NCBI GenBank assembly: GCA_036873755.1
Contig: JAVTVY010018943.1
Location: 1 to 64,000 of the forward strand
Direction of reading: 5' to 3'
Length of the DNA: 64,000 nt
From: Hanleya hanleyi
Taxonomy: Eukaryota > Mollusca > Polyplacophora > Lepidopleurida > Hanleyidae
Part shown: in pieces, positions 1 through 64,000 of the stretch
How positions within the stretch are numbered: the first letter of the stretch is position 1
How the letters are laid out: the number at the start of each line of letters is the position of its first letter
Notes under the pieces: generated by a model
The model's database searches: none
What the model saw: the letters and a program-made list of their open reading frames with translations, nothing else
Told to the model about the DNA's origin: nothing
Program-made: the position numbers and the translations under genes

Positions 1-248
1 TTACAATTCAAGAAGACTCTTGTCCAATCAGAGGCCACCATTTGCATTCGTCATATTCGTTCCTGTCCGTTAGATGTATTCTTGTCCAATCAGTACTCTT
101 CATTTCAGAAAGTTCCATCTTCGGCCATGTTCGCTTTGAACCGTTTATTCTAATCATCATCGGGCAGCCCAGGATACCGTTGAGGCAACATATCCTCAGA
201 TAGTTGCTTGTGCATTCTGAGTATCTATCAGTGCCTGGGTGAATACAT

Positions 249-1229
249 TCACCCGATGGGTTGGTCGGTCAGCTTGGTCACGAAGAACGCAACATTGGTC
301 ACACTGTCCACTGTCCACTTGGTGTTGGGGCGTTGCAACCGGGCCCATTCCAAGGGATCCACGGTGTTCAGTTTCTCCAGCATCGTCTCTAGCGACACTC
401 GGTTAATGATGGCAAACGGTTGGTCAAATACCTGGATGTTACTGCTCGGGTAAAAGTATCGGACTTGGACTGTCTCTTTATGCTGCAGCACATAACCAAA
501 CGCCAGATTCACTTTGAAGGCCGTAGTTTGATCTTTGAAGATGGCTTCTACGTAGCTACGTAGACGGGCGAGGTCGGTCAGTCGGAAATTGTAGATATCT
601 TGAATAGGGCGATGATTTTGTGGTGGAAACAGCAAAGCCGATCAGGCGTGGACCAATGGCGCTTTCGATAGATGTCACTCACTGGATGGGCGCCCTGTAA
701 GAGATCGCTAGGAACATTTATGGGCTCGTCCAGAAAATGTTCGATGTTGTCAGGCGTATGACCCGAAACCGTAACGGTGGGGTCCGGCTGGATATCCAGG
801 CTCTGAACTGTGGGTATAGACGGGCTCTCCTTCATCGCATCACCAGTGGCATTCGTCTCCCTGGGCTCGGGTTCTCCGTCATCGCATCACCAGTGGCGTT
901 CGTCTTCCCGGGCTCATCTTCACTGGGTCTGACCTTCCGCGGCTCCTCTTCAGTGGAAAGTTGTCGCCCAAACCGTAGAGACGGGGCATGAATCAAACGC
1001 TGATGGCGTCTTAACTGACTGCGTCGTTTGAAGAGTTGACCACAATCCTTACAGTGTTCCGTCGCGCCCCCGTGGAATGAGCGTTCGTGGCGCAGTAAAG
1101 GATCCTTCCGGGATTGAATGACCGTGCGCAGGTTGCAAGCATACCGAGCACGTTGTGGGTGGAGGCCTCGTGGTGTCGTAAATTATCTAGACGAGTAAAC
1201 AGCTTCTGGGCAAGTTAAAAAGTGAACAT
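249..1229 (-). pseudogene. Broken zinc-finger gene B' (left arm)
   Basis: This is the mirror copy of the intact gene at 4559-5479. The start codon is at 1229-1227, in the same CAACCACCAAG context, but the fourth codon of the intact copy has changed and a TAA stop follows within five codons. The zinc-finger region has further indels. The linker and C-terminal domain survive as open pieces: 835-578 encodes the acidic linker through NVPSDLLQGAHPVSDIYR, and 635-249 encodes the C-terminal domain from RPIQDIYNFR to the final QPIG. A frame change lies at about 610-640, and the acidic linker is partly duplicated. It is not a functional gene unless fragments are expressed separately. Confidence 0.85.
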
Positions 1230-1274
1230 CTTGGTGGTTGACAGAGTGTCTGATGAAACGTCCAGGCCGCTTCC

Positions 1275-1281
1275 CTTTATA
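1275..1281 (-). promoter_or_regulatory. TATA box of gene B'
   Basis: On the minus strand this reads TATAAAG, next to the GGAAGCGGCCTGGACG sequence that also follows the TATA box of the intact right-arm copy. It lies about 46-52 bases upstream of the former start codon. Confidence 0.55.
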
Positions 1282-1447
1282 GCACGCTAAAGCTGGTGAT
1301 CTATTTTTAGCACACTCAGTTCAACTATCCCTAAGTCCAGAGGGCCGAAAGCCGTGACATCTTCGTAACATCCGTGTCTCTCGGTCACCTACCGTCAACG
1401 ATCAACATGTAGACATATAGAGTATGTACGGCATGTTATGGTATTCA

Positions 1448-2363
1448 TCAGTGCATGAGTGACGCATTCAGCCGATGGGGGTGGTCGGTCAGCTTGGTAA
1501 CGAAAAACGTAACATTGGTCACACTCTCCACTGTCCACTTGGTGCTGGGGCGTTGTTGTTGGGCCCATTCCAAGGGATCCACGGTGTCCAGTTTCTCCAG
1601 CATCGTCTCTAGCGACACTCGGTTAATGATGGTAAACGGTTGGTCAAATACTCGGATGTTACTGCTCGGGTAAAAATATCGGACTTGGACTGTCTCTTTA
1701 TGCTGCAGCACATAACCAAACACCAGATTCAATTTGAAGGCCGTAGTTTGATCTTTGAAGATGGCTTCTACGTAGATACGTAGACGGGTGAGGTCGGTCA
1801 GTCGGAAATTGTGGATATCTTGAATAGGGCGATGACGGTAGAAACAGTGCCGGATCATGGGCCAATGGCGCCGATAAATGTCACTCACTGGATGGTCTTC
1901 GTGTAACAGATCGCTGGGAACATTTATGGCTTCGTCCACGAAGTGTACTTTACCTTCCACGTCGTACAAAATCTGGCCCAAGGTCTTGTCGTCGGAATTT
2001 GACTGTTGAATTAGGGCGACATCATCATCGGCCCTCGTGCGATGGGTGGGAGTTCCCCCTGTTTCGATATTGATGCCTACGGGCTCTTCTATCTGCAAAA
2101 CGTGGCTGCGGAACAGGGTGTCGTGTGCGTTGGTGTCGCAGCAACTGACTGGTCAGTTTGAAAAGCCGACCACATTCTTCGCATGGACGCTTGGGTACTT
2201 CATGGCGTGCACGTGTGTGGCGCTGTAAATGATCCGGGCGCTGAAACGACAGTGTACATATCGTACAGTTATACCGGGCGGTTCCTTCGTGCTTGGTAGC
2301 CTCATGGCGGCGCAAGTCATGCAGACGAGTGAATGATTTCGAGCACGTAGTACAAGTGAACAT
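1448..2363 (-). pseudogene. Frameshifted zinc-finger gene A' (left arm)
   Basis: This is the mirror copy of gene A at 3434-4306. The start at 2363 opens a frame with three C2H2 fingers (residues 4-25, 33-54 and 61-82). A one-base gain in an A run near 2090-2096 (four A on the plus strand versus three T on the right arm) shifts the frame, so the finger ORF ends in an unrelated tail at 2025. The C-terminal domain continues in another frame (2098-1448). A second one-base gain in a C run near 1478-1484 replaces the usual PIG end with a short extension. Both lesions are in homopolymers, so sequencing error or recent decay are both possible. Otherwise coding similarity to gene A is very high. Confidence 0.85.
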
Positions 2364-2408
2364 CTTGGTGGTTGACAGAGTGTCTGATGAAACGGCCAGA
2401 CCGCTTCC

Positions 2409-2416
2409 CTTTTATA
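2409..2416 (-). promoter_or_regulatory. TATA box of gene A'
   Basis: The minus strand reads GCTATAAAAGGGAAGCGG, the same core promoter as the other zinc-finger genes here. It lies about 46-53 bases upstream of the start codon at 2363. Confidence 0.65.
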
Positions 2417-2575
2417 GCACGCTAGCTGATATCATGTTCGGGCACCTCCGTGTCTCTTCGGATGTAAAAGTCCCCGGATGTAAAAGTGCCCGAATGTTTA
2501 CGAATGTTCCACCATTCCGGACTTCTATCAGGTCCATGTCCAGAAGCTCTCATGTCCTGCATGTGAATAGTCATA

Positions 2576-2860
2576 TTGTGTGTGTATGCATGTGTGTATG
2601 CGTGTGTGTGTGTGTGTGTGTGTGGGTATAGGCTTGTGTGTGTGCGTGCGTGTATGCAAGTGTGTGTATGCGTCTGTGTATGCGAGCGTTTGTGTGCGTA
2701 TGCAAATGTGTGTTTGCGTGTGTGTGTGTATGTGTGTGCGTGTGTGTGGGTAGGTGGTTGTGAGTGTGTGTGCGTGTGCGTGCATGTGCGTATGTATGTG
2801 TGTGTATGTATGCCTCTGTGTGTGTGTGTATGTGTGTGCTTGCGAGTGTGTTTCTTGGAT
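2576..2860 (+). repeat. Expanded TG-rich microsatellite
   Basis: This is an imperfect (TG)n tract with interspersed TGCG, TATG and TTTG. It accounts for the long His/Thr or Cys/Val open frames in this interval, which are not genes. The mirror position on the right arm (3165-3222) has only a short AC tract, so the expansion happened after the arms formed. Confidence 0.9.
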
Positions 2861-3380
2861 CGGAGCTCTTGGAGCTCAAAGCCTGTGGAGCTCAGAGATC
2901 GGAAGTGACATTTGCATATGACCTCTGTGAGGTCACTTCCGCTTTCGTTCACGTGACCGGAAGTGACCTTTGACCCCGGCGCGCGCGGTGTAAAGGTTTC
3001 CACCGCGGTGCGGTGGAAACCTTTGCGCGCCGGGGTCAAAGGTCACTTCCGGTCACGTGAACGAAAGCGGAAGTGACCTCACAGAGGTCATATGCAAATG
3101 TCACTTCCGACCTCAGAGCTCACACAGGCTTTGCAGCTCCAAGCAGCTCACATCCAAGAAACACACTCGCACACACACATACACACACACACACACGCAT
3201 ACACACATGCATACACACACAATATGACTATTCACATGCAGGACATGAGAGCTTCTGGACATGGACCTGATAGAAGTCCGGAATGGTGGAACATTCGTAA
3301 ACATTCGGGCACTTTACATCCGGGGACTTTTACATCCGAAGAGACACGGAAGTGCCCGAACATGATATCAGCTAGCGTGC

Positions 3381-3388
3381 TATAAAAG
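3381..3388 (+). promoter_or_regulatory. TATA box of gene A
   Basis: TATAAAAG sits within GTGCTATAAAAGGGAAGCGG, 46-53 bases before the ATG at 3434. A CATCAGATACTCTGTCAACC stretch follows and probably holds the initiator. The same block precedes gene B. Confidence 0.7.
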
Positions 3389-3433
3389 GGAAGCGGTCTG
3401 GCCGTTTCATCAGATACTCTGTCAACCACCAAG

Positions 3434-4306
3434 ATGTTCACTTGTACTACGTGCTCGAAATCATTCACTCGTCTGCACGACTTGCGCCGCCATGAGGCTA
3501 CCAAGCACGAAGGAACCGCCCGGTATAACTGTACGATATGTACACTGTCGTTTCAGCGCCCGGATCATTTACAGCGCCACACACGTGCACGCCATGAAGT
3601 ACCCAAGCGTCCATGCGAAGAATGTGGTCGGCTTTTCAAACTGACCAGTCAGTTGCTGAGACACCAACGCACACGACACCCTGTTCCGCAGCCACGTTTG
3701 CAGATAGAAGAGCCCGTAGGCATCAATATCGAAACAGGGGGAACTCCCACCCATCGCACGAGGGCCGATGATGATGTCGCCCTAATTCAACAGTCAAATT
3801 CCGACGACAAGACCTTGGGCCAGATTTTGTACGACGTGGAGGGCAAAGTACACTTCGTGGACGAAGTCATAAATGTTCCCAGCGATCTGTTACACGAAGA
3901 CCATCCAGTGAGTGACATTTATCGGCGCCATTGGCCCATGATCCGGCACTGTTTCTACTGTCATCGCCCTATTCAAGATATCTACAATTTCCGACTGACC
4001 GACCTCGCCCGTCTACGTAGCTACGTAGAAGCCATCTTCAAAGATCAAACTACGGCCTTCAAATTGAATCTGGCGTTTGGTTATGTGCTGCAGCATAAAG
4101 AGACAGTCCAAGTCCGATATTTTTACCCGAGCAGTAACATCCGGGTATTTGACCAACCGTTTACCATCATTAACCGAGTGTCGCTAGAGACGATGCTGGA
4201 GAAACTGGACACCGTGGATCCCTTGGAATGGGCCCAACAACAACGCCCCAACACCAAGTGGACAGTGGAGAGTGTGACCAATGTTACGTTTTCGTTACCA
4301 AGCTGA
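3434..4306 (+). CDS. C2H2 zinc-finger protein A with conserved C-terminal domain
   Basis: The 290-residue intronless ORF starts 46 bases after a TATA box in an ACCACCAAG-ATG context. Three C2H2 fingers of C-X2-C-X12-H-X4-H type occupy residues 4-25, 33-54 and 61-82. An acidic linker follows to about residue 130. The conserved domain runs from NVPSDLLHEDHPVSDIYRRH through FGYVLQHKETVQVRYFYPSS to KWTVESVTNVTF. Compared with gene B, one base is missing from a T run near 4288-4292, so it ends in SLPS instead of the usual FFVTKLTDxPIG. The C-terminal domain resembles, from memory, the N-terminal region of large invertebrate repeat-encoded proteins that also carry a protein-primed-type family B DNA polymerase. 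That likeness is not proven here. A DNA-binding role is inferred from the fingers alone. Confidence 0.75.
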   Translation: MFTCTTCSKSFTRLHDLRRHEATKHEGTARYNCTICTLSFQRPDHLQRHTRARHEVPKRPCEECGRLFKLTSQLLRHQRTRHPVPQPRLQIEEPVGINIETGGTPTHRTRADDDVALIQQSNSDDKTLGQILYDVEGKVHFVDEVINVPSDLLHEDHPVSDIYRRHWPMIRHCFYCHRPIQDIYNFRLTDLARLRSYVEAIFKDQTTAFKLNLAFGYVLQHKETVQVRYFYPSSNIRVFDQPFTIINRVSLETMLEKLDTVDPLEWAQQQRPNTKWTVESVTNVTFSLPS

Positions 4307-4505
4307 CCGACCACTCCCATCGGCTGAATGCGTCACTGATGAATACCTTAACATGCCGTACATACTCTATATGTCTACATGTTGATCGTTGACGGTACGG
4401 AGGTGACCGAAGAGACACGGATGTTACCGAAGATGTCGCGGCTCGGCCCTCGACTTGGGGATAGTTGAACTGAGTGTGCTAAAAATAGATCACCAGCTAG
4501 CGTGC

Positions 4506-4513
4506 TATAAAAG
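4506..4513 (+). promoter_or_regulatory. TATA box of gene B
   Basis: TATAAAAG lies 46-53 bases before the ATG at 4559, followed by GGAAGCGG and CATCAGACACTCTGTCAACC. The spacing is identical to gene A. Confidence 0.7.
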
Positions 4514-4558
4514 GGAAGCGGCCTGGACGTTTCATCAGACACTCTGTCAACCATCAAG

Positions 4559-5479
4559 ATGTTCACTTGCACAACTTGCCAGAAGCTGTTTACTCGTCTA
4601 GATAATTTACGACGCCACGAGGCCTCCACCCACAACGATGCTCGGTATACTTGTACAACCTGCGCACGGTCATTCAATCGGGAGGATCATTTACTGTGCC
4701 ACGAACGCTCATTCCACGAGGGCACGACGGAACAATGTAACGGTTGTGGTCAACTCTTCAAACGACGCAGTCAGTTGCTGCGACACCAACGGTTGATTCA
4801 TGCCCCGGTACCATGGCATGTGCGACAACTTCCTACTGAGGAGGAGCCGCGGAAGGTCAGATCTAGTGAAGATGAGCCCGGGGAGACGAATGCCACTGGT
4901 GATGCGATGAAGGAGAGCCCGTCTATACCCACAGTTCAGAGCCTGGATATCCAGCCGGACCCCATCGTTACGGTTTCGAGTCATACGCCTGACAACATCG
5001 AACATTTTCTGGACGAGCCCATAAATGTTCCTAGCGATCTCTTACAGGGCGCCCATCCAGTGAGTGACATCTATCGGCGCCATTGGTCCATGATACGGCA
5101 CTGTTTCCACCGTCATCGCCCTATTCAAGATATCTACAATTTCCGACTGACCGACCTCGCCTGTCTACGTAGCTACGTAGAAGCCATCTTCAAAGATCAA
5201 ACTACGGCCTTCAAATTGAATCTGGCGTTTGGTTATGTGCTGCAGCATAAAGAGGCAGTCCAAGTCCGATACTTTTACCCGAGCAGTAACATCCAGGTAT
5301 TTGACCAACCGTTTACCATCATTAACCGAGTGTCGCTAGAGACGATGCTGGAGAAACTGAACACCGTGGATCCCTTGGAATGGGCCCGGTTGCAACGCCC
5401 CAACACCAAGTGGACAGTGGACAGTGTGACCAATGTTACGTTCTTCGCGACCAAGCTGACCGACCAACCCATCGGGTGA
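4559..5479 (+). CDS. C2H2 zinc-finger protein B with conserved C-terminal domain (intact)
   Basis: This is the only fully intact member of the large zinc-finger family here: 306 residues, one exon, ATG in CAACCATCAAG-ATG. The fingers are C4-C7-H20-H25, C32-C35-H48-H53 and C60-C63-H76-H81, all C-X2-C-X12-H-X4-H. Residues of about 90-150 are a Glu/Pro/Ser/Thr-rich linker. The conserved domain begins at NVPSDLLQGAHPVSDIYRRH and runs through FGYVLQHKEAVQVRYFYPSS to the terminal TKLTDQPIG. It follows gene A in the same orientation, about 250 bases downstream. The consensus AATAAA lies about 100 bases after the stop. The compact promoter, lack of introns and palindromic setting suggest a mobile or virus-like origin rather than an ordinary host gene. 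Confidence 0.85.
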   Translation: MFTCTTCQKLFTRLDNLRRHEASTHNDARYTCTTCARSFNREDHLLCHERSFHEGTTEQCNGCGQLFKRRSQLLRHQRLIHAPVPWHVRQLPTEEEPRKVRSSEDEPGETNATGDAMKESPSIPTVQSLDIQPDPIVTVSSHTPDNIEHFLDEPINVPSDLLQGAHPVSDIYRRHWSMIRHCFHRHRPIQDIYNFRLTDLACLRSYVEAIFKDQTTAFKLNLAFGYVLQHKEAVQVRYFYPSSNIQVFDQPFTIINRVSLETMLEKLNTVDPLEWARLQRPNTKWTVDSVTNVTFFATKLTDQPIG

Positions 5480-5578
5480 ATGTATTCACCCAGGCACTGA
5501 TAGATACTCAGAATGCACAAGCAACTATCTGAGGATATGTTGCCTCAACGGTATCCTGGGCTGCCTGATGATGATTAG

Positions 5579-5584
5579 AATAAA
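5579..5584 (+). terminator. Poly(A) signal after gene B
   Basis: AATAAA lies 100 bases past the stop of gene B. It is mirrored on the left arm as TTTATT at 144-149, downstream of the broken B' copy. Confidence 0.6.
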
Positions 5585-5732
5585 CGGTTCAAAGCGAACA
5601 TGGCCGAAGATGGAACTTTCTGAAATGAAGACTTCTGATTGGACAAGAATACATCTAACGGACAGGAACGAATATGACAGATGCAAATGGTGGCCTCTGA
5701 TTGGACAAGTCTTCTTGAATTGTAACACCAAG

Positions 5733-6032
5733 TGGATAGTGGAGATAATGACCAATGTTGCGTTCTTCGTGGTTAAACTGACCACCACCTCCATCGGATG
5801 AAAGTATTCACCCATGCACTGATAGATACTCAGAATGCGCAAACAACTATCTGAGGATATGTTGCCTCAACGGTATCCTGGCCCGCCCGACGATGATTAG
5901 AATAAACGGTTCAGATGGCACTTTCTGAAATGGAGACTTCTGATTGGACAAGAATACATCTAACGGACAGGAACGAATATGACAGATGCAAATGGTGGCC
6001 TCTGATTGGACAAGAATCTTCTTGAATTGTAA
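5733..6032 (+). pseudogene. Degenerate third copy of the zinc-finger gene 3' end
   Basis: Bases 5733-5801 re-encode a worn version of the C-terminal end (NTKWIVEIMTNVAFF, ending TSIG and stop). They are followed by a second copy of the 3' flank, including AATAAA at about 5901 and the CTGATTGGACAAGAAT boxes. It is a direct partial duplication of 5405-5733, present only on the right arm. Confidence 0.8.
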
Positions 6033-6330
6033 ATATACCTAACGCGGCTCCTCCAGCGTGGGTATGATGTAACATTGGGGAGAATAAACTATATGAAAAA
6101 AACTTCTTGTTGTTGTTCTCTCATGTGTCATCCTTGTTGTTGTTGCTGTTGTTGTTCTCTCTCTGGTCTATATCATGGCGTTATGTTAGAGTGTTAAGGT
6201 GTAACGACGGGCGTTGACGGGCATCACTGCATTTCGAAGAATTGGTGACAATTCCATGGAATATCAGAGCTTCTGAGCTATTTCACCAGGGCGTCGAAGC
6301 ATTAAGAATGGTGTTGGTGGGCGTTGCTAC
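6033..6330. other. Outer flank shared with palindrome II
   Basis: The sequence GCTCCTCCAGCGTGGGTATG, an AATAAA at 6083-6088 and a (TTG)n-rich tract match the outer flank of palindrome II (10650-10760). Bases 6190-6310 match the centre-proximal right side of palindrome II (9985-10130), including ATCAGAGCTTCTGAGCTATT. So pieces of both element types are joined here. Confidence 0.7.
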
Positions 6331-6720
6331 AAGATGACACCTCACACGGTCCATTTGGACCGCGGATGGTCCATCTCTACACCAAATACCTTCCTGCACT
6401 GCCCCAAAAGGCCCACTTTCGCTACAACTTGTGCTAATGACGTCATCGATGACGTCACAGATGCTGTAAATATCCCTGAAATCGGGGTCTATACTCCGAG
6501 AGCTACAACATGACACATCCCATGACGCATTCGCAACGCGGATGGTCCATCTCTACACCAAATACCTTCCTGCACTGCCTAGCGGGACCCATACAGGGTC
6601 CAGTTTTCGACACTAGGTGACCACATCCCGATAAAATGGCCAGTTTTCGACACCGGATGTGCCGCCATCTTGAACATACGTGCCGCCATCTTGGATATGC
6701 CCCATAATGCACCGGGTCAA
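6330..6720. repeat. GC-richer repeat segment with internal direct repeats
   Basis: The phrase GGATGGTCCATCTCTACACC occurs twice (about 6364 and 6541), each time with flanking sequence. CCAGTTTTCGACAC also occurs twice near 6600-6655. No coding potential is convincing. Confidence 0.5.
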
Positions 6721-7870
6721 AATACTCGCTTCTGATTGGACGAGAGCTCCGTGGCGGATTTGAAAAACTCGCTTCTGATTGGACGAAGCTTCCGCTTCTG
6801 ATTCCTACCGCACACCCAACCCATCAGATGCCCCTTCACGAATGCTTCACATGGATACCTCACTCGACCCCATTGGACCATTAGGGACTCCCCTAGCTCC
6901 CGGATTTGAAATATTCGCTTCTGATTGGACGAGAGCTCCGCATTGCGTCTGCGCATGCGCAGAATGATATTCCTACCGCACACCCAACCCATCAGATGCC
7001 CCTTCACGAATGCTTCACATGGATACCTCACTCGACCCCATTGAACCATTAGGGACTCCCCTAGCTCCAACACGGCTATTTCCATACCCTTGGGCCACCG
7101 CGCATGCGCAGAATGACGCTATGTCAACCCACTAGTCGAGTCAGATGCCCCTTCACATAAGCTTCACTTTGATACCTCACTCGATCCCATTGGACCATTA
7201 TTGGCTTCGCTAGCTCCAAAACGGCTATTTCCATACCCTTGGGCCACCGCGCATGCGCAGAATGGTAACAACGGCCGAGCCACTAGTCCAGTCAGATGCC
7301 CCTTCACCTAGGCTTTACTTTGATACCTCATACGACCCCATTGGACCATTTGTGGCTCCCCTAGCTCCCAACACGGCTATTTCCATACCCTTGGGCCACC
7401 GCGCATGCGCAGAATGACGCTAGTTCAAACCCACTGGTCCAGTCAGATGCCCCCTCACATAGGCTTCACTTTAAAACCTCATTCGACCCCACTGGACCAG
7501 TAGTAACTCCCCTAGCTCCAAAACGGCTATTTCCATACCCTTGGGCCACCGCGCATGCGCAGAATGACGCTAGTTCAACCCCACACCCAGCCCATCAGAT
7601 GTCCCCTCGCCTAGGCTTCACATTGATACCTCATATGACCCCACTGGACCAGTAGTAACTCCCCTAGCTCCAAAACGGCTATTTCCATACCCTTGGGCCA
7701 CCGCGCATGCGCAGAATGACGCTAGTTCAACCCCACACCCAGCCCATCAGATGCCCCTTCACCTAAGCTTCACATTGATACCTCACTCGACCCCATTGGA
7801 CCAGTAGTAACTCCCCTAGCTCCAACACGGCTATGTCCATACCCTTAGGCTACACGAGTTGTCTCCCTTG
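6720..7870. repeat. Tandem array of units of about 150 bp with NRF-1-like and CCAAT motifs
   Basis: Each unit contains a CCCATTGGACCA stretch, CCCCTAGCTCC, AACGGCTATTTCCATACCC, TTGGGCCACC, GCGCATGCGCAGAATG and CATCAGATGCCCC. The GCGCATGCGCAGAATG core recurs at about 6950, 7100, 7250, 7400, 7551 and 7705, giving a period of 150 bp. The core matches the palindromic NRF-1 consensus TGCGCATGCGCA. The left edge adds three CTGATTGGAC boxes that are also found beside the zinc-finger genes. Open frames across it are repeat by-products. Confidence 0.85.
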
Positions 7871-8727
7871 CGTCAATGTGTGCAGATGGCGCTACGGTCG
7901 ACGCCGTGATATGGAAAGGGCATCCCCACACCATCCTGGAGCTGCCATTTTGTTTGTTGTTTTCTTGCGGAGATACACGGGACAATAAACACTCGACCCT
8001 AGGGTGGTACAGATGCTAGACTGATCCTATTAACATGGTACAACACCTATAGATTATGTTTATTACTAGGACGTCAGCGAAATCCTAATGCTTCACTTTG
8101 ATACCTCACTCGACACAATCGGACCCCCATATCCCATATAGGTATTTTCCCGGATTTTTCGATAAAGGCCGAGTTCCGGTTTTTTTCAGGAAAAATTTTA
8201 CATGCACTAACCCAGCCATCAAATACCCCTTCACCTAGGCTTCACTTTGATACCTCACTCGACTCCATTGGACCATTAGGGACTCCCCTACATCCCAAAA
8301 CGGCTATTTTCATACCCTTCGGCCACCGCGCATGCGCAGAAGGCCGATATGTCAACCCCTCACCAGCCCATTAGATGCCCCTTCACCTAAGCTTCACTTT
8401 GATACCTCACTCGACCCAATCGGACCATTTTATCTAGGGACTACTTTTTCCGCGGAAGCTTTTTCCCGAGACCGAATCACCGCCAAAACCGCGGCCAAAC
8501 CGCATCACCGCGGATGAATACATCCTGAATACATCCCCTGCAGCAATTGGAACTCTCCTGGATTGGAGGTAGCTTTTGGTCTTTCTGCCGGAACTATGCA
8601 CTCATTGACCTTTTGTGACCCTCCCGTGACCTCCCTAATATGCAAATTTCTGAGGTCAATAGACCCCCAAATACGCTTTGTATACTACTGACACCTGGTC
8701 GAGTTACCTGTCTGAGCGTGTGCGGTG
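7870..8727. repeat. Degenerate continuation of the 150-bp array
   Basis: Isolated or worn units recur at about 8084-8150, 8217-8350 (again with CCGCGCATGCGCAGAA) and 8355-8440. They are separated by unique sequence such as a stretch reading GACCTTTTGTGACCTC. No gene was found. Confidence 0.6.
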
Positions 8728-9342
8728 ATGAGGAGGAGGAGGAGGAGGAGGAGCAGGTGAAGGAGGAGTGAGTGAGTAAGTGAGTCGTGCCCAACGCTCG
8801 TGAGGCGTGCCCAACGCCCGCCTTAACCCATTGACGCACTAACGATGGTGAGTGAGTGAGTGTGAGTGTGAGTGAGTGTGAGTGAGTGAGTGATTGAGTG
8901 AATGGGGCGTGCCCAACTCCCATGAGGCGTGCTCAACGCCGGTCTAACGCATCGACGCACTAACGATGGTAAGTGACTGAGTGTGAGTGAGTGAGTGAGT
9001 GATTATATAAGTTCGTTTGTAAACCATTAGCCTCAGTCTGTAACCACCCCTTGCGTCTTAACGCCAAGAAGTAGACATATGAAAAAACAACAGCAACAAG
9101 GATGTCAGGTCAATCATTTTATTATCCGCTCCAGCACATCATACCCACGCTGGTGGGAGCCGCGTTGGGTATGATTACAATTGTCGTAGGCTCTTGTCCA
9201 ATCGGACGCCGCCATTTCAGAAAGTTCCATTTTCGGCCAAGTTCGCTCTGATCCGTTTGACCCAAGCGTCTTCCGGCAGTCCAGTACTGGAGCTTCGAGC
9301 TCTTACTTCTCCCATTGTTAGGCAGGGAAGGGAGATGGAAGG

Positions 9343-9656
9343 TCTCCTAGACACTGGGATCAATCTCCATCGGCTCTTCAATTCGGGGCGGCGGATGGAC
9401 CTCCATGGGTTCTTCAATTCGAAGATGCATCTCCATGGGAACGGAAATATCCGTTCTCGAGAGTGGCGAGCGTATCCGTGTATGACACTTTTCGTGACGT
9501 CGGAATTGACTGGGATGGGAATTGACTGGGATGCTCAAAGACTATATCACACTCTATAGCACATGTATGCGTGGGTACTTCGTGGCGTGCACGTGTGTGA
9601 CGACGTAAACTGTCCAGGCGATGAAAGGGCTTCGAGCAAGTCGTACACGTGAACAT
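9343..9656 (-). pseudogene. Small zinc-finger gene, left arm of palindrome II (frameshifted)
   Basis: The ATG at 9656 opens MFTCTTCSKPFHRLDSLRRH, one full C2H2 finger (C4, C7, H20, H25) followed by a second C-X-C start. The frame then drifts into sequence unlike the right-arm copy. The expected C-terminus (PMEMHLRIEEPMEV and an acidic Pro-rich end) continues in another frame at 9538-9347. A second duplicated GGGATTGACTGGGATG segment near 9505-9530 accompanies the break. It is a mirror of the intact 86-residue gene at 10206. Confidence 0.75.
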
Positions 9657-9800
9657 AGTGGTAGAGTGTTCACTGAATGGAACGTCAACTGTGCACGTCT
9701 TTAGAATACGCTTGCTTTCATGGACAGTAACGCCCGTCAACGCCTAGCTTAACGCTTGAACGCCCTGGTAAAATAGCTCAGAAGCTCTGATTTTCTAGAT

Positions 9801-10062
9801 ACGCGTCACTTCCGATGACGTCACTTTCATCAAGGATCCGGGGCCAATGGTCAAAATATGTACGTGTGATTGGATGTTTGATAATGCGTGAAGGCGTTAG
9901 GATATGGAGTTAAGGCGTTAGGATAAGGTGTTATGGCGTAAAGATAGGGCGTTAAGGCGTTGAGACGGGCGTTAAGGCGTAAGGATAGGGTGTTAAGGTG
10001 TAACGACGGGCGTTGACGGGCGTCACTGCATGTCGATGAATTAGTGGCAAATCCATGGAATA
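9801..10062. repeat. Spacer of palindrome II with GGCGTTAAGGCG short repeats
   Basis: Between the arms lies an ATF/CRE-like GATGACGTCAC near 9815. About ten variants of a 12-15 base unit, TTAAGGCGTTAGGATA, follow (9884-10010). The same motif recurs in the outer flanks (6180-6210 and 9728-9770). No ORF of note is present. Confidence 0.7.
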
Positions 10063-10205
10063 TCTAGAAAATCAGAGCTTCTGAGCTATTTCACCAGGGC
10101 GTTGAATCGTTATGCTAGGCGTTGGCGGGCATTACTGTCCATGAAAACAAGCGTATCTTAAAGACGCGCACAGTTGACGTTCCATTCAGCAGACACTCTA
10201 CCACG

Positions 10206-10466
10206 ATGTCCACGTGTACGACTTGCTCGAAGCCCTTTCATCGCCTGGACAGTATACATCGTCACACACGTGCACTCCACGGAGTACGCACGCATACATG
10301 TGCAGACTGTGATATAGTCCAAAGTGTCATACACGGATCACGCTCGCCACTCTCGAGACCGGATATTTCAGTTCCCATGGAGATGCATCTTCAAATTGAA
10401 GAACCCATAGAGATGGATCCGCCGCCCCGAATTGAAGAGCCGACGGAGATTGATCCCATTGTCTAG
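10206..10466 (+). CDS. Small single-finger zinc protein (palindrome II)
   Basis: The 86-residue ORF begins in the family context (AGACACTCTACCACG-ATG). Residues 4-25 form one C2H2 finger (C-X2-C-X12-H-X4-H) close to finger 1 of genes A and B. A second C-X2-C pair at 32 and 35 lacks its histidines. The rest is short and acidic with repeated IEEPxEMD/IEEPTEID motifs, and the large C-terminal domain of genes A and B is absent. A poly(A) signal is at 10693-10698. No clear TATA box is visible upstream, unlike genes A and B. It may be a decayed relative or a small regulator; I cannot tell which. Confidence 0.6.
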   Translation: MSTCTTCSKPFHRLDSIHRHTRALHGVRTHTCADCDIVQSVIHGSRSPLSRPDISVPMEMHLQIEEPIEMDPPPRIEEPTEIDPIV

Positions 10467-10692
10467 GAGCCCTTCCATCTCCCTTCCCTGCCTAACAATG
10501 GGAGAAGTAAGAGCTCGGAGCTCCAGTATCCCTGACTGCCGGAAGACGCTTAGGACAAACGGATCAGAGAGCGAACTTGGCCGAAAACTGAACTTTCTGA
10601 AATGGCGGCTTCTGATTGGACAAGAGCCTACGACAATTGTAAACATACCCAACGCGTCCCCCCAAGCGTGGGTATGATGTGCTGGAGGGGAT

Positions 10693-10698
10693 AATAAA
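10693..10698 (+). terminator. Poly(A) signal after the small zinc-finger gene
   Basis: AATAAA follows the GCGTGGGTATGATGTGCTGG block. It is mirrored by TTTATT at 9118-9123 on the left arm. Confidence 0.55.
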
Positions 10699-10941
10699 AT
10701 GATTTACCTGTCATCCTTGTTGTATTTGTTCTCTCATCTGTCTACATCATGGCGTTAATACGCGAGGGTGGTTACAGACTGCGGCTAATGGTTTTCAAAC
10801 GACCTTATATAACTACTCACTCACACTCACCCACTCACACTCCATCGTTAGTGCGTCAATGCGTTAATACTGGCGTTAGGCACGCCTCACGGGCATTGGG
10901 CACGCCTCACTTACTCACTGACTCCTCCTCCTCCTCCTCCA

Positions 10942-11719
10942 CACATGCACACACAGATAACTCTATCAGGCAGCCGCATGGAAAAAAAGACCATATCTCC
11001 CCCAAACGCACTTCATTGCACCTCCGAAACTCCCTTTTTTCTACTACTCCCGAATGATCTATAAATAGAACAGGGGTTTTCCCAGAAAATTCCCCAAAGA
11101 ATTAACCCTGACAATTAGAGCGATGGCCTAGGAAACAGGGGTTTCCCAGCAAAATCTGATCACATTTCTGGCATAAGCCTATGGTGCTGCTGAGGATAGG
11201 TTAAGGCGTTTAGGCCATTCGGTTAATATTCCTTGAATAAAAGTTCTGAAACTTTCAAAAATGAAATATATTACAATTCTCCACAAATATATAAAATTCT
11301 AGTACGTATTAATTTTGTTCCTTTACCTCCCTTGCATGTTATCCTTATGAGACCCTCACACCAGTCAGGTGGGGGAACAGCCGCCGGTGACCTGTCATCA
11401 TATTACCTCAGTGGCAATATTCTGCAAAATGAAGAGACGCTTATCTGCGAAGGAAACAAAAATGCATGTGCGAAAATCTGAGACCTCCCAGACAACTGAG
11501 ATAGTAATTCTAGGCCCGTACTTGAAATAAGTGATTCGTGTTAGAAGGATTAGACCATGGATAGACTTAAACACTTTCTCGCAGTATTTGATGCGCCGTA
11601 AAGGCATAGATTTATCGTTTATTATCCAGATAAGCGTATCCTTGAGTATCAAATTCTGGGAGGGAATGATTTGATACTCGATCGCATTATCATTATCGAG
11701 TTATGTACTAGGTATACAA
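10942..11719. other. No recognisable gene
   Basis: This is a transition from the GC-rich palindrome zone to AT-rich sequence. CAGGGGTTTTCCCAG and CAGGGGTTTCCCAG recur at about 11070 and 11138. Short frames here show no family signature. Confidence 0.5.
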
Positions 11720-11915
11720 GCGTCTACTCCGTCATTCAATATTCAGCCGTCGTTTATTAAAGAATTTCCGCGTCCATAATCCAAAAGACCTAATTCATAT
11801 AAAAACATTAGCATCAAATTAGAAGAATATCATAGTATACATAAAATAGACTAGTTTCCTGCAAGAGAGAAGCGATCAACACTTTTCATTGATGCTGGCA
11901 AGTGATCATAGTGAA
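11720..11915 (-). mobile_element. Diverged T1 retroelement tail
   Basis: It is recognisable by CCGTCATTCAATATTCAGCCG, TCCGCGTCCATAATCC, AGACTAGTTTCCTGCAAGAG and AGAAGCGATCAAC, the same order as the well-preserved T1 copies at 33.8, 37.8 and 40.8 kb. It is truncated and old. Confidence 0.7.
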
Positions 11916-12569
11916 TGTATTGAGGGAGAGCACGAGGGGTCATTATCGTCTTCCATATTCAGCCATATCGAACACGCAGCTCTCGTCCGATCATAATTAA
12001 GTAATGTCAAACCGGGAACATGAGCAGCTGAACGCGGAAAGTATCTAAGAAGAATATACTCATTGTTTTTAAAAAAAAGGTGGATTCCTTTTCTTATCAT
12101 CTAGTCCCATGTGTCACAGCAGGCTAATAAGGCGGTCACTGCTTCCGAATCGGCGCTGTGATGGTAGCAGCCACAGCACAAGTACAGGCTCGTCTGATTT
12201 AGACATTGTGATGATGATCGTCAAACCGTTCTTGCGAATATGAACAAACGTCTAACGACACTTTATACACCGATGGACCAATAATATCGATTCTACCAAT
12301 GACAGTATATTTTGCTATTCAGCCATGTGAAAAAGTTATATTAATATTTTTTTCATGATAAAAAGTCAAAATATAGGAAATATAGGAAGTTTTGAGTAAA
12401 ATATAGAAAAATATAGCAATGACTCAAAAATATAGGAAAATATAGGAAATATAGGAGGCACTCGCAGGCCTGCTTTCATTCCTGATATAGATGAGGGTGA
12501 TTTTCTGATAAACATGGCCGATGGAGATCTGACGAACGGTGTTGAAATGACTATTTATTTCAGTCAGGT
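11916..12569. other. AT-rich, with short AAATATAGGA repeats
   Basis: Nothing coding is recognised. Bases 12365-12460 hold about eight copies of AAATATAGGAA-type units. Confidence 0.5.
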
Positions 12570-13482
12570 TGTGAAAAATCGATTCTTGACCACCATATAA
12601 ATGGATAAAAGATATGTAAGATGTCAATTCTGGACCACCATATAAACGCATAAATTTCGACTTTTCATTTAACAATTTTATGTAACTGTGTGCATGCAAA
12701 CCTTGGTATTATGATGTGTTTTGACAAACCTATTTCCGAAATACTATTCCATGACCCTTCAGGTCGGTTATTGTAAACACAATTATTTGTGAGAATTAAT
12801 TATGTAAGTTCAGATTTATACAGATAACGTAGAAACCGCTTATATAAGTATAATGATTTAACCTTGGTTTTGACGAATGATTTATACAATGCGACAGATT
12901 TGTGATCTGTCTGTCATAATTGTACCGAAGCTGTAAGTGCGTCGGGTTAAATTGACATTGTAAACGTCTAGTATTGTATATAACGGAATGAACGGCATAT
13001 TATAGTCAGACTAGTAACACCAGGTCTCCCTGATGGCTAAACCATCAGGTCTCATAGAGGCTCATGCTTCCGATAATAGTTATCGCTATCTCCAGTTCCG
13101 AAAAATGACTGACTACAGAACAGTCTGATGTTGATGAGGTTACACTAGTCTGCCTACCAAATGATGCCGGTCATTCCTAAGATAGGTGGAATTCAAATTT
13201 CATAATGGCTTTGTTGCCAGGATCAAGACTGCAGCTTTCATAATGGCGTGGAATGAATTTACAATAAATCGGTTTAATATCCAACAGACGTTTTCGTTGT
13301 ATCCCCTCTCATTTAAAGAGTTTGTCAAGACTTCGAGAAATCTCAGAAGCCGGACCTTGGAATCTATTATTGTTCAGGTTTTATGAAGACGATCCCTGTG
13401 TCTTGAGACGACTGTATGCGTTACAACATCTTAAAGATCACGCGCACAAGCCCTGTCGTCTTAAAGACCTCAAATTTCATAA
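12570..13482 (+). repeat. R repeat, copy 1
   Basis: The 913-base unit is almost identical to 29693-30611. The match starts sharply at TGTGAAAAATCGATTC and ends at CAAATTTCATAA, with unrelated flanks. Differences are a handful of substitutions and a small indel near 12940. It contains several ATTTCATAATGGC motifs but no convincing protein, and the reading frame at 13186-13386 lies wholly within the repeat. I could not assign it to a class. Orientation is arbitrary. Confidence 0.9.
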
Positions 13483-15096
13483 TGGCGAGCGTTGCTTTCG
13501 GATAAAGACAATTTTCTTTTCGATACAACTACAAGATCTTGAGAAAACAGATTTAGACGATCGACCGAGGACATTGAGAGTACAAATTTTTGGACAAAAT
13601 AGCTGAGCCAGAAAAACTGCAGGAGCTCCAGACCATTGCTCAAGGCATCACGAAAATTGTGGACAATTTGTGAACTGGTATTCAGGCCAAGGACAATCTT
13701 CAATTACAAAGAGAACAGGTAAAGAACCTTCCTTCCTTTTTGCACCTGCTGAAGTATAGCAGACGGTAATTAAGTCACCCAGACGGGGACGGTGACTGAT
13801 GAAAACATTTGGTGCCCTTGTTTTTTGACCATTGTGAAATGTGCGACCCTGTTCAACGCCTCCTTGAACTGCCTTGTAATTCTGACTGGAAGGAATTCCG
13901 GAATTGTGTCCACAACTGCCGTGAGTGATGTCCATCTCAGTGATAAAATTTCGACCCAAACACCGTTCATCCTATAACAGCGACATGTTTCTCCTCTTCC
14001 TTGGTGACGTGACAGCGTGTGCCAGAAACCTCTGGAACGAGTCCATTCCGTGGAACAATATCTACAGGTACAGTTTGATTCGTTTCATTTAACAGAGCCT
14101 TGTAAATGGCCGTAGTGATTGAAAAAAATAACTGTGTTTTGATATATTCTCTGCCTGGACTTCCCTGAACTTTCTGTCTGACGTTGTGAAGTTCTCACTG
14201 ATTGACAATAGTGCGTGTGATGAATAGTGTGTACTTTACAGAATTGGGATATGCCTAACGAACTCTAAGACATTGTGTTCTTGTAACTTTCTTGGAACAT
14301 TCTGGACTGAATCCTCAGACAGGTTGGTAAGCATGTATTGAACGCGAGGTTTAACCCTTAACTTTCTCTCTCTCCCTTGAACGATCATGTTATATGTGCC
14401 ATAATCATGCCTTATATGAATTGTTGACATCTCTCGTATATTGTGCATGTTTTGTTGATTGTTGATAATGCATGCCCCAGTGAAGTTGATGAATCAATGG
14501 TGAAGCTGATAGATTGCATGAATTCCTTTGTGACTGATAAATTTAGTGATTTGCAGATTGATAAATCTAGCCTTTGACCTTTGGACGATAATATTGTGAT
14601 GTGGTTCCACAATGATTTTTTATTAGGACGTTTATCGCGATTAATTGCCATAATAGTGTAAGCTGGTAAGCTAAAACACTTAACGCAATATTGGCTAAAT
14701 GGAACTAAAATTATCGCGTACATGATTGACAGGTCCTAAGGTACACTGAGTACATGTACGTACTAGTGGTTTGAAGCATATAAATGCTTAGTAGATGCTA
14801 TGGAAGCATGTTCGTGTTGGTTGACGAACCTTCATAATCCCCGATTCGGCTATGAGAGCCTGGATATCGTGAATATTTGTGGTTATTTGTTTATTTTGGA
14901 TCCTCAGATATAAATCTAAGATGTTGGATGACAGATTGGTTTCAATTAACATGTAAAAATTGTGTCCAAGTCAACCATAAAATTCTAGCTTTCATAATGA
15001 GTAACATGTAAGGTCCAAATGTTAACCTTTGCGGATGGGGTACCGTATATTAAATCAGCACAGTCGATGCTGGAGAAATCCGATACTCGGTGACAG
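13483..15096. other. No recognisable gene
   Basis: AT-rich sequence. Overlapping short frames on both strands (13.3-14.7 kb) show no family motif. No RNA gene was seen. Confidence 0.5.
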
Positions 15097-15226
15097 CCCT
15101 TACTGTCCAGAAGTGTCTTTGAAGTAACTTTGAAGTAACTTTAAAGTGTGGCCATATTTTACCCTTGAAGTGCAAGGCTCAGAGTCAGAAATGTGCTTGC
15201 AGTGTGGGTATTGTTTTGTAGCAATG

Positions 15227-15417
15227 CCATATAAGGGCATTGAAGTCACAATGAAGTCACTTGGAAGTACTTTTGAAGTGTGCCTCAAATATGTTAATTA
15301 AGTACTGCAAAGGCACTTCATCGGCACTTCCACAGAAGGGTAACCTTCATAGGCACTTCTGAAGTGCTCTTGAAGTACCTAATTAGAATATTTGAGGCAT
15401 TTCAATGTCCTTATATG
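15227..15417. repeat. Subterminal inverted repeat
   Basis: GCCATATAAGGGCATTGAA at about 15228 is mirrored by TTCAATGTCCTTATATGGC at about 15399, with GAAGTGTGCC and GGCACTTC copies between. This would fold into a hairpin within the left part of the TIR element. Confidence 0.7.
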
Positions 15418-15499
15418 GCAAGGCACTTCATCCACTCTTCTATAGAAGGATACCTTTCATATGCACTTCTGAAGTGCTCTTGAAGTACCTTATTTGTAT

Positions 15500-17980
15500 C
15501 ATAGCAAATCCGTGTAATGAAAGGTATGTATGGCCACGAGATATTTACTTTCGCGGAAAAGAAGACACAAATATATATTTGAGCACAGAATGGTTTATTT
15601 AGAGAAAACAGTACATCATAAAATATTTACAATAAACCTGATGGTTCTCAACAAGAAAGTTCTATAGAACAAATCCTTGAGACAAAATACAGCAAAGTAC
15701 TATATATGTATGTATTTACATGCAGTCTTTGGTATGAGAATTTATTGCAGTATTAGTATTATTATTCAAGGGTGACTGTGTTCTTGTCCAACTTGAACTT
15801 GAAGCAGCAGATCTTTCGAAGAATAGTTTGGTTTAGTTGCCCTGAGGTCCACTTGGACGTAATCCAACCTTTGCTGAAACCCACCAGTCTGAATTGTGGA
15901 CTTCTTGGCCTGTGGCGATAAATACATGCATATAATTAAAACCTGATCAGTTGTATATATGGTTCCATATTACATGCAATCCAGTTTTTCTTCTTTCTTT
16001 TTAATACACTCAGGATGATTGAATAGGTTGACTACCATAAAGGGTAAAGAATGGAACACATCCGTACGATATACAAAAGATTGACGAAGATGTCTTTTAT
16101 CCTTTCTTTAGTACTCCATGATATACAACAGGGAGATAAACAGTTTGTGTGACGTTCTAACCAATATACACTATGAAGAAATCAACCATACCTAGGTGTG
16201 CTCATTAAATTCTCCATCAGTCGAGTGGCTGCTTGAAGTGAGCTGAGTTCCTTGTAGCAGCTGTATTCTGGAATATGAAAGTATACAATGTAAGAAGCCA
16301 TTAGAATTGAAGAGAAACAATCATGTGAATTTTTATAATTTGTCTTTGTTAATTTCTGGTTCAACAAAATCTCCACACAGGGTTTCAAATAACAAATAAA
16401 TGCTTATTAACTACAAATTGTTTTCTTAAATTTTTGAAATGAAATGTTCTCATTTCTCAAGATGTGGGTAGAAATGTACAATTGAAGTGTGTGAAGATCC
16501 TTAGCTTAGGTATATGAATAGTGCAATCAATAGACAAGGAAAATATAGCCTGTTATAATGATGAAAAGTCTAATCATAATTGATTATACTTTTTCTGATT
16601 GTAGCTAAAAATAGGTTATGCTAACATTTTATTATCAATATATTTTAAAACATATTTCTTTACCATTTTGTCAAAAATCTGGTATGGAAATATTCTATAA
16701 TCTTCTGCAAGGAACAAAAATCAATAAATTTTATAAATCAATAAACAGTTCAAAACAACAAGATAATTTATTTAGAGCTACCATCCCCACAACCAGTTAA
16801 ATCTACCTGTTTTGACATGAACAGGTAGTATACAAGCAGTTTTGTGATAAAAATATCTCACCCTCAGGGGATTTCCTCCAGGGGTGCATGCCAATCTTCA
16901 TATGAGGTCCCCAAGCCTGGGGTTTCCAAGCTGACAATTCACACATCATAACAATGGCAATTCACACTGCCTTGATGAACCTGGGTAGATCTGAAAGTGA
17001 TATTGAGACAGAGATATGGATATTTCTTTGTGAAAGCCATGCTATATGACCCATTAAATTTGACTGCAATTATAAGGTGAAGTACATTATTATGTCAATG
17101 TTTGTCAAGGGAAACTTGTTGATAATAATAGCTGATACTCCCTGGTCTACATCACTGTTCAGCTCAGTTCTTTGCTTATTAAGTTATGAAAAACAGACAA
17201 ATTATAGTTATATTTATAATTTACTTACCAAATCACTAGCTGCACTCATCACCATCTGCAATACAGTTCTTCAAACCTCCATAGTTCTAGCTTAACATGA
17301 ACAAATCCATCTGATTTTTGCAGTTGTCAGCCATTTTGTTTGTTGTCGACTGGTGGCGCCCCCGGTGTTCAATTGAATTTTCAAGGGCAGATAACTCCAC
17401 CCATTTTGACTAGACAGTTTATTTATATTATATTGAAACAAGTGATAATAATGAAGAGGATAATATAAAGTATTCTTTAATGGGCATTTTTTGTTGCTGA
17501 CATTATGTTATGTTAGAACTGATTCTTCTAAAAATATTTTCCCATTTTGTTCAATTTTACTATAAAATCATGGATTTGGAATGATTATAAAATCTGAATT
17601 CAAGAAGATTTCTGATCTAATATGATACTGTTTAGATAACACTAATATGTGAGAGACTGATATTATTAATATCTTTATTTTATTCAAATAGAAACCCATG
17701 GTACTGATCACTTTAAAAGATTCAAAAAAGTGTTCACAGTTCTGAGTAATATGTCAGTAACCACATGTGAATATTTTACACAGTTGCAGCTATTTTGAAC
17801 TGTGAAGTACAAATTTGATGTTGAGTGGTTTTACTGAAATGAGATTTGATGTCACTGAGTGAAATCAAATCGGCCAACTTTAAGCTGGGATACTCCCAGA
17901 GCTAACTAATATCATTGAAAGTTGTATACACGTAGTTCTAATTTATAATGTTATGTTACTGTAACAGTTTGTGGGAAAAT
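15500..17980. other. AT-rich interior of the TIR element
   Basis: I see no gene I can name. TTCTTGTCCAACTTGAACTTG and neighbouring sequence near 15780-15910 could be an exon fragment, but no domain is recognised. Confidence 0.4.
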
Positions 17981-17984
17981 TCCA

Positions 17985-18190
17985 ATAATCTAGAAATCCT
18001 ATTGGGTTGAATCTTATAGGATTTTTCAGAATCTTATAGGATTTTTTAGAATCTTATAGGATTATTCAGGATTCTTAAAAATCTTTTTTTAATCTTATAT
18101 GATTTCTTTCAGAATCTTATAGAATAGTTTAGAATCTTATATGATTTTTTAGAATCTTATAAGATTTTTCCAAATCTTATATGATCCTAT
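17985..18190 (+). repeat. Tandem repeat of AGAATCTTATAGGATTTTTC
   Basis: About nine imperfect copies of a 19-21 base unit run here, drifting to TCTTATATGATTT and TCTTATAAGATTT. Many units are near-palindromic around TCTTATAAGA. It lies inside the TIR element. Confidence 0.85.
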
Positions 18191-18239
18191 TAGATATTTT
18201 TTGTAAGAGGAAGTCCCCCAAGTTATGCTATAAAACTGA

Positions 18240-18537
18240 CAAAGTCCAAGAAGTGTCTTTGAGGAGTACCTTAGATTATGCCGAACAATAACTAAGATTG
18301 TCTTTGAGGAGTACCTCAGATTATGCCGAACAAAAACCAAGTCTCAGAAGTGTCTCTGAAGTCCATCATTTTTTGCTATGAAATTAACAAAGTCCATGAA
18401 GTGTCTTTGAGGAGTCCCTTGGCTACTGCCTTTTTCTAATGAAGTACCTTTGAAGTGTGCCAGTATTTTTCTCTGTTGTTGAAGTGCCTTTTCAGTGTAC
18501 TCTTCAGAGGCACTTCTAGGCACACTTCACATGAAGT
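18240..18537 (+). repeat. Right subterminal GAAGTGT repeats of the TIR element
   Basis: GTCTTTGAGGAGTACCT with AGATTATGCCGAACAA occurs twice (about 18255 and 18300), and ACAAAGTCCA-GAAGTGTCTTTGAGGAGT occurs at 18239 and 18390. This leads to CACACTTCACATGAAGT at the LINE insertion point. Confidence 0.7.
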
Positions 18538-18872
18538 ACGTCTAGCTCTTCGCTGCCTATGTGTGTAATGCATCACAAGAATACTCTCCGATTAGGAGTC
18601 TGGAATATTAATGGTTTTATAACTAAAGTACATGGCGTACATACGCCTAGCTCTTCGCTGCCTATGTGTGTAATGCATCACAAGAATACTCTCCGATTAG
18701 GAGTTGGAATATTAATGGTTTTATAACTAAAGTACATGGCGTCCGTCAAAACAAATTTCACAGTGAAACTACTTTGAATATTTGTAAGTCTCTTGACATA
18801 ATTGGGATAACTGAGACCCATTCTATGCAGGATTCAGATATCTGTCTCCCTGGATTTAGTCTGAAACAAGTG

Positions 18873-18961
18873 AAATATGGAATACGTCTTTGGATTATGG
18901 ACGCGGATATTCTCTAATGGACGACGGCTGGATTATGAATGACGGACTAGACGCTTGTAAT
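18873..18961 (+). mobile_element. T1 tail fragment inserted in LINE 1 endonuclease
   Basis: The 88 bases from AATATGGAATACGTCTTTGG to GACGCTTGTAA equal the 3' end of the T1 tail seen at 37.4 and 38.6 kb. They interrupt the endonuclease frame between FSLKQ and RPKHLKARK. It looks like a strongly 5'-truncated insertion that kept its 3' terminus. Confidence 0.8.
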
Positions 18962-20630
18962 AGACCCAAACACCTGAAGGCTAGGAAAGCCTCTGGAGGG
19001 GTGGCCATATTAGTGAGGGATGAGATCTCTCAAGGCATCAGCCCGATATTGAACAATAACTGTGAATCTGCAGTGTGGGTGAAACTTTGTAAGCATAGAT
19101 TTTGTATGGAAAGGGATGTCTATGTTTGTGTATGCTACATACCCCCAGAAAATTCCTCGTTTGGCAGAATAAATAGCATGGATCTCATGGACAAGCTTGA
19201 GGAGGATATGACTGTTCAGTGGCAGGGGAGACATAGTGATATAAGGCGATCTTAATGCCCGTACGGGTACCCTACCTGATTATATTCCAGATGATGATGA
19301 TGTTAATCATGTACCCTTGCCTGACTTTTATATAAGTGATTCAACTGTCAATAGGAATTCAAAGGATGACTGCATTAAAAATATTGGTAGAAAATTAACT
19401 GATATTTGTAGATCCCAGCAATGCAGGATACTGAATGGCCGTACATTGGGTGACCTCTTTGGAGATTTTACATGTGTAAAAGAATTTGGTAATAGTGTAG
19501 TGGACTACATTATTGTTAACACCCAACTTAAACAACAAGTCTTGGAGATGATAGTTCACCCCCTAACTTGTATCTCTGATCACAAAGCGGTATCTGTGAA
19601 ACTTAAAACCGGTCTTTGGGGCTCTCGGCCATCATATTTACCCTCATCAGCCTCTGCAAGTCATCCATTACCCCCAAAATATATTTGGGATTCTGACACA
19701 AGCACAAAATTTATCAAAAGCTTGTTGCTGTTACCTATTTCTGATACAATCAATAAATTATATCAATCGGAAACTGATCTGGATATGTACACATCAATGG
19801 TTAATGACCTACTCCTAAAAGCAGCGGATGATAGTATGGAGAAGATCAATAAAACCAGTACATGTAAACCGAAACATCTTAATAAACCCTGGTATGACAA
19901 TGATTGTAAAGTATTGCATAAAGAGCTAGTAAGTCTCAACAATGCCTATAACCGAAATGATACAAACCCCAGTATCAAATCCAAATTTTTCAAGAAACAC
20001 CGAGAATATCGAACAAAAACAAGAAAGTGTAGATCATCATATCGTCAGAGCTTGTTGAAGAAGTTAAATGCCTCTTCGTACAAAGACTCATCGTCCTGCT
20101 GGAATACTTTAAAAAAACTTAAACAAGATAATAATAATAAATCTGATAAAGTGGATATTAACACATGGTTTGAACATTACAAAACCTTACATAGTCCTCA
20201 TACTGCGCATATCCAGCAGGAGAGAAAATCAGAGGTGGAAGTAGAGCTGTCAAATTGGGAAAGCCAACCCACACACTCTCCATCGCTAAACACCCCTATT
20301 AACGAGAAGGAAATCATAGAAGCTGTTAAAACCCTTAAGAAGGGGAAATCCTGCGGACTCGACTCCATAAGTAATGAGATGATCCAAACTGCATTCCCAT
20401 ATATCAAGGACATCTTGCTATTGCTCTTCAACAAAGTGCTAGCTTTAGGGCAATTCCCAAAATCGTGGGCAACGGGCCTGATAGTTCCAATCCACAAAAG
20501 TGGTAACACCATCGATACCAATAATTATCGTGGTATAACTTTGAATAGCTGTATGGAGAAAATATTCTGCTCTGTACTTAATACTAGAATTACTGATTTT
20601 GCAGCAGAATATGGACTTATGCCGGTGCTA

Positions 20631-20830
20631 GGGGCCGTGTGGTCATATCATCCAAGTTGCCACATGAACAGGTACAATAAAAGCGTACCTGAGATACAAC
20701 ACATATCACGAATCGTTAGATTCCTGGTATGGCTTTAGAATAGGTTAACCAGAAGACTATTCTGTGAAGTCATGTGACGCAGTCAGTATGTCGGCACCTC
20801 TTCCCACTTCCCTCATATGTGTTGTAATTA
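20631..20830 (+). mobile_element. T2 tail inserted in LINE 1 reverse transcriptase
   Basis: GCCGGTGCTAGGGGCCGTGT through GTTGTAATTATC matches 38.7-38.9 and 54.2-54.4 kb closely. It splits the RT between FAAEYGL and SQLGFKKGC. TTAT or ATTAT at the two edges may be the target duplication. Confidence 0.8.
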
Positions 20831-22882
20831 TCTCAAAGTCTCAGTTAGGTTTTAAAAAGGGCTGTAGGACCACAGACCATATATTTGTAATGAAAACCTT
20901 AATAGATAAATACACTGGTAAGAAAAATAAGCTTCATGCTTGCTTCGTTGATTTCAGCAAAGCTTTTGACTCTGTCTGGCATGATGCCCTCTTCTTAAAA
21001 CTTCAGAAAGCTGGGATAACCGGTAACATATATAATGTTATAAAAAAACATGTATTGTCACAGCCAGTCTAGGGTTAAATCTGCAGCATGTTTGAGTGAT
21101 AGCTTCCCTATCACCAGAGGTGTTCATCAGGGTAATGTGTTAAGTCCGATACTTTTTAACATCTATATCAATGATCTGCTGGATGGCCTAAATGGTTGCA
21201 AGTCCCCCACCTTATGGGGCGAGTCTGTGCATTGCCTCGCATATGCTGATGACATTGTTCTGTTATCTCTGGATAGGGTAGACCTACAAGCGAAACTTCA
21301 TCACCTCGGTCTGTATATTAATAAGTGGGACCTATCTGTGAATATTAAAAAGACAAAAATTGTTACTTTTGGTTCCAACAAACCAGCTGGTTATAATTTC
21401 CATATTAATGGTAACCCAGTCGAGAGTGTTAATAAATACAAGTATCTTGGAATAATCTTACATAGTAATGGCTACTTCAATCAAGCAATTAGCAACCTAT
21501 CTTGTGCAGCCAAAAAAGCCATGTTCTCACTGAGGAATGCTGTGAACCCAAATGAATTGAATATCAAATTAGCATGTAACTTATTTGACTGTATTATACA
21601 ACCCATTCTGTTATATGGGGCAGAAGTTTGGCTTGGTTATGTTAACAAAGGAAGTATGTCTGTTGAATCAACCCTATTGAAGGATAACGATGTGGAAAGG
21701 GTCCATATTAAGTACTGTAAGCAAATACTTGGCGTACATACAAAAGCAGCCAACATGGCGGTTCTTGGTGAGCTCGGGAGAGCCCCACATTAAGTTGGCT
21801 GCTATAGTTAACTGTATTAATTTCTATCTACATATTGTAGCATCTAGCCCAACTTCATTGCTATATAAAGCCTATCTAGAACAAGTTGAGGCAGAAAGAG
21901 TGACTAATTGTAGTAATTGGGTGAGTTTTATTAAGAAGATCTTAGCAGATGTTGGTTGTGTATATCTCTGGGACAATCAAGGTTGTATTTACCCTAAATC
22001 TACATTGAAATTTATCAAAAAGAGAATCTTTGACATTTTTGTGTCCAGTTGGAGAGAGAAAATTACTAAATTTAGTAAATTAGAGACCTACTGCAGTCTC
22101 AAATACAAATTGCAGGCTGAAAATTGCATCTTCTCAATTCCCAATAGGCATCACCGAGTATCATTGACACAGTTTCGGATAAGTGCGCATAAACTACAAA
22201 TCGAAAGGGGGCGATATCAAAAAGACATCCCCAGAGATCAAAGACTCTGTACTTTTTGCCAAGTGCTCGAAGATGAGCAACATTTTCTTTTGGAATGTAA
22301 AAGATTCAAAACTGAGAGAGATATCTTGTTCAACACCATACAACCTCTTATGCCCAGTGATACATATACTCAATTATCAAATGCCCATTTACTTATTATG
22401 TTAATGACCTCGAAATCGCAGCCAATAATAAATGCCGTGGCAAAATTTGTCCATGTATGTTCGATAAAGCTGTAATAACGCATTGCCGACTCGCCATTAT
22501 TCTTACCCATATCACTGGGGTCTCCCCTGTCAATGAAGTTGTTGGCTTCCAAGCCCCACAACCCTGTTATGTTCTGTATGTATATGTATACACCATGTTT
22601 GTTTGTTTCTTGTAATTGTTAGTCTACGGGCACAATAGTGCAATGAAGTATCCATGATCCTATGTAACCCTATGTATCAGTGAATAGTTTTTGATCGTAT
22701 TGTTTTTATGTATTGCTTGTACTTTTTATATGTCCTGTGTGTATTGTTTTCTATGTATTGCTTGTATATTTTATATGTCCTGTACGTTCGCTTTTATGTG
22801 GTGCCTTTAGCCTTCGGGCAAAAACGAGCAATAAACTATCTATCTATCTATCATGAAGTGTGACACTTCTGGACAGTAAGGG

Positions 22883-24035
22883 AGTTATGGAAGACTGTTT
22901 GAGACATAACCACAGAATAATTGTCTGTGGTAAATATTTTTGTTGCAACAATATTGAGATGCCATGTAGTGGTATGAATTGAATAATGCGCGTTATTGTT
23001 TTGTGCAGAATACTTTTGTCATTACTGATCGAGTTTTCCCGTGTGAATCCTTTCTCTGACATCAAAGTTTTTCTTGCAATGAAATGGTATGTTAATTCTG
23101 TTTTGGAGTAAGTATGTTCTTATTGGTGTAGGCTGGAACGTAGAGTCTGATACTCTATAATCTGAAGAATTCGCATTTCTTGCAGATAGGATTCAAATGC
23201 CTAACATTGCCATTCGCAACCACTTGAATGTTACCAGAATTATTGCCCGTTTGAATGCCACCTCTTGACAGCGTTGAATATGACAATTGATGTGTCAGTG
23301 AATGACATTTTGACGTGTATTTCTTTAACCATGGATTTGCTTGGGACCCTTATCGCGCTTTTGTATATCCTTTGCATATGTTGTAATCTGTATGGCTATT
23401 GTTCTCAAATTTTGTTTCACTCGGTGACATTGTAATGCATGACCTGCAACTAGACAGTGCTCTGGAGACTGTGCTACGCGCCTATGTTTTTCCATCTTTG
23501 TATACTCCTTTGTAATGTTTTTGTTTTTGCTTTTTCTTTCTTTTGTCACTCTTGCCAGTGGGTGTGCGTTTTGGTGCACGGAACGTACTCTCACTTGAGG
23601 CCAAGTTTTGGTGTCTTGGCGACTGATGAACTGATCATTCACACGGCTTCTATCACTATTTCTTGTCTTCTTATTATTGTATTTTTCTTTTGCTTATTTC
23701 TTGTTTCACTGTTCTGACATTATCTTGCATGTAGGTTGGAGTTTTGACATTTTGATACAGATAAATGTTATTTGTTTTCATTTTCATGAACATGTAATGT
23801 GTTGATAAACTATTTTGGATTTGAAGCTGATGTATGAATTTTCCAGCAATTGTTTTGATATTGTGTTTTGAGCGCATTGTTTTGACATGTCCACACTTGT
23901 CAGTGACTGGCACGAGTCTCACATACCTAGAATACTTTCATTGAACTGATAGTAAATATGGCCTTATGACTTTACGCAATGAACATGGACTACGGTAATT
24001 GAATAAATTGTTTCCGGTATTCGACCGATATTTCT
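22883..24035. other. No recognisable gene
   Basis: T-rich AT sequence. Short frames on either strand lack domains. It ends at the target site of LINE 2. Confidence 0.5.
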
Positions 24036-24357
24036 TTTTTTTCTCTTGAATAAAATCTTTATTCTTCTATTCCCTTACAATCTTTCTTCCAAGTCGGGAA
24101 TTCTTAGAAGTTTTAATATTTCTGTATACATAACAATATATCACATTTAAAGCTTTTAAAGCTTCGTTTTCAGTGTCAACATTCTTTTGCTTATATTTAC
24201 TTTCTGATATTCCAGCACCTGGAATCTTAATAAAATTTCATTTTTGAATAAGGAGAATATATCAACATATTTGCTTTGTTGGTTTCTTATACAGTATCCC
24301 TTGTTGTAAATACTAAAACCTATTACGGTAAGTACAAAATTTAAATCGTAATTGGAT

Positions 24358-27300
24358 TTATCCATAGTTGTATCTATGACAATATGTTTCAGTCAGTTTC
24401 TCTTGGAAACCAATATTGCTCAACAATGAGCGTATTTTCCCCCAGAATCCAGCAAGATTTGAACATGTCATGAAAAAATGACTGTAATCGTCAAGTGTAT
24501 CACATATATTACAATTAGGATTGTCAAATATGCGCCACTTATGCAAGTTTTTTCCACATACAAGTATTCCATGTAGCAGCTTAACTCTGAATTGCTTTAA
24601 TATATTTTCGTTTAACTTGCACATTATAAATTCATAGATTTCTGTCCAGTATTCGTCCGTCACCGGAGTATTCAATACTTTTGACCACATTTGTGGGATA
24701 AATGGCGACACGAATTTTTTGCTAATGAGAGTTTGGTATATTTTTGCATTGCTTAAAACAATTGAGTTATTACTCTGGGATTGATAGTCAACATAGATAT
24801 GCTCGTTTGTACTAACATTATTATGTGAAAGCACATCTAACCATACATGCGGTATACATGATTTTAATAGCAGAAATTCTGAGATCCAGTTTCGTTTGTT
24901 ATTCAGCTTTTCCAAGATCACACTTTCCCTAAAATTGCCCGTCCCATCAAGAATATCCTTTATAGTGATAATGCCACTGTCTATCCATGTTTTAAAAAAC
25001 AATGTTTTCCCTTTGTGCTTAATGAATTTATTTCCCCAGATAATTTGGTCTTCCATTTCTCTGTAAATGATTGGTGGGTCTACTTGCCCGCCGCCACACT
25101 TGATCCAGGATGACAGAATTTCTTTATAAAATATGGGAAGCGTACATGCGTTTGGCAACGCATTAACGTCGTCCAGGTTCATTTTGAAAACCAAGAAGTC
25201 ATTTCCATAGCGATTCAAGTAAAAGCTAGGTAATACTTTCCAGTTTGTTACGTCACCATCTAGTAGACGTTTGACCCATCTGAATCGCAGTACGTGAAAA
25301 TAACTTTCTATATCTGGCATTCTAAGACCGCCTTCCTTAAAATTGCCTATTAGTGTCATTCTTTTTATTTTATCTTTTTTTCCATCCCATATATATGAAT
25401 ATAATATGCTGTTCAGTCTCTTGATTATATCATCTGGCACTGGTGTTACGGCCGCGATGCAGGTGAACATTGGTATGATCAGGGATTTTATTATCTGTAT
25501 TTTGCCAATTTTTGTGAGATTTCTTTTTCTCCAACAATCTATCAACTTTTGTGCTTTTTCCAACTTGTTGTTCCAGTTCAATATTTTACATTTATTTTTA
25601 TCATGACCAAAATATACGCCTAGAGCTTTAATTGGAACATTTTCCCACTTGATGTCACCTGGTTGTCGCCTACATTTCCGCTGCGCACCAAGCCAAAGCC
25701 CTTCCGTTTTGTTTTTGTTCAATACCAGACCGGAAACTCTTCCGAAACTCTGTACTAAGTCCAGGGCACGGTGTACCTCCCTTTCCGACCGTACAAATAC
25801 TGTTGTATCGTCTGCTAACTGGGATATTTTTAGATTCCATTTTGTTCCACTTAAGTTAACTTCAATTCCATTTATGCCGTTTCGTATATTATTAGCTAAA
25901 ACCTCAGCAGCTATTACAAACAGTAACGCCGATAGTGGACAGCCTTGACGGATTCCCCTATTTGGCTTAAAATCTTTGGTTTTCCAGCCGTTATTCAATA
26001 TACAGCTGTTAACATCAGAATACATTGCTTTAACCCAGCTAATAAAAGAATTACCAAAGCCAAAGTATTCCATTGTTTTTATCATAAACTCCCATTCTAT
26101 AGTATCAAAGGCTTTCTGAAAATCTAGGAAAAGAATAGCGCCCTCGATTTTAAAGTTGTCCGCATATTAGATGATGTCCTGAATTTGCCGAATATTATAG
26201 CCGATATATCTATTTTTTATGTATCCTGATTGATCTGTGCTGATAATCTTGGGTAGCACTTGCTGCAATCGCAACGCCAGCGACCGAGCGGCTATTTTAT
26301 AGTCGACATTTAATAATGTTATTGGCCTCCAGTTATCTAGAGATAGCGGGTTACCTTTTTTATACAACAGCGAAATTAAACCCCCGCGTTGGCTGCCAGA
26401 AAATGTACCATTCGTATATCCTTCATTTAATGACTGCACAACATAAATACCTATTTGTTCCCCAAAACACTTGTAGAATTCTACAGATAACCCATCCATT
26501 CCGGGACATTTGTTCAATTTCATCCCAGCAAGGGCTTCAGTACATTCCTCAAAGGTCAGCAAACCTCACATTTGAGAGATTCTGTTTCGTTTAGTATTTT
26601 ATCAAATTTTGTATTGTCCAGATATTTTTGAATGTCAGATAATTCCGGTTGAGATGACGTGTACAAGTTTTTATAGTAATCAACTAGAATATCGTTAACT
26701 ATGAATTGGTCACTTATGACATTTCCTTCGCCATCTTCCAGCGTTTTAATAATCTTTTTTGATTGTTTATTCTTTTCGAGGTTAATAAAATATTTAGTAT
26801 TTTTCTCTCCTTTTTCAATCCATTCAGCTCTTGCACGTATCTGTGCACCATTTGCTTCCTGTGTGTAGATGTTATTCAATTTTAATTCAACGCATTTAAT
26901 CTCATCTTCTAGTGACTCAGTATTTCTATTTTCCGAATTGTCGTATTCATGCAATTGTTTTTCCAAAACGTAGATTTTTGACTTACGTTTTCTTGCTTTT
27001 TGTTTAGAGTAACTATGATGGCTGTTTCTCTAATCGATATTTTCAATATCTCCCACTTTAGCCGAACGTCTAAAGCGCTATTGTCCTCTGATTCTGCAAA
27101 CTTATTTATTTCAGAGCCAATTAGTTCAATAAATTGCACGTCTTGCAGGAGGCTGTTGTTCATTTTCCAGTATCCTGGCCCTTTTGTTTGGTCACTTATA
27201 TGTATTTTAATCGAAACAGCCTGATGGTCAGTATAGCTAATCCGCACCGGCCTTATGTCTGCGGCTGTAATGTTACCAACAGCAAGAGAACTCACCAACC

Positions 27301-27948
27301 AAAAGTCAATCCTACTAGCTTCTCTGTTACCACGACGTCTCCAGGTAAACTGTGTGGTTTTAGAGTGGTTTGTTCTCCATACATCAATCAGACTTTGTGA
27401 TTTCAAACTTTGTGATTTCAAAAGTTTACCCAAACTTGCGACTGGTTTTCTAAGACGTGACCCGTTCGATTTCCTATCAACTGTAGGATTTAATACATCG
27501 TTGTAATCACCACCGATAAGTATCAGGCCCAATGCCTTTTCCGATATCATTTCGTTTAACTTTTTAAAGAAAATATTTCTATGTTTTTGGTCGTTTGGTG
27601 CGTAAACGTTGACCAACGTGTAAATGTTGCTTTCAATCTTGACGTTTAGTAAAATTACTCTACCGTCATTGTCATTATGAACGTCTATAATTTCCATGGC
27701 TAGCTCTTTTTTCCACATAATGGAAACACCTCTACTTGACGATGTGCCAAAAGAGTGGCGAATATATAAATCGAATTCTTTTTCGATTACTTTTTCCATT
27801 TCTGTTGTAAAATGGGTTTCTTGTATGAAAGCTATTTCTGCTTTCTGGTGTTTTATCCATGAAATAAGTCTATTTCTCTTATCTTTATTAGGCCCTGGGC
27901 GTTTAACGACACCAGGTGGATAATGTTCTTATTTCGTACATTCACCAT
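24358..27948 (-). pseudogene. LINE 2 ORF2: endonuclease-reverse transcriptase, broken
   Basis: The probable ATG is at 27948, giving MVNVRNKNIIHLVSLN. A frame change follows near 27890, then the endonuclease with IAFIQETHF (minus frame upstream of 27799), LILIGGDYNDVLNPTVDR and ISYTDHQAVSIKI. A frameshift near 26940 and another near 26560 precede the RT start (LNKCPGMDGLSVEFYK, DNWRPITLLNVDYKI). An in-frame TAA at about 26167 interrupts just before FLDFQKAFD. The frame 26085-24358 has GIRQGCPLSALLF, the catalytic box as LADD (25818-25807) rather than YADD, and a C-terminal CNICDTLDDYSHFFMTC zinc knuckle. Three frameshifts and one stop mean it is inactive. Confidence 0.85.
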
Positions 27949-28205
27949 GGCAGGTATCAGTTTGGGTATGTACGACTGACTCAGCAGAGAAATATGTGGA
28001 ACCTTCACGATAACTGCAAAGTGTTCTAAAGATGTCTATAATCATTTTTTTTGTGTTTTTTTGTGTACCAGTAATTTACAAGATTAAAATAATAAACCAT
28101 ATTTTTACTTATTTTAGTGTTAGATAAAACTATGTGAATGTACATCATTAGACGAAATGAAGTGTGCAAGGCACAGAGAATGTCATTATTGTACATTATC
28201 AATGA

Positions 28206-29306
28206 TTAGTCCTCGTTACTCGATTCACCTGTACATGTCTCGCCAGAGCTGTCGTCTGACAAGTCCTCGTCCTGTCTGGCGTCTGCTCGGTCGAAGTTGG
28301 CGCCGTGTTGTTTTAGTCTCTTTTGTTCGTTGTTTTTGTCTTCAGCCGGTGTCCGTGGTGTTCTGGCAGGGAGTTGTGTTGTTTTTTCAGCGTTGAAGTA
28401 GTCCGGAATACTTTCTTTCTGTCGTTGATCTTTCTGTTTCTTTTGAATTCTCCGTCGTCCCGCTGTTTTTGTCTGGGCCTTACCTCGGGGAACTGTTTTG
28501 CGGTTCTCGTTGTTAGTTGGAGTTGATAACACCTCAGCGTGGACGATCTTGTTTTCGCTGTTTGGTTGTTGTTCGTGTTCACCGTGGCTTGACTCGTTAA
28601 AGTCCGCATGGCAATCGGACTGTTTGTGACCGGATTTCAAACACCGCCTACATTTCCAATCATTTGTACAAACATTTGCCCTGTGATTTTTTCCCAGGCA
28701 CTTGCTACAATTAAGTTCTCTGTCTTCTGCATCCTGTCCGATATGGAACACTCTCGCCTTGAACAGCCCCATTTCCATAAATCGCGGCAACTGCTGTTTC
28801 AGTGGTTTCACATTGATAAGCCTATCCCCTGTTTCACAGTTTGTTAGTTTGCCATCAACACGTAGTTTTTCTCGCACAGGTTGGTCGACTATTTCGCAAC
28901 CTTTCAAAGCCAATGCTCTTGTAATCACCGTGTCCGACGCGGAGAGCGGGACATCCTTCACTCTAATCCGTATTTTATCCGTCCCATCTTCATGAAAGGG
29001 GTTGTTAGATAGTAACAGAACATTATTACCTCTCAAGTTTAGTCCTTTCGACAATATCTCCACTCTGTCTTCAATTTTCTCGAGGTATATTCTCCACAGG
29101 GAACGAACACGTTGTATCCCATTGATAAATTCAGGTTTGATGGTCACACTTAACGCTTTGAACAGTTCGACATTGTTTATGTACTGGTCAGACGTCGGTT
29201 TCGTGTATCCAAAGAAATCACTTTCTCGTAAGAACACCGGTTTACAACCAAGGGTGGTCTGCACTGCAGGTTGTTGTTGTTTCAGAGCCTATGCGTAATC
29301 CGCCAT
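28206..29306 (-). pseudogene. LINE 2 ORF1: zinc-knuckle nucleic-acid-binding protein
   Basis: The open frame of 352 residues runs from 29264 to 28206. The likely original start is the ATG at 29306, but codon six is TAG (29291-29289), a single change from CAG, so this copy begins with MADYA-stop. Two CCHC knuckles of C-X2-C-X4-H-X4-C type occur in tandem (CSKCLGKNHRANVC and CRRCLKSGHKQSDC). They follow an N-terminal RNA-binding-like region (RIRVKDVPLSASDTVITRAL). The C-terminus is highly charged, rich in Lys, Gln and Glu. ORF1 proteins of this type coat the element RNA. Confidence 0.8.
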
Positions 29307-29539
29307 ATTGAAACGTTCTTTGAATGTTCTTTGGTTATTTCAACAGCAGATATTTATCTCGTAAAGTCCATAAATCACACAATTTGCACCTGATTAACAG
29401 CTCCAGATGAAAGTAATGACTTTAAAAGCCAATAAACACTGCAAAACTGCCGATTAGTTGGGTAAAAAATTCGAATTCTCCAAATATTTGTCAGCGCTCA
29501 AATTCGACTGCCTTAGCTGGTCGCGCATGCGCTGTCTTC

Positions 29540-29692
29540 ACCGATATTTCTGATAACGACCTTGGCTATTCATAATGGACTATTCTTTGACATTTTGTTA
29601 TTGTTCTTGCTGCCTTATGCATTTTGCGTTTATACTTTGAGATGAATAAACGATCTTCGTTCGTATTTTTCATCTTCCATTGTCGGATGATA
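29540..29692. other. Unique flank between LINE 2 and R copy 2
   Basis: Contains the right target-site duplication of LINE 2 and about 140 bases without recognisable features. Confidence 0.5.
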
Positions 29693-30611
29693 TGTGAAAA
29701 ATCGATTCTTGACCACCATATAAATGGATAAAAGATATGTAAGATGTCAATTCTGGACCACCATATAAACGCATAAATTTCGACTTTTCATTTAACAATT
29801 TTATGTAACTGTGTGCATGCAAACCTTGGTATTATGATGTGTTTTGACAAACCTATTTCCGAAATACTATTCCATGACCCTTCAGGTCAGTTATTGTAAA
29901 CACAATTATTTGTGAGAATTAATTATGTAAGTTCAGATTTATACAGATAACGTAGAAACCGCTTATATAAGTATAATGATTTAACCTTGGTTTTGACGAA
30001 TGAATTATACAATGCGACAGATTTGTGATCTGTCTGTCATAATTGTACCGAAGCTGTAAGTACATCTATGTCGGGTTAAATTGACATTGTAAACGTCTAG
30101 TATTGTATATAACGGAATGAACGGCATATTATAGTCAGACTAGTAACACCAGGTCTCCATGATGGCTAAACCATCAGGTCTCATAGAGGCTCATGCTTCC
30201 GATAATAGTTATCGCTATCTCCAGTTCCGAAAAATGACTGACTACAGAACAGTCTGATGTTGATGAGGTTACCCTAGTCTGCCTACCAAATGATGCCGGT
30301 CATTCCTAAGATAGGTGGAATTCAAATTTCATAATGGCTTTGTTGCCAGGATCAAGACGGCAGCTTTCATAATGGCGTGGAATGAATTTACAATAAATCG
30401 GCTTAATATCCAACAGACGTTTTCGTTGTATCCCCTCTCATTTAAAGAGTTTGTCAAGACTTCGAGAAATCTCAGAAGCCGGACCTTGGAATCTATTATT
30501 GTTCAGGTTTTATGAGGACGATCCCTGTGTCTTGAGACGACTGTATGCGTTACAACATCTTAAAGATCACGCGCACAAGCCCTGTCGTCTTAAAGACCTC
30601 AAATTTCATAA
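29693..30611 (+). repeat. R repeat, copy 2
   Basis: A 919-base near-identical match to 12570-13482 with unrelated flanks on both sides. It has one extra block near 30062 (ACATCTATG) and a few substitutions. It is clearly a recent duplicate or a young mobile repeat. Confidence 0.9.
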
Positions 30612-32180
30612 GGTGGAGTGATTTGAGCCCAATCGGCTGTTTTCGCCAGTAGCTCAATATTTGAACCAGATGGACAGATGATGTCTCCCAATATACATAT
30701 TGTGCTGACAGGATAGTTTATGCCCGGAAAAATATGTTTATTTTGGATAAGTTTCTATCTTAAAACGTGAAACACAGTCAGATGAGTTATAGTCGTTTCC
30801 ATGCTATTCTTCAAACAGCTCACTGGGGGTAATACTGCACATATAACACTACAGCAAACAGAAACAGATTTTTAAACCTTCCCCAGTACAAATGTTCCTT
30901 CTGATTCGTCTGTTCGCATTTTGTTGTGAAAATCGAAATGGACGGGAACTATTCATAATGGAATACCATTCTACACTTGTCTTTCGCGTTTGTTGGCCAA
31001 TCGTCCAAACGAAGAACGTCCAAAAGCTTTTTTTTATGTCTGAACAAGACATCGATCCACTGTGTATATATATCACAGGAAGCCTAGGCAAAGTCGGTTA
31101 TCTTCACTCCCTTATAAACTCTGTTCATGAGCAGCGTCTCTGTTGTAGTTCCCACATCAACGTTGATTTAACGATCGAGTGGTGCTGGTCCGGCAATCGT
31201 CAAGTTAGTTTATTGTCTTTCACGTTCTAGAGTTCTATTGTTCCTCGCCATTCAAATCTGTACAACTGCTTCGTGTATTTCAGGAATAATTGACAGGAAT
31301 TTACAACAGTACGTCAATATATATATACCACAATATAATGTGTCCGTATATATCAGCTAATTTTGACTTGTTTGTTCTCGATATAGCTTCTCAGTGCATT
31401 TTAGGAGTACAAATAAACAAATGCCACTGGATGCTTTGTTCTTTTCTCTCTGTATGGAATACTATTATTTCCTTTGAACTTCTGTGAACGATTATATGTG
31501 CCGGGTGCAGAAAAAAGTCATTTGAGCTTATTCTTAATTGTGAATTTTTGGTAATGGTAATCACCATTAATTACTCTGCTCAAATTACCCGGCTCAATAT
31601 CGATGCCTGTTCAAGCGATTAAACTATAGACATGTGGGAACATTTTATTATTCATACCGTAATTTTCATTCCAAATGGTGGACATTAGCAATCTTCGCGT
31701 TAAGAAGACCACCTATGGACATTTCATTCATTTACATATTTGAGTGTTTTTCTTCGATTAGTCCTTCTAATTTCTGCTAATACACATCTGCAATATAAAA
31801 TGTATTTTTATAACTATGTCTCCATCAATGGTATATCGAAGATGATTTCTGAAAAGGACAGTGAAACGAAGCCAGTAAACTCTTTTATGATATTTTCCTT
31901 TCTGAAGTATATGAGAGCTCAAATACTTCTCAAGGTTTCGCTATAATGATGACAAGATAATATGTTAATCCATTGTGTGTGAAGTCGAAACTCGGATATT
32001 TTCTGTGAGTCTACCAATGAGATCGATCCACATGTGTTTATGGTTCATGCGTTCTACACATCACCCTTTATTCATGACAAAAGTCAGTATTTCCGTCATT
32101 GAAATGTAACTGTTTTGTGTACAGAGAAATAAAGAAAAAGCTGTGTACAGCAGAGGAAGACGATCATGATTTGGTTATTT
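30612..32180. other. No recognisable gene
   Basis: AT-rich sequence. Frames at 30.9-31.9 kb have no domain signature. Confidence 0.45.
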
Positions 32181-32189
32181 CGGAAAACA

Positions 32190-32460
32190 TTAGTAGTGGG
32201 AAAAGGAGAGTATATTGAGGTATAGAAGAAGGGGAAGATGTCGACGTGGCAAGACAACGACTAGAAGTTTCACGGGTGTGGAAAAGATCTGGGGTGTGGG
32301 GGAGATGTGGATCCCGAGTAGAGGTGGGGTAGATTTGCGATGTGGGTAGATCAGAGGCGTGGAACAGATCTCTGATGTGGGGTAGAACTGTGGTGTGGGA
32401 TAGAACAGTGATGTTGGGTAGATCTGGGTATGGGGTAGACGGGGGTTTTGGTCAATCAAT
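32190..32460 (+). repeat. Degenerate GTGTGGGGTAGATCTG repeat
   Basis: About ten worn copies of a unit of 16-24 bases around GGTGTGG(G)xxAGATCTG. The Pro/Thr/Tyr-rich minus-strand frame here is a by-product of the repeat. Confidence 0.7.
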
Positions 32461-32579
32461 TAATCGGTTTATACCATATAGTTCCGTGTTTTATCAAGTG
32501 ACATTTAAGAATAACTTATAACTTTACATCGTGAGGATAAGAACAAGAGAAGATAACTCTAGTTTAATTTTCTATAGTA

Positions 32580-32745
32580 TAATATATCTCAGTCAGGCTT
32601 AGGATGACTATTCATTTGGACGCTATCTAGATATGAACTACAGAGGCCCTATACTATAGCCCCGGGTTGAGCGGAATTAGACGCAAGTCAAGAAATGTAG
32701 AGCCAGAGATCTTGTAAGCTACAATTGTATTGTGTCGTCAGTGAG
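32580..32745 (-). mobile_element. Diverged T1 tail fragment
   Basis: CTCAGTCAGGCTTAGGATGA, CTATAGCCCCGGGTTGAGCG, GAATTAGACGCAAG and GAGATCTTGTAAGCTAC correspond in order to the T1 tail (CTCAGTCACGCTTTGATTGTG, CCTAGCCCCGGGTTAAGCGG and so on). Confidence 0.65.
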
Positions 32746-33425
32746 CGGCTATATGCCACATGAAGTTGAGTGAATTATATTAGAGGCGCTGCAAGGCGAG
32801 ATATGTAGACAACCTGCAGATATTCTAGATTATTGCTATCCAGAAATTCAAGCCTGAGACATTTGAACAGCTGATATTTTATCATAACCAATATGCACAT
32901 ATGAAGAATGGAAGTTGGGTTAATATAAGGGATGTGCTAAACAACAGCGGGAAAAGATGGCAACTCGTGGTAGAGTATCATCCATGTATTACTGATCAAC
33001 CAATTACATCAAAACATTGCAACACATCATTGCAGATTAATATAGAAAGATAATAGAGAGATACATCGACATGATAAAAGTGGTGTTTTTGTGGCAAATA
33101 CTTCCCTCTCACACAGAAATATTTCAAACGAGTGTTCACCGTGAGATACTTTAAGTTGAACGGCATGCCCGTAAGAAGTTGAATGTGCTTTTCACCCCAA
33201 ACTATTGTTATGCCACGCTGTAAACTGAGTATATGATAGTAGGTGTCATCTCGACCTGGACGCTTTCAGAGAAACTGCGGAATAATGTTAAAACTTGTCA
33301 CTGATAGCAATGCTCTCAATGTCAACTTCAAACCCCGGGTATTTTTTCTCCTGGGATTATGTGAAATATGTTATAGTAATAACTAAAGGCAGGAGATAAC
33401 TAAAGACAGAAGATACGCTCATACC
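32746..33425. other. No recognisable gene
   Basis: AT-rich. TTTCAAACGAGTGTTCACCGTGAGATACTTTAAGTTGAACGG (about 33123-33165) recurs in worn form at about 33664-33705, so some old repeat is present. Confidence 0.5.
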
Positions 33426-33429
33426 AGAT

Positions 33430-33700
33430 TGATAAGCTTCGAATTTGGACTATAAAACCAACCCCTTCAACTTTCGAAATTCAAATCTCACCAGTATCTC
33501 GATGTACGTATACGGGGTAAATACGTCATGTCAACCCATCCACACAAAATTACGACATTCAGCATTCAGTCCCACTGCATTACTGCATCGCTTAGTCTGT
33601 TCGACGTCATTTAGACAGATGGGAAGGTATTTCCCCTTTTGCTGTCTCTCTCAGTCGGAAATATTTAAAACGGGTGTTCACAGAGACATATTTTAAGTTG
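33430..33700 (+). repeat. Dispersed repeat D, copy 1
   Basis: ACTATAAAACCAACCCCTTC through TCTGTTCGACGTCATTT matches 39985-40165 closely. ACTATAAAAC near its start is TATA-like. The class is unknown. Confidence 0.75.
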
Positions 33701-33832
33701 AACGGCAGACTCAGTAGAAACAATAGTCTGCCAGTTAGAACAAGCAGCTAGCATGATTAAAAACGGTGTCACTCTAAAAGTGAACGGAAGACAATTGTAC
33801 AAAAGGCATTTGTAACGCTGAACATAACCAAA

Positions 33833-34228
33833 TTACAAGCGTCTGGTCCGTCATTCATAATTCAGCCGTCGTCCATTAGAGAATACCCGCGTCCATAATC
33901 CAAAGACCTATTCCATATTCCATATAACAGTATTAGCATGAAATTCAAAAAGACAACCATAGTATACATAAACATAGACTTTTTTCCTGCAAGAGAGTAG
34001 CGATCAACAGTTTTTAATGATGCCTTCCCTTATATGTGTTGTAATCATGATGTTCCAAAAATATCAAATCCGTATCGCTGATCAGTATTCTTAATCCATA
34101 ATATTCGTTGTAAATTCGTCATCTAAAGAATGATGTATCTCAGTCACGCTTTGATTGTGTCTGTTCATATGAGTGCCATGAGGATCTTGAAGTACATGGG
34201 TGCATACGGCCCCTAGCCCCGGGTTAAG
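33833..34228 (-). mobile_element. T1 retroelement tail
   Basis: Starts TTACAAGCGTCTGGTCCGTC and ends CCTAGCCCCGGGTTAAG. Compared with the complete tail it is 5'-truncated on the minus strand. The family's 3' end is always ACGCTTGTAA. Confidence 0.8.
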
Positions 34229-34970
34229 ATACACCCCACTTTGCGATAGAATGTCCACATCTGCAGCCAGAAAGCAAAATATTGTTAGATCCTTTAACGA
34301 ACTCTCTTCATATAGGAAATTTCTGATTTTACTAGACATAGAATTTCCCATAAAGAATCTCTTCTGCGTAAGAGTACATTTCTTGCATAGTAGCACGCAT
34401 TACGATTACAGCAATCTCATCATGTACAAATAGATTGTAGTGACATAAAATTGACACAACACTGGTTCAAATACTTCAAATGTATATGTGACGTCGCGAA
34501 CACGTAGTTCATCATCTTCGAACAGATGACTTGATAGGGCTATTACATCATGACTCTGAAATATTTGTATCTAATACCGCTCAAACCGGTACTAGGGGCC
34601 GTGTGGTCATTTAATTCAATATGTCTACATGAACAGCTACGATAAAAGCCTGGCTGGGATATAAATCATCACAGGGATCACTTTTGCTTTTTGTGATAAT
34701 TTAGAAATATGCAGTCAGACTTCTTGTCAGTACACCGGCTTCGTTTTCCATCACTTTAATTACATATGCTATAGTATTAGTGATTATCTCGTATCTAATG
34801 GTCTGTGGTTTATAACCATTGAATCATATAAAATCATTCGTATATTTCCCCATTTCACTTCAAAAATCTGTATAAATAATTATTTTGAAACCTTAGAGTT
34901 GAACACATTAATTAATATGAGATAAAGTGTATTAGACTTTAATGTGTAAGCACCTCTATTATGGGAGTCA
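34229..34970. other. Mostly unassigned; worn T2-like piece
   Basis: ACCGGTACTAGGGGCCGTGTGG at about 34590, followed by ACATGAACAGCTACGATAAAAG, is a diverged T2 fragment to about 34680. Nothing else is recognised. Confidence 0.5.
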
Positions 34971-35938
34971 TTGATATATGTTGGCATTGTGGGAAGTTGA
35001 TGCTGGGTCGACATGGGGCCTTACAGACTAGTCTTTTGTGTTAAATGTCGTCATTTTCATCTGACGACGATACAGCTCACCAATCCCCAGTGTACGAGTT
35101 GTCACAGCGACACAGCTCACCAATTACCAATATACGAGTTGTCAGAGTTCTAGTAAATCTCCAGAGTAAATTCGTCATAGTCCCAGCAGACAAAGCTCCA
35201 AATAATATAATATTCATATGTAAATATTACTATTACCAGGTGCTGGTTAAAGAATTGAGTGTAGACATATCATCATCAAATACGTCTACTTACTTCCAAA
35301 CTTCGTTTACTCTGAAAGATTTATTTAACAATCACAAAACGTTTCTCAAGGAAAGAGGTATTTGTCTTCCAACCAATCATAACGACATACCAAAAGTATA
35401 CTGGACTTCCAAAATGCATAAATCACCATACAAAGCTACATTCATAGCTGGTTCTAGAAGCTGCACCACCAAGCTTCGTTCAACCCTATTGACGAGGGCC
35501 CTTCAGGAGGTAAAAGCATTTTGGGAAAGGTATTGCGCCACTATTTCTAAAAACTCTGGCGTTGAATGTATGTGGATATTGAAAAACTCAAAATGTCTTA
35601 CGGAAGAACTTGAGGCTAAAGGTCACCTACCGTACAGACATGTATCCACATGGGATTTCTGGACTCTCCATACTACAATCCCTCATCAGGACCTTATTGA
35701 CCGTCTAAGTTCATTAATAGTATCTGTGTTCAAGAAAACTGATCGTAGATATATTAATGTCGGAAGCCATAAAACATTCTTTAGCTCTACTACATACAAG
35801 AGATATCATTCATGGGATGTTTCTTTGTTTATAGAGTTGCTTGAATTTCTCATCAAAAATATCTATGTGAAATTTGGCAACACAATATATCAGCAGCATA
35901 TAGGTATTTCAATGGGCACTAATTGTGCATCCCTGTTG

Positions 35939-36378
35939 CAAGCGTCTAGTCCGTCATTCATAATCCAGCCGTCGTCCATTAATGAATATCCGCGTCCATA
36001 ATCCAAAGACCTATTCCATATTCCATATAACAGTATTAGCACCAAATTCAAAAAGACAATCACAGTATACACAAACATAGGCTTGTTTCCTGCAAGAGAG
36101 AAGCGGTCAACAGTTTTCAATGATGCCGGCAAGACATCATGATGTTCCAAAAATATCAAATCCGTATAGCTGATCAGTATTCTTAATCCATAATATTCGT
36201 TGTAAAGTCGTTATCTAAAGAATAATGGATCTCAGTCACGCTTTGATTGTGACTGTTCATATGAGTACCATGAGGATCTTGAAGTACATGGGTTCATACG
36301 GGCCCTAGCCCCGGGTTAAGCGGAATTAGACACAAGTTACGAAACGTAGCGCCATAGATCTTGCACGCTACGTTCGTA
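35939..36378 (-). mobile_element. T1 tail inserted antisense in the RT
   Basis: CAAGCGTCTAGTCCGTCATT to CACGCTACGTTCGTA is the reverse complement of a T1 tail that starts within the RT C-terminus and ends at the 3' terminus. It splits GTNCASLL from ADLYLF. Confidence 0.85.
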
Positions 36379-36602
36379 GCTACGTGGCTGACCTGTATCT
36401 GTTCTCTTATGAATATGACTATATGCAGGCGCTTTCAAAAACCGATCCATTCAAAGCCCGTTCCTTCTTATTCACCAAACGCTATATAGACGATCTTCTC
36501 GCTGTGGATAATCGCTATATAAATGATGCAAGGATATATACCCACCTTCACTGGATTTGAAGGAAACAACAGATAGCCCTACAGGCACATCATATTTAGG
36601 GA

Positions 36603-36827
36603 GTACGGCGCATCACGTTGGGCACACCGGTTCTCGTCAGATCACCGAAGTTAAGCAGCGTTGAGCTCGGTCAATACTTGGATGGGTGACCGGGTGCTGT
36701 ACCGACTGGGCTGATCAGTGTCCAGAATAATAGGAACTGTGGACACTCTCGTGTTCTGGCACATGTAGGCACCGTCGTGATATGACTGAAACAATGTTGA
36801 AAACGACGTTAAATCCTACTCACTCAC
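36603..36827 (+). mobile_element. 5S-rRNA-derived SINE
   Basis: The first 115 bases resemble 5S rRNA, with GGTTCTCGTCAGATCACCGA, AAGTTAAGCAGCGTTGAGC and ACTTGGATGGGTGACCGGGT. These include the internal pol III promoter (A box, intermediate element and C box). A body follows and then GTTAAATCCTACTCACTCAC. The perfect 13-base duplication TCATATTTAGGGA flanks it (36590-36602 and 36828-36840). It is inserted within RT coding sequence. Its body ends AATGTTGAAAACGACGTTAAATCC, a tail style familiar from gastropod repeats. Confidence 0.92.
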
Positions 36828-37511
36828 TCATATTTAGGGACAAAAGAGATGATTACAATTTTGATATCGTAAACTTTCCCTTTCTGGAAAGTAATATTCC
36901 AGTGGGACCTGCATATGGCGTATACATATATCGCCTAGTAGCATTTGGTAGATCCTGTGTTAAATGTGACGATTTTAATCAACGTCACAAATCATTGTTG
37001 CACAAACTTATAAAACAGGGCTACACCACCAAGCGCCTCCACTCAAAGTTTCTCAAATTTGACGATACATATCGCATGCTGATAGCAAAATACGACCGTT
37101 ACGTTTCGTAACTTGTGTCTAACTCCGCTTAACCCGGGGCTAGGGGCCGTATGAACCTATGGACTTCAAGATCCTCAAGGTGGTCATATGAAGAGTCACC
37201 ATCAAAGCGTGACTGAGATACCTCATTCTTTAGATGACTTTACAACGAATATTACGGATTAAGAATACTGATCAGCGATACGGATTTGATATTTTTGGAA
37301 TAACATGATGTCTTGCCGGCATCATTGAAAACTGTTGACCGCTTCTCTCTTGCAGGAAATAAGCCTATGTTTAAGTATACTATAATTGTCTTTTCGAATT
37401 TGGTACTAATATTGTTATATGGAATATGGAATAGGTCTTTGGATTAAGGACGCGGATATTCGCTAATGGACGACGGCTGAATTATGAATGACGGACCAGA
37501 CGCTTGTAATT

Positions 37512-37806
37512 AGATCTATAACTGTATGAAAATGAAGCGGGCATTATCTCTCGTCGACTTTATGACAAAAGAGATGATTACAATTTCGACATCGTAAACT
37601 ATCCCTTTCTGGACAGTAATATTCCAGTGGGACCTGCATATGGCATATACATATCTCGCCTAGTAGCATTTGCTAGATCCTGTGTTAAACGTGGCGATTT
37701 TAATCAACGTCACAAAACATTGTTGCAGAAACTTATAAAACAGGGCATTCCACCAAGCGCCTCCACTCAAAGTTTCTCAAATTTGGCAATACATATCGCA
37801 TGCTGA
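37512..37806 (+). pseudogene. RT C-terminal fragment
   Basis: Encodes a worn version of LYENEAGIISRRLYDKRDD through FPFLDSNIPVGPAYGIYISR to the RNQRHKTLLQKLIKQG region, then a frameshift. It is a second partial copy of the same RT, joined directly behind the T1 tail of the first. Confidence 0.75.
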
Positions 37807-38672
37807 TTACAAGCGTCTAGTCCGTCATTCATAATTCAGCCGTCGTCCATTAGAGAATATCCGCGTCCATAATCCAAAGACCTATTCCATATTCCATATA
37901 ACAGTATTAGCACCAAATTCAAAAAGACAATCATAGTATACATACACATAGGCTTGTTTCGTGTAAGAGAGAAGCGGTCAGCAGTTTTTAATGATGCCGG
38001 CAAGACATCATGATGTTCCAAAAATATCAAATCCGTATCGCTGATCAGTATTCTTAATCCATAATATTCGTTGTAAAGTCGTCATCTAAAGAATGATGCA
38101 TCTCAGTCACGCTTTGATTGTGACTGTTCATATGAGTACCATGAGGATCTTGAAGTACATGGGTTCATACGGCCCCTAGCCCCGGGTTAAGCGGAATTAG
38201 ACACAAGTTACGAAACGTAGCGCCATAGATCTTGCACGCTACGTTCGTATTTTGCTATCAGCATGCGATATGTATCGCCAAATTTCAGAAACTTTGAGCG
38301 TAGCGCGCAAGATCTATGGCGTTACGTTTCGTAACTTGTGTCTAATTCCGCTTAACCCGGGGCTAGGGGCCGTACGAACCCATGTACTTCAAGATCCTCA
38401 TGGTGCTCATATGAACAGGCCATGACGACTTTACAACGATTGTTATGGATTAAGAATACTGATCAGCGATACGGATTTTATATTTTTGGAACATCATGAT
38501 GACTTGTCGGCATCATTGAAAACTGTTGACCGCTTCTCTCTTGCAGGAAACAAGCCTATGTTTATGTATCCTATGATTGTCTTTTTGAATTTGGTGCTAA
38601 AACTAATATAATGCTAATGCTAATATGGAAGATGGAATAGGTCTTATGAATGACGGACTAGACGCTTGTAAT
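37807..38672. repeat. Inverted pair of T1 tails
   Basis: A minus-strand T1 tail plus RT end (37807-38296) meets a plus-strand T1 tail (38298-38672) head to head. The two are joined at GAGCGTAGCGCGCAAGATC, giving arms of roughly 380-440 bases with a short spacer (the RT C-terminal piece). The right arm lacks part of the tail (near 38420 and 38610). Confidence 0.8.
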
Positions 38673-38920
38673 TTCCATCATAGCTCTCTAGATTTGTATC
38701 TAATACCGCTTCTGCCGGTGCTAGGGGCCGTGTGGTCATGTCATCCAAGTTACCACATGAACAGGTACAATAAAAGCGTACCTGAGATACAACACATATC
38801 ACGAATCGTTAGATTCTTGGTATGTGCTTTAGAATAGGTTACCCAGAAGACTATGCTGTGAAGTCATGTGGCTCTCAGTATGTCGGCACCACTTCCCACT
38901 TATCTTATATGCGTTGTAAC
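38673..38920 (+). mobile_element. T2 retroelement tail
   Basis: TTTCCATCATAGCTCTCTAG, GCCGGTGCTAGGGGCCGTGT, CACATGAACAGGTACAATAA and CAGTATGTCGGCACC to GCGTTGTAA closely match 54142-54394 and the insertion in LINE 1. It follows directly after the T1 tail terminus. Confidence 0.8.
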
Positions 38921-39984
38921 TGTTAAGTTTCAACCAGTTTAAACATCCGATGCCCGACCAAAAGAGCCGCAGTATGAAGTCTCATCGCAAGTCAACTATA
39001 CATATATTCCAACATTTTACACTAATCCTATGTTGTAGAGACGAAAGTAACCCTCGTATGTCGGGTGGAAGTTCGAGGATTGTCTAAGAAACCGATAACT
39101 GGAGTATATTCATTGCCTCATTATCTTCTCACCATCCTTATCGACATCCGGAAATACATATAAAAACGAACAATGTGATTCAGGTTAATTCTTCACAGAA
39201 CCTGTGCCGGTAACGCTTCATTTAAAAAGATATCCTGTTATCCCGTATCCAAGCACTTATCAGAATTTGTGAAAACGCTGTCAAGGGCTTTAACTTACAA
39301 TACCCCGATCAAACGGAGATGACCATGTATGACGTTGAGGTTAGATCCTGTTTTCGAATTTCAGTCGATGCCTCGATGTGGTTTATGTTATCCGGGCTAG
39401 GACAACACCCCAAAACGGAGCAGACTATACTTAAAAGCCAAAGTGGTACACCTGAATGGAAACATTCACACGAAGAAGAAAACTGCGGTCGAATATATGT
39501 ATTTGTTGTTGTGGTCGCACGCCGTAGATTTCACGATGGAGGAGAAATTGATTAAACAGACAAAAAAAACAGACAAAAAATTCATTAAGATGCAAGTGAT
39601 CTGCATTCGGAGCAGAGGATGCATGGATTTTCAAGCAAGAAATCTCGCGATCAGAGAGAGTTGGATCTTACAAGGTGTATTCGATCAAGATCGTTATTTG
39701 CTCTACCATATTGACGTCTTCATGACACTCTACCGGCCCTACCGCATTTCAGCTTCTTCTGTCAATCGAGGGCAATCCAGTCTGTAAGCTCGTTAAAGAT
39801 GGTATTTACTTCTAGTCTTGAAAGTTTGAGTGAACCCCGGAATTATATTTTGACAGGTTATAGCTCTAAAACCGATCACCACGATAGATCCATTCATCTG
39901 GGTAAAGGTGCAGATGTCGTCCATATCAGCCAGACAGGTAATGCAACTGGAATAATATATTTCAATCCACAGCTCATACCCGAT
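38921..39984. other. No recognisable gene
   Basis: Overlapping frames at 39319-39787 (both strands) show no family motif. A poly(A)-like AAAAAAAACAGACAAAAAATTC near 39565 hints at an old retro-insertion. Confidence 0.45.
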
Positions 39985-40190
39985 TGACAAGCCGCGGATT
40001 TGAACTATAAAACCAACCCCTTCAACTTTCGAAATTTAATTCTCGCCCGTCTCTCCATGTACGTATATACGTCATGTCAACCCATCCACACAAAATTACG
40101 ACATCCAGCATTCAGTCCCACTACTGCATCTCGTAGTCTGTTCGACGTCATTTGGGAAGATGAGAAGATATTTCCGGTATTGCAGTACGC
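39985..40190 (+). repeat. Dispersed repeat D, copy 2
   Basis: Matches 33440-33625 (ACTATAAAACCAACCCCTTC, TGTCAACCCATCCACACAAA, GTCTGTTCGACGTCATTT) with a few indels. Confidence 0.75.
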
Positions 40191-40797
40191 AAGAAGACGT
40201 TACCATATAGCATTGTTCGCGTTTACCTTAGAACCTTCATTCGATCTCCCCCTCCCCCGAGGCGACATCCGACTGGAGGTAACCTTGGAGACGCTCTGCC
40301 AGAGTCATTAAACTGCATAGCCTATGCTGAATTGACCATACTCGAACACTATATCTCACAGACCATGAATACTATTGAAGTAATATGCGCGAATAACAGA
40401 ACGAATGACCGAAAAATCTTGAGGCTATATATTCGTGGAATAAAGGAGTCAGATCCGACATTCACTATTCAACCGTCGTCTCCAAGAATTTCGCGTCAGT
40501 ATTCACAAGACCTATATCGTATGTCAGTTACCACCAATTCCAAATACGCATACATGATATTATAAATAACAAAAATAGGTCCATGCAAGAGTAAAGCTGT
40601 ACACATGTCATGTACTGACCCAATCATTTGGGTTCCGTTTTATTTCCACGGGAACATTGCATCGTTCTTGGATTCATATGGACATTCACTTACTCGTGTT
40701 CTCGAGAATAAGTTTCAATTTCATACCTTAGAAATGAAAATTGAGTTTAAAGTTTATCCCCCACAAGTAATTTGCATATGATATCAGTTTTGAGAGA
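40191..40797. other. Unassigned, with a worn T1-like end
   Basis: CAGATCCGACATTCACTATTCAACCGTCG near 40449 resembles an old T1 tail start. Otherwise nothing is recognised. Confidence 0.45.
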
Positions 40798-41772
40798 TTA
40801 CAAGCGTCTGGCCCGTCATTCATAATTCAGCCGTCGTCCATTAGAGAATATCCGCGTCCATAATCCAAAGACCTATTCCATATTCCATATAACAGTATTA
40901 GCACCAAATTGAAAAAGACAATCACAGTATACATAAACATAGGCTTGTTTCCTGCAAGAGAAATGCGGTCAACAGTTTTCAATGATGCCGGCAAGACATC
41001 ATGATGTTCCAAAAATATCAAATCCTTATCGCTGATCAGTATTCTTAATCCATAATATTCGTTGTAAGGTCATCTAAAGAATGATGTATCTCAGTCACGC
41101 TTTGATTGTGCCTGTTCATATGAGTACCATGAGGATCTTGAAGTACATGGGTTCATACGGCCCCTAGCCCCGGGTTAAGCGGAATTAGACACAAGTTACG
41201 AAACGTAACGCCATAGATCTTGCACGCTACGCTCGTATTTTGCTATCAGCATGCAATATGTATCGCCAAATTTTAGAAACTTTGATTGGAGGCGCTTGGT
41301 GGTGTAGCCCTGTTTTATAAGTTTCTGCAACAATGTTTTGTGACGTTGATTAAAATCGTCACATTTAACACAAAATCTAGCAAATGCTACTAGGCGTGAT
41401 ATGTATACGCCATATGCAGGTCCCACTGGAATATTACTGTCCAGAAAGGGATAGTTTACGATGTCGAAATTGTAATCATCTCTTTTGTCATACAGTCGAC
41501 GAGAGAAGGCCCGCTTCATTTTTATAGAGATATAGGTCTAAATATGATGTGCCTGTAGGGTTATCTGTAGTTTCCTTCAAATCCAGTGAAGGTGGATATA
41601 TATCCTTCACTGCGTCATTTATATAGCGCTTATCCACAGCGAGAAGATCGTCTATATAGCGTTTGGTGAATGAGAAGGAACGGGCTTTGAATGGATCGGT
41701 TTTTGAAAGCGCCAAAACACTGCAAAAATTAATTTCTTTCTTGTACAAAACCCTATGAATGTTACAATTCAC
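40798..41772 (-). pseudogene. Penelope-like RT fragment with T1 tail
   Basis: Minus-strand RT: the frame 41772-41488 encodes LALSKTDPFKARSFSFTKRY, the catalytic YIDD, then IYPPSLDLKETTDNPTGTSY. A two-base loss near 41520 shifts into 41519-41196 with YDKRDDYNFDIVNYPFLDSN through LIAKYERSVQDLWRYVS-stop. The full T1 tail follows to TTACAAGCGTC at 40798. It preserves the most complete junction between RT and tail in the window and so defines the family 3' end. The 5' portion of the element is absent. Confidence 0.85.
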
Positions 41773-41799
41773 CGTTGCTATAGAAAGCCGATGAAGGCG

Positions 41800-41980
41800 T
41801 TCTAGAAAGCCGCATTAAAAAGCCGCTGCAAAAAAATGAATGCTCTTCTAAAAAGCCGCTGTCAAAAGATGGTGCATTGTGCTTTCTGTCGTGATCACTT
41901 AAATGGAGTATCGTCCACCTTTGTGATAAGAAAACATCCTAATTTTATTTCGACCAATATGTAACCTCAATATAAGGTGT
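41800..41980. other. Short GAAAGCCGCT repeats
   Basis: AGAAAGCCGATGAAGG, AGAAAGCCGCATTAAA, AAAAGCCGCTGCAAAA and AAAAAGCCGCTGTCAA are degenerate direct repeats between 41775 and 41860. Confidence 0.6.
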
Positions 41981-41984
41981 ATTT

Positions 41985-42275
41985 GTGGAAATGATCTCTA
42001 ACCATGGTCTACTATCGAAGAACAATCTATACCTACATAGCGCCTTTGTAGCAAGGAGTAGAACATTTCTTAATCAATTGCACACAAAAAAAGTTAAACT
42101 ATTGGGTGATCAGTTATCCCAAGAACTAAATCCAATGTATGTCTTCAATCTGTTGGGACAGGAACCTCTTTCATTATGTGTGTGTTGGAACTCTTTGCAA
42201 CATTGCACTAATGATGCAAACATAATAGGCTATCTGAGGCGCGAATCTTGCATGTCTTTGGTTAATCTAAATTGA
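41985..42275 (+). CDS. Unknown small ORF, first of a tandem pair
   Basis: A 96-residue frame starting MISNHGLLSKNNLYLH (from the second Met) with LNPMYVFNLLGQEPLSL. I recognise no domain. It aligns by eye with the next ORF: ISNHGLLSKNNLYLHS against ITSHDLLSKPMLYLHD, PMYVFNLLGQ against HMYVVIQTVQ. The end of its DNA (TTGCACTAATGATG) also matches the end of the second unit. It is therefore one half of a diverged tandem duplication of about 430 bases. Whether either is expressed is unknown. Confidence 0.3.
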   Translation: MEMISNHGLLSKNNLYLHSAFVARSRTFLNQLHTKKVKLLGDQLSQELNPMYVFNLLGQEPLSLCVCWNSLQHCTNDANIIGYLRRESCMSLVNLN

Positions 42276-42413
42276 AATAAATATAACATGCTGAACCTGT
42301 GTGGCTAGAAAACACATCGATGGACGTCCATTAAAATTGTGGGTATTCTTGTTTTGTAAAATTGCCCCATGACTTCCTGCTAATGGACAAAAAAAGACGA
42401 ATGGGCATCTCTC

Positions 42414-42662
42414 ATGATCACCAGTCACGATCTACTTTCGAAGCCTATGCTATACTTACATGATAAACATACCTCCTTATGTAGCAAAGAGAAGATGATT
42501 TCTGAATTACATAAAGAAGGTGATATTACTGGGTGGTCGATTATCCCCAAAGGACGCCACATGTATGTCGTGATACAAACGGTTCAAGACGCAACAAACA
42601 TCTTTCATGATGTTGTCCTTCTTGATGCATGTGAGTTCAAAGACTTTCCAAGGTTGCACTAA
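42414..42662 (+). CDS. Unknown small ORF, second of a tandem pair
   Basis: An 82-residue frame, MITSHDLLSKPMLYLHDKHT through GWSIIPKGRHMYVVIQTVQD to LLDACEFKDFPRLH. It is homologous to the preceding ORF and slightly more gene-like in composition. No domain is recognised. Unit length is about 428 bases, and both units end near GCACTAATGATG. Confidence 0.3.
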   Translation: MITSHDLLSKPMLYLHDKHTSLCSKEKMISELHKEGDITGWSIIPKGRHMYVVIQTVQDATNIFHDVVLLDACEFKDFPRLH

Positions 42663-42699
42663 TGATGGATACATAATAGACTAGACGCTAAGTTGAAAC

Positions 42700-45600
42700 T
42701 CAGATGTCTTCTGTCAATCCATAAAATTTAGTCGATCAATTGCACAGTTAATGGTGTACTACATGTACATGTATTATATCAGTTTATGTTGACGAACTCC
42801 AGATAACGGCAAACCAAGCCGTTCAAACGATCAGAGAAATGAACTCTTTTGTGTAAGAGAGGAAGATGACATTAAGCATCAAGGAATACGAATTGGGATT
42901 ATAACTGGTTAAAGTAGAGAAAGAACTTTCAATTTCATTCCTCTTATTACGCTGGTCGATAGAAGGCATGGATGTTTCCTAATTTCGACTTTCAATCTTA
43001 GTTGACTGCACCATCATCATAATGGCACTGAATATCTACACGGACACTACAACAACACGTTTCAACGTAATTACCCTTTATTACGATGGCGGGTGGCACC
43101 ATGTATGAGACAACAACATAAATGGATTCCTTGGCCTTGTAAACATGGATATAACACACAATTCCATACCTCTGTATAGTCAGGTAACCGAAAATGGGCC
43201 TAACTGTAAAGTGACGTACAAAAGCGATTTTTTCGCGTCAAATGATAGCTAAACATGCGCACATTCACAGTGCGACAGGTGCCACCGTGGCACAATTGGT
43301 CAATTTTTTCTATGCCTCGTCCCTCATAAGTCCCCTCACAATGTAAACCTGCCACGTTGGGTAGCAAATTGAAGCTAATGACATATACAATGCTAAAATG
43401 TCGCTTTGGGGTCATTTAATGTCGCCATGCATGGTTTATACAATTTTATTAAAAAAGTGGGGGTGATTCCGCTCCTGAATATGACCCTCTTTGAAGCTTA
43501 AACTTATCACCCTATATTTATGGGACAAGCGTAGAAGCAGAAAACGTGCGCCAATCCAAGATCACCAAGATGACGACCATTGAAGTCTATTACGATGATC
43601 CGCTCGGGAAACGAGAAGTGAAATAATCCCAATAAAGTTTCATCTATCAAGTCTACGTCATTTCGCTAAACCGGAGAACAGGGGATGGAACCATGGCAGA
43701 CAGGGTTAAGGTAACAATTGTGTCACTAGATCCCATATTGTTTGTGCTAATAATCTGGGCCGATGCCATTTAGACCACTTTATTAGAAGCCACTCAATGC
43801 TAAAACACTGGTCTTAACCCATCGGTTGTCTTCAACGGTTCAAAAATGGCATGAAAGATTTTGCATTAGCTCACTAAATGGCGAAATTACCGAACATTTG
43901 TCTGCTTGGGTAGTGGGATTTCCCCTAGACATATACACTTTACATGCATCTCAGTTACGGTACATCGTTTAGTTAAAGGAAAATGACCTTGATCAACACG
44001 CAGTTGTGTTGCATGGACATCACACTGTTCCCGATCACCCGTGAATCGAGGGATTCTCGTCCCTATTTTCATGCGAAAAATTATCGGTCTCATACAGAAA
44101 TGACGGAAACGTCAGTTAAATGTTTTTCAGATGCATCTAAGTAGGGTGTGACTGAACTTTTTAGACGACGTTCAGTTGCTTCACCCTGAAGTTCCTCGTC
44201 ATAAAATTAAAAAACATAATTGGCAACAGATTATCTCAAAAATTGAAACAGTCATCTGAACTGCGTCCCATATATGGTAAATTGTAACGACCGAACACCT
44301 GATGGCGGTTAATTGTTGATCAATGTTGAACCGGAGAGAAAAACAGATATGGCATGATAGATGAGATGATGTAGCAGAAGAGATATGGTTGAAAAAATGC
44401 TGCTTCGCTCATACGTACATCTCTAGGCCGAGCGTTTTACCCTTGCATCTTAGGATGATGTACACACAGCTCAGAGATGTTCCTACGCGATCATGGACTT
44501 CGGTGTTACCGTGCGGTGTTGGATTGATTTTGCACATCCACATAACGAATTGCTGTTACAAAATCATCAATATCATCATTTGAACGGTCATATAGTTTTG
44601 TGTAAGATTCCACTCAAGTTGGTGTTCATAATAACACCGACGATAAGGAAACATCTCAGTATATGCTCTGACCATATAATCATGTATATCGCGCATTTCC
44701 GTTATGGGTTCATTAATCCAAACTCGCATGGGTCAGACATTTCTAGCTGTATTGAAGTACTTCCGATCCTCTCTTCAGTAACAAACAACAATCATAGAAG
44801 CAAACAAAATAACATATAATTAATTTTGTTGATTGGGCTATCAATAAACTATGCTATAATCATTTCTCCATCTTGGCATTCTCCATTTGTCAGAGTTTGT
44901 AACCTCCTAACGTGTCGGTGTAACATCCTCTGCTGCATTTGGTAGAAAATTGGAGCGTGCATACGCAATCAGACTTCATCGGGATTGCCTTGATTGACAC
45001 ATAAAGCGTATATCTGCATACGCGAGATGAACAAGTTATATGCAAGAAAATGACAACAGCACACGTCACAACGTCTCGTTTAGCAGTGAAATCCTGAGCT
45101 CACTCCGCTCCATTCAGTAATGGACGATGTTGATTGGCCGACAGACATTCACACAAATGCTGCGCGTTTCATTTTTAACCCCAACACAATCAGAGGGTAT
45201 ATCTGACAGTAGGAGGTATACAATCTGATGCCATGAGAATGTATGATCACTGCCATGATGGCCACATTTCAGACCGGTCTGTGACAAGACAGATAGGAGG
45301 ACATGTTATATAGAATTTCACATGTAGTCCCATCGTTATTCAGTTGTTCAAAACATTGTTTACCACATCTGATTGATGAGCCGAATAATACACCAGATGT
45401 TTTGTTACCTCAGGAGAGGCGACGGACGAATGGACTGCCAAATCACACGAATGACGATAAAATGTTTTAGGATTTGCTGCTTCGTCTCCAGATGAGATCG
45501 TAAGCCAAGTGGCCTTAAATATTGATATAGTATTTCAATCATAATATGCGACATTGTCGTCATCTTTAATTACCACTGTCATGAAGGTCTCTCTATGACA

Positions 45601-45884
45601 TGTAATCATGGTGATCATAGACGCAGATGGTTAATAGTTAATATTCAATTTTAAAATACAATTTGAACATTGTACATGACATTAGCTTAGGATATGAAGT
45701 TGAAAGGGTATAGAAAAAAATGCTCAAGGGTGCCACCTGTAGCGGATTATGGATCTACACTTCCCCAACTACTATTTAAAGCAAAACAGAAGTTTGTATG
45801 TAACTGGCTAATATGACATACAAAACATCCTGCAGGCTAACCCATTATGGAATATTGATTTCCTAGCCTCACGTAAAGGTAGAT
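42700..45884. other. Gene-poor stretch
   Basis: AT-rich sequence with short frames only. No repeat shared with the rest of the window was noticed, and no RNA gene was seen. This is the longest apparently unique stretch left of the CD36 gene. Confidence 0.45.
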
Positions 45885-46255
45885 TTCTTAGCCACCATAC
45901 AATTGCACAAAGTTCGACTTTTCATTTACCAATTTTATATAATTTGTGCATGCTATATGATGATGTGTTTTGACAAAACTATTTCCGAGATTCTATTTCA
46001 TGACCCTTTAGTTCAGCTATTGTGAACACAACTATTTGTGAGAAACAGTTATGTAATTTCAATTCATACAGGATGATATAGAAAATGCTTGTGTAACTGT
46101 ACTGAATCATCCTGAGTTTGACGAGTGAGTTTAGGTAATGCGACAGATGGCTGATCCGCTTGTCATAACTGCACCGAAGGTATGATGATTTAGTTTTGGG
46201 TTAACTTGACTCTGTAATGGCATAGCAATGTATAAAATTGCAGGCAAGCATCTAA
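45885..46255 (+). repeat. R repeat, old copy, first half
   Basis: Diverged match to the first 430 bases of R: CACCATACAATTGCACAAAG, TCGACTTTTCATTTACCAAT, TATGATGATGTGTTTTGACA, TTCATGACCCTTTAGTTCAG and the AATGCGACAGAT block. It stops where the second half (50725) takes up. Confidence 0.75.
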
Positions 46256-47794
46256 AAGGTGCGTGGACCCCTCAGCCTGTTTTTTTTTAGTCAAGTAGGA
46301 TCAGGGCTGCATCTAGAGCCAATTTAGTTCCGAAAAAGGTATGGGCGCCCAAAACTCAAATGAAACAAAAAACGAAAGTGTTGTTGTTATTGTTGTTATT
46401 TGATTTCTGAAGGAAATACTCCTAGAAAAAGCTTCTGGGAGCCTCAAAATCGATCCGATTGCATAGCTGGGTATTGAATTTCATGTTAATAAATCTCTGT
46501 TTTGTGATTGATCACAGGCTCTTTGCGACGAAATTCACCAAAAAAAAATTGGGCCCTCAATAATGAATTACGAAAAGAAACTAGGAGTTTGGGATCGGAA
46601 CCCGCAAAAAATCCCTGGATATACAGCCCTGCGGATACAGTTTGTGTGATTTCTGTACCATATATAATAGACTTCGTTTTCACGTGAGTGGTGTGCTGGG
46701 ATTACAGCATGCAAAAAGTGTAGCTTTATCAGTGACAATTTATGCATAGCATTGCACAAGTGTGATAAGTTAATGGCATAGAAACACACTGATTGACACA
46801 GGTAGTGGGGCGGATATGTGGCAAAGTACAGGAGGATTGTGGGTTTGGTGGTAAAAGCACAAAAATTGGCACATTTGAAGTTTATTATATAGTAAACGAT
46901 TTTCGATATATGGCCAAGCTAAATCTTCTCCTTGGATGCCCGGAAATGGCAAAATCCCAGATGGCCACCATAGTGAAGCAGATATGTGAAATAATTGTGG
47001 TAAAAGCACCAGAATTGGCACAGTTGATGATCAGAATGTGCTTAATGATTCCAGATATAGGGCCAAGCTCAATTTTCTGTTATGCCCGTAAACTGAGACA
47101 ATCCAAGATGGCCACCATGTGCGTCGTGAAAATCTATTAAACAGCATATCTCCCTGAATACATGTCACAAAAACATGAATAAAATGTTGTTTTATATGTT
47201 TTCGTACACAAGGAAGCCATTACTGATGCAGAAATATGACAATTTATCATATTTTATAACTTCAGGACATGCGTCAGAATATCTATATTAACCAGTCCAT
47301 ATGTGATCAATTTGATGATCAGTAGACACTAAACAATTTAAGATACAGTGGCATTACGATTTTGTGCAATATCAGCTATATGTGTAAACATCAAAGATTG
47401 TGTCCATACGATTCACGCATAACAAGAAGTTCCATATCGTAGTCACCTAAGAACATACATATCTGAATGCAATATTATTTTCTATATGTTTTCATGAACA
47501 CAAAACATCCGGCAATCGACAGAAATGCATTGCAATCATAATTATATACGAATGCATGCGAAATAGCTGCAGTTTATGAACAAAACCCAAAATTTGTCCG
47601 ATCCTTTAAGCAAATATCATTCATCATATCTTCTTATTATTTCCCCAGATATAAGGCTTCCAATATCAAACTGCACCGAAAACCAACATGGATACGCCAT
47701 CCAGAAACGCCACAATCAAGCAAACCAAAACAACATATTGTTATGACAAATAAATCTGTGTTTCTCTTCTTGCAGATGACTGATTTGAACCACC

Positions 47795-48523
47795 ATGCCA
47801 GCGAAGAAGCGATGTAAGATTGTACAAGATGACAGTCTGCAACCATCTACGTCGACAGTCGACAATCAACATATGGATTGGAGCCGTTGTGCCCTGTGCC
47901 AAGTACATTCATCAGAAGTGCTCCACTGCCCAGCAAGCTCGAAGAGGACAGATGATGGGGCTCGGTATGACCGCATGGGTGACATTTTAACAAAGTTCCG
48001 AGACTTAGGCGGACAGCTCATTTCTGTGGACATAGCTCTGTTAGATGATGGCGATGGAATCTCTCAGACACTTGCCAAATATAGTGCCCAGTGGCACACA
48101 TCTTGCCGTTTGAAATATTCTTCAAGTCGACTGGCACGACTAGAGTCGCGAACAATACCTCCATGTGAAGGTGACACACGAGATCGCCCTTACACGCGGC
48201 GCCATGTTGCATGCGAAGATGTAACATCAAAAGGTTACACATGTTTCTTCTGTGACGAAGGTGCAACAGAGAGTGCCCCTCTGCACGATGTTTGGCACGT
48301 GTCTGAGAGATTCCATCGCCATCATCTAACAGAGCTATGTCCACAGAAATTGGCTGTTCGCCTAAGTCTCGGAACTTTGTTAAAATGTCATCCACGCGGT
48401 CTTACCCAGCCCCATCATCTGTCCTCTTCGACCGTGCTGGGCAGTGGAGCACTTCTGATGAATGTACTTGGCACAGGGCACAACGGCTCCAATCCATATG
48501 GTGATGGCCGGCTGTCGACGTAG
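47795..48523 (+). CDS. Cys/His-rich repeat-encoded protein (left arm)
   Basis: ATG at 47795 follows a CTCTTCTTGCAG splice acceptor by about 18 bases. The first 165 residues look genuine: a basic start (MPAKKRCKI), CALCQ...LHCP...YDRM, DILTKFRDLGGQLISVDIAL, LDDGDGISQTLAKYSAQWHT-SCRLKYSSSRLARLE, then a second Cys cluster (YTCFFCDE). I know similar N-terminal regions from widespread invertebrate repeat-encoded proteins but cannot name the family. After about residue 167 the frame runs into the antisense right arm, so the last 75 residues are an artefact. The protein is truncated. Confidence 0.5.
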   Translation: MPAKKRCKIVQDDSLQPSTSTVDNQHMDWSRCALCQVHSSEVLHCPASSKRTDDGARYDRMGDILTKFRDLGGQLISVDIALLDDGDGISQTLAKYSAQWHTSCRLKYSSSRLARLESRTIPPCEGDTRDRPYTRRHVACEDVTSKGYTCFFCDEGATESAPLHDVWHVSERFHRHHLTELCPQKLAVRLSLGTLLKCHPRGLTQPHHLSSSTVLGSGALLMNVLGTGHNGSNPYGDGRLST

Positions 48524-48575
48524 ATGGTTGCAGACTGTCATCTTGTACAATCTTACATCGCTTCTTCGCTGGCAT
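48100..48575 (-). pseudogene. Inverted copy of the Cys/His-rich gene start (right arm)
   Basis: ATG at 48575-48573 gives the same MPAKKRCKIVQDDSLQPSTS start, then a TAA stop appears where the left copy has RYDRM. A downstream frame (48395-48018) continues with DILTKFRDLGEQPISVDIAL before crossing the centre. It is broken. Confidence 0.75.
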
Positions 48576-49620
48576 GGTGGTTCTAATCAGTCTGCAAGAA
48601 GAGAAACACAGATTTATTTGTCATAATAATATGTTGTTTTGGTTTGCTTGATTGTGGCGTTTCTTGATGGCGTATCTATGTTGGTTTTCGATGCAGTTTG
48701 GTATTGGAAGCCTTATATCTGGGGAAATAATAAGAATGTTCATATAATGATATTTGCTTAGGGGATCGGACAAATTCTGGGATTTGTTCATAAACTGCAG
48801 CTATTTCGCATGCATTCGTATATAATTATGATTGCAATGCATTTCTGTCGATTGCCCGATTATTTGTGTTGATGAAAACATATAGAAAATAATATTGCAT
48901 TCAGATATGTATGTTCTTAAGTGACTACGATATGGTACTTCTTGTTATACGTGAATCGTATGGACACAATCCTTGATGTTCACACATATAGCTGATATTA
49001 CACAAAATAGTAATGACACTGTATCTTAAATTGTTTAGTGTCTACTGATCATCAAATTGATCACATATGGACTTGTTAATATAGATATTCTGAACGCATG
49101 TCTTGAAGTTATAAAATATGATAGATTGTCATGCATATTTCTGCATCACCAATGACTTCCGTTTGTACGAAACATATAAAACAACATTTTATTCATGTTT
49201 TTGTGACATGTATTCAAGGAGATATGCCGTTTAATAAATTTTCACGACGCACATGGTGGCCATCTTGGATTTTCTCAGTTTACGGGCATAACAGAAAAAA
49301 TTGAGCTTGGCCCTATATCTGGAATCATTAAGTACCTTCTGATCATCAACTGTGCCAATTTTGGTGCTTTTACCACAAAAGCCACAATTATTTCACATAT
49401 CTGCCTCACTAAGGCCCACCCTTATCATTATTTGGAGGGGGGGGGGGGAGCATAAGCTTCAGGTATGTAAGCTAGTTCTACATTGTCCAGAATCAGGCTA
49501 AAATAGGCTCTCCTAATCACTCGTTTTAAATAATTTCCAAGGTACAGTAACATGTTTGGTGACAAAAATTGAAGCATTATGTTGTACCAGTTAAATGTGT
49601 GGACACAGATATGGTTCATG

Positions 49621-50112
49621 CAAAAGTTTTAGGATAAATCATCTGATGTAGAATAGAATGATTTAACAGCAAAATTGAAGAAAAATGTTGTCCTTCATTT
49701 AAGGCGACGCGAAATTCAAACTAACAAGGGTTCGATACTGCAGGGATTCCCCTGCCAGTTATTTCATATTATACTTCTGAAATAAAATATGTTTTCTGCA
49801 AAAGCTTTAGGATAAATCATATGATGTGGAGTAGAATGATTTAATAGCAAAATTGAAGAAAAATGTTGTCCTTCATTTAAGGCGACGCGAAATTCAAACT
49901 AGCAGGGGTTCGATACTGCAGGGATTCCCCTGCCAGTTATTTCATATTATACTTCTGAAATAAAATATGGTTTGGGCAAAAGCTTTCGGGTAAATCGATG
50001 TAGCAAAATTGAAGAAAAATGTTGTCCTTCACTTAAGGCGACGCTAAATTCAAACCTATCAGGGGTTCGATACTGCGGGTACCCCCCGTCGGTTATTTCT
50101 GAAATAAAATAA
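49621..50112 (+). repeat. Three-unit tandem repeat of about 178 bases
   Basis: Units start near 49621, 49799 and 49978, each with AAAATTGAAGAAAAATGTTG, TCCTTCATTTAAGGCGACGC, GGGTTCGATACTGC and TCTGAAATAAAATA. The third is shortened internally. GGGTTCGATAC resembles a tRNA T-loop (B box) but no tRNA structure accompanies it. Confidence 0.9.
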
Positions 50113-50724
50113 TGTCACCAACATGCTAGTTATTACTATAAAGGAATAAATTGTAGGTGATTCAGCAAATGTGTGTGAAAAAACCAATGTACACTGTATC
50201 TCATACATATCACATGAGGCTGAGAAGCTGTGGATAGGAAAAAGTCCAAAACTTTAACATTTAGTGGGGAAATCCTCCCGAGGGTAGTGCATAAGTTGAA
50301 CAAGTGTAGCTTCATGTAAGCTCCCAGAATATATGAGAATTGGGGGGTTCCATCCAATGATAATTTTGAATGGACCAGGCTTTCTTGTATCAGGGAATCT
50401 TCAAAAGTCACAATGAAACATGCAACCAAGGGTTCCCGATGGGCAGAGATAACAGTGCGCAAGCTGAGCCATCAATAAATAATAAAAAATAATTAAAAAT
50501 CATGAAATCATCATAGCCATCTGAAAATCTAATCATTTCATCAGTCAACATTCAGGAAGCTCTCACCAAAGTTTGGTCAGGCCCGACTTGATAGATCTGC
50601 AGATATTCAGCGGACAAGAACATGTTGACGGACGGACGGACGTACGTACGTACATGGCAACGACAAGACCCCACAGCCCTATGGGCTGAGGGGTAAAAAG
50701 GGATGACCGGCACATACAGGCAGG
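50113..50724. other. Right part of the insertion; GACG/TACG microsatellite
   Basis: A (GACG)n(TACG)n tract lies at 50628-50654, with TGGCAACGACAAGACCCCAC downstream. There is no gene. Confidence 0.55.
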
Positions 50725-51180
50725 CCAATACCACCAGGTCTCACTGAAGGCCAATACCATCGGGTCTCAACGAAGACTAATACCATCTTGTCTCAATGAA
50801 GGCTAATTCTCCAACATGTCTCCGATGATAGATATACTATCTCCAGTTTTGAAAATGACCTTTTACAGAATGGTCTGATGTTAATGAAGTTGTGTTGGTC
50901 TGCCTGCCAAATGCCGCCGATCATTCCTTAGTTAGGTGAAATGATTTTACAATACATCGGCTTAATATTCAGCAGACATGGACTCCGTTTTTGTTGTATC
51001 CTGTCTCATTTAAAGAGGCTATAAAGTCTTCGAGAAATCTCAGAAGCCGGAACTGGAATCTATTATCTGCACGGGTTTTATAGAGACCATCACCCGAGTC
51101 TACAGACGACTTTGCGTTACAACATCTTAAGATCGCGCACAAGCCCTTGTCGTCTTGAAGACCGAAAATTCTATACCATG
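50725..51180 (+). repeat. R repeat, old copy, second half
   Basis: Diverged match to R from about position 450 to its end: ACCACCAGGTCTC, TATCTCCAGTTTTGAAAATGA, TCTGCCTGCCAAATG, CTTCGAGAAATCTCAGAAGC and CGCACAAGCCC-TGTCGTCTTGAAGACC. The GGCTAATACCATCNNGTCTC element has been triplicated at its start. Confidence 0.75.
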
Positions 51181-51500
51181 TATATTTCATTTGCCTGCAA
51201 CAGTATAGACCGTAAATTCACTGGTCAGCAAGGATTGTGGCTCCCTATGAAGGCCGGCTTAAGTCTCAATATTAAATATTACGATTTTTCTATTGGCTTA
51301 TTGTACACAATTGTGTATGTCCTGAGTAATTTTCAGGCATTGTTTTTTTAATAACAGCGTCGTCTGTTCGAAGGGAAAACTTTAACAAGGTCATGTTTTG
51401 TTTTGGAGACACGATGTAAATTACCCGATTTATCTTGTTATTCGATGTCCCCCTAAGATATGTATATGTCTTATAATTTATGTCTTGTAATTTTTATACA

Positions 51501-53905
51501 ATTTCGCCCATTTTTACGCACGAGATGCACTCACTCAGTGGATTATGGCCTTAGATGAAACCCAATAGCGCTCATCTTCAATACGATGCATTCATCTGTC
51601 CAACTGAGTGAAGAGGCAAGTTTATCGAATATAATTTGGCTGAATGATTGTCTTTATTCTGTCCAACTAAAAAAAAACCATGTTGGTAAAGGGACGTCTG
51701 TGATTTAATAACGGTAAATTTACAAAAATTTCTGCCGGTTAAAGACATTTCGGTCAAATATGTTGGGACAGAAAACAACACGATGGCAAAAAGATCGATC
51801 GTACTAACTGGGTGCAAAAAGACATTCCTGTCAAACCCAAGCATGTGTCGAATAAAATCCTCGGGGTGGGGATCGTGTTGTCTGGAGGAGTTGTCTTATC
51901 CGTGGCCCTCATCATCGGACTGAAGTTCCCGAGACACGTAAGAGAGAAACTGAAAGATGACCAGTGTATCCTTGGCACGCACCATGACAAATACGAAGAA
52001 TGGGTGAGTAAAATAATATTTTCAGACTTTTTATAGCTTTGTTATTTAAAATAAAGTAGGAAATGGTTGGTTTCTGTTGGTTTCACTGGGTCCGAAAGTT
52101 GATATATATTATTTGTAAATAATAGCTGATTCTATCTTTGATACTACATATTCAGAATTAAAACTGCATGACTTTTGAAAGCCTCTCCTAGTCCAAAAAT
52201 AATAGAATTCATGTCAATCCATATTGGCTTTATAAACTCGATAATCATACCAGATTTTCCACACGTATATGTTCTATATTATCGTTGACATTAACATAGG
52301 TTATATCTGAGCCTATGTTCTCCTGTAAATTATCACCGATGATACTTCCTCCAATCGATCCCTAGGTGAACATGTTACACAGATTGGACAATTACATAAT
52401 TTATTTAACAGACTTCGCAAATATGACACATGCATATCGGTAAAATACATTTTGAGTTCAAGTTTTTCCTAAGATAGCAGTGCTCGCAGTATGATATAAA
52501 AGATTTATATCTTGCTGTAGGAAATTCGAAACTTCTGCAAACAACCTTAATAAATTCAAACCAAACTGGTTCTGCTGGATTATACGTGCGACAATATATA
52601 GTTACAGTAGTGAAATTGTTTTCAACTCAAAACCTTCGAAATTAGAGTTTTCTTGAAATCTATATGAAGTGTCTGACTAGAAATTAACGACACTTGCGTA
52701 AGAATAGATTTATGAGTGATGAATAAGTGTCCGCGGGCATATTTCGTTTCGTTGTTGTTTATGTGCGATTATTATTTCTCGTTACGTGACAATACTGACG
52801 TTAGCAGTCACATCCAAGCAGGCACATTCATCAATCAAAATGAACATGGTATAGTTTCTTACCAGACGAACGTAAAGTGAACGTGGTCGCTTACATTTCG
52901 ACATTTCAACAGCCTTGAAAATATGAATTGTCTATAGCTGAAGTGGATGAGGCTAAACATCTCCATATATATTTGTTTATTTCTCCGTACAAGTACGACT
53001 GTGATATTCGTCAGTTACTCATTAATGAAAGAATAATCCATGTTTTTACTCGGTAGACAGAGGATAATTTTTACACTCGGTATAATCGGGTATATTACTG
53101 GACTTTGCTTAACCAAAGAGGATTCCTGTATTACGGCGATAAGCCTGAAGTAAGTACCTGTAACATGCAAATAACACATCGGGCATCAATAATAGTGGAC
53201 GAACTTTCTCTTGATACTAACTCATTGATCACTAATTACAAATGTAATACTAAAGCTAAAAAAGCTGTATTGTCAAACGGGCCTTTACTGCAGCTGTATT
53301 TTGAGGAAGCAAATCCATACATCTGTAGAAGGTAATGTTGAACAGAAAAAAAAGTCTCAACTCGCATTTTCCGTTAATATCGTGCTTATAAGACTAGACA
53401 GAGAGCCAGAGATGGTAGAGCCAGATTTGACTGCAGGACAGTATATCCAGCTTAATCCGGTGTGACGAAAATGATATATTAATCAGTGTGCTGTGTTACA
53501 AAGTACGCCAGAAGCAGAACAGCACTAGAGGACTGAACTTCATTTGATGGTGGTTTCGTTATACATTTAGCTAGCTTTATGATCTGATGATTTTTCTGTA
53601 CTATGCAAGTCATAATATAACACATTAAATCATGTGGGATCAGAGCCAATCTTTGATCCTATATCCAAGTCGAATATAGAAATAGACCTACAAGGCATAT
53701 CATAACACAATAGGCTCGTCCGGGATCTCCTGTCATTTATTCACATTTATTGACAGGACCAATCATAAACAAGGAAACGTTGGATGTAGCTACCTTTTAT
53801 CCTCGCGGTGACGTTAACGGCTTATATGTTTATATTATATACTTTATTTATTTCAAAGGTGTAAATATCGTAATTTTACTCACCCATTGTCTGCTTGTAT
53901 ACATG
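51501..53905 (+). repeat. Upstream copy of a tandem duplication of about 2.4 kb
   Basis: Matches 57578-59895 nearly throughout, including introns. It starts at CAATTTCGCCCATTTTTACG and ends around GTAATTTTACTCACCCA. It carries exons 1 and 2 of the CD36-like gene. The divergence is consistent with a moderately old duplication. Confidence 0.9.
51791..53149 (+). pseudogene. Truncated CD36-like duplicate (exons 1-2 only)
   Basis: Exon 1 (about 51791-52003) encodes the short cytoplasmic tail, a transmembrane segment (ILGVGIVLSGGVVLSVALII) and the first extracellular residues ending KYEEW before GTGAGT. Exon 2 (53057-53149) encodes TEDNFYTRYNRVYYWTLLNQ-RGFLYYGDKPE before GTAAGT. Both frames are open. 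However, the ATG used by the downstream copy is AAG here (51791-51793), and exons 3 and 4 are missing, replaced by T2 and Penelope-like sequence. It is probably not functional, unless its exons splice onto the downstream copy. Confidence 0.75.
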
Positions 53906-53993
53906 CGTTGTAATTCTTACCTGTATATGGCGAGATTCTGCTGGTGGACGTTTCGTCCCAGAGGCCCGCCCCCTGTACAGACCTTTTGGTCTT

Positions 53994-54394
53994 TGATATA
54001 TGTTGGCATCGGGCCTTACAGACTAGTCTTTTGTGTTAAATGCCGTCATTTTCATCTGACGACGATACAGCTCACCAATCCCCAGTGTACGAGTTGTCAC
54101 AGCGACACAGCTCACCAATTACCAATATGAGTTGTCAGAGCATTTCCATCATAGCTCTCTAGATTTGTATCTAATACCGCTTATGCCGGTGCTAGGGGTC
54201 GTGTGGTCATGTCATCCAAGTTGCCACATGAACAGGTACAATAAAAGCGTACCGGAGATACAACACATCACGAATCGTTAGATTCTTGGTATGTCCTTTA
54301 GAATAGGTTAACCAGAAGACTATACTGTGAAGTCATGTGGCTCTGCCAGTATGTCGGCACCTCTTCCCACTTCCCTGATATACGTTGTAATTAT
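53994..54394 (+). mobile_element. Composite: Penelope-like 5' head joined to T2 tail
   Basis: Bases 53994-54138 match the head of the element at 34973-35140 (GGCCTTACAGACTAGTCTTT, ACGACGATACAGCTCACCAA). Bases 54142-54394 are a T2 tail. The RT is entirely missing, giving a short non-autonomous derivative. Confidence 0.75.
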
Positions 54395-54644
54395 AATACT
54401 TTAATAAAAAAAATGCCAGGGGATGCACCCTATTGTCGAGTGAAGCTTTGATATACCGCACCAGTCCCTTTAACACATACCTATATCTCAATGAGGTCCT
54501 TTTAGACATAGAATCATGAAAGGTTCCTCTTGTACGATGTGGTTCCGAATCAATTTATGTACTTCAAATTACGAAGTATACCGTATACCAATGTTTTGCA
54601 ATCATTGGTGGATTATGTCTAAATCCGCTTAATATGAATTTGAT

Positions 54645-54908
54645 ATGCAACTAATAATGTCCTGGTGTCCTTGTAAACTGTTGACCTCTTCGCTCAAGGA
54701 ACCCCCAAAAGTAAGGGACAGACATTTAGACCAGTTTTCAGACAAACTACCTAAACAACCACTTGGTGAGGAAAATTATGTATCGAAACATAATCTATAC
54801 CTTAAAAGGCGAAAAGCACTCCAAAACTTACAAGACAATACCAATATCATTATTAAGGAAGCCGATAAGGGAGGCCCAGTGCTGAACGGGACTGAACTTG
54901 TTACTTGA
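54645..54908 (+). pseudogene. Penelope-like RT N-terminal fragment
   Basis: The frame contains RDRHLDQFSDKLPKQPLGEE and NTNIIIKEADKGGPVL, the N-terminal KxADKGG signature of Penelope-like and related reverse transcriptases, then stops. It is a different subfamily from the element at 35 kb. Confidence 0.6.
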
Positions 54909-55029
54909 AACTTGTCTGGGGTATTGTTGCTAATGGACTAAAGATGTAAATAATATTGCTTATATATGCTGTACCATTGTATTACACCGGAATGTTCTTT
55001 GAAAAACTCATACAGTAAAGCAGAAATAC

Positions 55030-55375
55030 AAATATCTTGTCCGTCATTCAATATTCAGCCGTCGACTATTAAAGAATTTCCGCTTCCATAATCCAAAGAC
55101 CTTATTCATATAATAGCATTAGCACCAAAGTGAAAAAGTAAATCATAGTATACATAAAACTAGGCTAGTTTCCTGCAAGAGGGAAGCGGTGAACAGTCTA
55201 CAATGAAGCCAGCAAGAAAGGACCATTTGATAGTTTGGAGTTTATACTTTTATCAAACCTCTATCTTCACCTCTGACGTTAAAGGTTTTTCTAATATGGA
55301 CGCGGAAGTTCTTCATTGATGAAGGTTGAGTAACGAATGTCGGATCTGAGGCTTGTATTAGTCCCGGGTATGTAA
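55030..55375 (-). mobile_element. Old T1-like tails, two facing fragments
   Basis: Minus-strand piece 55030-55225 (GTCCGTCATTCAATATTCAG, CTAGTTTCCTGCAAGAGGGA) and a plus-strand end piece 55270-55375 (TAATATGGACGCGGAAGTTC to GAGGCTTGTATTAG). The layout is inverted, as at 37.8-38.7 kb. Confidence 0.6.
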
Positions 55376-57577
55376 TCCAGAAACTACGAGATAACACAAA
55401 AACAGATTTCTCTATGAGACATGAAAGCATGATAGAATGTGGCATAGAGGAATGAGACCAAAGATAAAAGGCACCGGCGTCAGGGCGAATATCATCTCCT
55501 ATATTGAAGAGCATTTTACCTCCAAAACCATTAAATGCATGTTGTGTCAAACCGTTTAATCGTGAGAGCGTTTGTTGATCTTTATGACTACCCGAGAAAC
55601 AGTGGAATGCTTTCAGCTAACAGTACTGAATTAACTTCTGTCAACAAACTGAACTTCTAGTTCCTCATCTTAGATGATGTCGCTGGTAAGCCGATATAAT
55701 CCTACACGACTACAATATCACCGTGTTGGTTTTTTTGTGGTATAGTCACACTTTCTCTCGCATACGACGAGAGGATTACACATGTCCTTCAGTATCGATA
55801 TACATGCGAATCACAATAGTCTTAAAACTGGAGGTATCTTTGGACTTCCGAATATGAATTTATATGAGTAGGCGTAATTTGGATGGAGACCAGGCATTGT
55901 TTTGGCTGATGTAGCTGATACTAATTGCTACGTATTGCTCCAACAGGGAAATTATGGAATAACTGGGTTGTTATTTTACCGTAGTCATACACAGATGTCT
56001 AACAATACTTGAAACGTTTGGCCAATAATCTCGATCTCATTGATTGGCTAAGACTGTTTTGCATTCGTGACAGGTAATTCAACCTTCTAACTATCCTCTT
56101 GGGTTGTTAATGAATCTCTAAGTGCGGGGAAAAGAATTTGCTGAAAATGTTATGTATGTCTGAGTTTCCAGTCAACTGTTCTGGCTGATGCACTAATTGA
56201 CTATTTATTCCAATTAGTTTAGAATTATCTATCTGATCTTTATAGACCTGGGAATGGAACTTCCGATTGCTCGGTAAACTCTTATGATGCATCAAAAAGG
56301 TTTTAAATACGTTTTCATCACTTTTTCAATAAGCAATAGCACGACCGTTGGAACAGAGCATGGCAGCCTTCTAGATAGTTTCCGGATCTGTTTACTCGAA
56401 TGAAGCCCATTAATTTACCAGAGAACCGTTACCTGTGGGACGTTTACAGCACGGTGCTTGACCCTTTATTGTTTCTTCCCACGCTGAAGTATGGAGGACA
56501 TGACAGATAAAAAGCGAGTTTCCGCCGTTTGGCTTCTCACAAATTGTGGAAAGCTGTTATACATCTTTGTTAGGAGCCCCAAGTGTTATTGCCGATAATT
56601 TAGTAGGAAAGGTTACACGGTAGCAAAGTCTTGATTCATCCGTCTCCCTATACAAGTGAAAAATACTTGTAGTGACTCGCCGCGATCAATATTTGTAGCT
56701 GACTGTAATGAAAGCCTTTCATCTTGCTACCTTAATGAGTGTCATGTACTCCGAGTGAGACGGAGGTATTCTAATAATTCCGTCTAGCAATTCCATAATA
56801 TTTCATTATTATCGAATACCTTCATCTCATCACCAGTATAAACCTTCGACAGATGTGATATGAAATTACGCCGCGACCTGAGCTGGAAATTGTCCATGTA
56901 ACCTTAGCAGACAGACGACAACTGCAAAACTGTCTTGGCGAGCTGAACAGAGAGAATCAATTATATGCATTCGAATGACGAATGGCGAATTGCCGTATAT
57001 TTGTTTTCCGCCTTAATATACACATACAGCCGATGAACTGATATTGTTTTCATTGAAAACCATTGACTTCAGCGCTTAACAGAAGGAGGTAGGTTTGTGA
57101 ATCAGTAAGTTCATAACATAAATAGATAATGCAACGGTTCTTCCTGGTGACACTCCTCAATTGGAACTGTTCATAGCTGGCTGCACAGTACGATCGTGAA
57201 TGGACATGCACCTTGACGAGCAAATGCTTTGTACTGTGTACTTAGCACCGTTATAGATCTTCGTACCGTCAAGGCCGGCAAAAGGACAACAATACCATTG
57301 AAAATGAGCAAGCCCCAAACGGACAACGTATTAACTTACCCGTATATAATATGTCAATAACTATATATAGTAGATATTAATAACGTTCTCGATTGAACCC
57401 TCGGTCGTTGCTGTCAGACAAGCAATGTTATATAATTTGCTGACCCGGTTTCTGTCAATAGGCAAATAATTTGAAGGTTGATGGTTCTACCGTGTTCGCC
57501 ACATCAAGCATTTGAGACACCTGACGAAAGAAATGGAGCAGTAGCATTGTGGCCAATGTGATCGAAAAGACGTGCAA
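55376..57577. other. No recognisable gene
   Basis: Unique AT-rich sequence between the two CD36 copies. It probably includes the promoter of the downstream copy, but no clear TATA box is placed near 57.8 kb. Confidence 0.4.
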
Positions 57578-59895
57578 TTTCGTCCATTTTTACGCACGAG
57601 ATGCACTCGCTCAGTGGATTATGGCCTTAGATGAAACGCAATAGCGCTCATCTTCAACACGATGCATTCATCTGTCCAACCGAAGAGGAAAGTTTATCGA
57701 ATATAATTTGGCTTAATGATTGTCTTTATTCTGTCCAGCTAAATAACCATGTTGGTAAAGGGACGTCTGTGATTTAACAACGATAAATTTACCAAAATTT
57801 CTGCCGGTTCAAGACACTCCGGTCAAATATGTTGGGACAGAAAACAACACGATGGCAAAATGATCGATCGTACTAACTGGGTGCAAAAAGACATTCCTGC
57901 CAAACCCAAGCCTGTGTCGAATAAAATCCTCGGGGTGGGAATCGTGCTGTCTGGGGGAGTTGTCTTATCCGTGGCACTCATCATCGGACTGGAGTTCCCG
58001 AGACACGTAAGAGAGAAAGTGAAAGATGACCAATGTATCCTTGGCACGCACCATGACAAGTACGAAGAATGGGTAAGTAAAATAATATTTTCAGGCTTTT
58101 TATAGCTTTATTATTTGAAAAAGAAGTAGGAAATAGTTTGTTTCTGTTGGTTTTCCTGCATCCGAAAGTTGATATATACTGTTTGTAAATAATCGCTGAT
58201 TCTATATATGCTCAGAGTTAAAACTGCATGACTTTTGAAAGCCTCTCCTAGTCCAAAAATAATAGAATCCATGTCAATCCATATCAATCGGCTTTATAAA
58301 CTCGATAATCATACCAGATTTTCCACACGTATATGTTCTATATTATCGTTGACATTAGCATAGGTTATATCTAAATCTAATGTTCTCCTGTAAATTATCA
58401 CCGATGATACTTCCTCCAATCGATCCCTATATAGGTGAACATGTTACACAGATTGAACAGTCACATAATTGATTTAACAGACTTCGCAAATATGACACAT
58501 GCATATCGGTAAAATACATTTTAATTTCAAGTTCTTCTTAAGATAGCGGTGATCGCAGTATGAATTAAAACATTTATATGTTGCTGTAGGAAATTCTAAA
58601 ATTCTTCAAACAACCTTAATAAATTCGAACGAAACAGGTTCTGCTGGGTTATACAATATATATTTACAACAGTGGATTTTTTTCCAACTCAAAACCTCCG
58701 AAATTAGATTTTTCTTGAAATCTAAATGAAGTGTCTAGCTGAAAATTCGTGACACTTGCATAAGAATAGATTTATGAGTGATGTATAAGTGTCCCCGGGT
58801 TTTTTTTGTTCCGTTGTTGTTTATATGCGATTATTATTACTCGTTGCATGACAACACTGATGTTAGCAGTCAAATTGAAGCAGACATAGTCATCAATCAA
58901 AATGAACACGGTATATAGTTTCTCACCAGACGAAAATAAACTAAATGTGGTCGCTTACATTTCGACATTTCAACAGCCTTGCAAATTTTGAATTGTCTAT
59001 ACATAAAGTGGATGAGATTAAACATTTCTCTCTATATATATTTGTTTATTTCTCCGTACAAGTACGTCAGTTACTCATTAATAAAAGAATAATCCATGTT
59101 TTTGCTTCGTAGACAGAGGATAATTTTTACACTCGGTATAATCGGGTATATTACTGGACTTTGCTGAACCAAAGAGGATTCCTGTATTTCGGCGATAAGC
59201 CTGAAGTAAGTAACTGCACCATGCAAATAACACATCGAGCATCAATAGTGTACGAGCTTTTTCTTGATACTAACACCTTGGTGACTTATTACAAATTTAA
59301 TACTGGAGCTCGAAAAAGCTGTCTTATCAAATGTGCGTATAATATTTGGAGGAAGAAAATCGATACATCTGTAGAAGGTAATGTTGAACTGACAAAAATC
59401 TCAACTCGCATTTTCCGTGCTTATATCCAGCTTAACCCAGTGTGGCAAAAATGAAATATTAATCATTGTGCTGTGTTACAAACTACACCCGTTGCAGAAC
59501 AGCACTGAAGGACTATTTATAACTTTATTTGATGGTGGTTGCGTTATACAATTATCTAGCTGTAGGATCTGGTGATTTTTCTGTACTATATGCAAGTCAT
59601 AATATAAGACATTACAGCATGTGGGATCAGAGCCAATATTTGATCCTATATCCAAATCGAATATAGAAATAGACGTACAAGGCATATCATAACACAATGG
59701 GGGCTCGTCCGGGATCTTCTATCATTTTTTCGCATTTATTGATGAATTCACATGACCAATCATAAACAAGAAAACGTCGGATGTAGCCACCTTTTATCCT
59801 CGCGGTAACGTTAACGGCTCATATATTTATATTATATACTTTATAAATTCAACAGTGTAAATATCGTAATTTTACTCCCAAACTGCCTGCTTGTG
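57578..59895 (+). repeat. Downstream copy of the tandem duplication
   Basis: Partner of 51501-53905. The two are similar through exon 1, intron 1, exon 2 and part of intron 2. Confidence 0.9.
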
Positions 59896-62836
59896 TATAT
59901 GATCCTGCTTTGTTATATATTTGTTATATTACCAGCAAGGCCGGGAGAGTAGAGCCTCTGCTGGATATAAAGACGGCAAATAAATACATACATAAATAAA
60001 TAATCTCAGTGAGTGAGTTTAGTCATAAAGCGGTTGATGTGAACTTCCTGTGATGTATAATACTATAATGTCCTATTCTACCTCCAGCCCTTAATTGGTT
60101 AAGTCATATCTCGATATGTATCATCAAATGTTGATAGCCAAATCTTACGATAATGAAACAGAGAATGGAGGTATACCGTATTAATTTATCATTGTCGAAT
60201 AAATCTTTGCAATATCGCCACTATAAGAATTCCCTGTCTTAATTTGTTGATGACATGTATTGTGCTATAGTGAAGCTCCAAGTTACATATAGCATGGGAT
60301 CAGATTTACCAGGTTGCATCTGTTATACACAGATTTCCAGGAAGGTTAATGTATATCAGCTGTTAATTATTTATGCGATAACTGAATATTTGTTAATGTA
60401 GATTATGTGCATGTTTCACGAATCGTGACGATATATGTATATTCAGATGAAAGAGAAGGGGCCGTACATTTATAAGGAGACTCGAAGGAAGATTGATGTG
60501 AGATTTAGTGGTACTACTTTGTCCTATGTCAGAATGACGACCCAAGAATACCAGACGGAGATGACCAAAATTGAATGTGGACAAGAATGCGGGGAAACAG
60601 ATCAAGTAAGAACGCTCAACTGAGATTGCAGAACAAGCGCCTGATGCTGATTCGTTGTTTTTTAAATTTCAAGTTATGCCTGTTTGGAAATGGTGCTGTC
60701 TTACCGTGAAAGGTTTTTCCGATTATTGAAGCGAAAATTAGTTCATGGACGAGAGCTGAATACTGAATATCGGGTCTGACGTCTAAGTTTCCTTCAAGCT
60801 TTGGTTTCAAAACTTCAAATCAACCAGTGAGCTTGACCTATTACATCATATCTTATATTGCTCATACAGAGAAAATGTTGTCGAAATATTAGTGAGGCAT
60901 TGGCTCTCAGATTCGCACAAATTCAAAGAAGAGTTCGATCTCAATGTTAATGATACTGAGGGAGAATGTGTTGGTTTTCTGTATTCCGTTGCCACACTTG
61001 TCTGTTATAACTATTCGTTCAACCTTCACCAGATCTGTATCTTCGTTGAAAGGTCATGGAGAACGAAATGGGGGTTGCTTACCGCATTGCTCTGAGAAAT
61101 TGAATGAAATATTGTTAACCCTACCAGGCCTGGGGAGGGGGCAAAATGCCCCCCCACCCTCACCAAACTGTCTGCGCTATTTCCGGAACGAGAAACAAAT
61201 TGAGAGATGACACTCCGTAACTTTATAGTTCATCATACTTGGGTCATTTTGAGCCTAATTGCATATTCCTCCGAATAGGGGATCATGGGTAAATTCAAGA
61301 TATGGCGACTACGTGGGGTACCAGAAAAATGATGTTTTCGTCATATTTCTTCAAAATGTCTGCTTTTCCGCGATGAAAGGTGGGCAAAAACAATTTTATT
61401 TTACAGCACAGTAATATGTACTATTTTATCACCGATATGGCCCCTCCCCAGGCCTGGACAGGTCCCAAAAAGCCCAGGCCAGATAGGGTTAAATAAATGT
61501 TTCATTCATTCGATCTTCATCACGAGAGGTTCTGGAGAACGCATTATTATCTCTTAGTCTGCCCACTTTCCAACGTGTGCCATAATGTCCAACATATCTC
61601 ATAATGTCCAACATATCTCATAATGTCCAACATATCTCATCAACCGGTTCATTTAACCAAATTTTGGAGAATCTGCTTGAAAACTTACCAGTATATGTCT
61701 ACTACTCGAACAAATGTCGTCCACCTGAAAAATGTGTTGTTGACCGCAGGATGCACGTGTTTATGTTTTTATATTATTTTAGGTGGAAATCGTGTCTTGG
61801 GAAGTAGGCTTTTATATGATGGACGCGAATTTTTTTATGGACAGTGACTGGCAGCTGAAAGTTGGATCTGACGCTTATATTCTATTTATCGAAATCAGTG
61901 TCGGGTCAAGAGGATGGATGTGTCTGTGTATCTAAGATACTGCTCAGTTCTAAACTAATATTTCTCGTTCATTTTGGTGAAGGTATATGTAAGTAGGCTA
62001 CATATGTCCTAACAGAGTTTCTCTTTTCATATTCCAGATTACGTTGGTCAATGATGAGTTTTTGCGGCTGGCAACAGAGTACGAAACTGATGAAAACTTG
62101 TTATTATCGCAATTGCCTGCGAAAATAGATAGCATTGTTATCGCTATGAATTCATCATCTCTTCACACAGAACTGGGTTTATTCCAAAACTTAAACGCCA
62201 CAGAGACATGGCCGCACCCGCTTTTCCCATATATTTCGTTTGGCCTTTGGGTCAGCCAAAACGACACACGCTACAAAGATCAGATCTTAGAATACCGAAA
62301 CGGATCGGAATTCACAGAAACAGAAATGAGAGGGTTATACGCTGTATTAATTGAAGCTGTGATATTAGGGGTCACAAAAGAACAACTTGTTGATAAGACG
62401 TTTCGCAGCTCCTGTGCGTCAAATTCTGAATGCGGTTTGCTATTTTTCATGAAGAAAGCGCTTGAAGATTTCGACGAAGCAATACTGTTGAATTACACTT
62501 CCAAAATAAACGATAGTTTGTGTTCTTCCAAGGGGAATCAGTGTTTTGATATATCCGATGACAGAGATATTGCCATAGCTTACCTCGAAGCATTAACTGT
62601 CTTCATCACTTCATATCTGTTGTATTCACCAATAAACAGTGGAAATGATGACAATTTAGAAATTGTCATCACCAAGACACAGAGAGACATGGCTTTGGGA
62701 TTTTCTGGCAATGAATTCGTTCCTGGAATTTTACCACACCATAACAGCGTTGAAGACGCTCTGCGAGATTTCGATCGATGGACAGTTACTACGTGTCTAG
62801 AGAAACGTGATATATCCACCAACATGAAGACTTCCG
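57860..62836 (+). CDS. CD36/class B scavenger-receptor-like gene, exons 1-4 (continues)
   Basis: Exons: 57860-58072, 59113-59205, 60447-60605 and 62038-62836. All have GT/AG borders, with phase 0 at the first three joins and phase 1 at the last donor (62837). Residues of about 21-42 (ILGVGIVLSGGVVLSVALII) form the N-terminal membrane anchor. The ectodomain then reads DKYEEW / NFYTRYNRVYYWTLLNQ / GFLYFGDKPE / MKEKGPYIYKETRRKIDVRF / SYVRMTTQEY / ITLVNDEFLRLA, the order typical of CD36, SR-B1 and LIMP2. Exon 4 (266 codons) has several N-glycosylation sequons and a Cys-rich part (CASNSEC) and is quite divergent from vertebrate members. Known members are lipid and pattern-recognition receptors or lysosomal proteins with two membrane spans; the C-terminal span lies beyond the window. 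Confidence 0.75.
59896..60010 (+). mobile_element. 3' end of a non-LTR element in intron 2
   Basis: ACCAGCAAGGCCGGGAGAGT, CCTCTGCTGGATATAAAGAC and GGCAAATAAATACATACATAAATAAATA have the look of a truncated LINE 3' UTR with an (AAATACAT)n tail. It lies where the similarity of the two CD36 copies ends. Confidence 0.55.
60710..60800 (+). mobile_element. Worn T1-like terminus in intron 3
   Basis: AAAGGTTTTTCCGATTATTG, TGGACGAGAGCTGAATACTG and GGGTCTGACGTCTAAG resemble the T1 3' end. A similar trace is at 61790-61885. Confidence 0.45.
61119..61488. mobile_element. TTAA-flanked MITE in intron 3
   Basis: The ends CCCTACCAGGCCTGGG and CCCAGGCCAGATAGGG form imperfect terminal inverted repeats. They are flanked by TTAA on both sides (61115-61118 and 61489-61492), the piggyBac-type target site. 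At 370 bases with no coding sequence, it is a non-autonomous element. Confidence 0.8.
61573..61642 (+). repeat. Three copies of a 19-20 base tandem repeat
   Basis: CATAATGTCCAACATATCTC is repeated three times in a row inside intron 3. Confidence 0.9.
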
Positions 62837-64000
62837 GTAAGTAGCGGCGTCTATAGTCATCATGTCTAGCATTCATTCAGTGGTATGGGCCTTTATTCTG
62901 TTGTCTTCGATCCATAACCACAAAACCATTGTTGCTCCAGTATTATAGATTACGTAAGACGATAATGTCATCTTAATGAGAGTGAGCGTGAGCACGATAT
63001 CTATGAGATGGAAGCAGACAATCATTTAACATGTACATTAGAGGAACCCGGAATGATAGTGTAGACTACATAATGTACACGTGTAAGAGTAATTATAGGG
63101 AGAACGGGGGACCTGTGCCCATGAATAACGCTGGACTGATTCATTCGGGGTGGGTTAAAATCAGCATAATTATCTTATGCGGTCCGCACCCCTGCTACCC
63201 TCTCCGTATACATAGGTTTTGTAATCTGATAGTGTTGGACGACTCGAGTAGCCGTGGAAATTGAACGCGTTTTGAACGATTTGAATTATGTATCACAGTT
63301 ACCCTTCTGGTGGAAATATCGATGTAAAGACTGTCAGGGGATTTGTCAAGCTCTACCATCCATTCATTAGGTTCTGCTTCGCGCCTCTCGATATGCGACG
63401 GACAGGGTCTGACGAACTGTGCTGAAGTTGACCCGAGGTCATCTGTCGTCCGGATAAACGAATATGGAGAACCATCTAACTGGTCAGATTGATATCAGCC
63501 GTGATTCGCCGATATATCTTTCTAGACAATATAGTCATATTATAAAATTGTAATAAGCTACATCAAGCCAAGTGATACTGGCGTTTTTAAATGTATTTAA
63601 TTACTGTTTGATGTATTTGAAGACAAACAGAAGTTTTGTGATCAGTACAACAGTTAGATATAGCAGCTCTTCGAATTTATAAGAATCCTTTAAAAAATGG
63701 CGAGACCCCAACGGAGGTAAATGAAGCTCAGGTAAGGCATCCTGGGTAAGGATGGGAATTTGTGTGTACTAACTGCGGCTGATCATAAATCTCATTGGTT
63801 TGATCATGATACCATCTGAAATGCATGTCCATTCCCAACCCATTGGAACCTTGAACGTTTTACCTCTCCTGAAACTAACCCGTGTACACCCGGGATACCA
63901 ATCTTAACTAATCCCGTGTCACAGTTCAGCGTTGCATGGAAATTAATGAAACACCCAATTTTTAACACTTACAGATCAAAATATTTGATTTACTTCACCA
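62837..64000. other. Intron 4 of the CD36-like gene (partial)
   Basis: Opens with GTAAGT at 62837-62842. No further exon is recognised to the window end; short frames at 63.0-63.3 kb lack CD36 motifs. The rest of the gene lies further right. Confidence 0.55.

Follow-up and report, generated by a model that had tools for sequence, protein, structure and literature searches.

A palindromic mobile element occupies the start of the 64,000-nucleotide stretch of Hanleya hanleyi DNA analyzed here (the window), and its identity as a Polinton/Maverick derivative is well supported. We consider it probable that the element is a nonautonomous palindromic satellite of Polintons, one that encodes a stand-alone terminal protein and obtains polymerase and integrase in trans. 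Its features in the window are collected in Table 1.

Table 1. Features of the palindromic element and its surroundings in the window
Feature	Position	Strand	Remarks
Palindromic element, window copy	1..8689	.	Contig start truncates left arm; ...ACTACT terminus on the right (8684-8689)
Left arm, partial	1..2991	-	Disrupted ORFs; numerous private substitutions
Palindrome centre, hairpin AAAGGTTTCCACC..GGTGGAAACCTTT	2992..3024	.	1,237 genome-wide places; control 0
Right arm, complete	3025..8689	+	
TATA box, gene 1	3381..3387	+	Promoter 20-mer at 7,067 exact genome-wide places
Gene 1, three C2H2 fingers and polymerase N-terminal (D1/terminal-protein-like) domain	3434..4306	+	290 aa
TATA box, gene 2	4506..4512	+	
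Gene 2, architecture as gene 1	4559..5479	+	306 aa; ends ..QPIG where the polymerase ORF goes on
T283 codon, candidate priming residue	5405..5407	+	Loop QRPNTKW; putative role
AATAAA downstream of gene 2	5579..5584	+	
Outer-arm tandem repeats	6326..7853	+	Differ among copies
Conserved end block, candidate origin	8600..8689	-	AGTAGTATACAAAGCGTA, about 12 variable bases, TTGACCTCA.AAATTTGCATATTAGGGAGGTCA
GACACC	8690..8695	+	Right-hand copy of presumed 6-bp duplication; left copy off contig
Older, smaller palindrome	8690..11157	.	Decayed finger gene

Ends, Target Duplications, and Copy Number

Complete copies of 9,888 and 12,714 bp occur at two other sites in the genome, both with AGTAGT...ACTACT termini, and perfect 6-bp target duplications (CACGTG and GATCTA) flank 2/2 copies for which both ends were read. 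In published descriptions, Maverick/Polinton ends are 5′-(AGT)2//(ACT)2-3′ or (AG)3//(CT)3 and the target duplication is 6 bp long. The element is abundant: an 18-mer from its end has 1,410 exact matches across the genome, the hairpin centre 1,237, and a 20-mer from the gene promoter 7,067 (zero for each control), where the centre and promoter counts may take in related palindrome families. The end block is conserved across seven ends, behind a variable stretch, and may resemble an adenovirus origin (an octamer plus half-sites).

Arms of the Palindrome

Because the first base of the window is also that of contig JAVTVY010018943.1, the left arm is cut off. A first, sequence-only reading described two inverted arms of about 3 kb each that ended at position 6032; the inverted arms hold up, but the boundary does not, as the right arm runs on past it. 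That the inversion is real, as also claimed there, is borne out by arm blocks that lie in register around 2992-3024, the largest of which are 597 and 596 nt at 98% and 387 nt at 99% identity, with others less alike (e.g., 243 nt at 86%). In the 12,714-bp copy (C27393), a 5,954-bp arm block at 98.5% leaves little of the element outside the arms. The inverted layout recurs in other copies, which are not all single genes: both long arms are present at 13 of 20 other loci fetched and partial palindromes at 5/20 (L011, L014, L017, L021, and L022), one contig (L027) ends just beyond the palindrome centre, and one locus (L013) has a single visible arm. A longer simple repeat first suspected in L014 was not borne out on checking.

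The two arms of the window copy carry very different loads of private substitutions (26.5 per kb on the left vs. 7.1 per kb on the right, P = 9e-9). Because such inequality is unexpected from one insertion, the differences between arms do not simply reflect age, contrary to the earlier view that scattered point changes show an aged structure, and the two window arms may stem from separate copies that either the assembler or recombination brought together. Dating the arms by their divergence was abandoned, as inter-copy and intra-copy distances share the same mean (0.0163 each, for arms picked as best matches to one query, a procedure biased toward little-changed arms) and 5/14 copies have unequal arms.

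The Element Encodes Two Genes Derived from a Polinton-Type Polymerase

Both genes encode three C2H2-like fingers followed by a D1 domain (hereafter ZnF-D1). The outward-facing, intronless pair that was first reported for each arm is found intact in the right arm, but in the left arm the ORFs are broken, with longest pieces of 112, 136, and 85 aa. Among arm pieces, gene 1 is 304 aa long in 20/32 that contain its start and gene 2 is 306 aa long in 17/34. In the window TATAAAA lies about 55 bp upstream of the ATG of both genes, and both TATA boxes are present in 31/34 arm pieces (2 of the remaining 3 span gene 2 only). Each gene thus has its own TATA box, as first read, but the poly(A) signal also assigned to each belongs to gene 2 only: AATAAA/ATTAAA motifs follow gene 2 at 5579, 5901, and 6083, and the interval separating gene 1 from gene 2 has none.

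D1 of both genes shares 52–59% identity with the N-terminal part of Polinton-type polymerase ORFs of the host genome, whose open frames extend to as much as 1,382 aa; all ten polymerase loci fetched for this comparison matched. D1 groups with the host lineage L034–L041 (support 0.982), and one protein (P0114) combines fingers, the D1 domain, and DNA_pol_B_2. The similarity ends just before the OTU-like box of the host polymerase ORF, and gene 2 itself stops at PIG, before a D-N-x-C-[LF]-F-R box that is present in 41/44 relatives (alignment A2). The predicted model of P0114 is poor outside the fingers and D1 (pLDDT 44.9) and lends no support to an OTU-like fold. On this similarity, genes 1 and 2 evidently derive from the N-terminus of a Polinton-type polymerase. 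Judged from substitution patterns, the ZnF-D1 protein was also under selection, because dN/dS between the finger parts of genes 1 and 2 is 0.14 and because D1 differs from the host polymerase at few nonsynonymous sites (pN 0.24–0.25) despite near-saturated silent sites (pS 0.77–0.82).

Among ATG ORFs of at least 100 aa in three copies (both complete ones and that of the window), we found the ZnF-D1 genes, two ZnF-D1 pieces (190 and 244 aa), one 136-aa piece (identified by eye), and five further ORFs without a Pfam match above the cut-off (weak matches, E 0.005–0.08). No polymerase, integrase, capsid, or transposase ORF was seen in this survey, and in the copies examined protein-primed PolB is represented by its N-terminal domain only, with no complete polymerase. 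An autonomous copy with the same ends was not found among the matches listed. The initial impression of a virus-like or self-replicating element therefore survives in part: Maverick-type ends, 6-bp duplications, many copies, and genes derived from a Polinton-type polymerase fit a virus-like mobile element, but self-replication is not supported, with no polymerase or integrase ORF seen in the copies examined.

D1 as a Candidate Terminal-Protein Domain

The N-terminus of Polinton polymerase has been modelled in published work as a terminal-protein domain that primes replication. According to PMC11071308, terminal proteins have a four-stranded sheet and two helices, and an alcoholic residue, with Pro/Gly nearby, lies after the last helix and before the last strand; Thr is among the linking residues of terminal proteins, and Ser/Tyr are given for D1. 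An AF2 model of the gene 2 protein (mean pLDDT 63.5) has strands at 190–196, 216–230, 236–239, 252–254 (short), and 285–304 and helices at 200–213 and 257–269/272–278, an order of elements that agrees with this description. In the model, the last helix and last strand are connected by the loop QRPNTKW, in which T283 falls, and S or T occupies this presumed priming-loop position in 45/46 alignment rows. Fold matches to the model are mostly zinc fingers with no terminal-protein entry, which is no evidence against the likeness, and a PDB profile search with A3 returned zinc-finger proteins only (best 60 of 262). The model suggests that ZnF-D1 may prime replication.

A Proposed Mechanism and Its Alternatives

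Both ends of the element are the same Polinton-type end. Under the satellite model, ZnF-D1, which joins the fingers to D1 of pPolB and lacks the protease, exonuclease, and polymerase portions of that protein, would bind these ends and act as a stand-alone terminal protein that primes replication from them, and pPolB supplied by a complete Polinton of the genome would carry out extension. The displaced palindrome strand would fold on itself and then be completed, and the linear DNA would be inserted by a Polinton integrase, making the 6-bp duplication. In the simplest scenario, snap-back copying of a single Polinton end would have produced the palindrome.

The same Polinton-derived satellite could instead encode a competitor or repressor, in which ZnF-D1 occupies either Polinton ends or the polymerase, modulating or blocking the helper rather than priming. 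A truncated piece of polymerase joined to fingers has the shape expected of a dominant negative, and polymerase ORFs are abundant in the genome; however, the nearly invariant alcoholic residue in the presumed priming loop and the presence of two tandem genes per arm, with thousands of exact promoter copies, suggest a gain for the element, and we view pure interference as unlikely. Foldback transposons (Galileo, FB) have very long inverted repeats that fill the element, with ends and a transposase family of their own. Capture of a finger-D1 gene by such a DNA transposon, from a different superfamily, would account for the inner repeats, the modular outer arms, the many copies, and arms that span the element, yet this is improbable given that the 6-bp duplication and (AGT)2/(ACT)2 ends agree with Mavericks and that the gene itself is Polinton-derived.

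Two further readings have very little to recommend them. Inverted repeats could be assembled falsely from hairpin reads or collapsed copies, and several contigs begin near the centre and some copies have unequal arms; two copies in different flanks with matching 6-bp duplications, point changes between arms, and the number of centres assembled make this highly implausible for the element as a whole, and such an artefact may explain individual mismatched copies, including the left arm in the window. A family of host zinc-finger genes that was amplified in palindromic form and is no longer mobile would be compatible with intact ORFs, TATA boxes, and purifying selection, but scarcely with a terminal motif, target duplications, and near-identical copies dispersed over different contigs. 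An integrated herpes-like virus was dropped once ends, duplications, and gene origin indicated Polintons. In viral contigs, 11 pattern matches by protein and 102 matches by alignment A2 yielded 0 confirmed relatives, and the end 18-mer had 0 matches.

Comparison with Known Systems

Polintons/Mavericks share the terminal motif, the duplication length, and the source of the genes, but the satellite differs in having no polymerase, integrase, or capsid ORF seen, in being one palindrome throughout, and in its stand-alone ZnF-D1 genes. We found no literature on a Polinton zinc finger with DNA polymerase in molluscs. Virophages rely on the machinery of another element, as the satellite presumably does, but they and Polinton-like viruses retain capsid genes. 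A deletion derivative of the kalilo linear plasmid offers a parallel as a defective replicon with protein priming, for which hairpin and duplex DNA forms are reported, but kalilo is a mitochondrial plasmid. The stand-alone terminal proteins of adenovirus and phage PRD1, as described in PMC11071308, resemble ZnF-D1 in the strand/helix order of its model, in the alcoholic residue before the last strand, and in being encoded apart from the polymerase; in contrast, ZnF-D1 is fused to three C2H2-like fingers, is closest in sequence to Polinton-type polymerase, and is a candidate for covalent linkage to DNA.

More tentatively, the element may represent a class that parasitizes protein-primed mobile elements, namely palindromic satellites with two copies of one replication end and a finger-guided stand-alone terminal protein that draws in a helper polymerase. 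This would give Polintons a satellite class. How adenovirus terminal protein and polymerase became separate is an evolutionary question, and here a split like the one proposed for adenovirus would have arisen independently and been caught within a transposon family. Structure modelling is the basis on which the Polinton N-terminal domain has been assigned a priming role, and a high-copy element in which D1 alone is retained under selection offers a natural experiment for testing that assignment.

Palindrome Centres and Insertion Context

Palindromes with loops of zero or a few bases stand at more than 1,200 places in one assembly. Both motifs flanking the centre are present at 5/21 loci, and loss of the centre was considered and rejected because this sample is unrepresentative given the 1,237 intact centres that the genome search recovered. 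Four readable centres have an asymmetry of about 8 bases in common; loops differ genome-wide, with the zero-loop form in 27/50 among the matches listed (hand count). A single founder palindrome is only suggested. Read by eye, the right end of the large element in the window sits inside the left arm of the older, smaller palindrome.

Ends, Target Duplications, and Extent of the Element

The palindromic element, probably a Polinton/Maverick satellite, has Polinton-type ends and target duplications, is present in many copies, and carries TATA boxes. Both complete copies, on contigs C2425 (9,888 bp) and C27393 (12,714 bp), start with AGTAGTATACAA, finish with TTGTATACTACT, and have matching 6-bp flanks (CACGTG/CACGTG and GATCTA/GATCTA, respectively), in agreement with the end motif and duplication length published for Mavericks. 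In the 2.48-Gb genome containing the contig whose bases 1–64000 form the window, the end 18-mer AGTAGTATACAAAGCGTA occurs at 716 + 694 exact places (0 in the control). The first 100 end places listed include 11 convergent pairs, with a median spacing of 13.4 kb and a range of 3.9–20.7 kb. Across seven aligned ends, bases 1–18 are invariant, the following ~12 are mostly variable, and a nearly fixed block then holds TGACCT/AGGTCA half-sites and the octamer ATTTGCAT (6/7 ends), whose density is 0.81 per kb in window 1–8692 versus 0.06 per kb over 12000–64000. The arms of L010, L013, L014, L015, L016, and L023 also contain another sequence resembling an end, AGTAGTATAAAAAGCGCAAGTC, with the same TAAGATGTAATCTACTTCACA before each copy seen; it is perhaps an older element end retained inside the arm.

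The sequence-only reading had delimited a palindrome at 1–6032. Its strong inverted repeat stands, with the center listed in the table, but 6032 is no boundary of the element and marks just the point up to which the left arm, cut by the contig start, can pair. The right end was located from the right arm against other copies and from two contigs read through their flanks; tandem repeats occupy the right arm beyond 6032. G+C content is 46–50% in the element (three copies) versus 38.2% in window 12001–64000.

Features of the window (positions as in the contig)
Position	Feature	Remark
2577–2838	GT-type repeat	262 bp; left arm near center
2992–3024	Center of inverted repeat
3161–3221	AC partner of GT-type repeat	shorter; right arm
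3434–4306 (+)	Gene 1
4559–5479 (+)	Gene 2
8689	Right end of element
8690–11157	Smaller, older palindrome	arms with decayed finger ORF; site of the big element's insertion
19548–28778	Several ORFs, both strands	resemble LINE-type reverse transcriptase and endonuclease (by eye)
35045–36001	ORF	resembles retroelement piece (by eye)
36601–36705	5S rRNA-like sequence	54.7 bits

Copies in the Genome

Other copies consisting without exception of single genes, with no inverted structure, had been named beforehand as evidence against the palindrome; two arms with core blocks >1.8 kb are present in 13/20 other fetched loci (5–10 kb each, a sample biased by its selection from the top matches to a single arm). 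L011 and L022 keep a palindrome in their outer part with one inner arm missing, L014, L017, and L021 are cut off by contig ends, L027 stops at a contig end just beyond the center, and L013 is single-armed. Genome-wide, the center pattern AAAGGTTTCCACC-N(0-12)-GGTGGAAACCTTT occurs at 1,237 places and the promoter 20-mer GTGCTATAAAAGGGAAGCGG at 3,412 + 3,655 (control 0 for each), counts that may take in related palindrome families. Among the contigs listed, C464 and C580 show the promoter order minus, minus, plus, plus, as two outward genes per arm predict. Palindrome centers seem to break assembly, because several contigs (C28308, C13011, C13930, C40918, C1397, and C1998) begin within a few hundred bases of one.

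Mean divergence is 0.0163 both between the arms of one copy (14 copies) and between copies (547 pairs), the pattern expected if the copies spread in a burst and their source had two almost identical arms. In 9/14 copies the arms do not differ statistically in private substitutions, and the numbers are significantly unequal in 5/14 (window, L010, L012, L019, and L028). In the four of these five whose outer arms were tested, L019 is fully colinear and L010, L012, and L028 have no colinear outer match; colinear cover in the nine equal-arm copies runs from 0.00 to 1.00, the 0.00 values being L020 and L024, where core limits are approximate. Transitions outnumber transversions ~2 to 1 in the most changed arms, whose differences therefore look like mutations rather than random errors. 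Arms from different copies may have been joined, either by the assembler or by recombination, and with arms unequal in 5/14 copies their differences cannot serve as the sign of age for which they had been taken.

ZnF-D1 Genes and the Probable Identity of Their C-Terminal Domain

Each of the two ORFs per arm begins with MFTC and three C2H2-like fingers, after which come a linker and a C-terminal domain that matches no Pfam entry. Gene 1 has a length of 304 aa in 20/32 arm pieces containing its start, and gene 2 is 306 aa in 17/34 arm pieces. These D1-only genes are under selection: between the two window genes, the finger part has dS ~2 and dN/dS 0.14 and the C-terminal domain dS 0.11 and dN/dS 0.39, so that the fingers are old and constrained while the domain was homogenized recently. 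A protein search with gene 1 returned three proteins, the domain being common to P0001 and P0002; a search with P0002 returned 547, the best 120 of which were listed. Protein P0114 combines fingers, this domain, and DNA_pol_B_2 (PF03175) within a single polypeptide.

By our reading, the palindrome probably encodes fingers plus a stand-alone D1, the terminal-protein-like domain of Polinton polymerase (pPolB). A modeling-based study concludes that the N terminus of polinton pPolB is this domain, built from two helices and four strands (in some cases a fifth), with a loop Ser or Tyr before the last strand and Pro/Gly near; it places an OTU-like protease after D1, which this protease probably frees by cutting, and describes the adenovirus terminal protein as encoded by its own gene (PMC11071308). 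The predicted gene 2 model, compared by order of strands and helices only, has strands at 190–196, 216–230, 236–239, 252–254, and 285–304, helices at 200–213, 257–269, and 272–278, and QRPNTKW at 279–285; block confidence is 72–89 over 201–306, save 59 at 241–250, and 59 for 191–200. The motif Q-R-[PL]-[ND]-[ST]-x-W appears in 45/46 rows, with Ser in 43 and Thr in the two window genes. Host locus L036 likewise has Thr. A fold search for D1 gave no match above noise. Downstream of the domain, 41/44 aligned relatives carry a D-N-x-C-[LF]-F-R box, which we take to be the OTU cysteine box; its version in host lineage L034–L041 is D-R-K-C-L-F-R.

Relationship to Host Polymerase ORFs

The region of P0002 downstream of the domain has at least 155 matches in this genome (150 of 5,704 candidates scored). 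These lie in ORFs that stay open over as much as 1,382 aa, and translated matches place the same domain upstream in 10/10 fetched loci. Domain identity between arm genes and these host ORFs is 52–59% in the closest lineage and about 40–44% in L033 and L042; gene 2 terminates at PIG, where the host ORF reads on. In the domain tree, genes 1 and 2 adjoin lineage L034–L041 (support 0.982), then L042 (0.790). L033 also has fingers upstream of the domain. With 84 out of 1,723 candidates scored, PF03175 matches this genome at least 164 times and none of 14 control genomes; it had no match in the cut host ORF pieces bearing D1. A full Polinton with identical ends was not found, the polymerase and end matches listed sharing one contig only and never one element.

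The most likely reading of these observations is a nonautonomous element in which the fingers would recognize the end block, D1 would prime there, and a resident Polinton would supply polymerase and integrase. The main rival is that ZnF-D1 acts as a competitor or repressor. The palindrome itself probably arose when copying of one end snapped back, a step for which a kalilo deletion derivative reportedly offers a parallel.

Other Features of the Window

A 4-kb query over the older palindrome has at least 236 matches in the genome (40 of 19,865 first-look candidates scored). The 5S rRNA-like sequence lies close to the retroelement-like ORF and could be a 5S-derived repeat.
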